Assembly: GCA_949128115.1 (NCBI GenBank)
Contig: OX421961.1
Location: 123,941,050 to 124,005,049 of the forward strand
Direction: 5' to 3'
Origin: Anaspis maculata
Lineage: Eukaryota; Arthropoda; Insecta; Coleoptera; Scraptiidae
Length of the DNA stretch: 64,000 nucleotides
Shown: positions 1 to 64,000 of the stretch, piece by piece
Layout of the letters: each line of letters starts with the position of its first letter
Position numbering within the stretch: position 1 is the first letter of the stretch
Position numbers and translations under genes: made by a program
The notes under the pieces: model-generated
The model's input: the letters and a program-made list of their open reading frames with translations, nothing else
Told to the model about the DNA's origin: nothing
Database searches by the model: none

Positions 1-3000
1 GAAATGGGTCCTAAATGTTGCATTCGTTCTTGCCGTAAGAAAACACAGACGGGCCAACAGAATTTTGTCTTTTGTTTGGGCTTTTTGAGAAAAAAAGCGG
101 AGAGGCGGCTGACGACGGTGCAGTATGCGCGCGCTTGCTGTAGGCTTTTCTTTCCATCTCATCGAGACAGAGCATAAGACCCTTTCACTCTACCAAATAG
201 AATAGGTGAATTTTTCATCTCATGTACAATATACAAGGTGCCGCACTGCCGCATACATATACAAAGTGTCGCATAGTTTTTTGCATTGTTTAGGACCACC
301 CTGTTCTTTATTATAACAAAAAAAAAGTTGAGAGAATCACGAATTATTGCACCTCAAAATGATTCATTTTCAAGCATGATGCATCCATTTGAAAAATCAA
401 ATACAATCATGTCCAGAATATTTTATTTCACTTCCGTATGACATAAATTGTCATAAAATAATGAGTTCTTAAAATTTTAAATGTGAAATGAGCCTTGGAG
501 TATCTTATTATATTTTCGTAATTAAAATGAAGAACTGACCCCCGGTGGCACCTTGCACCAATGAATTTGATCATGAAATAGCTAGTTGAGGATTTTCTCT
601 GGTGAATTATAGGTCAGTGCCAGTTAACTGATGATAGAAAATGGATACAAACTGTTATGGATTGAACATATTTTCATATTTTCTTGCAAAACTGCGTTTT
701 TCATTGGGCACTACGACAAAATTCACAAAAAAGCCCAATCAACTAGTTATTTCATTATTTTTTTTGGTGCAACCGGGTTTGAACTGATTGTGATGATAAA
801 TCCCAGTTAACACAGGTGTTTCCAAGAATTTGGCATGACCATGCGACTGTATTCGGCACGGGACGAAAACTTTCACAGGACATACCTATTCAGAAACTAC
901 AAAAACAATCCTTCAAACCCTTCAAGGGAAGTTTTCTCTTTCAGAAATCATTATGAAGGGGAATTTTTCCAAAGAAAGGTATCATCGCGTGAGCATTCTG
1001 TTCTTATTGAACACAGGTGAGCTTTCGAAGCGAGCTGCTGAGCCGCAATTAGCAGTTAAAAGTACTAATAAGGGGTCTTTTTGCAACGCCGCAGGTCTGT
1101 TTCACCCAGTAACGGCGTCATCCGGCAAATTATTGCGGAAATTCTCAGACGAATAGAAAAAATTGACATCAACGTCTTAACTGTCATCTGGTACAGCAAA
1201 ACTCAATTCTTAATGGGGCACTTTTTTTATCGAAGTAATCGATCGGAAACGTGTGAAATGGTCCCACGGTGATTAGAAATTGACGCACCAAGTTATATTA
1301 CCGCATTGACTGAGGAAAGATGTTGACGTTTTGGAAGCTTAAGGCTACCACGTTTTGGAATTGAGGTCTCCAATTTTCTGTTGTCTCTCTTTACTGTGAC
1401 GTCATGCGTATAAGATATGGTTAATCGAGGTCATTGGGCGCTTCCCAATAAGGCGTATGAGGACACAATTCGACACATTTGGACACAATTTGACACAGCT
1501 AGCGTTCCAATAGCAGTAATAGCACCACATGTCGACACAATCGAAACATTGGCGAGGCTGAGTTTAGAATTGAGCTGGCAAGTGCACTTTGACATTGTGT
1601 ATCCGTCTTGTCGCAGTTATTGGAAAGCGCCCTATGTTTCTTGAGATATGACATTTCGTTTCTGACAATGGGAAATTTTTCGAATCTGACAAGCGCTCTG
1701 TCGTGTATTTATTTGATTTCAGCATGGATTTCATTATTTCACTTGTTCTTACCCTCGTTCTTGCCAATAAGTGTGTTATATGTAGTGTAAAAGTGAGAAG
1801 ATACTTACAGAAATGGTTCAAGGGTGTTGTGTCGCTCTATGCGAGTCGAGAATAAGACGAATACACCCAGCATAACCATGCACCGGTTCACGAAAGACCC
1901 AAACTTGATGGAAGTGTGGCTGCACCAGCACCAGCACCAGCAGGGATCACGCTGCACCAGACACGTGCATCTTACTACGAAAAAACTCTATTACTTCGTC
2001 CATTAAAAACTCCCTTATGGGCTCTAGTGACTTTCCCCACATGATAATGGGAACAGTACAGCTATCCGATTCAAAATTCCCGCAAAAGTCAGAAACGAAA
2101 CGTCCAAACGTCATAAACGTCAAAACGTCAAAGGTGACCTCGAAAATCCATGTATTTTCTATCTCCTAAAATTGGAAAGGTCAATTGAATTTCGACAATC
2201 GAGTATGGTAGATTTTCAATTAGTATGGAAGCAGTGAATTGTGACTAAGTGCAGAGCAGCAATGAAAATTCAATCTGAACACGCTGTATCTCATCGGCTC
2301 AGGTTACAACACTGTAAAATAAGTAAATGCTAAGTAGCTTATTTCCGCTTCCAATAAAGCTCGAGTTGAATAAACGCAATGTTGGAGGATCTTTTTGTCA
2401 GTGCTAGTCAGTTCTCGATGAATAATGATTGATTATTAGCTTTTATGGCTCACCCGTGGTGGTCAAGTAGTATTTAATATGACAATCAATATTACGGCGG
2501 AAATTGCCATTAGATGCCCAGGCACTTTGAAAATAAATTAAAAAAAGCCGGTCTGTGTTAATCTCGAGTTAGCGCAACTTTGAATATTTGTTGGGCGTTG
2601 GGTGGAACCCATCAGTGTTAATTTGATAAGTGATTCCCTACAATTATTTACGTACATCTGATTTATAACTATCCATGGCTCACATTTTTCGAGTTGCGCA
2701 ATATTGGCGGAATAAATAGGTATTGAAAGATAGAAATATGAATACTTGATTGCAGAATTGTACTAATGCGACAGTTGCTATTTCAAGTTTGGGCTGCCGC
2801 GATCGAACAAAACCATTTTATAAATGAAAAGCACATGTTGTAAGTAGGTGCATAGGTACTATAAATATTACGACTCGGATTATTCTTACACTTGTACTTG
2901 TGGTGATACAACAGCCTAATCTCATTAGTCGAGTCGTGCAGAAAATACAGGTCAGCCTACCACACCCATAATCAACCAAGAGGCAGGGATTCGGACAATA

Positions 3001-3254
3001 AGTTCCTCCACAGGTTCAAGGTCACCTGCACCTCTACGGGGCGCTGCTGCCAACTTCACCTAAATCTGTCAATTAATCTGCAGGCTATATTTACCATTTA
3101 GTTGGAGCATACGTAAATCTGAGATTGGAAAATTTTATTTGAGAAACAGCACAAAAATGCAGGCAGAGTCGAGTTCTTCATATTAAAGCAAACATGGCCT
3201 GGAAATTAAATGACAAGACGTGAAGATGGCAACAGCGCTACAGGATGGTGCACT
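1..3254. other. Non-coding stretch, probably a downstream dsx intron
   Basis: AT-rich sequence with no open frame that looks like a protein family, no convincing splice-bounded exon and no clear inverted repeat. It lies beyond the splice donor of the dsx exon at 5962-6281, so it should belong to the following dsx intron on the minus strand. I looked for the C-terminal dsx dimerisation domain on the minus strand and did not find it. The short open frames near 835-1272, 1417-1644 and 1824-2006 have no recognisable content. Confidence 0.5.
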
Positions 3255-3452
3255 TAGGCATTTCCACATGACGTCACGAGCTCGTCAGTGTTGCCAAGCT
3301 AGTTGAAATTATAACCTCAAAAAAGTGTTCGGGGACAACCCGTGTTGCTATGATTGAGAAAAAAGTACTTTTTGAGATTTTGGATAACTTAGGAAGCAAG
3401 TTTGTGCATGATAATTGTTCATGAAACTCTGGCGCTTCGATCAATACTGATA

Positions 3453-4640
3453 GTTAGAGATGTGCCGCCCCAAATAGCTCAATAAACAAGAAAGTTTGTT
3501 GGAGTGCTTGAATCATTTTCGTCGAAAAAAAAAAAATCCGTGGCTTTTTCGGGAAACTAGATTCCTGGAAGAAAAGAACATCTCAGGAAGTATCTCAAAC
3601 TGCCAAGAAATGCGACTCAAAGACATCTGGAAAGGAGAAAATATGCCAGTTTATTATCCTGCCGATAAGGTAGAAAGCTGACTAAATTGTTGGAATACAG
3701 AATAAATGTGAGATGATTTTACAAATTATCCATTACTAAGTGCTCTTCTGATTTCAGAAAGTATGGCTGTGGCAAAAACTGTGACCTGTGGCGATCTCGA
3801 AATGGGAATATTCAGCGACCGAGGAATTTCTAAGTTGACCACAATTTCACCTCAAATCCTGCTTATAAGAAGAAATTTCAGGATTTATTAAGCAATGTGT
3901 CTTGACGCGATGAAGCAATCAACTGAAAATTCAAGATTGTCAAGTCAGGGGTACGACTTGGTCATCAGAAGATACTCGGTGTCGATCCCATCTGGTTCAC
4001 ATGATCACATGTGCTTATATCACAGCGAATATTACAACTACAGTGAAGTAGAAAATGGAAATTATTGTCAATTCAAACATCCAGGCTTGTGGAAGCAATG
4101 AAGAAAGCATGGCTAGAGATGTAGAGAGCTCAATGAACGTGAAAGTTGGGTTGGAGTGGTTGAATCTTTTTTTTTTTTGAGGAAAAAATGAGAAATTGAT
4201 GGTTTTCTCGAAACGCTGGGCTCGTGGAAGTACGAAGTATCACAGAATGTATCCCAAAGCGCCAAGAAATGGAAAAGAGGAGGGAGGAAGGAGGAAGGAG
4301 GAAGGAGGGAATACACTTGCAAAAATATACGGAGGTTGTACCGATAACGATTAGGATTGGGAACTAAATTGCTGTAATACAGTTATGATGTTTGCACAAA
4401 ATTATCTGTTGCTAAGCCTATCTAGTTTCAGGAAGTACCTGTGTCAAGAATTGTGGCCTTCGGCAATCTAAAAATGGGAAAATCCACGGACTGAGGAATT
4501 GCTACGTCGACCACAATTTGGAGCCTAGAATCCTCAATAGAACAATAAATATTTGTATTTTCAAGAAATGTATCTTGACACAATCAAGTTGTAGTTGAAA
4601 ATTCAATATCGTTAAATCAGGTGTAAAATTTCTGTCAAAG
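3453..4640. repeat. Diverged tandem duplication, unit about 650 bp
   Basis: Two adjacent blocks, about 3453-4105 and 4106-4640, align in the same order with many substitutions and indels. Landmarks repeated at an offset of roughly 640-670 bp are AGCTCAATRAAC, a poly-A/T run after TGAATC, GCCAAGAAATG, CTAAATTG.TG.AATACAG, TTTCAG.AAGTA, GACCACAATTT, and a tail with GAAAATTCAA. The second copy contains a GGA-rich expansion (4275-4310). The open frames at 3496-3681 and 3895-4101 are not conserved between the copies, which argues against coding. Confidence 0.55.
4275..4310 (+). repeat. GGAGGAA-type purine microsatellite
   Basis: Imperfect runs of GGAGGAA and GGAAGGA. This is an expansion inside the second copy of the local tandem duplication; the matching position in the first copy lacks it. 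Confidence 0.7.
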
Positions 4641-5248
4641 AGGGCTCCGGTGACCGAATACATCTTCGGTGGCCGAACAGCTGTTCGAGTTAAACTTCCA
4701 TGTTTTGCCTCTGTCCATATTCTTCAACCGAAGTGAAGACATTCCTGCACTTTTAAAATATAAAATATAAACTGAAACTATTGTTGGTTTCTTTAGTAAA
4801 AGCTGGGCCTCAAGTATTTGGGTGATTGGGAAGCACAAACCGAAGAGGTACATACCTAGCCCCTCACAAGTCATATCACTTCAGCAATGCTAGGAATGTA
4901 AACCCCCAACATTCAGGTGAAGTTTCGTGGCAAAGTCCAAGCCCAATTTCGTCGGAAAATATCAATTTTCACCACTACCCTGTGCAGGTAATCTAACATG
5001 TTTGGCTTGCTTTTTCACAAAAAACACACTTTTCACGAGAACTTATTTTGTAGGCGCATCAAGGACATTGATTTGAACTTGATACAGAAGTTTCAAACTC
5101 AAACTCAAAAAGGTAGCCAAGGAAAAAATGCAGATACTGGAACTCCATGAGCGCCTTGTAGTTCGGTTGTCCCCGAACATTATTTGGTTCTTTGGCGGGC
5201 AATTCTGGACAGTTGGCAACGCTGCTGTGACGTCAATGGAAATGCCTA

Positions 5249-5961
5249 CTTGATTTCCAAAACGGACCAGATAGTTTTCAATAAGGAAATAAGTCCCAAC
5301 AGGCTGGATCCGGTTTGGAATGATCTTTATAGCTCTAGCTGTGGCATACCAATTTTCTGCCGGATGGAGATGACGGCTTCATGTCGCGTCGCCATCGCCA
5401 ACAAGAAGTGCAAGAAATTGGTTTGTGTAGAATATGTAATTTCGGGTCGTCTAAGAAAAAGTAGCATCAGATCTTTTGTGGTATAGTGAATTGTGAACAT
5501 TTTGCTAAAGATCATTTCAAGCCGATTTCCAGCATGTTGGGGATAGTACTTCCTTGTTGATCTCCCTGGTTCCCGTACTATCATGATATTCGATTGTTGC
5601 AAACTCGCAAATTTCCAACTATCGACTTTTAGGCGAAGACAAAATGACAAAGAGTCTGATGATTTTCATCCTGAATTGAGTGAAGCTATATACGCCCGCT
5701 GTCGAATAATTAGGCTCGTAGTTTTCCGCGAAAAGAGAAAAACCCGCTTACAATGTATAACTGGTTGCCTAGGGGGCGACCAATTCTCTCAATAGCATAA
5801 CGCCTGCGGTCGACTTGAGGCGTTATTTAACTCTTAATTATTACTAAAACAGCATGCCTTTTACACAAAGATGTTGCTCTAATAATCAAATACTCTTATT
5901 GTACTGATGCTGGTAGGTGATTCTTAGTTAATACGGCAAAAAACTGGGTAGTGAAACTCAC
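5249..5961. other. Intronic stretch beside the dsx exon, no feature
   Basis: The open frames at 5184-5486, 5327-5650 and 5583-5795 overlap on both strands and show no family features. The splice donor of the neighbouring dsx exon (minus-strand GTGAGT) occupies 5956-5961. Confidence 0.5.
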
Positions 5962-6281
5962 CGATACTGCCGATGTTGACCGAAGCTGCGGGCATCGTGG
6001 GCACCGGAGTCATCTTCCTGACGACCGGCATGGGAGGGTTGGAGCACTGCGACGAAGCCGACGAGTCGCAATCCAGACTCCGTTCCATGGTGTGTATCGG
6101 CGAGGGGCTCTTCTGCTGCAAGGACAGCACGTGCGAATCCGAAGCCAGGGAGCTGCTGCTCCTCATCATGGCCTCGTCCTGGGCCTGGGCCCTCCGCAGG
6201 GCCGTCTGCATGGCCATCACCCTCTGGCGCTCGGACGTCAGCCGGCACTTTTCGCACTTGCACGAGCGATACTTGCAATAC
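5962..6281 (-). CDS. dsx: doublesex internal exon: C-terminal half of the DM domain and linker
   Basis: Doublesex is a DNA-binding transcription factor that drives sex-specific development in insects. This exon starts after a minus-strand TTTTCAG acceptor (AG at 6282-6283) and ends at a GTGAGT donor (5956-5961). Its first base completes a split AGG codon begun by the exon at 51775-51911. Translation then runs [39 protein letters not shown], which is the second zinc-site cysteine cluster and the recognition helix of a DM domain. In the spliced numbering, Cys48, Cys53, Cys55 and Cys58 are present. A Ser/Pro-rich linker follows ([26 protein letters not shown]). The exon is 320 bp and ends in phase 1, so at least one more exon must follow left of the window. 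The start PRTPPNCARCRNH in the partner exon and the RRAQAQDE helix fit dsx better than other Dmrt paralogues. Overlapping frames on the plus strand are shadows. Confidence 0.9.
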
Positions 6282-6979
6282 CTGAAAAGAAAGAAAATGG
6301 AAGCTTGTAGAACCACCCAAAAAAATAGCCTAAAACAAACTGAAAACAAAAAAGTTGGCACCGCACCTGAGTGTAATACGTGATCACACTTTATAAATTA
6401 TACAGGAAGGTGCTTGCTTGATAAACGCATAGGCAGGAGGCAGGTATATGGCGTTCCTAACTGGTTGCGGCGGCGTTTGTTATTTTTTCACGGTGAGCAG
6501 CAATCTGCCTCATTAATCGTTTTTAAAGTGAATTAAGTGACTCCGACGGGTTGCCAAGATCGCAAATGGCGGAATAATGGGAAGAATAATCGTTGAATGA
6601 TCCAATTTGTAGGCAAATTACTTCATTAAGATCCATTAATCATCGCACATGAATGGCATAGATGTAATCCATGCAGGTTGCTTACTTTTTTTGCTGTAAT
6701 TGTGACTCAAGTCTGCAATAACTAAGACTAAATCTGTCAAGCGAAGTGTTACACAACGGCTTACCGTACCACCATGCCACCAGACTACGTTTTGACAGGT
6801 GATGAGTATGCAGTGAAAACTAGTAATTAGTAACAGTAGCCCTGCGCTCTGCATAATCTTATGATTAAAACATGACGATCGGCACAGTCACAATTGTTGT
6901 ACAGGGTGGCCCAACGAAAATACAACGGACGTGTCTTCGGGTACTTGACCTCATTTGTTCGTATGCTGTGATGCGCTTA

Positions 6980-8433
6980 AGGTGCCCATTCACTAGGGAA
7001 CCCGGTTGGCCAACCCGGTTGGTCCGTGTTGGCTGTCAGGTTGGCGGGTTTTATTGCTTTGCCCACACACTGGCGAACCGTGTTGGCGAACTGGGTTGGC
7101 GAGCGCAGTACTTTGGATAGTTGATGAAGACGAAGTCATGAACGTGTCAAAAAGAAAATTACTGGCGCTATGTGTATGTCATACACAGCAAACCATTGAA
7201 CAAAACAAAAGTGGGTAAAAAAAAAATCGACACGCAAAATTGTATTTCTTCAAGAAACGCAACATTGGTCTAACGACTCAAAAATTAGTCGAAAAAAAGG
7301 TAATTTATCTTCAACTTTGAAGAGATATATCCGAGGATATATCCGTTAAGTAGTTACGTACATACGTCAGTTACTTTTACAGATATGGTTCCCAGAGTGA
7401 ATCTTCACCTTAATTCTTAAATCCTCTATCGACCCTTGAATTTAGGCGGTTAAATCTTTTAAACGTCCTGTATACACCTATAAATAGGTTCCAGAAATAG
7501 GTTCAAAAACGGTTTATGACCGTTAGGTACCTACTTCGGCGTCTGCCTACTTACCTACCTGCCTGCCTGTGTCCACTTACCTACTCACGTATCTACCTAC
7601 CCACCCCCCCACCAAACTACCCACCTCCACCTACGCACCTACCTACCCACCCCCCACCCAATTACCCACCTTCACCTACGCACCTACCTAATTACCTACC
7701 TACATCGACGTAAAAATGCATCTGAATACAGATTACAAATCAGGCGTAGAATCGCGAATTTTGAGGGTTTTCTCTTTTCTCATACATAGCTTTTCATCCT
7801 GAATCCACAAGACGCGAGAAACTATCAGTGTTGCAAAAAGGAAATGGTTCCTAACTCTACACCATGGATGTAGCTCAACACATTATTTCTTGATGAATTA
7901 TTGAGCCTTGCGTTTGCCCCCGCCCCTCCCCCGCATCTTGCCGCCGCCTTGATGTGTAACGCGACTGTAATGTAGCAAAAACAAAGGAAATCAAGTAGGT
8001 ACCTACCTACTGTTAATTTCTGATTTCTTGAATTGAATCAAGGTATCCTGTATCACATGTACCTATATTACACACACTGACATGAATAAAATGTCATTCC
8101 CTCGCAGATATTCTTTTTCATAACCGTATCAAAAAAACAAAGTATCTAATCTACTTCGATGATAATTGATCATTTATATCTAATTAATATCAATATTCCA
8201 TCAAATAATTCAAATACCGTGATTAGCCGTAGTAACTATCCCTGATGTTGGTTGTTATGTTGGCCAACTTACCCATTCACTGACGAACCCAACAACGAAC
8301 CCAACCGCGTTTTCAAGCTCGCTGGAAAACCGGCCAACTTGGTTGGGTTGGTGTTGGCGCCAACCACACACTAGCCAACATCCGGCGAACCCAACCGGGT
8401 TGGTCAACCGGGTTCCCCAGTGAATGGGCACCT
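6980..8433. mobile_element. Harbinger-like MITE with TTA target duplication
   Basis: The left end reads AGGTGCCCATTCACT and the right end is its reverse complement AGTGAATGGGCACCT. Both are flanked by TTA (6977-6979 and 8434-8436). Inside each end is a region rich in AACCCGGTTGG-type repeats in opposite orientation (about 7000-7110 and 8225-8410). A 3-bp TWA duplication is the hallmark of PIF/Harbinger elements; assignment to that superfamily is inference. No transposase is encoded. The element at 57002-57505 has the same terminal motif and the same TTA flanks. Confidence 0.65.
7550..7706 (+). repeat. CCTA/CCCACC-rich minisatellite
   Basis: Low-complexity pyrimidine-rich sequence of CTACCTAC and CCCACC blocks. 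It includes two copies of a unit of about 60 bp containing ACCCACCCCCC and CACCTACGCACC. It lies inside the MITE at 6980-8433. It is not the insect telomere repeat (TTAGG). Confidence 0.75.
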
Positions 8434-8931
8434 TTACGAGAGGGACATGATTATGGAGTCGCCAACCTAGACCCAGCCTCCTGGAAGCGGATGCAACCCT
8501 CCATAAACACTGAAACCGGAAACCGGCGATATCTTGAAAAACGATTGCCTTGAATCGTGGAAAACAGCTGGCGCTATGGAGATAATTGAAAAAGCTTCAA
8601 AATGATGTATCGATTGACTCAACCCCAAATTGCTACATCAAATTTTCGGGGAGCTGCCACCCCGGCTAAGGGGACAAAACTGCACTTTTTTGTTTGGTTG
8701 ACCTTGACTTCTAAGCTCTTCAGCCACTAACTGATATTTAGAAGGTACTTGAAAGGTCTCCTAGAAAATAAAATCGATTTATCCGAGCTGTCCTGAAAAA
8801 AGATATCAAGTGTCATAAAACCTTTCTGTTGTGTTTTTGTTGGGCCACCCATATGGTCTACCATAATCTTCCGGTTTAAAGAGTTAAGTAAATCCACTAT
8901 CACAAGGTGGGGCAAAAATATGTAATATTGA

Positions 8932-9636
8932 TTGGGGTACTTGCCAATGAAACAGATTTGGCTGAAAATACTTTCAATCATCAACAAGAGATATGGCAGA
9001 GAACCTTTGGGTCTGCCGAGTAGGTGTGACGGCTGCGGCGCTGCATTTGACCTGCAACACGGTCTAGTGTGTAAAAGAGGAGGCTTCGTTAAAGCAGGAC
9101 ATGATGCTCTTCGGGACGAATGTGCTAGTCTGGCAGAAATGGTGTACGGAGGTGTAATTCGAGAGCCTGTCATGAAAATGGCAGACGCTCGCACCAGTCA
9201 GCCTGCCCTTATAGGAGACTTGATGGTCAGGGGAGTTTGGGAGGCGGGAAGGGTAGCGTTTTTTGATAATCGCATCATTGATGCAGACGCTACTTCCTAC
9301 CGCCTCCGAAATCTTTCCTGGCAGGCCATCTCCAATCAACATGCCAGCCAAAAACACCTCAAGTACGACAGAGCTGCTGAAGATGTAAGAGCTTCCTTCA
9401 CTCCCCTGATATGCTCGTGCGAAGGAGCGTTGCACAAAGAATTTATAGTTTTCCTAAAAAGGCTGGCCTCGACAATGGCGGAGAAATGGGACAGGGCCTA
9501 TTCTTCAATTTTGTGCTGGGTCAAGGTGCGAATTCAATTTAGCCTAATACGGGCGATCAGCATGAGGCTACGTGGCACCAGAAAAACTATTCGTGGGGTG
9601 GGAACTGAAGACGGGGCAGGGATTTATTTAAATTAA
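8932..9636 (+). pseudogene. Retroelement C-terminus: zinc motif plus PD-(D/E)XK-like nuclease region
   Basis: An open frame of 234 codons that resembles the C-terminal part of a family found next to reverse transcriptases in insect and cnidarian genomes. Numbered from 8932, a zinc-binding pattern is visible: Cys32, Cys35, His43, Cys47 and His57 (CDGCG...H...CKRGGFVKAGH). It is followed by Asp96 in GDLMVRGVW, then FFDNR (110-114), FTPL (156-159) and a C-terminal RLRGTRK. The order Asp ... W ... FFDxR looks like a PD-(D/E)XK nuclease core. An in-frame TGA at 8929-8931 closes the frame upstream, the first ATG is at 8947, and no reverse transcriptase is readable upstream. The copy is therefore 5'-truncated but has an intact C-terminus and stop. 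The family assignment is from memory of conserved motifs, not a search. It sits in the dsx intron on the opposite strand. Confidence 0.6.
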
Positions 9637-9721
9637 GCATTTATACAATTAATTCTCATTTACTCTCATTTATACACTACTTATTCTCTGTAAATTATTT
9701 TTGTAGTTTCATAATTTGTAT

Positions 9722-9727
9722 AATAAA
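9722..9727 (+). promoter_or_regulatory. Polyadenylation signal AATAAA
   Basis: A canonical AATAAA lies 86 bp after the stop of the retroelement frame, with a second AATAAA nearby at about 9748. It is consistent with the 3' end of the retroelement transcript. There is no long poly-A tail marking an insertion edge. Confidence 0.4.
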
Positions 9728-12293
9728 ATCAGTAAATCAACAAGAGTAATAAAGAGTATTTCCTGAAAATTTCCGGGAAATTTATCAATGGGTTAAAAAG
9801 ATTTTTTTAATTTTTTATTTTTCAAAGGGTTGGTAGTAATAGTTCTTTCTATACAGATTGGGCTCTTCTGCGACGGCGTGGACTACAATTAACAAATGGA
9901 TGCATGGAATGCGTCAAAATTTGTGCTAGAGCATGTAGAAGTATAACATTTTGCTAGAAAAGTAAGCAAGAAACTAAATGATTGCTCGATTTCTCATATA
10001 TTTCGATATTAAAGTTGAAAAACGTGTGGTGAGATTCTGATCCGAGGATGGACTGTATAACTGGTTGCCTGCTCGTTGACCGTTTGCCCTCTGTTTATGT
10101 TTTAAACCCACGTCCCACGTGCCATGTGCCATGTGTTAACCTCAAATATTTGGCCGAGAGAAGTCATCACATCAGAGAAAAGTGTCCGTCGATTTGAGGT
10201 AAACAATAGACTTTATGCTTCAATTTTTACATGGTTTATTCGTTTGTGGCACGTGTGTCAGTACTAGTACTGTCAGTTCGGAATGTTCGGATGTAACATT
10301 GGTTGCCTAACCTGATGATAAAATAATACGAAAAGGCCTGATCGCTCACTGAACCTTCTCGTATCCCTCTAGCATCCCGCTATCAGCCGCGCTTTGATGT
10401 CCGTCTGTCTTGTAGTTAAACTCCTCCTACACGTTGGGAGCGCGATCGGTTTTTTATTTTGCAAATTTCTTGCGGATGGGAATAGGCACAAAAAAAATTG
10501 TTTGGCCGCCTAAGGAAATTTATGAACCGTTACAGATCCAGCCAATGAAATTTGGAGAAAGAAATTAAGCAATTCACAGTTGAAAAACAATTTGGATTCC
10601 CTCATTCTTTATTGCCATGAATGGTACATTTTTCATGTCGGTTAATGTTCAACGAGTACGTATTAAAAACTGCGGTGTGAGCTTTACAATCGAGGTAAGT
10701 CACGAACAATTACGGATACATCATTTTCATGCATACATCCAGCAAACGAGAGGTGCAAGAAGAAATGGGGAAAATTTTTGCAGAAGAATTATTTTGAAGG
10801 CTTTATTCTCAAGGAAGATATCATCATTTTTGTGCGGTGAATCTATACGGACAGGGAGCCCCGACCGGCCAACAATGACGCTTCGTTATAGGTACAAACA
10901 CCCAGTACTCACTTGCTGTGTCCATTAAACTCTAGCAGAGTGCATTATTTGTTTTAAACCTAAATTTCAGGAAGTTTTCTCATATCAATACTAATATGTG
11001 TTTGGGTGCGAAAGCTCGTACAAAAGCTTTTCCTTGCTTGATGTACAAAGAACGATATTCAAAACATCATTTGCGGATGTACGAAAACAAAAGGCACGCA
11101 TGCACAGAATGTTCGTACATGATCATGCGCAAGGATTACTTGAAACGACACTACTCCCGGACGATCAACGATTTGGACAAGTTCGATATAATATGGTGAC
11201 AGACGGCTTCAGTTAGTTTCGGTGTCACAACTCTCTAGTGTTTTCCACGCAGACAAACGCACATGATATGTTGAATTGTTATTCCATCAACATCAACGAT
11301 ACTGGTGGTGCCTGCCACTGCTTACTCTCCAACTAATTGTTAAGCACACTTGCACATCTCTATTCCCCGAAAATTCCGCAAGGGTTCAAATTTGGCGCCA
11401 TAGGCGTGGTAATGTAACTAGCACCCTGGCGGCTGTTTCTGTTTACATTAGCTCTACCCTGTCTGTCCTTTATTCTTCAAGCCGATCTAGTGTTGAGTGG
11501 ACTCATTCCACAAAATCCGCTGTAATTTCAACCATCTTCCAGTTTTGGGAGATTTGAATTACAGTACAACATGAGGGGAAAGGTAAGCTATCCGTTTTTC
11601 TTGAAATTATCGGAAAAAAATGAATAATTTTGGTTTTTCAACGTAAAAATGTGAATCACGTGGTGCTGTGCATCGGCTTGTATTTTGTTGTTTACTACAA
11701 TGGTGCTTCCCATTGATTGCGCAGTCACAGCAGAAAGTTTCCAATCGCGTATTTTATTAAACCCACGTGTTGTTGTTCATCCACTTCATAAAATTCTCAT
11801 TTATTTGAAAAAAAATGCGATTTTCTCCGTTTCTACCATTCGAACGTGTGTAATATGTGACTATGTAGTAACTAAGTAACATGTAGTACGTGTGTTGTAG
11901 AATATAGCGTGTTAGGTACCAAGTACTTGTTACAAACTTCTCATCGAAGATGAAGTCAAAAAATAAAAAAGTCATGGTTCTGAATGCTTTCTCAAGAATA
12001 AGGGGGATGAACTTTTCAAAATGATTTTTTCAACTGTGGTTTTTGAACCGTTCAACCGATTTTGATCAAATTTGGAACAAAGTCTACTGAAAGAAGTCCC
12101 TACCGAACAATAATAATGTGTCTTGTTAAAAAAAATTGAAGTTACCATATTTTTCTTAATATTTGATGAAAAATCATTTACCAAAGTTTGTATCAATTAT
12201 TATTACCTAACATCATTATGTTACATGATTTATGTACCAGATATTTGGATTGTTGATCTACTTATTTATTTATTACTTTTTACTGACGATGTA
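9728..12293. other. Intronic stretch, little recognisable
   Basis: Mostly unassigned. The frame at 10996-11199 contains CTECSYMIMRKDYLKRH, which looks like half of a C2H2 zinc finger, but the second histidine is missing and no further fingers follow, so it is at most a remnant. The frames at 10617-10928 and 11276-11557 show nothing recognisable. Confidence 0.4.
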
Positions 12294-13037
12294 CAGGGTG
12301 TTCACGTATAAATTATCCCCCCCCCCCCCTGGAGACTTCCTCTTGGAAATAATTTGAAAAATGAAAAACGATTCTCATATGATGTTTTCCGTAGGCTTCG
12401 AATCTGTCCAGGAAAATTTTCTGTGGTATATCGCTTACAGGTTGCAGCATCAAAATTTTCGTTCAAATTGGACACCTAGTATTTGATTATGGAAATCGAT
12501 TCCGTTTCAATGCTAACTATAAATATATCACACTTGATGGGTTAGTCAACGAAAAACTTGGAAAAAAATTTCATGAAATTGCAAAAAACTCAGTACCTAG
12601 GTAAATGTTTTATCGTTTCGGTAAAATGGATTTGATTATAGTTTGAAACTTTCACTTGACTGAAATCAACAGTAAAAACTCGACAAACAGATTATTTTTC
12701 CAATTTTTTTTGAATTTTCATGAAATTTTTTCAAACTGACAAATTTTTTCACATGTGTTTTGTTGAATAACCTATCAAGTGTGATACCTATTTATAGTCA
12801 AGTAGAAAAGCGGAATCGATTCTCATATCAAAATACAGGGTGTTCAATTTGAGAAAAATTCTTGATGTTTCACCCTGTAGCAACATACTCACCACAGAAA
12901 ATTTTAGTGAACAGATTCGAAACCTACGAAAAAATCATCTGAAAATCATTTTTCCTTTTTGAAATTATGTCATTATACATATAAGGGAAAGTTTCCAAGG
13001 GTGGGGGGGGGTAGGTAATTTATACGTGAACAGCCTG
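12294..13037. mobile_element. TA-flanked palindromic MITE
   Basis: Left end CAGGGTGTTCACGTATAAAT; right end is the reverse complement ATTTATACGTGAACAGCCTG. Both are flanked by TA (12292-12293, 13038-13039). The arms continue pairing for about 350 bp; matching landmarks are the poly-C/poly-G runs (about 12318 and 13004) and TATCACACTTGAT versus ATCAAGTGTGATA. A second CAGGGTGTTC sits inside at about 12835, so the structure may be nested. TA flanks fit Tc1/mariner-type mobilisation; this is inference. No coding capacity. Confidence 0.65.
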
Positions 13038-14224
13038 TACAGTCGCGAGCGCATAAATAAAAACACTTTTTGAAAGTGTCAATTTTTATATTGGAATCGA
13101 ACACTTCGTAAATGTCTAAAGCTCGAGTTATAGACGATGGAATCGTGAACGCAGGCGCAAGCGTAAGAAAATAAACTCCAATCACTATCGACCGAAAAGG
13201 AGGAGGAGCCAAGGTGGACACTGGCAGTGATTAGTTACGCTTGCTGTTTTGTTTACGCTTACGTCGACTATGAACCTGGCTTATTGTCTTATGTTTTCTA
13301 ACGGAACGTTTTGTTTCAGTGGCGTAAGAAGCGTATGCGAAGGCTAAAGCGCAAGCGCAGGAAGATGCGTGCGAGGTCAAAGTAGATAATTGGTGAGTTT
13401 TTCATGAAATCATAAAATTCAGTGTTCATGCCCTCGGGGCGAAAGCGTTTTACACGTGGTTCAAAGTTCAACGCGATCCTCTTGGGGGCTACATAAATGC
13501 CATGATTCCACCTGATCCTCCTAATCAATAGGAAATTCAGTCTAAGGTTGTGGTACACTTGTTTCTGAGTAAATGTCTGCGGTGTTTAAAAAAAAGTAGC
13601 TGGGTCAGCTTTTCCCAGATATCATTCTGAAGCCTGCTACTAGATACTTTGAAAATCAATTCTGCTTAACCCATCACCAATCCCTCCGTTTCGTGACAAA
13701 CTATTGCTATTTTTCGACTAGAAAATTCTTAGTAGCATTCAGTGCTGTCGAGATATGGATGTGAGATGTGTGAGATGTGATCCACTGACGGGTTTGATTA
13801 ACGACGAAACACAATTTTTCAATTGCGGGATCACTGTTGCCAACTTGAAGGCAAATTTGTAGCTTATCTTGGCTATTATGTAGCATATTTTTGCGGAGAA
13901 CGTAAGTCTGAGACTAGCGAAACCTCTGTGCCGTTTCACAGACATTTTCTTTCCTTAAACTTTGATTTGGACGAGATTCGCGTTTTTTGTAAAAATTTGC
14001 ATGCTTATATTGGAAAGATATTTCAAGACTTGTCAGGCTGCTCGCAAATTATTTTTGAGTAGCTCTGAAGCCTCCTGATTGGCTCAGAATTCATTGGAGC
14101 ATGGTGAATTATTTAAGGACAGAACAACGAAACAAATCATGGTCGCAACAGGTGAGTTTTTTGGGCATCTAACCTCATTTGTTTGAAAAAAGCTCAGGCA
14201 GGTCGAGGAAGACATCTGAAACAT
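13038..14224. other. Intronic stretch, no supported feature
   Basis: Several short frames (13316-13558, 13739-13945, 13823-14062) without recognisable content. A short alternating patch of GCG/AAGCG codon-like sequence at 13140-13380 shows partial inverted similarity but no clean ends. Confidence 0.4.
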
Positions 14225-15106
14225 ACAATAGCGAATTTTTATCTCTAGCCCCCTCAACCCCACTTACCCCAACCTTGAAATTCAAAATTACACTATCTAC
14301 TTTGCGAAACATCAAATTGAAGAGAATCAAATTCTTTTTCTAAAAAGAATATTTTCAAAACTTTCCACCCCACCCGCTTACCTCCTAACATTTTCTGAGT
14401 GTCCAATTTAATATTCTTTACCTCTCAATTTTCTTCATTGTAGTCAACGTCATCCTGCACAGGAAAAAAGGAGAACATTTTCTGTGGAAAAAGTGCCACC
14501 TTTTACCCCTTTGCTCCTCCCCACCACCACTTCTAAATCAAAAATGAAACAACCTACTTTGTGATAATATATCAAATTGAAAGGAATTGAATTCTCTTTC
14601 TGAATGAAATATTTTAAAAATTTCCAAAAACCCCCTTTCTCTCCTAAATTTTTTCAAATATTCAATCAATTGGGGGAGGGGTTGAGAATTTTCAAAACAT
14701 TGTTTTCGGAAAAAGAATTCAATTTCGTTCAACTGGATGTGTCACAAAGTAGGTGGTCCTTGTTGAATTTTGAGCTTGGGGTGGGGAAGAGCAAAGGGGT
14801 GAATTTGGGTAGCATTTTTCCCACCGTTAATTCTCTTCTTCGATGTTATTTGGGATGACGCTGTCTAAATTGGGGAAAATTGAGGGGGATTGGGAAGAAA
14901 TTGAGGACAGTCGGAGAATTTCGGAGAAAATGGAGGTGGAGTTGAATAATTTGAAAGTATTTTTTGAGAACGAGAATTTAATTCTTTATGATTTGATTCA
15001 GATGTCCCCCTCAATATTAAAGTCGATCTGTCTAAGCTTTTCTCAAAAAAAAAGATGTGAAATGCCCAAAAACCCTTCTGTTGTGTTTTCGTTGGGCCAG
15101 CCTGTA
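14225..15106. repeat. Diverged palindromic repeat family, copy 1
   Basis: Two direct copies of a motif (ACTTTGTGATA..ATCAAATTGAAGG followed by GAATTCTCTTTCTG) occur at about 14300 and 14560, with an inverted counterpart at about 14710-14760 (CAGATG-like, CACAAAGTAGG). The segment ends at 15077-15106 with the CAGGCTGGCCCAAC terminus shared with 6901 and 8850. The same motif family occurs at 43952-44790. No coding content is visible despite open frames at 14604-14858 and 14843-15169. Confidence 0.45.
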
Positions 15107-15495
15107 TGTAAAACGACCGTTTCTCATTATGATGAAATCTTTTCTGTTTCAGAAACACCATGTTCGTGAGAAGACCACTAGAACTTACCCAGTGGACTGT
15201 TAATTTCACACTGAACCGATGTATTCAATAACTTCAACGCTATAATTATAATAAAGTTATGTAATTATAAAATGTATCAGTCTTTTTTATCTTTATACAG
15301 GGTGTCTCAAAATTCCGATCTTCGGGAGTCCGAGGCAGTTCACAGCAATGCACAGCAATATCACATTGAGTTTCGAGTGAAGAAAGTGGGCAAGGAATGG
15401 TGTTTCTCCTTCAACCAAATTTCTTTACGTTCACAATATGCCTCTTTGAGAAAATGCGCTACTGAGACTCACGCACGTGAAGGCATACTCACTTG

Positions 15496-17233
15496 TTTAG
15501 TTCTGTTTAGCTAAAACTACATGTAGAAATGAGTGAGGAGTGCATTTTCACAAGCAAAGTTCCAAATGCTGCCTTTATACGTTGTTTCAATACATTTTAA
15601 GGCCAACTTTGTTTTAGTACAGGAAACATGATAAAAAAATTGCCAAAACCTCGGCAAAGATATGAACGTCCTGAAAATTTGATACTCTGTTCAGAATTAA
15701 GTGCCCTACTACATATCTCAAACTGCCAAAAATCGCACCCCGGGGCTTCGAGTTATTGGAAGGGGGGTAAAAAATTGCAACTCAAAATTGAAGGTATAGA
15801 ACCCGATGGAATCCGTAAAACCAATGGATGCAAATACGTGATAGTTCGACGCATCACATCCCGTTGATACAATTTTGGCACAAAAAGTGTCGATCATTGT
15901 TGAAGGGGGGTCGCGGGGGAGGGCGAAACTCGGCTGGGTGGCTCTTTTTCTTCCTGGGCCATGAAGAATCGATCACGACAAGATTGGTATCTTTTCCGAC
16001 TAAATTCAATGTCCTGAACTAGAATCCGATGTATAAATTCAGACAAAAACAAGTTCAAACAAGTTAACTTGAGAAAACCTGTTTTTTCTTTGACAATTTT
16101 CACAAAACTTTTTTTTACTGTTAGAGGCATTCATCTTTGAAAATATTTCAGAAGCCATTACATTGAACTGTATTCTTCGCGAAAATCATCCATTCGATCT
16201 GTCACTTTGCTTTTCAAGATAGGAAAAATCGATTTGAACTTTAGTCGGCACAGCCCGTCGTCTACTACTGACCAGAACACTACACCATGCATCTTCAATA
16301 GTAAAAATAGCCCAAACTATCTGAAAAATTATAACTCATCTTCGAAAGTTCGAGGATCTGTGCAGAACTGAATTTCCTATAACATAAACAAAATCGTCAT
16401 AAATAGCATTGCAGGGTATTGAGTTATACTTGAAGGTGCATGCTGTAGTGTTCTGGTCATTAGTAGACGCCGGGCAGTGCCGACTAAAATTCGAATCGAT
16501 TTTTCCTACCTCGAAAAACAAAGTTACAGATCGAATGAATGATTTTCGTGAAGAATACAGTTCAATCTAATGGCCTCTGAGATATTTTCAAAGATGAATA
16601 CCTCTTACAGTAAAAAAAAGTTTTGTGAAAATTGTCAAAGAAAAAACAGGTTTTCTCAAGTTAACTTGTTCGACCTTGTTTTTATCCAAATTTACACATT
16701 GGATTCAAGTTCAGGACATTGAATTTAGTCGGAAAAGATACCAATCTTGTCGTGATCGATTCTTCATGGTCCAGGAAGAAAAAGAGCCACCCAGCCGAGT
16801 TCCGCCCTTCCCCACGACCCCCCTTCAACAATGATCGACACTTTTTGTGCCAAAATTGTATCAACTGGTTGTGATGCGTCGAACTACGACGTATTTGCAT
16901 CCATTGGATTGACGGGTTCCATCGGGTTCTATACCTTTCATTTTGAGTTGCAATTTTTTACCCCCCCCTCCAATAACTCGAAGCCTCGGGGTGCGATTTT
17001 TGGCAATTTCAGATATGTAGTAGGGACATAATTCTGGACAGAATATCAATATTTTCAGGACGTTCATATTATTGCGGAGGTCTTGGCAATTTTTTTACCA
17101 TGTTTCCTGTACTAAAACAAAGTTGGCCTTAAAATGTATTAGAACAACGTATAAAGGCAGCATTTAGAACTTTGCTTGTGAAAATGTTCTCCTCACTCAT
17201 TTCTTCATGTAGTTTTAACTAAACAGAACTAAA
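15496..17233. mobile_element. Inverted-repeat element with arms of about 805 bp
   Basis: Sequence from 15496 to about 16301 is the reverse complement of about 16429-17233, with roughly 127 bp between the arms. Shared ends read TTTAGTTCTGTTTAG. Landmarks include CCTCGGCA/TGCCGAGG-like blocks, the poly-G/poly-C tract (15905 and 16820) and GACCAGAACACTACA. Open frames at 15628-15867 and 16861-17067 (minus) translate alike only because the arms match. No target-site duplication could be read. No transposase. Confidence 0.6.
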
Positions 17234-17810
17234 AAATACCGACTGCGGTAACAGAGACCGGCCAGGAACCATATTAGCAGAATTTACCCCTAGCAGGTAT
17301 ATTAACCGCAATACAGTGCCTCTGGAGCAAAATCTTGCGTGGCGCCACATCTGGAATTGCGAAGGAGGGTCTTCTGAACAAGTATGCCAAATTTCATGCT
17401 TTGATCACAAAATGCACAGACCATTCCGCTAACCCCCCCACTATACTGCCACTCGTTTCTTACCGTAAGTCTATGTGAACGCTCAATGCAAAAACCTATA
17501 GTTTAGCTTTTTTACCATACCGTTGCCACTGCACTAATCCTATGTGGATGCGGCAAAGAAACGTGTGATTCTAAACGCACAAAATTGATAGCCCAGGTAT
17601 TTTAGGTGCTATTCAAGTCGAAGCGTGAACTAATTTATGGTCGGCCAAATTTTTCATAAAACGACAGTAAAGAGTGTCTGCTAGAACATAGGTACCAAAA
17701 GTCCCCTAAGATTCCGTGTCGGCGTCCCCCTTTTTGGGGCGTTTTTTCTGAAATATGACAGTTACGTTATTTAAGTATAACACACAGATATTGGGACGGA
17801 CGCCTGTCAC

Positions 17811-17881
17811 CCGGAATAGCTCAGTGGCAAAGGCTCTGCTTTCCGATTGATGGATCGCTAGTTCGATTCTCCTTCGAGACA
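17811..17881 (+). ncRNA. tRNA-like sequence with A and B boxes, left arm
   Basis: TAGCTCAGTGG at 17817-17827 matches the pol III A-box consensus TRGCNNAGTGG exactly. AGTTCGATTCT at 17860-17870 differs from the B-box consensus GGTTCGANTCC at two positions. The spacing fits a tRNA gene. The acceptor and anticodon stems do not pair well, so this is a tRNA-derived promoter rather than a working tRNA. Confidence 0.5.
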
Positions 17882-18299
17882 CAATTTTTTTTTTTCGTGA
17901 AAGTGATTTTTTCCTCCTCCTAAAAATTACCCAAGGGATAAGAGTGCCTATTTTGAAGCATTTTCGACTTTTTTCCTAAGAAAATGAATCTATTAATACG
18001 AGTTCTGGACACAATAAATAATAAGCTGTGATGCCCTCGGTGATGTCATCATGGCTTTCTCATAACATTTTTCAACTCATAAAATGCAGTTACCTGCCAT
18101 TGCGAAATTGTATTTGGGTATTTTAAATAATAATGCTGGACGAGCATTTCCACTAGTCCTCTAGTTTGTGTGTCCAGAACTCGTATCAATAGATTTATTT
18201 TCTTGAGAAAAAAATCGAAAATGCTTCAAAATAGGCACTCTTATCCCTTGAATAATTTTTAGGAGAAGGAAAAAATCACTTTCACGAAAAAAATTGTGT

Positions 18300-18367
18300 C
18301 TCGAAGGAGAATCGAACTAGCGATCCATCAATCGGAAAGCAGAGCCTTTGCCACTGAGCTATTCCGG
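18300..18367 (-). ncRNA. tRNA-like sequence with A and B boxes, right arm
   Basis: Reverse complement of the segment at 17811-17881, with both boxes conserved. The two units face each other across the loop, so pol III transcription from either would run into the other arm. Confidence 0.5.
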
Positions 18368-18571
18368 GTGACAGGCGCCCGTCCCAATATCTCTGTGTTA
18401 TACTTATAACGTAACTGTCATTTCAGAAAAACGCCCCAAAAAGGGGGACGCCGACACGAGATCTTAGGGGACTTTTGGTATGTTATAGCAGACACTCTTT
18501 TTTGTCGTTTTATGAAAAATTTGGCCGACCATAAATTAGTTCATGCTGAAACACGATAGTACCTGGGCTAT

Positions 18572-21500
18572 GAGGGGAAATTTTTTTGGAGCTTTCTTAC
18601 GAAAAAAACTGGTAAGCAGATTTTATCAAAATTTCACATTAAGCAAGCAGGGGCGGTATTCTAAAGGTCCTCAAACTCCAAACTCCTCCATTTCTGAATT
18701 TTTGCATTATAAAGTGATATGACTTTGAATGCACCCATGTACCAAAATCGACTTCCTTAAACTGAGATAAAAACTTTATCGATTTTGAAAAGAGTCAATT
18801 TTTTTCTGTGGTAAAGTGGTAACGTGGCAAAGAAAGGCTAAGACCTTTAGTTGAGGACGTTCTGTGTGGATTTTGGTAATTTTGTTGGCAGATAGATGAG
18901 TTGATCTATGTTTAGACTTGAAATTACAACAAGCAAACATGCCTCATGGGCATGAGGCTCAGTAGCGCACTTTTTCTAAGGATTAGTGAACGCAAGATAT
19001 GTTAATTAGGGTTCTACGTTATTTGGGCAGAAGTTTCAATATGGCGGCCAAAATAGCAACAGGATCATGAAATTTGGCTTAAAAATCAAAATGATCGTAC
19101 TATTAGACAAGGGCAAGTTCCAAGTTTCATGAAAATCGTTCCTAATTTCGTAGGCTAATTTCGGGACACCTGTATGAGGAGCGGCATGGTCATGAAGCAG
19201 GGCAGAGTTGAATTCAGAGCGACCGAAAATGCTGTGCGATATTTCGTGGGACAATTATTTATGTGACTTGTAAAGTAGTAGGTAGTACACCGTAATAAAT
19301 AATGTATGTTCAAACGCTTGTCTCTGAATAATAATTATTATTATTATTAAAGTAACAAACGCGAATTCGTAACAATGATTAAAAAAGACACGCGGTTATC
19401 TTCAATGTCGGTAAATAACTGAACTTGACTTGGATTTGAATGAAGTGAATTTGATAAAGTAAAACTGAACAGAAAAACAAAGTGTAAGCTGTGTAATCCA
19501 TGTAAAAAGAATAGTGGTTTATCTTTATAATGCTTGACTTTGGATAATTCGCATTTCCGGGTCTTGGCAAGCTAATTACATACCTACAGAGGTGCATGTG
19601 TGTAAAATGAGATAGGTATGGGTATATACACGCATACATACATACACATACACGATAAACGACATGTATTCCTGTATACTAATACGCGTGCAATTAGCAT
19701 CCATCTCGATATCCATCTACTCAATAATAGGTACACAGTTAAAATGCAAAAGTGTTAGTGCTTTTCGGTGCACATGTGCAATAAAAGGTAACTTGTTACA
19801 ACGAGAGCCGAACATAATATCTATTTTATTGTAATTGGTACTGGGTACAAGGTGGGCACCCTACCTCGAGTATTCGGTTTGATTTCTCGTTGGAATTTTT
19901 GATTTTTAAACATTTTGTTGCCAGGGAAAAAGTAAAGCATTGTAGGTACATTCGATACTTATTTGTGAAAAAGAACAAGGCTCCAGTTGACTATTATTTA
20001 GCAAAGGCAGCCATCAATTTAGCTAATGGGATAAATTTCAAGAAGCAGACAGTTGCCACTTTGCTCTCGAATTACCATAATGCCTGATAACGGTAAGATT
20101 GTATGTAATATGAGTTGAGCAAAATAGCGCGGGAACCGCATTAGGCATGTAAATAACATACGGGATCAGGATGTTTTGTTTTGGGCATCATAGTCCAAAA
20201 AAAAAGCTCCCGGTCCGGCCGGCCGGCATCAAAACTGGTCGCAGGAAAAAAAACGATGAAGTTATAAATTTGGATGTCACGCGGACATGCACTTTGCAAC
20301 ACAATTTTTGCCCGTTGTGTGTGCGCAGTCAGTCGATGAGGAAATTAATTTTCTTTATGGTCACGGTATCCGAGATTGGAGCTCGATAAGATTTGCTGCA
20401 CGTGTGTTTTAATACCGGAGCCCCAATTTAAAAGACAATCGATCAACTTATTCGGTACCTCATCACTCACCGAAGGTGATCCTTCATTTTTGCATGCAGT
20501 AATTTTTTTGGCTTTGGTGATCAGGTCGATTATTTATGGAGCTAAAGCTCAAGCTTACCTGAAATATTCCAAATCTATATTTGCATGCACGATGCATAAA
20601 ACAAAATATATTTTCTTGTGAATCTTTCTGGTTAGGTAGATACCTCGATCCAGTAAGCTTGCTCATGTAGAGTAAATGAACAATTAGTTGTAGCTTGTAG
20701 CAATTAATTATGCATACTTCTGGAAGCATGCCCCGCAGTATGAGTATGTATTGTATACCTGCCCAGTGAACAGATTGTTAGGTACTAATTACGATTTGAC
20801 GAAATTATCAAGCTTCTCGCGAAAAAATGCACCTGGCGCGACGCTGGGGTGTCATTATGCTCCTAAGAAACTGGCTTCTTCATCTTTCAACTGCATCTGG
20901 CTAGTAATGCTAGTGTATTATGCGGTTTACTTTAAATTAACTACAAAATCTTGACTTTGTAATTTTTGCTCAACGCGACAAATCAAGTTTTGTCTTCTTT
21001 TTTTTTCGTAGACTATTCCAGTCCTCCACAGCTGTTGCTGTGCAGGTTCAGTTAGACCCAGTCAGACGCGTAAGAAAAGAGTGAGAAAATATTTGAACTC
21101 TTGTCTGTACTTACAATAATTAATGTAATATGCCATTTATCTCTTACAGTATGCTAGATATTTTGTTTCAAGTTCAGCAAACATATTAATCATTATTCAT
21201 ATGATACTAAACTTGTTGATATTTACACCTTTAAAACCTGGCTACTGTATTACATAAGTACAGACATTAGCGGAACATCAAACGAAAGTTTAGAGGAAGA
21301 GCTTTTTTTTGTTGGAGATATTTGCTTTCGCCAATATTGAATTTTTGAATACAAGTTCACTAATCTGAAATATTGCATTTTCTTTGAAACTACACTAGGT
21401 ACTTGAACGATGACCTCTTCACTCGTCTCTTCAAATATCAAAGATCAGGTTTCTTACCTCCTATTGAAGAAAAATGTTGTCGCCTTCTTATTTTCTAAGA

Positions 21501-22004
21501 AAATCGACTGATATATCTTAGCTGCGACAGTACACGTCTGTAGTAGATCTTAGCAGAAAACACGAAAAACATTTTTATTTTTGTTCAGGTCAAGAAAAAT
21601 GTTCCGATTTTCAAAGAGTCAAGAAACCCGACTTTCAAGGAGTCAAAAGAAAAGAACGAGAAAATAACTGTCCTGGTTCTGCCTTATTTTTCAATTTCAA
21701 TTTGGAACGGCATTAACACTAATAAGGATGTTTCGGGCGTGAACTTGCCCGCGTCGAAGTAATCGAGGGAATAATTGGCTTGTTCGTTGTTCTTGGAAGG
21801 GTTAATTCAGAATTTCTGCTCGCTCTTCTGGTGTGTGGAATGTCGATCGATTTATCACTCGATTTATCGTAAAACTCTGCAATGTGCACTGCACGACTAC
21901 CAAAGGAAAATGTGTAGCCAGAACCGTGTGATGATAAAATCGAGGATAAAATGATGGCCACTCAGAACCAAGTTCCTAATTTTGCCTTTCCCTGTACACA
22001 CTTA
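18572..22004. other. Intronic stretch, no supported gene
   Basis: Contains AT-rich unassigned sequence. At about 19154-19176 the minus strand carries ACAGGTGTCCCGAAATTAG, which looks like a transposon end of the kind common in insects. Short TTATTA repeats lie at about 19330-19350. Frames at 19379-19639, 20171-20621 and 21719-21961 have no recognisable content. Confidence 0.4.
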
Positions 22005-22008
22005 TTAA

Positions 22009-22801
22009 CCTTCGCAACTCACACATATATTTTAGTTACAAGATACTCACACTGGGGTCCCCGGGACCCTGATTTTCCAAAGTCGTTGATACATATATGT
22101 AGTTTTTTTGTACAACAAGTGACTATGTATATGGATGAAAAGAATCATAGTCTATATATTTTATGGATTATCAAGCATCAAAATACAAAATTGATTGTTC
22201 TGGGGTGATCTTTGTCTAACAATGTGAGAAATATACCAAAAAAGTGATGGGTTGATATGATTATTATTTTTTCAAAATTGACAATGCGTTGGAAAAAAAG
22301 AATTAAACTTTAAATGTATGTAAGGAAGGACCAACATGAAAAAAAAAATTCGAACAATATAATTTTAAAAGCCAGTCTTAGCGAAGTTGTTGAAAACTGC
22401 TATTATTCGCTATGCAGTCTTCGCATTTCCACGCTCTGTGCTCGTCTCACATTGGTTTATGACAGACATAACATGCGTTTTTTGTCTTTCTGTCTTTTCT
22501 CTGAGACAGACGACACACTTATCTTCCGTGTCGACAATCTCTCGTCGACCTGGAAGTGGTCACGTATTCCAAAATATAGTTACATGGATCTCACAGTGGG
22601 GTCCAGAGTACCCGAGCATAACTTTGGATGCTCTTAAAAACAATACAAAACGCATCTGAGGTGAATTACTGGAAGTATAGGTGGGCGAAGGTACAAACTG
22701 AATTTACATGGACGGGTGCTGCCCAATTTGCAACCGTTAAAAAATTATCGAAAAAACAAAATTCGCTCGGGTCTTTTGGACCCCAGAGTGAGGTGCGAAG
22801 G
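22009..22801. mobile_element. piggyBac-like MITE with TTAA sites
   Basis: Left end CCTTCGCAACTCACAC, right end its reverse complement with one or two changes (GAGTGAGGTGCGAAGG). Both are flanked by TTAA (22005-22008 and 22802-22805). Subterminal CTGGGGTCC and GGGTCTTTTGGACCCC are also in inverted orientation, and a third copy of this motif (AGTGGGGTCCAGAGTACCC) lies inside near 22590. TTAA targeting with TIRs beginning CC is the signature of piggyBac elements (known biology). No transposase: the open frames of 80-107 codons are not DDE-like, so this is a non-autonomous element of 793 bp. Confidence 0.75.
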
Positions 22802-22805
22802 TTAA

Positions 22806-24414
22806 ATATCGATAGGAATGGAACAAGTCAACTTTCCCACAGAAAAAAATTGAATCTTTTCTGAATCGATAAAGTTTTTATTTCAGTTTATATTCAAAAC
22901 TTTATGGGACGGATGGCTTTCTGTTTCGTGGGGCTGTCGAGATGCGTCTCCCTTACCTTTAAGCCGAATACTGGAGAAATCTCAACAGCACCAGCGGTAC
23001 CAAAGTTGAGTGGCAGAAGTGAGGAAAGCGTCGAATTTAAAAAAAAAAAAACATGTTACTCACAACCACTATGGTAATTGATTCATTACAGACCATGTAA
23101 GAGGGCAGGAAGTGACTCATTACCTACTTCGCGGGAAAATGGAGGAATGGTGGCTTTAGAAAAATAAAATAAAAATAATACCTACATCCAACCAATGAGA
23201 GGGGTAAACAAGTATTACCTGAACATTCCGTGCCTGGACCAAATTTCAGCAAAATTGATCGGCCAATTTCGAAGTTGTGACAAAAAATTGATTTTCAAAT
23301 TACAACTTGTGAACCATCAAACGTTGGAGCCATTAACGTCCGGACTAGTACCTGGTTATGAGTAAACTAGTATACATATTCTGGACAATAAATGTATCTT
23401 TCCTGTTTCGGGCTAGAACCTCCAGCGGAGCGTTTCTTCTCAAAAATTTCTTCTCAAGGTAGGCCTTCATCTCCTCGCTAGCCATGTTTTTCGCCAGATT
23501 TTCAGGAATCAAGGGCGACTTGGGGAGAAATTTATTTGATGACTCCGTATATAAGACAGCCTATATTCCAACATCATCTAAAGACTCTATGGTTAGGTAC
23601 TTTTTTACCATTAAGTCTGAGGCACCCTGTACAACCATTACCTATTTTGATAGGCACAGCCTTTTTCATCAACATTTGTATCATTGAGACGATTGGGCGA
23701 ATAAAGACCTGAATACTGGAACAGTGAATAATCGCGGCACCGTTTTATTAACGCCAACATTCAGTGCAGCAGTGCGGGAATCTCTAATTAGGATTTTTAC
23801 ATGCATATCTCCCGGCATTTTATACATACACATTCTTGAAGACTTGTTTTGATTTTGTGGTGAGTGGGCAGTGGGCAGCAATACAGGGTTCGCTATATTA
23901 GACGGCCTGTTTTGATTCTCGAATAAACTTGTTTGAATATTGACTAAAATATCAAGTTCGCGGTTTTTCTATATCCTTATAAATAATATGCACTGCCTAA
24001 TTGACAGTTGGTGTAGTTCATATGAAGACTACCAAGCTCGCTATCAACTTTCTAAGTAAACAAGGCATACTCAGATCTTTGCTCAGATCCAACCTAGCAT
24101 TCAAGATTGTTTGTGGCATGGAAACGATTTCAAAAAGTCAACTCCAAAACCCTGATCTTCTCAAAGAAGTTTTCATGGACCATGAGTTTTTCCCTCGGTT
24201 TTTCCATTCCTTCAAAGTTTTTACCAACCAGTACCTGATACCATGTATCGAGTTTCAGAAAATTATGTTTCTACAAAAATGCTCCTGAACCATTCGGTTG
24301 ATCCCTCAATCGATGTAGAGCAGATCACACGATGTGTACAATTGAAAAAACTTCAAAAAGTTTTTATTTTGGGAAATCCGATTTGTTGTATGACTTACAC
24401 TTGCATAGAAAAAA
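22806..24414. other. Intronic stretch, no supported gene
   Basis: Unassigned. A frame at 24001-24288 (ATG at 24022) has balanced composition but no recognisable family, no flanking splice logic and no homologous copy in the window. ACAGGGTTCG at about 23883 may be a degenerate transposon end. Confidence 0.4.
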
Positions 24415-24670
24415 GCAACGTAGTACACACCCAGTGGTAGATATTTCTGTCTCAACAGTCTGTCACAAACGCCAACAGTTCACTAAAATCTTTTGAAATA
24501 ACGAAAGTAGAAGAGTTTGAAAGACCACCCATTCACCCTTAAATCTTCATAACTTTAAAAATAAAAGTCAAACAAAATTTTCATTATTTTTTGTGGGCTT
24601 TATAAAAGACTCCCTATAGCAAAGTAACGTGTTCGGGTGCACCATTTCGAGATCCCCCTGTTGGTATTAG
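24415..24670. repeat. Solo arm related to the element at 50988-51616
   Basis: CACACCCAGTGG, CAGTTCACTAAAATCTTTTG, AAATAACGAAA, GACCACCCATTCACC, and TTTTTTGTGGGCTTTATA... occur in the same order as at about 51345-51616. It ends with GAGATCCCCCTGTTGG instead of GATCACCCTGTATG. The matching opposite arm is absent here. Confidence 0.5.
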
Positions 24671-24820
24671 GTGACACCTTTTATGTCGAGTTTTATGTTC
24701 TTCTTTTCAGAAGACATTGCTTTAGTCTTCTTGAACTTTAAAATGAAGCATTAAGGCCAGTAGCGGGAAGCGAGAAAGAGACATAATAATTATGCTTGCA
24801 AAAGGTTCCATATGTACTGG

Positions 24821-24829
24821 CCGATTTCT
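24821..24829. repeat. 9-bp target-site duplication, left copy
   Basis: CCGATTTCT directly before the left end (ACCGGTGTGAAG) of the foldback element. The identical 9 bp follow the right end at 43943-43951. Confidence 0.9.
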
Positions 24830-25107
24830 ACCGGTGTGAAGACAGCAAACTTGAGATAGCAGAAATTTTACCGAAGATTGCCGAACGCCCAGTGGCGCAC
24901 CACAGATCAAGATTCATACGTGCATGCCTCTGGTTGATGTATTCGGCAAAAAGAAAAGTAGAAAACCTCAATAAAGCATGGCAAAATTATGGCACCCGTT
25001 TGTGCTTTCACACAAACTCATCAATCGAAATAACTAAACCTCATTTTTCTTTTCTTAATTATTTGAATCATCTCGACAATCGAAATAATAATTCAGCAAT
25101 CATTTCT
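24830..25107 (+). repeat. Unique terminal segment of the foldback element, left
   Basis: About 278 bp that are not part of the 185-bp repeat and match the reverse complement of 43665-43942. Both copies leave one frame open (CEDSKLEIAEILPKIAERP at its start) into the first repeat. The only visible difference in the middle is CCTCAT here versus TTAATT on the right. The frame enters from the flanking DNA and has no start codon near the element end, so I do not call it a gene. Confidence 0.8.
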
Positions 25108-28100
25108 TCGGGAACGCAAATTGTGATCACTTTTATATAAACGTAAGTTGTAGAGCTCATCCAGAGCAAGAATTTCATCAAGCAAGAAAATCAACTCGCA
25201 CTAGGTTTCCCGGGGGTTAAAACTCACCCCAAACACTAAGTTGTCACCTAGAAACAGAGATTCGCGTAAAGTGCCCACACAAAAAAAATGTTTTTTCGGG
25301 AACGCAAATTGTGATCCTTTTTATACTTATATAAGTCGTAGAGCTCATCCAGAGCAACAATTTCATGCAAGAAAATCAACTCGCACTAGGTTTCCCGGGG
25401 GTTAAAACTCACCCCGAACACTAAGTTGTCACCTAGAAACAGAGATTCGCATAAAGTGCTCACACAAAAAAATAGTTTTTTCGGGAACGCAAATTGTGAT
25501 CCTTTTTATACTGATATAAGTCGTAGAGCTCATCCAGAGCAACAATTTCATGCAAGAAAATCAGCTCGCACTAGGTTTCCCGGGGGTTAAAACTCACCCC
25601 AAACACTAAGTTGTCACCTAGAAACGGAGATTCGCATAAAGTGCCCACACAAAAAAATAGTTTTTTCGGGAACGCAAATTGTGATCCTTTTTATACTGAT
25701 AAAAGTCGTAAAGCTCATCCAAAGCAACAATTTCATGCAAGAAAATCAACTCGCACTAGGTTTCCCGGGGGTTAAAACTCACCCCAAACACTAAGTTGTC
25801 ACCTAGAAACAGAGATTCGCGTAAAGTGCCCACACAAAAAAATTGTTTTTTCGGGAACGCAAATTGTGATCCTTTTTATACTGATATAAGTCGTAGAGCT
25901 CATCCAGAGCAACAATTTCATGCAAGAAAATCAACTCGCACTAGGTTTCCCGGGGGTTAAAACTCACCCCAAACACTAAGTTGTCACCTAGAAACAGAGA
26001 TTCGCGTAAAGTGCCCACACAAAAAAATTGTTTTTTCGGGAACGCAAATTGTGATCCTTTTTATACTGATATAAGTCGTAGAGCTCATCCAGAGCAACAA
26101 TTTCATGCAAGAAAATCAACTCGCACTAGGTTTCCCGGGGGATAAAACTCACCCCAAACACTAAGTTGTCACCTAGAAACAGAGATTCGCGTAAAGTGCC
26201 CACACAAAAAAATTGTTTTTTCGGGAACGCAAATTGTGATCCTTTTTATACTGAGAAAAGTCGTGAAGCTCATCCAGAGCAACAATTTCATGCAAGAAAA
26301 TCAACTCGCACTAGGTTTCCCGGGGGTTAAAACTCACCCCAAACACTAAGTTGTCACCTAGAAACGGAGATTCGCATAAAGTGCCCACACAAAAAAATAG
26401 TTTTTTCGGGAACGCAAATTGTGATCCTTTTTATACTGATAAAAGTCGTAAAGCTCATCCAGAGCAACAATTTCATGCAAGGAAATCAACTCGCACTAGG
26501 TTTCCCGGGGGTTAAAACTCACCCCAAACACTAAGTTGTCACCTAGAAACAGAGATTCGCATAAAGTGCCCACACAAAAAAATTGTTTTTTCGGGAACGC
26601 AAATTGTGATCCTTTTTATACTGATATAAGTCGTAGAGCTCATCCAGAGCAACAATTTCATGCAAGAAAATCAACTCGCACTAGGTTTCCCGGGGGTTAA
26701 ATCTCACCCCAAACACTAAGTTGTCACCTAGAAACAGAGATTCGCGTAAAGTGCCCACACAAAAAAATTGTTTTTTCGGGAACGCAAATTGTGATCCTTT
26801 TTATACTGATATAAGTCGTAGAGCTCATCCAGAGCAACAATTTCATGCAAGAAAATCAACTCGCACTAGGTTTCCCGGGGGATGAAACTCACCCCAAACA
26901 CTAAGTTGTCACCTAGAAACAGAGATTCGCGTAAAGTGCCCACACAAAAAAATTGTTTTTTCGGGAACGCAAATTGTGATCCTTTTTATACTGAGAAAAG
27001 TCGTGAAGCTCATCCAGAGCAACAATTTCATGCAAGAAAATCAACTCGCACTAGGTTTCCCGGGGGTTAAAACTCACCCCAAACACTAAGTTGTCACCTG
27101 GAAACAGAGATTCGCATAAAGTGCCCACACAAAAAAATTGTTTTTTCGGGAACGCAAATTGTGATCCTTTTTATACTGATAAAAGTCGTAAAGCTCATCC
27201 AGAGCAACAATTTCATGCAAGGAAATCAACTCGCACTAGGTTTCCCGGGGGTTAAAACTCACCCCAAACACTAAGTTGTCACCTAGAAACAGAGATTCGC
27301 GTAAAGTGCCCACACAAAAGAATTGTTTTTTCGGGAACGCAAATTGTGATCCTTTTTATACTGATATAAGTCGTAGAGCTCATCCAGAGCAACAATTTCA
27401 TGCAAGAGAATCAACTCGCACTAGGTTTCCCGGGGGTTAAAACTCACCCCAAACACTAAGTTGTCACCTAGAAACAGAGATTCGCATAAAGTGCCCACAC
27501 AAAAAAATTGTTTTTTCGGGAACGCAAATTGTGATCCTTTTTATACTGATATAAGTCGTAGAGCTCATCCAGAGCAACAATTTCATGCAAGAAAATCAAC
27601 TCGCACTAGGTTTCCCGGGGGTTAAATCTCACCCCAAACACTAAGTTGTCACCTAGAAACAGAGATTCGCATAAAGTGCTCACACAAAAAAATTGCTTTT
27701 TCGGGAACGCAAATTGTGATCCTTTTTATACTGATAAAAATCGTAAAGCTCATCCAGAGCAACAATTTCATGCAAGAAAATCAACTCGCACTAGGTTTCC
27801 CGGGGGTTAAAACTCACCCCAAACACTAAGTTGTCACCTAGAAACAGAGATTCGCGTAATTGTGATCCTTTTTATACTGATATAAGTCGTAGAGCTCATC
27901 CAGAGCAACAATTTCATGCAAGAAAATCAACTCGCACTAGGTTTCCCGGGGGTTAAAACTCACCCCGAACACTAAGTTGTCACCTAGAAACGGAGATTCG
28001 CATAAAGTGCCCACACAAAAAAATAGTTTTTTCGGGAACGCAAATTGTGATCCTTTTTATACTGATAAAAGTCGTAAAGCTCATCCAAAGCAACAATTTC

Positions 28101-31100
28101 ATGCAAGAAAATCAACTCGTACTAGGTTTCCCGGGGGTTAAAACTCACCCCAAACACTAAGTTGTCACCTAGAAACAGAGATTCGCGTAAAGTGCCCACA
28201 CAAAAAAATTGTTTTTTCGGGAACGCAAATTGTGATCCTTTTTATACTGATATAAGTCGTAGAGCTCATCCAGAGCAACAATTTCATGCAAGAAAATCAA
28301 CTCGCACTAGGTTTCCCGGGGGTTAAAACTCACCCCAAACACTAAGTTGTCACCTAGAAACAGAGATTCGCATAAAGTGCCCACACAAAAAAATTGTTTT
28401 TTCGGGAACGCAAATTGTGATCCTTTTTATACTGATAAAAGTCGTAAAGCTCATCCAAAGCAACAATTTCATGCAAGAAAATCAACTCGTACTAGGTTTC
28501 CCGGGGGTTACAACTCACCCCAAACACTAAGTTGTCACCTAGAAACGGAGATTCGCATAAAGTGCCCACACAAAAAAATAGTTTTTTCGGGAACGCAAAT
28601 TGTGATCCTTTTTATACTGATAAAAGTCGTAAAGCTCATCCAAAGCAACAATTTCATGCAAGAAAATCAACTCGTACTAGGTTTCCCGGGGGTTAAATCT
28701 CACCCCAAACACTAAGTTGTCACCTAGAAACAGAGATTCGCATAAAGTGCTCACACAAAAAAATTGCTTTTTTGGGAACGCAAATTGTGATCCTTTTTAT
28801 ACTGATAAAAATCGTAAAGCTCATCCAGAGCAACAATTTCATGCAAGAAAATCAACTCGCACTAGGTTTCCCGGGGGTTAAAACTCACCCCAAACACTAA
28901 GTTGTCACCTGGAAACAGAGATTCGCATAAAGTGCCCACACAAAAAAATTGTTTTTTCGGGAACGCAAATTGTGATCCTTTTTATACTGATAAAAGTCGT
29001 AAAGCTCATCCAGAGCAACAATTTCATGCAAGGAAATCAACTCGCACTAGGTTTCCCGGGGGTTAAAACTCACCCCAAACACTAAGTTGTCACCTGGAAA
29101 CAGAGATTCGCATAAAGTGCCCACACAAAAAAATTGTTTTTTCGGGAACGCAAATTGTGATCCTTTTTATACTGATAAAAGTCGTAAAGCTCATCCAGAG
29201 CAACAATTTCATGCTAGGAAATCAACTCGCACTAGGTTTCCCGGGGGTTAAAACTCACCCCAAACACTAAGTTGTCACCTAGAAACAGAGATTCGCGTAA
29301 AGTGCCCACACAAAAAAATTGTTTTTTCGGGAACGCAAATTGTGATCCTTTTTATACTGAGAAAAGTCGTGAAGCTCATCCAGAGCAACAATTTCATGCA
29401 AGAAAATCAACTCGCACTAGGTTTCCCGGGGGTTAAAACTCACCCCAAACACTAAGTTGTCACCTGGAAACAGAGATTCGCATAAAGTGCCCACACAAAA
29501 AAATTGTTTTTTCGGGAACGCAAATTGTGATCCTTTTTATACTGATAAAAGTCGTAAAGCTCATCCAGAGCAACAATTTCATGCAAGGAAATCAACTCGC
29601 ACTAGGTTTCCCGGGGGTTAAAACTCACCCCAAACACTAAGTTGTCACCTAGAAACAGAGATTCGCGTAAAGTGCCCACACAAAAGAATTGTTTTTTCGG
29701 GAACGCAAATTGTGATCCTTTTTATACTGATATAAGTCGTAGAGCTCATCCAGAGCAACAATTTCATGCAAAAGAATCAACTCGCACTAGGTTTCCCGGG
29801 GGTTAAAACTCACCCCAAACACTAAGTTGTCACCTAGAAACAGAGATTCGCATAAAGTGCCCACACAAAAAAATTGTTTTTTCGGGAACGCAAATTGTGA
29901 TCCTTTTTATACTGATATAAGTCGTAGAGCTCATCCAGAGCAACAATTTCATGCAAGAAAATCAACTCGCACTAGGTTTCCCGGGGGTTAAATCTCACCC
30001 CAAACACTAAGTTGTCACCTAGAAACAGAGATTCGCATAAAGTGCTCACACAAAAAAATTGCTTTTTCGGGAACGCAAATTGTGATCCTTTTTATACTGA
30101 TAAAAATCGTAAAGCTCATCCAGAGCAACAATTTCATGCAAGAAAATCAACTCGCACTAGGTTTCCCGGGGGTTAAAACTCACCCCGAACACTAAGTTGT
30201 CACCTAGAAACGGAGATTCGCATAAAGTGCCCACACAAAAAAATAGTTTTTTCGGGAACGCAAATTGTGATCCTTTTTATACTGATAAAAGTCGTAAAGC
30301 TCATCCAAAGCAACAATTTCATGCAAGAAAATCAACTCGTACTAGGTTTCCCGGGGGTTAAAACTCACCCCAAACACTAAGTTGTCACCTAGAAACGGAG
30401 ATTCGCATAAAGTGCCCACACAAAAAAATAGTTTTTTCGGGAACGCAAATTGTGATCCTTTTTATACTGATAAAAGTCGTAAAGCTCATCCAAAGCAACA
30501 ATTTCATGCAAGAAAATCAACTCGTACTAGGTTTCCCGGGGGTTAAAACTCACCCCAAACACTAAGTTGTCACCTAGAAACAGAGATTCGCGTAAAGTGC
30601 CCACACAAAAAAATTGTTTTTTCGGGAACGCAAATTGTGATCCTTTTTATACTGATATAAGTCGTAGAGCTCATCCAGAGCAACAATTTCATGCAAGAAA
30701 ATCAACTCGCACTAGGTTTCCCGGGGGTTAAAACTCACCCCAAACACTAAGTTGTCACCTAGAAACAGAGATTCGCGTAAAGTGCCCACACAAAAAAATT
30801 GTTTTTTCGGGAACGCAAATTGTGATCCTTTTTATACTGAGAAAAGTCGTGAAGCTCATCCAGAGCAACAATTTCATGCAAGAAAATCAACTCGCACTAG
30901 GTTTCCCGGGGGTTAAAACTCACCCCAAACACTAAGTTGTCACCTAGAAACGGAGATTCGCATAAAGTGCCCACACAAAAAAATAGTTTTCTCGGGAACG
31001 CAAATTGTGATCCTTTTTATACTGATAAAAGTCGTAAAGCTCATCCAGAGCAACAATTTCATGCAAGGAAATCAACTCGCACTGGGTTTCCCGGGGGTTA

Positions 31101-34100
31101 AAACTCACCCCAAACACTAAGTTGTCACCTAGAAACAGAGATTCGCGTAAAGTGCCCACACAAAAAAATTGTTTTTTCGGGAACGCAAATTGTGATCCTT
31201 TTTATACTGATATAAGTCGTGGAGCTCATCCAGAGCAACAATTTCATGCAAGAGAATCAACTCGCACTAGGTTTCCCGGGGGTTAAAACTCACCCCAAAC
31301 ACTAAGTTGTCACCTAGAAACAGAGATTCGCATAAAGTGCCCACACAAAAAAATTGTTTTTTCGGGAACGCAAATTGTGATCCTTTTTATACTGATAAAA
31401 GTCGTAAAGCTCATCCAAAGCAACAATTTCATGCAAGAAAATCAACTCGTACTAGGTTTCCCGGGGGTTAAAACTCACCCCAAACACTAAGTTGTCACCT
31501 AGAAACGGAGATTCGCATAAAGTGCCCACACAAAAAAATAGTTTTTTCGGGAACGCAAATTGTGATCCTTTTTATACTGATAAAAGTCGTAAAGCTCATC
31601 CAAAGCAACAATTTCATGCAAGAAAATCAACTCGTACTAGGTTTCCCGGGGGTTAAAACTCACCCCAAACACTAAGTTGTCACCTAGAAACGGAGATTCG
31701 CATAAAGTGCCCACACAAAAAAATAGTTTTTTCGGGAACGCAAATTGTGATCCTTTTTATACTGATATAAGTCGTAGAGCTCATCCAGAGCAACAATTTC
31801 ATGCAAGAAAATCAACTCGCACTAGGTTTCCCGGGGGTTAAATCTCACCCCAAACACTAAGTTGTCACCTAGAAACAGAGATTCGCATAAAGTGCTCACA
31901 CAAAAAAATTGCTTTTTCGGGAACGCAAATTGTGATCCTTTTTATACTGATAAAAATCGTAAAGCTCATCCAGAGCAACAATTTCATGCAAGAAAATCAA
32001 CTCGCACTAGGTTTCCCGGGGGTTAAAACTCACCCCGAACACTAAGTTGTCACCTAGAAACGGAGATTCGCATAAAGTGCCCACACAAAAAAATAGTTTT
32101 TTCGGGAACGCAAATTGTGATCCTTTTTATACTGATAAAAGTCGTAAAGCTCATCCAAAGCAACAATTTCATGCAAGAAAATCAACTCGTACTAGGTTTC
32201 CCGGGGGTTAAAACTCACCCCAAACACTAAGTTGTCACCTAGAAACAGAGATTCGCGTAAAGTGCCCACACAAAAAAATTGTTTTTTCGGGAACGCAAAT
32301 TGTGATCCTTTTTATACTGATATAAGTCGTAGAGCTCATCCAGAGCAACAATTTCATGCAAGAAAATCAACTCGCACTAGGTTTCCCGGGGGTTAAAACT
32401 CACCCCAAACACTAAGTTGTCACCTAGAAACAGAGATTCGCGTAAAGTGCCCACACAAAAAAATTGTTTTTTCGGGAACGCAAATTGTGATCCTTTTTAT
32501 ACTGAGAAAAGTCGTGAAGCTCATCCAGAGCAACAATTTCATGCAAGAAAATCAACTCGCACTAGGTTTCCCGGGGGTTAAAACTCACCCCAAACACTAA
32601 GTTGTCACCTAGAAACGGAGATTCGCATAAAGTGCCCACACAAAAAAATAGTTTTCTCGGGAACGCAAATTGTGATCCTTTTTATACTGATAAAAGTCGT
32701 AAAGCTCATCCAGAGCAACAATTTCATGCAAGGAAATCAACTCGCACTGGGTTTCCCGGGGGTTAAAACTCACCCCAAACACTAAGTTGTCACCTAGAAA
32801 CAGAGATTCGCGTAAAGTGCCCACACAAAAAAATTGTTTTTTCGGGAACGCAAATTGTGATCCTTTTTATACTGATATAAGTCGTGGAGCTCATCCAGAG
32901 CAACAATTTCATGCAAGAGAATCAACTCGCACTAGGTTTCCCGGGGGTTAAAACTCACCCCAAACACTAAGTTGTCACCTAGAAACAGAGATTCGCATAA
33001 AGTGCCCACACAAAAAAATTGTTTTTTCGGGAACGCAAATTGTGATCCTTTTTATACTGATAAAAGTCGTAAAGCTCATCCAAAGCAACAATTTCATGCA
33101 AGAAAATCAACTCGTACTAGGTTTCCCGGGGGTTAAAACTCACCCCAAACACTAAGTTGTCACCTAGAAACGGAGATTCGCATAAAGTGCCCACACAAAA
33201 AAATAGTTTTTTCGGGAACGCAAATTGTGATCCTTTTTATACTGATAAAAGTCGTAAAGCTCATCCAAAGCAACAATTTCATGCAAGAAAATCAACTCGT
33301 ACTAGGTTTCCCGGGGGTTAAATCTCACCCCAAACACTAAGTTGTCACCTAGAAACAGAGATTCGCATAAAGTGCTCAAACAAAAAAATTGCTTTTTTGG
33401 GAACGCAAATTGTGATCCTTTTTATACTGATAAAAATCGTAAAGCTCATCCAGAGCAACAATTTCATGCAAGAAAATCAACTCGCACTAGGTTTCCCGGG
33501 GGTTAAAACTCACCCCAAACACTAAGTTGTCACCTGGAAACAGAGATTCGCATAAAGTGCCCACACAAAAAAATTGTTTTTTCGGGAACGCAAATTGTGA
33601 TCCTTTTTATACTGATAAAAGTCGTAAAGCTCATCCAGAGCAACAATTTCATGCAAGGAAATCAACTCGCACTAGGTTTCCCGGGGGTTAAAACTCACCC
33701 CAAACACTAAGTTGTCACCTGGAAACAGAGATTCGCATAAAGTGCCCACACAAAAAAATTGTTTTTTCGGGAACGCAAATTGTGATCCTTTATATACTGA
33801 TAAAAGTCGTAAAGCTCATCCAGAGCAACAATTTCATGCTAGGAAATCAACTCGCACTAGGTTTCCCGGGGGTTAAAACTCACCCCAAACACTAAGTTGT
33901 CACCTAGAAACAGAGATTCGCGTAAAGTGCCCACACAAAAAAATTGTTTTTTCGGGAACGCAAATTGTGATCCTTTTTATACTGATATAAGTCGTAGAGC
34001 TCATCCAGAGCAACAATTTCATGCAAGAGAATCAACTCGCACTAGGTTTCCCGGGGGTTAAAACTCTCCCCAAACACTAAGTTGTCACCTAGAAACAGAG

Positions 34101-37100
34101 ATTCGCATAAAGTGCCCACACAAAAAAATTGTTTTTTCGGGAACGCAAATTGTGATCCTTTTTATACTGATATAAGTCGTAGAGCTCATCCAGAGCAACA
34201 ATTTCATGCAAGAAAATCAACTCGCACTAGGTTTCCCGGGGGTTAAATCTCACCCCAAACACTAAAATGTCACCTAGAAACAGAGATTCGCATAAAGTGC
34301 TCACACAAAAAAATTGTTTTTTCAGGAACGCAAATTGTGATCCTTTTTATACTAATAAAAATCGTAAAGCTCATCCAGAGCAACAATTTAATGCAAGAAA
34401 ATCAACTCGCACTAGGTTTCCCGGGGGTTAAAACTCACCCCAAACACTAAGTTGTCACCTGGAAACAGAGATTCGCATAAAGTGCCCACACAAAAAAATT
34501 GTTTTTTCGGGAACGCAAATTGTGATCCTTTTTATACTGATATAAGTCGTAGAGCTCATCCAGAGCAACAATTTCATGCAAGAAAATCAACTCGCACTAG
34601 GTTTCCCGGGGGTTAAAACTCACCCCAAACACTAAGTTGTCACCTAGAAACAGAGATTCGCATAAAGTGCCCACACAAAAAAATTGTTTTTCCGGGAACG
34701 CAAACTGTGATCCTTTTTATACTGATATAAGTCGTAGAGCTCATCCAGAGCAACAATTTCATGCAAGAAAATCAACTCGCACTAGGTTTCCCGGGGGTTA
34801 AAACTCACCCCAAACACTAAGTTGTCACCTAGAAACAGAGATTCGCGTAAAGTGCCCACACAAAAAAATTGTTTTTTCGGGAACGCAAATTGTGATCCTT
34901 TTTATACTGAGAAAAGTCGTGAAGCTCATCCAGAGCAACAATTTCATGCAAGAAAATCAACTCGCACTAGGTTTCCCGGGGGTTAAAACTCACCCCCCAC
35001 ACTAAGTTGTCACCTAGAAACGGAGATTCGCATAAAGTGCCCACACAAAAAAATAGTTTTCTCGTGAACGCAAATTGTGATCCTTTTTATACTGATAAAA
35101 GTCGTAAAGCTCATCCAGAGCAACAATTTCATGCAAGGAAATCAACTCGCACTGGGTTTCCCGGGGGTTAAAACTCACCCCAAACACTAAGTTGTCACCT
35201 AGAAACAGAGATTCGCGTAAAGTGCCCACACAAAAAAATAGTTTTTTCGGGAACGCAAATTGTGATCCTTTTTATACTGATATAAGTCGTGGAGCTCATC
35301 CAGAGCAACAATTTCATGCAAGAAAATCAACTCGCACTAGGTTTCCCGGGGGTTAAAACTCACCCCAAACACTAAGTTGTCACCTGGAAACAGAGATTCG
35401 CATAAAGTGCCCACACAAAAAAATTGTTTTTTCGGGAACGCAAATTGTGATCCTTTTTATACTGAGAAAAGTCGTGAAGCTCATCCAGAGCAACAATTTC
35501 ATGCAAGAAAATCAACTCGCACTAGGTTTCCCGGGGGTTAAAACTAACCCCCCACACTAAGTTGTCACCTAGAAACGGAGATTCGCATAAAGTGCCCACA
35601 CAAAAAAATAGTTTTCTCGTGAACGCAAATTGTGATCCTTTTTATACTGATAAAAGTCGTAAAGCTCATCCAGAGCAACAATTTCATGCAAGGAAATCAA
35701 CTCGCACTGGGTTTCCCGGGGGTTAAAACTCACCCCAAACACTAAGTTGTCACCTAGAAACAGAGATTCGCGTAAAGTGCCCACACAAAAAAATTGTTTT
35801 TTCGGGAACGCAAATTGTGATCCTTTTTATACTGATATAAGTCGTGGAGCTCATCCAGAGCAACAATTTCATGCAAGAAAATCAACTCGCACTAGGTTTC
35901 CCGGGGGTTAAAACTCACCCCAAACACTAAGTTGTCACCTGGAAACAGAGATTCGCATAAAGTGCCCACACAAAAAAATTGTTTTTTCGGGAACGCAAAT
36001 TGTGATCCTTTTTATACTGATAAAAGTCGTAAAGCTCATCCAGAGCAACAATTTCATGCAAGGAAATCAACTCGCACTAGGTTTCCCGGGAGTTAAAACT
36101 CACCCCAAACACTAAGTTGTCACCTGGAAACAGAGATTCGCATAAAGTGCCCACACAAAAAAATTGTTTTTTCGGGAACGCAAATTGTGATCCTTTTTAT
36201 ACTGATAAAAGTCGTAAAGCTCATCCAGAGCAACAATTTCATGCTAGGAAATCAACTCGCACTAGGTTTCCCGGGGGTTAAAACTCACCCCAAACACTAA
36301 GTTGTCACCTAGAAACAGAGATTCGCATAAAGTGCCCACACAAAAAAATTGTTTTTTCGGGAACGCAAATTGTGATCCTTTTTATACTGATATAAGTCGT
36401 AAAGCTCATCCAGAGCAACAATTTCATGCAAGAAAATCAACTCGCACTAGGTTTCCCGGGGGTTAAAACTCACCCCAAACACTAAGTTGTCACCTAGAAA
36501 CAGAGATTCGCATAAAGTGCGCACACAAAAAAATTGTTTTTTCGGGAACACAAATTGTGATCCTTTTTATACTGATAAAAGTCGTAGAGCTCATCCAGAG
36601 CAACAATTTCATGCAAGAAAATCAACTCGCACTAGGTTTCCCGGGGGTTAAAACTCACCCCGAACACTAAGTTGTCACCTAGAAACAGAGATTCGCATAA
36701 AGTGCTCACACAAAAAAATAGTTTTTTCGGGAACGCAAATTGTGATCCTTTTTATACTGATATAAGTCGTAGAGCTCATCCAGAGCAACAATTTCATGCA
36801 AGAAAATCAACTCGCACTTGGTTTCCCGGGGGTTAAAACTCACCCCAAACACTAAGTTGTCACCTAGAAACAGAGATTCGCGTAAAGTGCCCACACAAAA
36901 AAATAGTTTTTTCGGGAACGCAAATTGTGATCCTTTTTATACTGATATAAGTCGTAGAGCTCATCCAGAGCAACAATTTCATGCAAGAGAATCAACTCGC
37001 ACTAGGTTTCCCGGGGGTTAAAACTCACCCCAAACACTAAGTTGTCACCTAGAAACAGAGATTCGCATAAAGTGCCCACACAAAAAAATTGTTTTTTCGG

Positions 37101-37168
37101 GAACGCAAATTGTGATCCTTTTTATACTAATATAAGTCGTAGAGCTCATCCAGAGCAACTATTTCATG
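25108..37168 (+). repeat. Tandem array of 185-bp repeats, left arm, about 65 copies
   Basis: The spacing of AACTCACCCC is exactly 185 bp between successive copies (25221, 25406, 25591, 25776 ...). Each unit contains TTCGGGAACGCAAATTGTGA, GTCGTAGAGCTCATCCAGAG, CTAGGTTTCCCGGGGGTTAA and AACACTAAGTTGTCACCTAG. Units differ by a few bases, in linked variants (CGGAGATTCGCAT/CAGAGATTCGCGT; GATATAAGTCG/GATAAAAGTCG/GAGAAAAGTCG). Variant patterns repeat at 1665 bp (9 units), 2405 bp (13 units) and 4625 bp (25 units), showing higher-order duplication. As 185 is not a multiple of 3, the open frames in it shift with each unit and are not genes. Confidence 0.95.
27857..27858 (+). repeat. Truncated unit: 39-bp deletion in the array
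   Basis: At this junction TTCGCGTAA is joined straight to TTGTGATCC. The 39 bp that normally lie between them (from AGTGCCCACA to GAACGCAAA) are missing. It is the only shortened unit I noticed in the left arm and puts later units out of the earlier register by 39 bp. Confidence 0.8.
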
Positions 37169-37183
37169 AAAAAAACCCGTTTC
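37169..37183. other. Palindrome centre of the foldback element
   Basis: The left-arm unit stops after ATTTCATG and the right arm starts with CCCGAAAAAACAATT. Between them lies AAAAAAACCCGTTT. The switch falls in mid-unit on both sides, at different points of the 185-bp unit, so the centre is a rearrangement junction rather than a loop carrying a gene. Confidence 0.8.
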
Positions 37184-40100
37184 CCGAAAAAACAATTTTT
37201 TTGTGTGAGCACTTTATGCGAATCTCTGTTTCTAGGTGACAACTTAGTGTTTGGGGTGAGTTTTAACCCCCGGGAAACCTAGTGCGAGTAGATTTTCTTG
37301 CATGAAATTGTTGCTCTGGATGAGCTCTACGACTTATATCAGTATGAAAAGGATCACAATTTGCGTTCCCGAAAAAACAATTTTTTTGTGTGGGCACTTT
37401 ACGCGAATCTCTGTTTCTAGGTGACAACTTAGTGTTTGGGGTGAGTTTCAACCCCCGGGAAACCTAGTGCGAGTTGATTTTCTTGCATGAAATTGTTGCT
37501 CTGGATGAGCTCTACGACTTATATCAGTATAAAAAGGATCACAATTTGCGTTCCTGAAAAAACAATTTTTTTGTGTGGGCACTTTACGCGAATCTCTGTT
37601 TCTAGGTGACAACTTAGTGTTTGGGGTGAGTTTTAACCCCCGGGAAACCTAGTGCGAGTTGATTTTCTTGCATGAAATTGTTGCTCTGGATGAGCTCTAC
37701 GAATTATATCAGTATAAAAAGGATCACAATTTGCGTTCCCGAAAAAACTATTTTTTTGTGTGGGCACTTTACGCAAATCTCTGTTTCTAGGTGACAACTT
37801 AGTGTTTGGGGTGAGTTTTAACCCCCGGGAAACCTAGTGCGAGTTGATTTTCTTGGATGAAATCGTTGCTCTGGATGAGCTCTACGACTTATATCAGTAT
37901 AAAAAGGATCACAATTCGCGTTCCCGAAAAAACATTTTTTTTTGTGTAGGCTCTTTACGCGAATCTCTGTTTCTGGGTGACAACTTAGTGTTTGGGGTGA
38001 GTTTTAACCCCCGGGAAACCTAGTGCGAGTTGATTTTCTTGCATGAAATTGTTGCTCTGGATGAGCTCTACGACTTATATCAGTATAAAAAGGATCACAA
38101 TTTGCGTTCCCGAAAAAACAATTTTTTTGTGTGGGCACTTTACGCGAATCTCTGTTTCTAGGTGACAACTTAGTGTTTGGGGTGAGTTTTAACCCCCGGG
38201 AAACCTAGTGCGAGTTGATTTTCTTGCATAAAATTGTTGCTCTGGATGAGCTCTACGACTTATATCAGTATAAAAAGGATCACAATTTGCGTTCCCGAAA
38301 AAACTATTTTTTTGTGTGGGCACTTTACGCGAATCTCTGTTTCTAGGTGACAACTTAGTGTTTGGGGTGAGTTTTAACCCCCGGGAAACCTAGTGCGAGT
38401 TGATTTTCTTGCATGAAATTGTTGCTCTGGATGAGCTCTACGACTTATATCAGTATAAAAAGGATCACAATTTGCGTTCCCGAAAAAACAATTTTTTTGT
38501 GTGGGCACTTTACGCGAATCTCTGTTTCTAGGTGACAACTTAGTGTTTGGGGTGAGTTTCAACCCCCGGGAAACCTAGTGCGAGTTGATTTTCTTGCATG
38601 AAATTGTTGCTCTGGATGAGCTCTACGACTTATATCAGTATAAAAAGGATCACAATTTGCGTTCCTGAAAAAACAATTTTTTTGTGTGGGCACTTTACGC
38701 GAATCTCTGTTTCTAGGTGACAACTTAGTGTTTGGGGTGAGTTTTAACCCCCGGGAAACCTAGTGCGAGTTGATTTTCTTGCATGAAATTGTTGCTCTGG
38801 ATGAGCTCTACGACTTATATCAGTATAAAAAGGATCACAATTTGCGTTCCCGAAAAAACAATTTTTTTGTGTGGGCACTTTACGCGAATCTCTGTTTCTA
38901 GGTGACAACTTAGTGTTTGGGGTGAGTTTTAACCCCCGGGAAACCTAGTGCGAGTTGATTTTCTTGCATAAAATTGTTGCTCTGGATGAGCTCTACGACT
39001 TATATCAGTATAAAAAGGATCACAATTTGCGTTCCCGAAAAAACTATTTTTTTGTGTGGGCACTTTACGCGAATCTCTGTTTCTAGGTGACAACTTAGTG
39101 TTTGGGGTGAGTTTTAACCCCCGGGAAACCTAGTGCGAGTTGATTTTCTTGCATGAAATTGTTGCTCTGGATGAGCTCTACGACTTATATCAGTATAAAA
39201 AGGATCACAATTTGCGTTCCCGGAAAAACTATTTTTTTGTGTGAGCACTTTATGCGAATCTTTGTTTCTAGGTGACAACTTAGTGTTCGGGGTGAGTTTT
39301 AACCCCCGGGAAATCTAGTGCGAGTTGATTTTCTTGCATGAAATTGTTGCTCTGGATGAGCTCTACGACTTATATCAGTATAAAAAGGATCACAATTTGC
39401 GTTCCCGAAAAAACAATTTTTTTGTGTGGGCACTTTACGCGAATCTCTGTTTCTAGGTGACAACTTAGTGTTTGGGGTGAGTTTTAACCCCCGGGAAACC
39501 TAGTGCGAGTTGATTTTCTTGCATGAAATTGTTGCTCTGGATGAGCTCTACGACTTATATCAGTATAAAAAGGATCACAATTTGCGTTCCCGGAAAAACT
39601 ATTTTTTTGTGTGAGCACTTTATGCGAATCTTTGTTTCTAGGTGACAACTTAGTGTTCGGGGTGAGTTTTAACCCCCGGGAAACCTAGTGCGAGTTGATT
39701 TTCTTGCATGAAATTGTTGCTCTGGATGAGCTCTACGACTTATATCAGTATAAAAAGGATCACAATTTGCGTTCCCGAAAAAACAATTTTTTTGTGTGGG
39801 CACTTTACGCGAATCTCTGTTTCTGGGTGACAACTTAGTGTTTGGGGTGGGTTTTAACCCCCGGGAAACCTAGTGCGAGTTGATTTTCTTGCATGAAATT
39901 GTTGCTCTGGATGAGCTCTACGACTTATATCAGTATAAAAAGGATCACAATTTGCGTTCCCGAAAAAACAATTTTTTTGTGTGGGCACTTTACGCGAATC
40001 TCTGTTTCTAGGTGACAACTTAGTGTTTGGGGTGAGTTTTAACCCCCGGGAAACCTAGTGCGAGTTGATTTTCTTGCATGAAATTGTTGCTCTGGATGAG

Positions 40101-43100
40101 CTCTACGACTTATATTAGTATAAAAAGGATCACAATTTGCGTTCCCGAAAAAACTATTTTTTTGTGTGGGCACTTTACGCGAATCTCTGTTTCTGGGTGA
40201 CAACTTAGTGTTTGAGGTGAGTTTTAACCCCCGGGAAACCTAGTGCGAGTTGATTTTCTCGCATAAAATTGTTGCTCTGGATGAGCTCTACGACTTATAT
40301 CAGTATAAAAAGGATCACAATTTGCGTTCCCGAAAAAACTATTTTTTTGTGTGGGCACTTTACGCGAATCTCTGTTTCTAGGTGACAACTTAGTGTTTGG
40401 GGTGAGTTTTAACCCCCGGGAAACCTAGTGCGAGTTGATTTTCTTGCATGAAATTGTTGCTCTGGATGAGCTCTACGACTTATATCAGTATAAAAAGGAT
40501 CACAATTTGCGTTCCCGAAAAAACTATTTTTTTGTGTGGGCACTTTACGCGAATCTCTGTTTCTAGGTGACAACTTAGTGTTTGGGGTGAGTTTTAACCC
40601 CCGGGAAACCTAGTGCGAGTTGATTTTCTTGCATAAAATTGTTGCTCTGGATGAGCTCTACGACTTATATCAGTATAAAAAGGATCACAATTTGCGTTCC
40701 CGAAAAAACTATTTTTTTGTGTGGGCACTTTACGCGAATCTCTGTTTCTAGGTGACAACTTAGTGTTTGGGGTGAGTTTTAACCCCCGGGAAACCTAGTG
40801 CGAGTTGATTTTCTTGCATGAAATTGTTGCTCTGGATGAGCTCTACGACTTATATCAGTATAAAAAGGATCACAATTTGCGTTCCTGAAAAAACAATTTT
40901 TTTGTGTGGGCACTTTACGCGAATCTCTGTTTCTAGGTGACAACTTAGTGTTTGGGGTGAGTTTTAACCCCCGGGAAACCTAGTGCGAGTTGATTTTCTT
41001 GCATGAAATTGTTGCTCTGGATGAGCTCTACGACTTATATCAGTATAAAAAGGATCACAATTTGCGTTCCCGAAAAAACAATTTTTTTGTGTGGGCACTT
41101 TACGCGAATCTCTGTTTCTAGGTGACAACTTAGTGTTTGGGGTGAGTTTTAACCCCCGGGAAACCTAGTGCGAGTTGATTTTCTTGCATGAAATTGTTGC
41201 TCTGGATGAGCTCTACGACTTATATCAGTATAAAAAGGATCACAATTCGCGTTCCCGAAAAAACATTTTTTTTTGTGTAGGCTCTTTACGCGAATCTCTG
41301 TTTCTGGGTGACAACTTAGTGTTTGGGGTGAGTTTTAACCCCCGGGAAACCTAGTGCGAGTTGATTTTCTCGCATAAAATTGTTGCTCTGGATGAGCTCT
41401 ACGACTTATATCAGTATAAAAAGGATCACAATTTGCGTTCCCGAAAAAACTATTTTTTTGTGTGGGCACTTTACGCGAATCTCTGTTTCTAGGTGACAAC
41501 TTAGTGTTTGGGGTGAGTTTTAACCCCCGGGAAACCTAGTGCGAGTTGATTTTCTTGCATAAAATTGTTGCTCTGGATGAGCTCTACGACTTATATCAGT
41601 ATAAAAAGGATCACAATTTGCGTTCCCGAAAAAACTATTTTTTTGTGTGGGCACTTTACGCGAATCTCTGTTTCTAGGTGACAACTTAGTGTTTGGGGTG
41701 AGTTTTAACCCCCGGGAAACCTAGTGCGAGTTGATTTTCTTGCATGAAATTGTTGCTCTGGATGAGCTCTACGACTTATATCAGTATAAAAAGGATCACA
41801 ATTTGCGTTCCCGAAAAAACAATTTTTTTGTGTGGGCACTTTACGCGAATCTCTGTTTCTAGGTGACAACTTAGTGTTTGGGGTGAGTTTCAACCCCCGG
41901 GAAACCTAGTGCGAGTTGATTTTCTTGCATGAAATTGTTGCTCTGGATGAGCTCTACGACTTATATCAGTATAAAAAGGATCACAATTTGCGTTCCTGAA
42001 AAAACAATTTTTTTGTGTGGGCACTTTACGCGAATCTCTGTTTCTAGGTGACAACTTAGTGTTTGGGGTGAGTTTTAACCCCCGGGAAACCTAGTGCGAG
42101 TTGATTTTCTTGCATGAAATTGTTGCTCTGGATGAGCTCTACGACTTATATCAGTATAAAAAGGATCACAATTTGCGTTCCCGAAAAAACAATTTTTTTG
42201 TGTGGGCACTTTACGCGAATCTCTGTTTCTAGGTGACAACTTAGTGTTTGGGGTGAGTTTTAACCCCCGGGAAACCTAGTGCGAGTTGATTTTCTTGCAT
42301 AAAATTGTTGCTCTGGATGAGCTCTACGACTTATATCAGTATAAAAAGGATCACAATTTGCGTTCCCGAAAAAACTATTTTTTTGTGTGGGCACTTTACG
42401 CGAATCTCTGTTTCTAGGTGACAACTTAGTGTTTGGGGTGAGTTTTAACCCCCGGGAAACCTAGTGCGAGTTGATTTTCTTGCATGAAATTGTTGCTCTG
42501 GATGAGCTCTACGACTTATATCAGTATAAAAAGGATCACAATTTGCGTTCCCGGAAAAACTATTTTTTTGTGTGAGCACTTTATGCGAATCTTTGTTTCT
42601 AGGTGACAACTTAGTGTTCGGGGTGAGTTTTAACCCCCGGGAAATCTAGTGCGAGTTGATTTTCTTGCATGAAATTGTTGCTCTGGATGAGCTCTACGAC
42701 TTATATCAGTATAAAAAGGATCACAATTTGCGTTCCCGAAAAAACAATTTTTTTGTGTGGGCACTTTACGCGAATCTCTGTTTCTAGGTGACAACTTAGT
42801 GTTTGGGGTGAGTTTTAACCCCCGGGAAACCTAGTGCGAGTTGATTTTCTTGCATGAAATTGTTGCTCTGGATGAGCTCTACGACTTATATCAGTATAAA
42901 AAGGATCACAATTTGCGTTCCCGGAAAAACTATTTTTTTGTGTGAGCACTTTATGCGAATCTTTGTTTCTAGGTGACAACTTAGTGTTCGGGGTGAGTTT
43001 TAACCCCCGGGAAACCTAGTGCGAGTTGATTTTCTTGCATGAAATTGTTGCTCTGGATGAGCTCTACGACTTATATCAGTATAAAAAGGATCACAATTTG

Positions 43101-43670
43101 CGTTCCCGAAAAAACAATTTTTTTGTGTGGGCACTTTACGCGAATCTCTGTTTCTGGGTGACAACTTAGTGTTTGGGGTGGGTTTTAACCCCCGGGAAAC
43201 CTAGTGCGAGTTGATTTTCTTGCATGAAATTGTTGCTCTGGATGAGCTCTACGACTTATATCAGTATAAAAAGGATCACAATTTGCGTTCCCGAAAAAAC
43301 AATTTTTTTGTGTGGGCACTTTACGCGAATCTCTGTTTCTAGGTGACAACTTAGTGTTTGGGGTGAGTTTTAACCCCCGGGAAACCTAGTGCGAGTTGAT
43401 TTTCTTGCATGAAATTGTTGCTCTGGATGAGCTCTACGACTTATATTAGTATAAAAAGGATCACAATTTGCGTTCCCGAAAAAACTATTTTTTTGTGTGG
43501 GCACTTTACGCGAATCTCTGTTTCTGGGTGACAACTTAGTGTTTGAGGTGAGTTTTAACCCCCGGGAAACCTAGTGCGAGTTGATTTTCTCGCTTGAAAT
43601 TCTTGCTCTGGATGAGCTCTACAACTTACGTTTATATAAAAGTGATCACAATTTGCGTTCCCGAAGAAAT
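37184..43670 (-). repeat. Tandem array of 185-bp repeats, right arm, about 35 copies
   Basis: Same unit as the left arm, in opposite orientation. A duplicated block is visible. Rare variants ACAATTCGCG (37911 and 41242) and TTTGTTTCTA after TATGCGAATC (39261 and 39631; 42592 and 42962) recur at exactly 3331 bp, which is 18 units plus 1 bp, so about 2.3 kb was copied within this arm. The copied block runs out at the right end of the array. Variants with CGGAGATTCG, common in the left arm, are not seen here, so the arms have evolved partly apart. Confidence 0.95.
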
Positions 43671-43942
43671 GATTGCTGAATTATTATTTCGATTGTCGAG
43701 ATGATTCAAATAATTAAGAAAAGAAAAATTAAGTTTAGTTATTTCGATTGATGAGTTTGTGTGAAAGCACAAACGGGTGCCATAATTTTGCCATGCTTTA
43801 TTGAGGTTTTCTACTTTTCTTTTTGCCGAATACATCAACCAGAGGCATGCACGTATGAATCTTGATCTGTGGTGCGCCACTGGGCGTTCGGCAATCTTCG
43901 GTAAAATTTCTGCTATCTCAAGTTTGCTGTCTTCACACCGGT
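43665..43942 (-). repeat. Unique terminal segment of the foldback element, right
   Basis: Reverse-complement partner of 24830-25107, ending CTTCACACCGGT. The first repeat unit beside it carries the same private changes as the first unit of the left arm (ACGTAAGTTGTAGAGCTC and CAAGAATTTC), so the edge units are conserved between arms. Confidence 0.8.
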
Positions 43943-43951
43943 CCGATTTCT
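43943..43951. repeat. 9-bp target-site duplication, right copy
   Basis: CCGATTTCT, identical to 24821-24829, directly after the right end of the foldback element. Confidence 0.9.
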
Positions 43952-44790
43952 CGCCCCCAAAAATTTTTCTAGGAAAACGCTGAAACAGGTCGATTTTTAT
44001 TTTGAGGGCTACACCTAGGACACGCAATAGCATTTACCTAGGTTATGATACATCAAACTGAAGGTAATGAAATTCTCTTTCTGTCAAACATATTTCAATT
44101 TTTTTCAAGTCGCCTCCCAACCCTTCTCAAAATGCTCTCATTGTTAATTAAATGAAAGCTTTTCCCCTATTTACTTCCGATTCTTGACAATAGATTTTCC
44201 AGCGAAAACAGGTCGATTCTTATTTAGAAGCGGGCATGTAAAACACGTATCGGCAAATTTTTATCTTCAACCCTTTCGCCCTCACTCCACTTAAAAATTT
44301 CAAATAGCAATATTTACCTTGTGATCCATCAGATTGAAGGTAATAAAATGCTCCTGTCTGTAAAAAGTCATTGCAAGTTTATTAAATCACCCTCCAACCC
44401 TTTAAAAAAATTCTCTTAATTGGGGTTGAGAGGTTTGAAGATGAAAATTTCGCTGTTTTTGGTGGAAAATCTATTTCTTGAGGATCGGCAGGTAATAGAG
44501 GTAGAACTTCCATTTAATGACCAATGAAAAATTTTTGAGAAAGGTTGGGAGTGGTTGAAAAGATTTCAAAATATGTTTGACAGAAAGAGAATTTTATTGC
44601 CCTTAATTTGATGTATCACAAGATAGAAAATGCTATTTGAAATTTTAAAGTAGAGTAGGGTGGGGGAGAAGGGGTTGAAGATAGAAATTTGACAGTTTGT
44701 GTCATAGATACGGTCCTAGATGTCCTCAAAATAAAAATCGACCTGTTTCGGCGTTTTTACGGGGAAAAATTAGGCGGTAAGAAATCTGTG
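43952..44790. repeat. Diverged palindromic repeat family, copy 2
   Basis: ACGCTGAAACAGGTCGATTT near 43978 pairs with AAATCGACCTGTTTCGGCGT near 44735. Between them lie inverted and direct copies of the motif TGATACATCAAACTGAAGG / GAATTCTCTTTCTG also seen at 14225-15106. The left arm begins right at the foldback insertion site (GATTTCTCGCCCCC... against ...GGCGGTAAGAAATC), so the foldback element may have inserted at the edge of this older repeat. Confidence 0.45.
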
Positions 44791-45279
44791 GTGGGTTCTT
44801 TTCAAAAAATCATCCTGTATATTATTATGTTACTGTAAATAAAATCAATTGGTAATTATTGTTGATATTTACCAGAAATTGTGATTTTATTTTATATTTT
44901 ACACAATTACACACCCAAATGGTCTAGGGATCACCTCGAAATTCAGTCTCGATCAAAATGACAATTTCTCGAGAAAACATGAACCGATTCTGGAAATTTT
45001 CAGGGTGTTTGATGAAGTAATTCTTTGACTACAAGGTAACACCTTAGATCGCTCGATTGTTGACCCTCTGTACGATATACATGGTGACAATGATGGAAGG
45101 AGCGCAAAAATGATCTGACTTCAGCAAGGTCCCGGCGTTCCGAAAAAACAAGTCGCAGAATTTTCTAGGTGACATTTTTGATAAGCGAACGCCAATATTC
45201 CGAAACGGTTTTGGACTTTTGATAATATTTTGTTTTTTCTAAGATTTATTGTTTTTTTTGTGATTACATACATGATATA
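44791..45279. other. Intronic stretch, no supported feature
   Basis: AT-rich sequence with no open frame of interest and no clear repeat ends other than the terminus at 45280. Confidence 0.4.
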
Positions 45280-45764
45280 CAAGGTGTTACAGCTATGATA
45301 GCAAAAAATTTAACTTTGAGTAGATCTCGTGAAAATATGACGAAAACCTGTGTACCATTTTGCAAAGTTCGACCTAATGACGAAGATACAGCCCTTCTGA
45401 GATCACTTTTTTCGGATTCCAAAAATTTGTAGCTCTTGATCGTTTTCACGAAATTAACCTCAATTCAGCATAGACTGGTTTGTCGAAACTATCTACCGAC
45501 CTGTCAAATTTTGAACGAATCCAACCAGTAGCTTAGGAATTATGAGAGTAATTAATTTAGCAGCATCCGTGGAAAACTTGTCTTGAGGTAGCCCCCCCTG
45601 TAGTCTAGGAGCTAGCGATGGATTTTTCATATCATTTTAACAAAGCTACAATGTTCTCTTCAAAGAAAAAAAAACAAATTGTACGTGTCCCTTATATTGG
45701 GCAATTTTGAGACGTCAAACGATTACCCTGATAGCTTGATCAAATAAGGGCGAGCGGAATGTCC

Positions 45765-45833
45765 ACAACAGCTGGAATGGACGCAAGGTTTAGCGAACCA
45801 TGTCCCAAACGGGCCTGGGTTCGAGACCCACCA
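45765..45833 (+). ncRNA. tRNA-like sequence with strong B box, left arm
   Basis: GGTTCGAGACC at 45818-45828 matches the pol III B box well. GTCCC and GGGCC upstream could form an anticodon-like stem, and GGTTTAGCGAACC a D-arm-like stem. A proper A box and acceptor stem are not evident. The right arm (on the minus strand) has ACGGGACCAGGTTCGAGACC, which pairs better. Confidence 0.4.
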
Positions 45834-46114
45834 AGTTCAATCTCTTTTCTGTAGAAAATCATTTATTTTTATTTTTAAAGCAACTTTAATATGAAATACT
45901 GATTCCTTACTGGATTCTTGACTTTTTTCCGATAAATCAATAACGCCTTTTCGAATTTTTCTTGTTACTTTTCACACGGACTAGGTACTTAACAAGCGAA
46001 CGCTATACTGAACTATGGGAAAAAGTCAAGAATCCAGTAAGGAATCAGTATTTTAAATTTAGATTGATTTGAAGATTTAAAAGCACGATTTTCTTTCGAA
46101 AAAAAAAATCGGAC

Positions 46115-46185
46115 TTGGTGGGTCTCGAACCTGGTCCCGTTTTGGACATGGCTCGTTGAACCTCGCGCCCATTCTAGCTGCTGCG
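46115..46185 (-). ncRNA. tRNA-like sequence with strong B box, right arm
   Basis: Reverse-complement partner of the left-arm unit; B box on the minus strand at 46121-46131. The GTCC/GGAC stem with an AAAACG loop is intact in this copy. Confidence 0.4.
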
Positions 46186-46676
46186 GACATTTCTAATCGA
46201 GCTATCAGGGTAATCGTTTGACGTCTCAAAATAGCTTGTTATAAAGGACACATACAATCTTTTTTTTTAAGAGCTATAACGTCCAAAGGCCCCGGCTACC
46301 AGCTGGGAAAGGTTCGTTCTGGTCATCAGGAGATGTAGGGGGATGTTTAAATCAACATCGTAGCTTTGTTGGAATGATATAAAAAATCCGTCGCTAGCTC
46401 CCCGTCTACTATAGCTTCTACGCCACTGGTTGGATTTATTCAAAATTTGGTTGACAGATAACTTTGACAAACCAGTTCTTGCTAAATTCAAGCCGATTTC
46501 GTCAAAAAGTTCCTGAGTTACAAATTTTTGAATTCCGAAAAAAGTGAACTTTGAAGAGCTGTATCTTCGTCATTAGACCGAACTTTGCAAAATGGTACAT
46601 ATATAAGTTTTCGTCATATTTTGACGAGATCTACTCACAGTTGAATGTTTTGTTATCATCGCTGAAACACCCTGTA

Positions 46677-48061
46677 TTTTTTACATGGAAGAAAGTTGAG
46701 AACATTTGTATGTATAGTTGGTAGGTCTTGAGGCTGAATTTCAAGTCAGCGACGCAATTTGCACCACCAATTTAAGGCATCGATAAGCCAATCATCGCGT
46801 CGGATTTTGTTATGTTGCCGTAGTGACCAGACTTAGGCTACACTTGCGCGGGCTTATCTCCAACTTGGAATTCAGCCCTTAGAATCCAAAACCGAAGAAT
46901 TGATTATGAACCCAGGACTGAAGGATGTGACCATGGATTGGTAAGTTTTGAACGGGAAATTCGTGAAATATTGAGACGCGGCTTGAAAGTAAATCAGCCC
47001 TTCGTTGTGTCGAGCATCAGAAACTGAGTGGCCTTTGGCCTTCTCGAAAAAAAATACATCGGAAACGTAAGAAAGCAAACGGAGGCTCTCAAAGTTGAGC
47101 TCTAAGAATGTATTTTTTGTTATTACTTCAAATTTTATTATGTACTAGATTTTGACCAAAAATTTGGTACAAAAGTAGAAAGCATACCGATAAGCTGAAC
47201 ATATTGACCTTTGTTACATTCATAATTACAGTATCGTAGATATTGAGGGGCTCCTTTTTCACTTTCTGCCAATGATCATTTTTGAAAAGCAAAATTTGTA
47301 ATTTTACTTCCCTGACCCCCCACCAACATGAAAGGGAAAGTACTGTAATCGTGCAGAAAAAAAGTTGTGAGATTTCGCCGGATATATCCATTTTGAGGTC
47401 CCCCAAAACGATTGAGACCATTTTCAGAATGATATCTGTCTGTCTGTGTGTGTGTCTGTATGTCTGTCTGTGATCTTCCACGATAACTGCCGAACCGTTG
47501 ATACGATCAACGTGAATTTTGGTATGCGAACATGTTTTTTCTCTGGAAGAAGCCCATTAGTTTTTGGCTGTCATCTGGCAAACAGAAGTGTCACTATCAA
47601 CAAATGTCAGAAGCTATATCTCACGGAAATTGACTTGCAGTATATCATTTGAAAGCCCTTGAAAAACTGTATTCAGAACAGTTGAAAGTATAGCTTTATC
47701 TGTCATCTGTTGAATAATGGAAAATGTGGAAGTTCAAAATTTTACCATTAATTAGGCCATTAATTTATTCAAAATCTATCCGGCGAATTGGAACCAAACT
47801 TGGCAGGAAGCAACGCAACAAAAAAAGTCGGATCAAGTGTGCAATTGCAGTTCTCCGCAATTTTCCAGTCGGGAGTTATGAATTTTCAAAATTTCTCTTT
47901 GGAATCCCAAGAGGGCCTCTCACACGGGTTTTGACTAGAACAACTCGCTTTTGATGCAGGACTCTACTCAAAAATTCATTACTGCTCGGGGATCGACTTT
48001 TTTGAATAATTCCAACTGATATCGAAAGTAGATTGGATTGGGCGAAAGTATCGAAAGTAGA
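46677..48061. other. Intronic repeats, no supported gene
   Basis: About 47040-47240 (TCAAAGTTGAG, TTTGTTATTACTT, TTGGTACA) is a diverged relative of 48955-49130 inside the element at 48898-49249. A (CTGT)n tract lies at 47431-47471. The frames at 46872-47078, 47128-47481 and 47724-47954 show no family features. Confidence 0.45.
47431..47471 (+). repeat. CTGT/GTGT microsatellite with conserved flank
   Basis: CTGTCTGTCTGTGTGTGTGT followed by ATAACTGCCGAACCGTTGAT and then TTTTGGTA. This combination of a CTGT run and an AACTsCCGAACCG block is a widespread dispersed repeat in invertebrate genomes (recalled, not searched). A similar arrangement occurs on the minus strand at 60145-60250. Confidence 0.6.
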
Positions 48062-49899
48062 CACAGGCGGAATTTCAAAAAATCGTGAACAAAATTAAAT
48101 TTTAATTTTTTTTCGACTTTTTTTGCAGGAATTCGCTTAAAAATAGCTAGATATTATGTAATTCATTAGAAATCATACCAAAAATACTTTTTTCGTCAAC
48201 AGAAACAAAATAAATGTTTTGGAACGTCGCGTAGACCTCATGGACAAATTATTTCGTATGAAATGTTTTTTTGACACGTAGATTTGGTTGAAAATCCAGT
48301 ATATTGTAGATATTCAATAAAGTATCAGATGATTCTATAGCTAAATTCCATTAAATTGATTCCGAGTTTAGCGAGTAGGGCGAAAAGAAGATGTATTTCC
48401 AGTTATTCGGCGAAAATTTTGTAATTTACGTAACTGGTCCAATACAAGCTCCAGATTACAGGAAAAATAGTGGAAAAAAGTCTCCTTGGGTTGATGAGGG
48501 TAGTAAGTGAGCTCGTTAGTGAGGTTTCAAAATTTATTGACTTTACATCCTTCAAAACGGCTCTGTCAAACTTATTAAAAGATTTTCTCACTATCTTTCC
48601 TATACCTCCTTTACAGCTCGTATTGGGCAAGTTCCACTACTTTTGAGAATCATTCACATCATTTTTTTGGTTTTCGATGACAAGTCCTGGTCGTCACATC
48701 CGGTAACTTGTTTGATTTGGCTTAGCAAATGGCTTGCACTTATCCATGAAGTTAGGAGCTTGACAAAATTGTAAGACACGAACTAGCTTATTTTTTGCTA
48801 CGGCAATAAATTCTGACCGGGAATCTAAAATTGAAGTACCTATTGGTTGGAAAAAAACAAATTTTTGTCTTGATAATTAAGAATTGAGGTACACATACAG
48901 GCTGTTACACTTTTTTGTCAATGTTTCAGGAGATAGTAGAGTATCAAAAAATATGTGGGCTTTCTCAAAAAAAAAAACATCGAAAACGCATTATAACGGA
49001 GATAGAGGTTTTCAAAGTTGAGTTTTGCAAATGGTTTTTTTGTTATTACTTTGAATTCAATCAATGAATTTTTTATAAAACTTGGTACACATCATAAGTT
49101 GATGTATGCCCACAAGCTGGTCATATTGGTTTTTGTCACATCTCGAAAATTGTAACTTTTTATTTTTCATTATTTTTTTTTGCGGAAGTACTTATTTTTC
49201 GATGCTCTACCATCTTCTCAAATGTTGACAAAAAAATTGGAACACTTTGTATAGGAGAAGCGGTTCAAGGGAACCAAGTTTTCAAATTTGGTTAAAATTT
49301 GAGTGGTGCGTTATTTTGCGATTTTATGTATCCAAAGTCAACAAAAAAAATTAGTTTCTCGTAATAATATAGCAAGCTATAGCAAAAGATGTTGCCTGGA
49401 ACATGTGTACAGTATACCTTTTGGCTTATAAAAATATAAGAATCGCTGGTCGATCGTGATCGATAGGATACTTTTTATCTACAGGTAAACAAAAAATCAC
49501 TTTCTTCGAAGATGAAAACTCTACTTCAAATATTATTTTTTGGGGATGACCAGTGGATATTTTCCAATGAAATATCTATATGTAAATGTAATACAGACCT
49601 CCTGCTATAGACTCCATATCTTTGGATTGAATAAATTCACGTGGCAATGTGTCAAGGGCCATTCGAAACGAGTGGTTAAAAGAAGAGAAGAAAAAGTTAA
49701 AAACTGATAACTGGTGACAGCTTTTTTTCAGCATAAACTTCATATCGCTGTATCTTTTTTACCCTTGCACATGTTAAGCTGAGGGTACCCGATAATTATA
49801 GCTAGATTATCCAAGAATATTTCGAAGTGAATAGTTCCCGATCAACTCGATATTTTTATTTTTGGTTTTTGTCCACGATTTTTTGAAATTCCGCCTGTG
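48062..49899. mobile_element. Possible TIR element with CACAGGCGG ends
   Basis: CACAGGCGGAATTTCAAAAA at 48062 is repeated perfectly as its reverse complement ending at 49899; the perfect match is 26 bp. The nested TA-flanked element at 48898-49249 lies inside. No target-site duplication and no transposase were found, so this may also be two solo ends. Confidence 0.4.
48898..49249. mobile_element. Small TA-flanked MITE, 352 bp
   Basis: Left CAGGCTGTTACACTTTTTTG and right end CAAAAAAATTGGAACACTTTG are inverted copies, each flanked by TA (48896-48897, 49250-49251). GTCAATGTTT and AAATGTTGAC continue the pairing. It is non-coding. Confidence 0.6.
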
Positions 49900-49901
49900 T
49901 G

Positions 49902-50985
49902 CGTCGTGTAAATTTATTTTCAATATCGACGCGGTTCCGGTTTTCCCACGGTAATTCTTCCATAATGAAATTTGCGCATTCCGTGAATTTGAAAAAACTG
50001 CAGTGTGAACTTCGACATGCGGTGAGTCGCAAGAAATATTCATTTTAGGTGCGGGAGTTACTGGTAATGAAAGTTGGAGAAAAGATTGAAGTATTTTTTG
50101 GAGGGTAAACTTTTGAAATCAGACTCAAAAAACTGCAAATTTCTCCTTCTCATCCCGTGAATAGATTTTCACCATTTTTTAATTCTTAGCAAGAGGTAAA
50201 ACTGGTTCTTGCACATTTTCCAACAATTTTTTTTTCAATTTCCCGGGAATTTTCCGGTTGAAAATGTAAAATTGGCTTGGGTTTTTGAGACCGGACTTGA
50301 ATGATGGAGCTCAATGTGAAGCCTCGATTGACGAATTTTACAATAAGATGATTTGGGATAAGATTTGAGGTTTTCTCGAGAAACTCAAATTTTCCGACCA
50401 AATTTTCAATTTCCTTCAAATTATTTCCAATCTTTCTCTCTAATTCCAACTTCACACCCGAAGGTTGTTTTGAACAAAAATTTCCATATGTAATAGCCTG
50501 TATAGGTTACCTGGCTTACTATGTAGATGCGATTAACTGAAACGCGGTTAATTTTCCGGCCATCTTCTGAAACTGGAAAAGATACTGAATCACGCTGATC
50601 TGCCAGTCTGTCCATCGGTTCAGAACGAGGTTCAGAACTATTCAAAAAGAAGAAAGAAGTTACAGGCCCACTGCCCAGAGCCAAATATTCAAGTATGTAT
50701 TCACAATATCAAAGTTAGACTATTGGAAGTAGTGCAGTCTGGAAAATGGCGGTAGTAACAAAATTACTCTCGACAGCCTCGATTTCAATTTTTGATACTT
50801 GAGAAAGTGGTTCTTCTGAATTCAAATTCTGTTACCCGGTATCGAGGTTGAAAAATCACTGGTGATAAACAAAACTGTGCCAATTGGTACGTTATTGTCA
50901 ATTAATGTTGCCAGCATAAAGTACCAAGGTCGGCGTACAATAATTATTACAAAATAGCGTCGGGACAATCTTTTCAAAAGCATAA
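49902..50985. other. Intronic stretch, no supported feature
   Basis: Frames at 50186-50455 and 50421-50684 (minus) have no recognisable motifs. No inverted repeat ends were found. Confidence 0.4.
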
Positions 50986-50987
50986 TA

Positions 50988-51616
50988 CAGGGTGAACCCG
51001 AAAGTTCAAGTCAACACTGTACTACGATACGATACATGGAACATTTTATGAAGCCCACAAAAAAAAATCGATTTTTATTTTCGAAGTTATGAATGGTCAA
51101 AGGTGGTTGTTCGAGCCCTGTAAGTTTCGTTATTTCAAAAGATTTCGGTAAACTGTCGTTGGCAGAATCATGAATACGACACTTCAATCATAATGAATAT
51201 GCATCAGATTCGGCTTTACTATACAGGGTGAATCATGAAGTAAAAAATCCGCTTTGTCCAAAAGTTCATCCCAAAATAATTTCTTGGTAGGAAAACAATT
51301 TTCGAGATTTCTGCCTCGCTCTGTATAGAAAACAGTTCTTTAATACACATCCAGTGGTTGATTGTTCTTCCAGTTCACTCAAATATTCTGAAATAACGAA
51401 ATAAGGGTTCGAAGGACCACCCTTTCACCTCACATCCACTTCCAGTTCACTCAAATATTCTGGAATAACGAAACAACGGTTCGAAGGACCACACTTTTAC
51501 CTTTCATAACTTATTGAAAGGAATGAAAGTAATTTTTTGTGGGATTTATAGAAGATTCCATATACCGCAGTGCTGTTTATCTTCGGCGGAGAATTCGATT
51601 TTTCGCGATCACCCTG
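50988..51616. mobile_element. TA-flanked inverted-repeat MITE, 629 bp
   Basis: Left CAGGGTGAACCCGAAAG; right CGCGATCACCCTG, its diverged complement. Both are flanked by TA (50986-50987, 51617-51618). Internal blocks match in inverted orientation: GAAGCCCACAAAAAAAAATC versus TTTTTTGTGGGATTT, and CGTTATTTCAAAAG versus AATAACGAAA. A second CAGGGTGAATC lies inside at about 51224, and the GTTCACTCAAATATTCTG block is duplicated (51377, 51445). A solo relative lies at 24415-24670. Confidence 0.6.
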
Positions 51617-51774
51617 TATGCAACTGCGATATCCCGAGTCATTGATATCGAGCTAATTTTAAATTACTGAACGGATAAGAGGCATCGCACACCCATGCCG
51701 GCCGGCGGATAAAAATGCAGTTTCAAAACATCGCGCCGGGCGGCGAGGAATCGGCAGGAATCGCTCGCTCTCAC

Positions 51775-51911
51775 CTTTTGTGGCCCTTGAGCGCGATCTT
51801 CATGCGGTGATTGCGGCACCGGGCGCAATTCGGCGGAGTCCTGGGGCTGGCCGACGTGCTGGACGCGTTGTTAACGTCAGCCTTCGTGTCGTAGTCCTGT
51901 GTGTCCGACAT
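51775..51911 (-). CDS. dsx: doublesex first coding exon: N-terminus and first half of the DM domain
   Basis: Starts at ATG 51911-51909 on the minus strand (MSDTQDYDTK) and runs 45 codons plus two bases to a CACAAAAG/GTGAGA donor. PRTPPNCARCRNH and KIALKGHK are the start of a DM (doublesex/mab-3) zinc module; Cys29, Cys32, His35 and His44 supply zinc ligands, and the rest come from the exon at 5962-6281. The Pro-Arg-Thr-Pro-Pro run before the first Cys is typical of insect dsx. The frame is open further upstream to 52061, but that part (MLRLRVCAPSLL...) is not dsx-like and is better read as 5' UTR; the chosen ATG gives the short acidic N-terminus usual for the family. Spliced with the next exon it yields 152 codons plus one base with no stop. 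Confidence 0.9.
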
Positions 51912-52130
51912 GATTTTCGTGTGAGTACGTGTGGAAAATGTGCGTGTCCTTGCACAAAAACTCAATCCGTTCTTGGAACTTAACCAAACAAAAGTATATA
52001 TCCAACGGTAGCAAGCAACAAACAACAACAAACTCGGAGCGCAAACACGAAGTCGCAGCAAAGCACTTTTTCAAGGTCCGAAAAAGGGTCAAGTTCACAA
52101 CAACTAACTAACAACAAACAGCGGCTCCAG
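51912..52130 (-). promoter_or_regulatory. Probable dsx 5' untranslated region
   Basis: Sequence directly upstream of the dsx ATG, with no obvious 3' splice site close to the ATG. It is rich in CAA/TTG runs, as in long leader sequences. Its upstream limit cannot be set by eye. Confidence 0.35.
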
Positions 52131-52660
52131 CTGTGTAGTACAGCAGGAAAGTTTTCCGGGCGTGCAACAGGTCCGTTTGCAGGATTGCGGGATGCGCGCC
52201 GGGAAAATTCGAAACTTGCTGTGGTAGAGTACCGCCGGCGGTCCGTGTGCAGGCTAGCAGGATGAGATTCTCACGTGTGTGCGTGTCGTCGCGTGTTTGT
52301 GTGCGTGCAGTCAGTCCGTCAGTGTGTGTGTGTGTGTGCGCGATTTTCCTGCTGCTGCTGCTGTGGGCCTGCGAGTGCACCGAACTGCACTGCTGGCACT
52401 ACTCTCCTCGTCGCGAAATCAACTGTCAGTCTTGCAACGGCCAAGTGAAGTGAGTTGCATTGGCGGCGGGCGAGGGACGCGGCGGGACGCCGGCGGACAC
52501 GTCATTTACGACTTGGACTGCACCGTGGTGGGGGAAAATGCATGTGCGGCGCGGAGTGCAGTTTAGATGCATAGCCCCCCCGGTTTTATGCCGTAATAAC
52601 TCCGCAGAAGTGAGTATTGATGGCGGGTGCCCGGGCACCCGTTTCCCTTCCCGTGTACAG
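52131..52660 (-). promoter_or_regulatory. GC-rich region, candidate dsx promoter
   Basis: Much more GC- and CpG-rich than the rest of the window (GCCGGCGG, GGACGCGGCGGGACGCC), with a (TG)n tract and CTG/GCT repeats. Its position just upstream of the first coding exon suggests a promoter. On the plus strand GTCAGTCCGTCAGT resembles the arthropod TCAGT initiator, which would point away from dsx. Overlapping frames of 68-101 codons on both strands are composition artefacts. Confidence 0.35.
52318..52339 (+). repeat. (TG)n microsatellite
   Basis: CAGTGTGTGTGTGTGTGTGC in the GC-rich region upstream of dsx. Confidence 0.8.
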
Positions 52661-53461
52661 GGTCCTGCAACAGTGCGTCGGGCTTTCCTAGCGTCCTTGC
52701 CTTGCAAAATAGAGAAAAAGGTGTGGTACATAAAATTATTGATTTAAAAAAATCTATCTTGTGAAAGTATTTTCAACTACACAGGGTGTTCCATTTTTGC
52801 GGAAAAACAAAAACAAAGATTTTTCAAATGGAATGCCCCACTTGTGATTCTATTTTCTTGTTCAGCTTTCTAAGCTTTATTACAAGTGTATTTTTATTTC
52901 AATTTTCAATTTGTGGCTGTGCCAACATAGTTGAAAATTAAAAATTGAATTTTTTTGTAATTTCCCTATAGTGCGGCGGTTAGTGAGACAGGGCCGATTC
53001 TGAGTGGTGTGCTAGGAGTGCCCCTGCACAAGGGCGGCCAAAATTCAAGGGCGGCGAATGGTCGCCCAATTTTTTTGAACGAAAAATTGAGTGTCGAAAA
53101 TGAAACCGATATTATGATTTTCGAGACCTAAGGCGGCCGCCCTGGGTAAATTGTGAATTTTTAGTGCCGAAAAAATACAACAGTTTGTCAAGAATGGAGG
53201 CGAGGCGGCCGCCCTTCGTCAACTATTATCGATATTAGACTTCTTTCTCAGATAAGTATCTGAGGAAGGGCAAGAATTTTCATCTCTTGGTAACATTTCG
53301 GATAGTCTGTTTGGCTGATGAACTTTGCGCTCTATGCTCTGCGCAGGGTTTATTTGACAAATAGCCTATTGAAAACTTTTTGAGAGCATGGAAATACCCT
53401 CGGAAATACCGGCCCTTGGTATAGGTATACCTAATACCAATACCTACTACTCACAGACCTA
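52661..53461. other. Intergenic stretch upstream of dsx
   Basis: ACACAGGGTGTTCCATTTTT near 52778 is a transposon end of the CAGGGTG type without a visible partner. A direct repeat of GGCGGCCGCCCT lies near 53131 and 53207. No coding sequence seen. Confidence 0.45.
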
Positions 53462-54547
53462 TAGTCCGGCGGCAAGCTGTAACAATTGTGCACAATGGGC
53501 TAAAAGCAATTTTATTTTTTCACGTTAATATTTGGACCCTAAAGAATATTTCCAGATAGAGACCCCAACCGATCAGGCCCTATTTAGCCCCCCTTAGCAA
53601 CGCCAACTTCGACCAATATTTCATCCATTTTTGTACATTACTTTTATGATAATTGACGTATACCATCTATTAAGGTGTCGATTCTAATGTTTTTGAAGAC
53701 GAGGAACTCAAATATGATGGTCTTAAAGCTTTTGAAGTTGAAATTGCGAACCTGATGGATGGTTACTGGTACCTTATCAATTAAAACAATAAATCTCCAA
53801 GAATAATTGAAATGAGAAGTCTATAATAAGAGATCTAGGGTCATGATTTGATGTTCTACAACTTACCTTCGAGCTTACCTTAGTTCATCGAGAATACGTG
53901 CTTGGGTTTTTCTCTTCGCGAGATCGAAATCAAAGCAGTCGCAATTTTCCAAATAGTCACTAGTTACGATTATTCCAAAAATTTCTGTTTTTGATTTTAA
54001 GTAAAACAATGCGATCATCTTCATCAATATGCAAAGTACCACTGACCCAATAGTATAGTAAAAAAACACGTGATTGCATTCACTCGCCATACCACCTTAG
54101 TTTTTATTGGTGATAACAATAGCTAATACGCTCGCTGATAGGTAAGGTAGGTAGGCACAATGGTGAACTTCAAAATGACGTTCCTTGATTATTTCCAAAG
54201 GATAAATCGAGACGTAAATAATGTAAGCAGATTTTGACCATCATTCCATCTTGGTTCTACCTCAAACAATAACTCACTCCTCTTTTTTCAGCGCTTCGAA
54301 GTTAAGACAAACATTTGGTATGGTGTGTTTTCCAAGTTTGTCGCCGCTGTACCAACCTTTCTTACCAATGCGAATGCAGTTCCGCTGACGTCTTGTAACT
54401 GCATGAAATGATTTCGTGCCAAGCTTTCTTTGGTGTTGGCCCATCAGCTAGTCCATTGGATTTAAGATGAGAAAAAAATTACATTTCTTGATAAGAAAAA
54501 GCTTTACATGTTAGGTAGCAGATAGTTTTTTCACCTGTCATCGGGAC

Positions 54548-54888
54548 TTACTGTCTTTTGCCGTCCAAAATTAGAATGATCCGGTGGGGTGCAGTTTTAA
54601 ACTGAAACTCTGAGCCGAGCTCTGAGCCCATATATGCCCTGCTTGAAGATCGTAGAGACGTGAAGCATTTTAAGTGAGAGGAGTAATTTCTATATCTCGT
54701 CCCTTCTGAGATAAAAAGACGGAAACGAGAAACATCAACTTCTTTGTCTTTTGAGCATCTGTCATACACGAGGTCATGAGGATAACAAATTTCTCAAGCG
54801 CAGGCATAGCCTGATTCACCTCTGCTACTAATAATGTATTTGACAAATTGTGGAGAACTCCATTGACATAAGGCTTTTCCCCAAGCAC
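54548..54888 (-). pseudogene. Frameshifted remnant of a transposon-associated protein
   Basis: Reading the minus strand across frames gives ...VAEVNQAMPALEKFVILM, then (shifted) YDRCSKDKEVDVSRFRLF, then (shifted) KGRDIEITPLTSLKMLHVST and IFKQGIYGLRAR. The order LEKFV - YDR - IPPT - QH.. - YQAG is that of a protein family I recall from hemipteran and cnidarian mobile elements, whose function is unknown to me. At least two frameshifts make it non-functional. The minus-strand frame at 55266-55490 could be an upstream piece but I could not place it. Confidence 0.4.
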
Positions 54889-55613
54889 TTAAGGTCGTAC
54901 GTTTGCCTTTGGTCCTGAAACTCAAAGTATATAGCTCTAAGTAAAGGCATGAAAAAACAGGCCAAAGCATTCAACTGATCCTACAGCTTGCTGAATCGAA
55001 GCTACATCAAGCACACGATACGGTTTTTTCACCACCAAAGCAATCCTCAGACTTTACACCCTAGTAGAGTCCAAAAACGCTGTTGCCAGAACGACCACGT
55101 CCATATCTACTGTGCGGATGATGATAAGCTTCAAGCCTTCAGCAGAGCACATTCGCCTGCGCATGAAGTATCATTCCATTACCATAATTTGCTTCCTCGT
55201 GATTACAGGGCATAAAGTTATTCAGATTCGCTGGAATAGAACAGAGTAGGTACCTAAGTACTGCATCATTTTGTGCAGCAACAACTTCTTCTGGGTAAGT
55301 CTCTGGTGCCAATTAGATCACTCAGGGATCGGAACATCTCCCGTTTATTGTCACCGTTCATCCCTAAGAAACTCTGCCCAGTTCTTGGGTAGGTATGTAT
55401 CACTTTTACTGCTTCAATTCCATGTCTGGCGTCGGTTTTCCCTTTCGCAAGTAAAATGCAGCTTCCAGTCAATCCTGATGATATTATCAAACGCTACGCC
55501 AATGCGTCGAATTGTTCCAACAAATTGACTGGCTACGTGCTACGTAGGTGACATATCTTGTCCCATACGCACCGAATTTTTCGCCTAGCTGCAGCACCAT
55601 CGATTATAACATT

Positions 55614-56042
55614 TCAGCAGTAGAAAACAGAGAATCTTGAGAATAATTTTCTTCCCTTGGAGAACTCCAGAAGATTGAATTTTTCACAAAAACAAAGTTT
55701 ACCAATACCTATCTGATAGAGCTGGTGGGAAAGGCTGGTTCTTGTGACGGAGAAAATCTCCCTAATTACCTTTACGAACTTGGTCAGAGACATATGCAAC
55801 TTCAAAAGGAAGTTTCCTTCTTTTCGCCTCCAGAGACGCAACTTGAAGCTTCTGGCGGGATTTGAGGCATTTGACGACTCGATGCTGAACGAAAGAACTT
55901 TTTTTTTCGTTTCATCGTTTGTATTTTTAGGAAAAATTGCTATTTTTTCTGGAATATCTTCAATACATCCTTCTCGATTGCTTCCAGTAACTGTGCTATG
56001 GTAAGGGGTCTTTTCCAATAAGTGAAATAAAAACGACATCAT
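55614..56042 (-). other. Open frame of 142 codons inside the TIR transposon, unassigned
   Basis: The longest uninterrupted frame in the element at 53462-56764, on the same strand as the remnant at 54548-54888 and upstream of it. It has a Lys-rich and Ser-rich composition (TNDETKKKVLSFSIESS, SFKLRLWRRKEG) and no catalytic motif I can name. It may be a decayed part of the same element protein or chance. Confidence 0.25.
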
Positions 56043-56071
56043 TGTAGTTGATAGTAGTGGATAGACCTACC

Positions 56072-56087
56072 GTCCTTTATAAAGGAC
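56072..56087. repeat. 16-bp perfect palindrome, copy 1
   Basis: GTCCTTTATAAAGGAC, preceded by ACC. The same palindrome recurs at 56396-56411 in the same element. Confidence 0.8.
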
Positions 56088-56395
56088 ACCGTTTTTTTGC
56101 ATGGGACGGTTTGAAAAAAAATCAAAGTTTCGGTAGCAGGCAAGTTACTTGATCTTTGAAGTACCCAAATATAGAAAAAAACAATCATAAACTGCTAATG
56201 ACAACAAAATATACCTACCTCTGGTTATTCATTGTAAAAGCCAACAACAAACAAAAGGGCACCATACAAGCAAATTCGGTAATTATAACGAACTAGTGAT
56301 ATGAATGGGCTCTCAATACTTGAAGTTTGGTATGTAGTGACTTTATCTGTTAATACTAGTAATAGCAGTTGATTATTGTGAAAAAAACTTTTACC

Positions 56396-56411
56396 GTCCT
56401 TTATAAAGGAC
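56396..56411. repeat. 16-bp perfect palindrome, copy 2
   Basis: GTCCTTTATAAAGGAC; here the symmetry extends to 22 bp (56393-56414). It lies just inside the right TIR of the element at 53462-56764. Confidence 0.8.
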
Positions 56412-57001
56412 GGTCGGGCTATATGGGTTAAACCAATAAGGTACCAGTGACCATCTGGAAGCCCACTCTCACTGATCACTTTGAAAGCTTCAGGACAATC
56501 ATATTTGAATTCCTCGTCCTCAAAAACATGGAAATCGACATCTCAACAGCTATAATACGTCAATTATCATAAAACTGGTGTACAAAAATGGATCAGATAT
56601 TGGTCGAAGTTGGCGTAGCCTTGGGGGGCCAAATAAGGTCTAACCGGTTGGGGTCTCTATCTAGAAATACTCTTTAGGGTCCAAATAACAACTTAAGGAA
56701 ATAAAATTGCTTTTAGCCCATTTTGCACAATTGTTATAGAATTCTACATTAAGCCGCCGGACTACTAGTGCTTACCTTTTATACATCAAATATATTTTAG
56801 GTTTGTCAAGTTTTTTTGTTTTCAGAATTTTGCAAGTTGTTGTATTTTCAAGATTATAGGTATTTTACCAATGATTATGATTTTTTTTTGGGTTTTGCTT
56901 TCTTATCAATGAACAACCACCTATTTAAACAGCTTTTTCGCAATACCGTAACGATAACAACAACTTTGCTCCCACTTTTGCGGGACTAAAGTAGAATTTT
57001 A

Positions 57002-57505
57002 AGTGGCCCATACACACGCATGCAAGTGCTAAGACTTACCTGCACAGGTCTAGGCTCGCATGCAAGTATCAGTGTGTATGTGTCAAAACTGACGGCGCGT
57101 TCAGTTCTAGGCACGGCTCGAAGCGAATCTGTCAACGACTGATTTTTAGAGCAAGTGCGAAGGTGAGTGTGTGTGTGTATGTTCAGATTTCCCTTCGTGC
57201 CAAGCCCAGCTGGACATATTCTGCATATTTTTGTATCACTCAGCGGCAGGATCCTCAAAAATGGCAAGATGGTCCAGAAAGCAAGAAGCCGTCCTGAGGG
57301 AGTTGATTGAATTATGTAAATAAAATTATTTTTTGTTCATTTTGACAGCTTTTTAACCTCGTTTTTGACTGAACTGACAAATCTTGACGCACTTGTCTGA
57401 ATTTCGGCCTGAATAGTGTGTGGTCAAAAACACGTTTCGAACTTGCGCGCGGACTTACCTGAACGTGCTTGCTCGCGTGCTTGCATGCGTAGTGTATGGG
57501 CACCT
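57002..57505. mobile_element. Harbinger-like MITE with TTA target duplication, 504 bp
   Basis: Left AGTGGCCCATACACACGCAT and right ATGCGTAGTGTATGGGCACCT are inverted copies; GCATGCAAG continues the pairing. TTA flanks both ends (56999-57001, 57506-57508). The terminal motif (AGGTGCCCATNCACT) equals that of the element at 6980-8433. The insertion splits a sequence reading GCGGGACTAAAG... / ...AGTCCCGC, itself related to the hairpin repeats near 58.5 and 62.2 kb. Confidence 0.6.
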
Positions 57506-57676
57506 TTAGTCCCGCTTTTTGAAAGCGGGCAATAATAATATTTGACGGGATAGAGTGCCGGCATGTCAGTTTTAAATAATTAATTTTTCAAACTGACATC
57601 TAGCTTCTTAGTTTCGTTGTGGTTGTTGTACGTGGGAAAGTTCGGCTTTTAATAACGAAAGTGATCGGCTATAGCA

Positions 57677-57769
57677 ATGGATTGTTCCGATTCAGAAGAT
57701 TCCTTTACTCCACCCGAGCTGGAAGAGACGGCAAAACAAGCGACGTACGAAAGCTTAGTTATTACATAG
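57677..57769 (+). other. Short acidic frame, possible first exon of a mobile-element protein
   Basis: ATG frame of 30 codons beginning MDCSDSEDSFTPPELEETAK. Short acidic Ser/Asp/Glu starts followed by a Lys/Ala helix are seen in some insect transposon-encoded proteins, but this is weak. A stop follows at 57767-57769 and no continuation was found. Confidence 0.2.
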
Positions 57770-57818
57770 TTATTTATTGATGTTCTACATTATGTATTCT
57801 AGGTATTTGTATTCATCT

Positions 57819-58028
57819 TCAATCTCGTACCTGCAATAAAAGTTTGTTTCTATGTTTTTCAATTGTGGCAAATATCTTTAATATTATTGTAATAACTTCG
57901 GCATTGCGAAAAGCATCGTAGGTGTGCACCACGGACCAACGTTCTTCTGAATCTCTTATGGTGATCTCTTCGCCATATGATAGGGTACTTTCACCTGAAC
58001 GCCCCACAAAGTCCAAATAATACAGCAA
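57819..58028 (-). other. Small frame with splice-like start, related to a nearby repeat
   Basis: Minus-strand frame MLYYLDFVGRSGESTLSYGE ... preceded by a poly-T tract and AG that look like a 3' splice site. Its middle (VVHTYDAFRNAE) matches in DNA and partly in protein the frame at 58451-58549 (RVEYKTFRNT), which points to shared coding ancestry. No family recognised. Confidence 0.3.
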
Positions 58029-58450
58029 CCTAAAAAAAAAGGATAATTAGGTTCTCACTAAAAAATGGGGTTTGCAATAATTTCAACTGTAGTTATAAAT
58101 TATTTCAAACTGCGGATCTACTTATGTATCTTGATTAGAAGGTAGTTATGTACCTACCTATGTATAAGGTAAGTACCATCTGGAGCCTCCACCATGGATT
58201 TAGTTGTTTGTTGCCTTGTCAATCAATATTAGCGATTTCTTCGATTCATAAACCAAGCGACTTCGGCTGCAGATTTTTCTTCGCTTGGAAGGCTTCGTTC
58301 AAAACTTCTTGTGGAATGGAATCTTCATACATTTCCACTGAAAATGCCCATGTAGAAAATGTCGAACGTCAAATTTGTGTTCATTGTTTGACAACACATT
58401 TCAGTTTGCTATGGTTGCTATAGGTACCTACGTTTAGCGATTCAGCCTTC

Positions 58451-58549
58451 TTATTTATTGAAAGCACCAAAAACTGGAATTTCTTTTTGTAATTCCTCGG
58501 CTTCAGAAAATATTCCGGTATTGCGAAAAGTCTTGTATTCAACACGGGA
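58451..58549 (-). pseudogene. C-terminal coding scrap ending in a hairpin repeat
   Basis: 33 codons reading SRVEYKTFRNTGIFSEAEEL and then QKEIPVFGAFNK and stop. A TAG lies directly upstream in frame, where the hairpin repeat at 58532-58662 begins. The block GGTATTGCGAAAAGTCTTGT inside it is repeated at 62199-62218. Function unknown. Confidence 0.3.
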
Positions 58550-58662
58550 CTAAAGTTATTTTTAATCCCTTAGGGTGATTTGTTGCCCTCGGGCCCAAAG
58601 GGCCCTCGAGCAACAAACTTCACCCCCGGGATTAAAAATCCACTTTAGTCCCTTGTTGTATA
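58532..58662. repeat. Hairpin repeat (mini-foldback), copy 1
   Basis: Near-perfect palindrome: ACACGGGACTAAAG ... TTTAATCCC ... TGCCCTCGGGCCC / AAGGGCCCTCGAGCA ... GGGATTAAAAATC ... CTTTAGTCCCTTGTTGT. The centre is GGGCCCAAAGGGCCC. A homologous copy in the same orientation lies at 62214-62350. Confidence 0.75.
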
Positions 58663-59524
58663 ATAGTATATTATATACCAAGGTTGTGAAGGACGCTGTT
58701 ATAGCTGCGGCGCCTGTTTAAGGCTAAAGAGGACGATAAAATAATGTGTTTCTGAGACGCGAGATGGCGCGGAAACTATTAACATTCTCAAAATTCACTC
58801 AATAGACCGATTTTGAAAATTCGAACGTTATTACTTTTAGAATATATAATTATTTGATGCTGTATTCTAAAATTTTGGTTTTTGTATTTTTTGGAAATTT
58901 TTTTTTGATTTTCTCAAATTTTTAAATTTTTTTTGAAAATCCCAGGTAGTCATTTTATTTTGTGGTAAATATTGTATAATAACCTTTTTTCAAAATTCAA
59001 ATATCATCAATAGTATTGACCGAAATCAATTTTGAATATTTCCCTTTGAAGTTCACCGCGTGCCGCCCACCTGCAAGCGCGAGCGGTTCCCGTCCGGTAT
59101 CATCATACATTATTTATAGTTCGCAAAAAATAAGAGCTCTGTCGATTTTTGTTGGAATCAAATTCTTGAAACATTCGAAAATTCAAAAAAAAGTTCACCC
59201 ATACACCAACGGTACACCCTGGTGCAAGTACAACAACCTTATCTCAGCAGTCTGTCGCCCATTGGAAGCAGCCAATTTCAATCTTTGATTCCAATGAAAA
59301 TTTAGAACAGGCATTGAACCCAGTAACTGGAAGCTATGGGAAGATAAAGAGTGGCCGATCCTAGCGTAAATATCCCATAGCGGCCTTACCGTCCAAGATA
59401 GAAAAAAGAATAGTGCTATTCTGTAAAAAATAACATTCCATAAACGCTTTGTTATGTAAAAATCCGTGTCGGCAATTGGCTGTTGCCTGAGTAATCACAA
59501 CGTAACAGAGCCTTCAGGGAACGT

Positions 59525-60081
59525 AATTTTTTAGAGAATCGCACCATAAGAAAAAAGTTGTATGGTGTGATTAGAACTGAACTTAACGGAATGAAGTTGA
59601 ACTATGAGGCCTGTTTGTGGACCCGACGACCCATGGATATCTTGCGGAATCGCCAGACGGGCTTCTTCCCCATCAGAATGGTACTATCATCAGGGTGAAA
59701 TGTCCTATTGGATTTGAAAGTAATCAATTAAATTTATTATTGATGATTTTAGCTCTAAAATATGTACATATTGCCCGAAGTCGGCAAAACAAAAGACCAT
59801 ACAAGAAGCTATACAGACCAATCAAAAATTTTGTTTGGAGAGAAATTCTTAGCTTAAACGGACACACAATCACTATTTTCAAGTACAAGGACATAGTGCA
59901 CTGGCAAAATAAAAACAAAATTTACTTCAATATCAAAATTCTATTGCCTGATATCATCGATCTGCGAGCTTGTAGGAGCATGCCCATTCGAGAAAGTTTA
60001 AATGCCATGACTTTTCTCCCATCAACGTTTCTTACTTGCCACTTTTCGACACTCAAACGCGTATTGTACTACGATACGTAA
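59525..60081 (+). pseudogene. YqaJ-type exonuclease-domain remnant
   Basis: YqaJ domains are PD-(D/E)XK exonucleases; copies occur in proteins linked to insect mobile elements. From 59617 the frame reads HGYLAESPDGLLPHQNGT, then IIRVKCPIG, matching the SPDG-x(n)-(E)xK core. Further on, KDIVHWQNKNKIYFNIKILL, PDIIDLRACRSMPIRES resembles the family's C-terminus (LPEIVDPR...MPIRE). The catalytic Glu before VK is Arg here. Upstream, a frameshift near 59608 joins RKKLYGVIRTELNGMKLNYE to the rest, with TGA at 59605-59607 in the later frame. It is therefore inactive. Confidence 0.5.
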
Positions 60082-60169
60082 TACGAATTTTATACGGAAC
60101 AAGAGTGCATTCTAATGGAACGACTTCAACAAAAATCAAATGAGCTGAGGTCATTCATGAAGATAACCA

Positions 60170-60251
60170 CACAGACAGCCAGGCACACAAACAAACAGAC
60201 AGATATCCACACAGGAGTCAAACGGACGGACGGACAGACAGACAGACATAC
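60170..60251 (+). repeat. ACAG/ACGG microsatellite
   Basis: ACAGACAGCCAGGCACACAA, ACAGACAGATATCC and GGACGGACGGACAGACAGAC. The rc strand gives CTGTCTGT followed by GTTATCTTCATGAATGACC, similar in layout to 47431-47530. Confidence 0.7.
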
Positions 60252-61085
60252 TTCAGACGGAGTAGGAGTAGTAGTAGTAGTTCTTTGCAGTTTTGTTATT
60301 GCTCCCAGTGTATATAGTTTTAAATTCATTTGTGCACTTGCAGTCTATTGTTTTGCAATTGCAATATGATTTTACAATGTTTGTCCCTTTATAATTGGAT
60401 ATAAGTATCTTGGAGTATCAGTAGATTCTATATCTAGATAGTGTGATTTCGTGAGATAAATGATCAACTTGAAAAAATATTACAATTTCAGAAATCGTAG
60501 CAACGAAATATATCGGCGTAGTACCACGATGTCACAAATCTTTACTACTGCTCTATTTACATCGCCTATTTCTCAGAAAATATCAAAACACCATGTGTGC
60601 AGAAAGTGATCACTACCTTTATCGTGAATGACTCATCGCGGAGAACAGCTGCAGCGGGCGGCAAATATCAAAGTGAGATTTTCAAAATGTGTTTCGGAGA
60701 GCACCATTTGTGCTACAAAAATTCTAAAAACGGATTAATGTTTTATATTTTCAGTACTTCAAAATGACTACCTGCGACTTTTGAAAAAATTGATATTAAT
60801 TTGTGAAATTGAAAAAAAAAATTGAAAAAAAGAATTGGATTTTTTTTTTTGACTAGTGCATCAAATAAAATTGAAATCTCAGTATAACCTTTTTCTCAGA
60901 TCTGAAATTGGACTGATGGTTTTCTTTAAAACATTTTATTACTTTTGATGTATTTTCTCTCTGTCGCACACTTGGTACTCAATTTCAGTCCCCTTTAGCC
61001 TTAAATCCCGAAACGCAGCTGAGGGATATAAGGCGCCAAAGCTATAACAGCGTTCACAACCGTGGTTTATATACTATTTTTCTCA

Positions 61086-62213
61086 CTACTAGCAAACATT
61101 AAATCCTGATTTGTAAAGATTTTTCAAGAATATGGAATGTGACAGGACTGACAGGAGGTTGAAAATGTGACAGGAGGTTAATAATAGTGACAGGCGGTTA
61201 ATAATGTGACAGTCAGCCTACTGGTTGTGAAAAATCACTTCACGACCTCTAAACAGGTCAATAACGGCCTACTTCACAGCTAGTAGTGAGAAAACAACTA
61301 TTTCGCAATACCGGGACGAAAAGTACACTTTTTCTCCCCCTTTTGCGGGAAGAAAAGTAGATTTTTATTCCCTTGGAAAAAAAAGTAAGGGAGTGCCTGC
61401 ATGCACAAAAATTAACGGGGTGCTTGAATCTCGCAAGAACGCTTCTGACAGGCCTCTGCAGAGTGCAGCGTATCACCAGTATTTCCTCAAATAAGGAACA
61501 TTGTCCACAGAACATCGACGTGAGGTCTCTGTGTTCCGTCGTAAAGAATACGGTCGTTCCATCATGCGGTCGTTCTAAACTGGTCAGGGGAGGATCTATT
61601 TAAACATTGGCGCGTTTGGTAGTTTAAAGGGAGCGTGCGTTCCAACATAATGTCTTGTACTGCCTTTATTTTTGAAACTTGACCTCATGTTACGCGAGAC
61701 TTTATTCTCATTAGAAATCAGGGAATATTTCTATGTAAGATTTTTCCGAATCCATCTCGTGAAATCGAAAGTTATCGTGAACTGAACAAGCAATGAAAGA
61801 TTTTCCAGTCATTTTCCAGAATTTTCCAGTCGATTGATAACAATGTGACTGAGTTGTGATACCTTGTGTAATCAACCAAGAAAAGGTCTATTCAACAGTG
61901 CAGGAATGTAATGCCTTGTCTACAGACTTCCGTAGAAAATTAAATTTTTGATTACTCAAAATGACTACGAAATTTTTTTTTAGTTATTTCTATTATTTGT
62001 GTTCAATCCATGATAACTTTAGGTTTCAGGATATCGATTTGAAATAATCTTCCTTAATTTCTAATGAAAATAAAGTCTCGCATAACCTGGGGTCGCGTTT
62101 AAAAAATAAAGGCGCCAAGCCATTATATTGAAGCGCTCGCTTCCTTCAAACGTCAAACTTTTAGAATGAATGGTACTAGTACATGGAAATGTTACTTCGG
62201 TATTGCGAAAAGT
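61086..62213. other. Intergenic stretch, repeats only
   Basis: A short tandem repeat of GTGACAGGAGGTTAATAAT-like units lies at about 61139-61215. CGCAATACCGGGACGAAAAG near 61304 and CTTTTGCGGGA are relatives of the sequence around 56941-56990. No coding sequence was recognised; the frames at 61258-61515 and 61373-61603 are mutual shadows. Confidence 0.45.
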
Positions 62214-62350
62214 CTTGTATACACCACGGGACTGACGTTCATTTTTATTCCCTTGGGTGAATTGCTGCCCTCGGGCCCTAAGGGCCCTCAGGCATCAAAC
62301 TTCACCCGCGGGAATGAAAACTAAACTCACTTTAGTCCCTTGGTGTATAA
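62214..62350. repeat. Hairpin repeat (mini-foldback), copy 2
   Basis: TATACACCACGGGACTGA ... TGCCCTCGGGCCC / AAGGGCCCTCAGGCA ... TTTAGTCCCTTGGTGTATA. Same layout and orientation as 58532-58662, including the preceding GGTATTGCGAAAAGTCTTGT. Here the ends TATACACCA/TGGTGTATA are complete. Confidence 0.75.
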
Positions 62351-63092
62351 ACTACTAATTTCTGATTCCATTCAACTACAAAATCAATATACCGATGAAT
62401 AATTTGTATAACTAAAGGCCCAACTGCACCGCTCACCCTAAGTAAGCTCGGCTTAAGTAAGGGTTCACCTAAGGGCCATGAGTTCACTGCACCGATTTAG
62501 CTTAGCCATGATTAAGCTTTAGCAAAGTTTCAAACCTTGGGGATATTCAATTTTTGGCTATGAAAGTTGGTTGTTTTTGAATTTCCCTCACTTTTTGTCA
62601 CACAGATTGGTAACAGTGTCGATCGCAGGGTCTGAACCGTCAATAGTTTGAGGTTATTGGCATTTTGCACAGGTAAGTGTAATGACTGTAATGGCGAATT
62701 CCCAGAGTTGCTCGACTACTCTCATTTTCAGGGAAACTCCAATAGTTTGAATTAGATTTTTTGCTTGAAAAAAAAGTTCTTGAACGGTTTTTTGCCAGAT
62801 GGTTATCTCATCCCTACCTGTTCAACATGTCAAAAGCATACATCCCTGTGACGCGTTATATTTAGTATACAGGGTGAAAATTGAAAGATAAATCTTTTTT
62901 TTATTTTGCTGAAATAATTTTTAAGAAAAACAAACTTGAATATTCAGCAGCTTCATGGTCTCCTGTTGAACATGTGAAAAATGTACTCCGCCTCTTCAAC
63001 TGCTGGTATTCTACGTACAGGGTGGTACATAGAGTAAAATCAACTTTTTTCCGATGTTTTCTGCTTTGTGTCGAAATTTTAGGTTTGGTATG
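62351..63092. other. Intergenic stretch, transposon ends only
   Basis: GGCCCAACTGCACCGCTCAC near 62416 and ATGAGTTCACTGCACCG near 62479 look like a transposon end with internal repeats. TACAGGGTGAAAATTGAAAG near 62869 and TACAGGGTGGTACA near 63016 are CAGGGTG-type ends. No partner ends and no gene were identified. Confidence 0.4.
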
Positions 63093-64000
63093 CAGTGGCG
63101 GACTAAAAGAATTGGGGGCCCTGGGCGGAATTGTGAGATGGGGCCCCTGCAGAGTAAAAGTTGAGATGAAGAGGGGCCGGCAGACTTTTTGGCCCGCCCT
63201 GCCCCGTCTCAAGCAAAAGCCCAAAAATAAAAAAAATGAGCTGTTAACTTGACTATAAAACACACAGTGGCGTAGTCAGAATTTGAGAGGGCAAAGGCAA
63301 TGACGAGGTTGCAAGTCGGCGAGAGGTAGCGCCGCAGGCGAATTTTTTAGGCATAATAATAATAATGCTGTTGATATTCGGTATATTCCATGCGTTTCGC
63401 GATTCCGGTTTTTGACATTTTTACCAAAATTACTTGATAATCAAACTTTTTTCAGAAAACTTTCGCACTCTTTGAAAATTTTCGTCAGAAATTTCTTCTG
63501 TATCGGTTTAGTGTGGGATGAAGTGCCGTGGGCGGGCGGAGGTGGGAGAGTGATCCTTGGCTAATTGGCTATGTCAGTGACCACCAGTACCTACAAGAAA
63601 TTTTCGGTCCCAGCTTTGGATGTTGAATTGGATTTGGACTGTTGACCCAATGCTAAAACCTCACTCGTATATACAGCATTAGGAATAATATAAATTTCTA
63701 CTACCTGCAGCGCGCAGATAAGATGATTTTGTTGTTTTGTCTTATTTCCCTCTTTTAAAAAGAAATAATAAAACACTAAAACACAAAATTTCAAAGGCTT
63801 GAGGCCTCTGGCACTCTGATTTCAGGGCCGGGGCCCCTAAAGCCCAAAGTGAAAATAATTCTTAGTGATTCCGTGATACAGACACACCTCTATTGCCTTT
63901 TGGTCTTTATTCCAATGTTTTTGCAGTATTTTTTACAAACAAAAGGAATTGGGGGCCCCATCAGATGATTGAGGCCCCGAGACCCGGGGCGGACCGCCCC
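63093..64000. mobile_element. Fragments with hAT-like ends
   Basis: CAGTGGCGGAC at 63093 and CAGTGGCGTAG at 63265 are typical hAT-type termini (CAGNGGCG). GAATTGGGGGCCC follows the first and recurs near 63949 (GGAATTGGGGGCCCC), where GGGGCGGACCGCCCC closes the window. They may be nested or partial copies; the elements run past the edge. The frames at 62881-63263 and 63591-63794 are not recognisable proteins. Confidence 0.4.

Follow-up and report, generated by a model that had tools for sequence, protein, structure and literature searches.

The window analysed here (the whole stretch of 64,000 nucleotides from the beetle Anaspis maculata) contains a long intron of a doublesex-like DM-domain gene, and within this intron lies a large unit built of two opposed arrays of a tandem repeat (Table 1). 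The gene was recognised from a protein obtained by joining two minus-strand exons, which carries the DM domain (E 1.3e-20) and whose top match, among the best 120 of 404, was doublesex of the tenebrionid beetle Gnatocerus cornutus (85% identity over 93%). The named matches ranked above the sawfly entry P0074 are presumably beetles, judging by their names; most of the listed entries are nameless. The intron is 45,493 bp long, and 42% of it is occupied by the repeat-built unit, called the element below. Elsewhere in the window several other inverted-repeat sequences were seen, including a palindrome of about 1.75 kb. When eight other inverted repeats were inspected by a simple scan for duplications of at least 6 bp at their matching ends, one had a 6-bp duplication, which was palindromic, and seven had none.

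Table 1. Positions in the window of the host intron and of the parts of the element
Feature	Position	Strand	Remarks
Intron of doublesex-like DM-domain gene, containing the element	6282..51774	-	Pfam DM, beetle doublesex matches, GT..AG ends
Left copy of target duplication, CCGATTTCT	24821..24829	.	9 bp
Left unique tip, 278 bp, starting with ACCGGTGTGAAG	24830..25107	+	2 mismatches to right tip
First left monomer, diverged, 188 bp	25108..25295	+	it and the first right monomer are each other's closest relatives
Left array, 65 monomers	25108..37096	+	includes the first monomer and the 39-bp-deleted one within 27701-28031
Last left monomer, partial, 72 nt	37097..37168	+	
Spacer between opposed arrays, AAAAAAACCCGT, 12 bp	37169..37180	.	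middle domain absent
Right array, 35 monomers and 7 nt	37181..43664	-	diverged monomer is the first from the right tip
Right unique tip, 278 bp	43665..43942	-	
Right copy of target duplication, CCGATTTCT	43943..43951	.	9 bp

The element spans 19,113 bp (24830-43942) and is free of any N; both its limits and its size of 19.1 kb had been given exactly in the preliminary description. Each end, read inward, opens with the 12-mer ACCGGTGTGAAG, found in the window once per strand (at 24830 on the plus strand and at 43931-43942 on the minus strand) and nowhere else. The two tips, taken as the outer 278 bp, differ at two sites, positions 211 and 213 counted from the outermost base, so that the perfect terminal identity claimed previously holds for the first 210 bp and fails beyond them. 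The 9-bp target duplication, on the other hand, is as perfect as had been stated, CCGATTTCT being identical at both flanks, and the bases beyond it differ. The combination of matched tips and the 9-bp duplication is far beyond chance. The first monomers behind the left and right tips differ from each other by a 3-bp indel and by five substitutions in pairwise alignment, or six in multiple alignment. A Fisher test comparing the outer 348 bp with the remainder of the first monomer (P 0.004) was left unused, as its boundary had been picked post hoc; its inner count was 6, but 5 by pairwise alignment.

The arms are unequal in length, 12,339 bp on the left and 6,762 bp on the right. Tandem Repeats Finder detected a period of 185 bp at 25103-27859 and 27858-37175, and in the opposite orientation at 37181-43669. 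By monomer walking, the left array was resolved into 64 units and a 72-nt partial one, and the right array into 35 monomers; the left units are counted as 65 monomers because one of them is a composite, 331 bp long, in which two monomers are joined with the loss of 39 bp. The estimate of about 100 copies of a 185-bp repeat in two opposed arrays was thus accurate, and 96 of the 100 monomers of both arms measure exactly 185 bp, but these counts depend on the assembly and, to the last monomer, may be wrong. The unit has what defines a foldback element, that is, long inverted arms in which tandem repeats follow a terminal domain, and a duplication around a single insertion unit.

No transposase is encoded within the element, and none is linked to it. 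None of its reading frames exceeds 134 codons, and the longest consists of array sequence; the frames tried against the protein collection, one spanning a tip and two spanning the arrays, gave no match at E 0.01. A Pfam search of 10 selected sequences (E 0.1) returned nothing beyond the DM domain in the two joined exons of doublesex, and Rfam yielded no family at gathering scores. Single-strand DNA folds of the tip (z -0.21) and of one monomer (z -0.91) were no better than those of shuffled sequences, which indicates that there is no special hairpin inside either. Derivation of the monomer from the tip was considered and found unsupported: the longest stretch common to the tip and one monomer is 8 bp, hence there is no sign of the satellite arising from the tip. 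The search for other copies of tip or monomer within the window gave, at best, a 24-bp A/T-rich stretch (E 0.013). As exact patterns, the tip was absent from viral contigs and the monomer core from viral and prokaryote genome contigs, a result of little weight, as a beetle element would be unexpected there.

To compare the arms, the two outermost monomers were excluded and the composite was treated as one unit, leaving 63 left units and 34 right monomers. These comprise 43 distinct types on the left and 19 on the right, with a single type common to both. Fifteen of the 21 variants present in at least five of the 97 units are private to one arm (13 to the left, 2 to the right), and two changes occur in 37 of the 63 left units and in none of the 34 right ones. 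When the boundary between the arms was slid along the DNA order, private variants averaged 3.8 and shared types 9.7; 15 private variants were reached in one of 96 shifts, and as few as one shared type was likewise obtained in one of 96. The mean left-right monomer distance was rejected as proof of separate arms, being too weak (22 of 96 shifts match it). In that test the order ran from tip to centre in both arms; at least 1 of 2,000 label shuffles reached the observed value, and 36 of 2,000 when distinct types were used. Each arm also contains exact block duplications of its own. In the right arm a stretch of 2,142 bp, the largest of them, recurs 18 monomers away; in the left arm a stretch of 1,285 bp recurs at a distance of 9 monomers, and there are several shorter copies of 404-521 bp, while the longest exact stretch between the arms is 315 bp. 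These arm-specific duplications and variants suggest that the arms grow separately, by local exchange.

The same observations bear on whether the mirror arrangement might have been created during assembly, by a hairpin-type chimeric read or by collapsed repeats. Exact repeats as long as 2,142 bp are indeed hard to assemble. However, a hairpin artefact would copy one arm and produce two nearly identical ones, and this does not agree with 15 of 21 common variants being private to an arm, nor with just one type common to the 43 on the left and 19 on the right; the presence of the duplication at both flanks also argues against an artefact. Since the arms differ in both length and variants, a hairpin read is an unlikely source, and we consider an assembly artefact of either kind very improbable.

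Opposed arrays need not imply transposition. In flour beetles, opposed multi-kb subarrays are described as predominant in the satellites TmSat1 and TmSat2 of Tribolium madens, where such arrays extend up to 75 kb, and are also given for T. freemani and T. castaneum (PMC13081366). An ordinary mirror-symmetric array of this type, formed without transposition, would share with the element its opposed satellite subarrays of several kb in a beetle. Yet the Tribolium macro-dyad satellites, as that account presents them, fill (peri)centromeric megabases, whereas at this locus there is a single intronic unit of 19 kb, bounded by unique inverted tips and flanked by an exact 9-bp duplication. The chance that the element is such an array appears to us minimal.

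It is very probable that the element is a foldback transposon and non-autonomous. The proposal of a transposon insertion with foldback anatomy was therefore upheld, and the 9-bp duplication together with the long inverted ends makes a MULE-type mover likely. Carriage of the satellite by a Helitron does not fit, as the element has a target duplication and inverted ends, which Helitrons are not known to have. MULEs generate duplications of 8-11 bp, a range that includes the 9 bp found here, and their inverted ends are often hundreds of bp long. A 9-bp duplication by itself is insufficient to identify the transposase. It also counts against the MULE reading that complete arthropod MULEs, listed at 1.4-10.0 kb in the accessible portion of a survey, are half the size of the element.

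By description, the closest known system is Rehavkus, often grouped with MULEs and reported from arthropod and annelid hosts, for which a 9-bp duplication, inverted ends measuring 26-400 bp and, ahead of the 3' end, a minisatellite are described (PMC10218199, PMC6446971). The element has the 9-bp duplication, inverted ends of 278 bp and a satellite adjoining the inverted end, here in both arms. Rehavkus, however, encodes a PHD-finger transposase, and this copy encodes nothing. Because of that lack the element is not filed as Rehavkus but only described as most like it, and the likeness is one of description. Particularly close, and of the same design, is Rehavkus-1_TC from T. castaneum, a tenebrionid and a related beetle host, which has satellite-length tandem units in its inverted termini in the form of short arrays of the 164-bp satellite TCsat23 (PMC10218199, PMC6446971). 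According to the same sources these arrays mostly hold five and eight copies of the 164-bp unit, versus 65 and 35 monomers of 185 bp in the element, and the whole unit is 9.5 kb long, versus 19.1 kb, again compared by description. On this basis we regard it as probable that the sequence in the beetle doublesex intron is a non-autonomous MULE-type foldback DNA transposon, most like Rehavkus.

If the mover belonged instead to another transposase family (P/Galileo, hAT, Merlin or an undescribed one), the foldback arms and the 9-bp duplication would be a coincidental resemblance. For hAT elements the duplication is 8 bp, which counts against a hAT mover. In favour of such a mover, the discussion of Tetris takes foldback structures to have originated in several lineages (PMC4079207), and tandem repeats also lie in the ends of Galileo, a member of the P superfamily (PMC3573991). 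Galileo, though, is reported to make 7-bp duplications (PMC3573991), and the one found here is of 9 bp, a length described as the commonest in Tm1, a MULE foldback (PMC3169594), and listed for Rehavkus (PMC10218199, PMC6446971). We therefore hold a mover from another family to be unlikely, although it retains more weight than either an assembly artefact or an ordinary satellite array.

The preliminary description contrasted the element with foldback elements said to have short repeat units and far smaller size. The first part of this contrast fails, as arm units of about 220 bp are reported in Tetris, of 164 bp in Rehavkus-1_TC and of about 210 bp in subfamily F of Galileo; satellite-length units in foldback-like arms are already known. 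The second part stands, in that the element exceeds the sizes given in those reports for intact elements. Tetris, from Drosophila virilis, is non-autonomous like the element, makes duplications of 8-10 bp, and has in its inverted ends a unique outer domain followed by the tandem repeats (PMC4079207). It differs from the element in its fly host and in its three complete copies, which have a middle domain and whose inverted ends are at most 1,735 bp long. Amplification of the Tetris arm repeats has produced satellite arrays with as many as 66 copies, but the accessible text does not present these long arrays as intact elements flanked by a duplication (PMC4079207). Galileo subfamily F resembles the element in having a tandem-repeat region in its inverted ends, and the number of its repeats is reported to change independently at the two ends; in contrast to the element, it belongs to the P superfamily, makes 7-bp duplications, and its longest ends are about 1.26 kb (PMC3573991). 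Tm1, a Mutator/foldback family of root-knot nematodes with both coding and non-coding copies, is similar in its composite tandem-repeat inverted ends and mostly 9-bp duplications, but its repeats are 13-15 bp and its elements about 1-2.6 kb in the available description (PMC3169594).

In the most likely course of events, and as the anatomy implies, a transposase acting in trans would recognise the tips and insert the element via a 9-bp staggered cut. Sites within the repeats might also be recognised. In Galileo and Tetris the repeats were proposed to be extra transposase-binding sites (PMC3573991, PMC4079207), and a similar role of the repeats in the element is possible. The coding middle would have been lost, and each arm would have grown independently, by unequal exchange or replication slippage, with the tips held alike through constraint or conversion. 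Under this scheme the arms would be expected to have contained several monomers already at insertion and to have grown further afterwards.

A separate problem is how long the element was when it entered the intron. The preliminary description had it that this satellite DNA clearly moved as a single transposon. That claim went too far, as insertion of a smaller element followed by growth of the arms gives the same ends and the same duplication. The duplication and the matched tips record the insertion of something with such ends, not its length at insertion. We treat the two possibilities as sub-cases of the transposon reading, with the remaining weight falling to mixtures of both and to other readings.

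In the first sub-case, an element of about 19 kb with both satellite arms was cut and pasted into the intron whole. The intact tips and the duplication enclose the entire element, as this would require, and monomers differ on average by 3.4% within the left arm and by 2.3% within the right, compared to 0.7% (2/278) between the tips, indicating that much of the monomer diversity predates the last common state of the tips. The tips may, however, have been kept alike by conversion or selection and would then be a poor clock. Moreover, if the tip divergence is taken at its point estimate, the exact block copies seem to be of more recent origin: the 2,142-bp copy should have acquired 15 differences, and none was observed, but at the lower limit of that divergence this is no longer so (P 0.16). 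We regard a move at full size as possible but doubtful.

In the second sub-case, the foldback element was small at insertion, each arm having a few monomers, and both arms were then expanded by unequal exchange. The exact multi-monomer duplications, present in both arms, imply that some array growth was recent and may postdate the insertion, and the arm-private variants and unequal arm lengths are in line with expansion in place. In Tetris, allelic copies are reported to differ by one repeat, and its authors considered that large arrays may disrupt transposition (PMC4079207). On the other hand, the monomer diversity within the arms is several times the divergence of the tips, and nothing places the growth of the arms later than the insertion. 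Growth in place is thus a serious possibility, if somewhat short of an even chance.

That transposons may seed or spread satellites is an already published idea (PMC4079207, PMC10218199, PMC6446971). What is new in the element is its size, integrity and position: a near-palindrome of 19 kb sits in an intron of a sex-determination gene. The literature covered, which took in few subscription papers, yielded no unit of about 100 monomers that was intact, with both its tips and a duplication. The published examples, as far as their available descriptions go, are short arrays or broken copies, whereas here about 100 monomers, with a readable record of duplications among them, lie between intact ends flanked by an exact target duplication. 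The element speaks to the question of whether satellites originate from transposons or merely ride in them. For this gene, the site without the insertion could be looked for in related beetles, and its alleles could be compared, which makes the choice between a long element that moved and a short one that grew in place directly testable.

The element is also a candidate source for the mirror-symmetric satellites of Tribolium. Satellite-armed foldback transposons might have founded such satellites in flour beetles and their relatives, if an element jumped with both opposed arrays intact, its arms then grew separately, and the tips were lost, leaving a free mirror satellite. This is a long shot, and its odds are lowered by the finding that, among 124 satellites of T. 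madens, none could be shown unambiguously to be transposon-derived over the whole unit in the reported test of transposon origin (PMC13081366). If it were true nevertheless, the element would be an intermediate of this process, with its tips and duplication still present, caught in euchromatin.

The element, very probably a foldback transposon, sits in the intron between two coding exons of a doublesex-like gene, which are separated by 45.5 kb; the next splice donor of this gene is apparently located at the 5962 end of the exon nearer the start of the window. The same intron contains a large palindrome, a second foldback-like sequence, and a simple scan detected no duplication of at least 6 bp at its ends.

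Features of the window
Feature	Position	Strand	Remarks
Coding exon, doublesex-like DM-domain gene (beetle)	5962-6281	minus	
Open frame	8932-9633	plus	234 codons
Imperfect palindrome	12290-13041		66-73% self-inverse (range for four)
Imperfect palindrome	14311-14997		as above
Palindrome	15493-17236		~1.75 kb; 89% identity to own reverse complement
Inverted pair	17622-18013 + 18169-18547		arms ~390 bp; 92.6% identity; 155-bp gap
Imperfect palindrome	44206-44748		as above
Imperfect palindrome	45668-46268		as above
Coding exon, doublesex-like DM-domain gene (beetle)	51775-51911	minus	
Open frame	59608-60078	plus	157 codons

Neither of the two open frames gave a Pfam match at E 0.1. The longer is perhaps a mobile-element remnant, and the start of the shorter may resemble exonuclease-like proteins of invertebrate repeats.

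Inverted-repeat and palindromic sequences are abundant in the window. The four imperfect palindromes were graded as older, and in one of them the simple duplication scan found a 6-bp TGTACA adjoining the matching ends. The inverted pair is probably another small inverted-repeat element.
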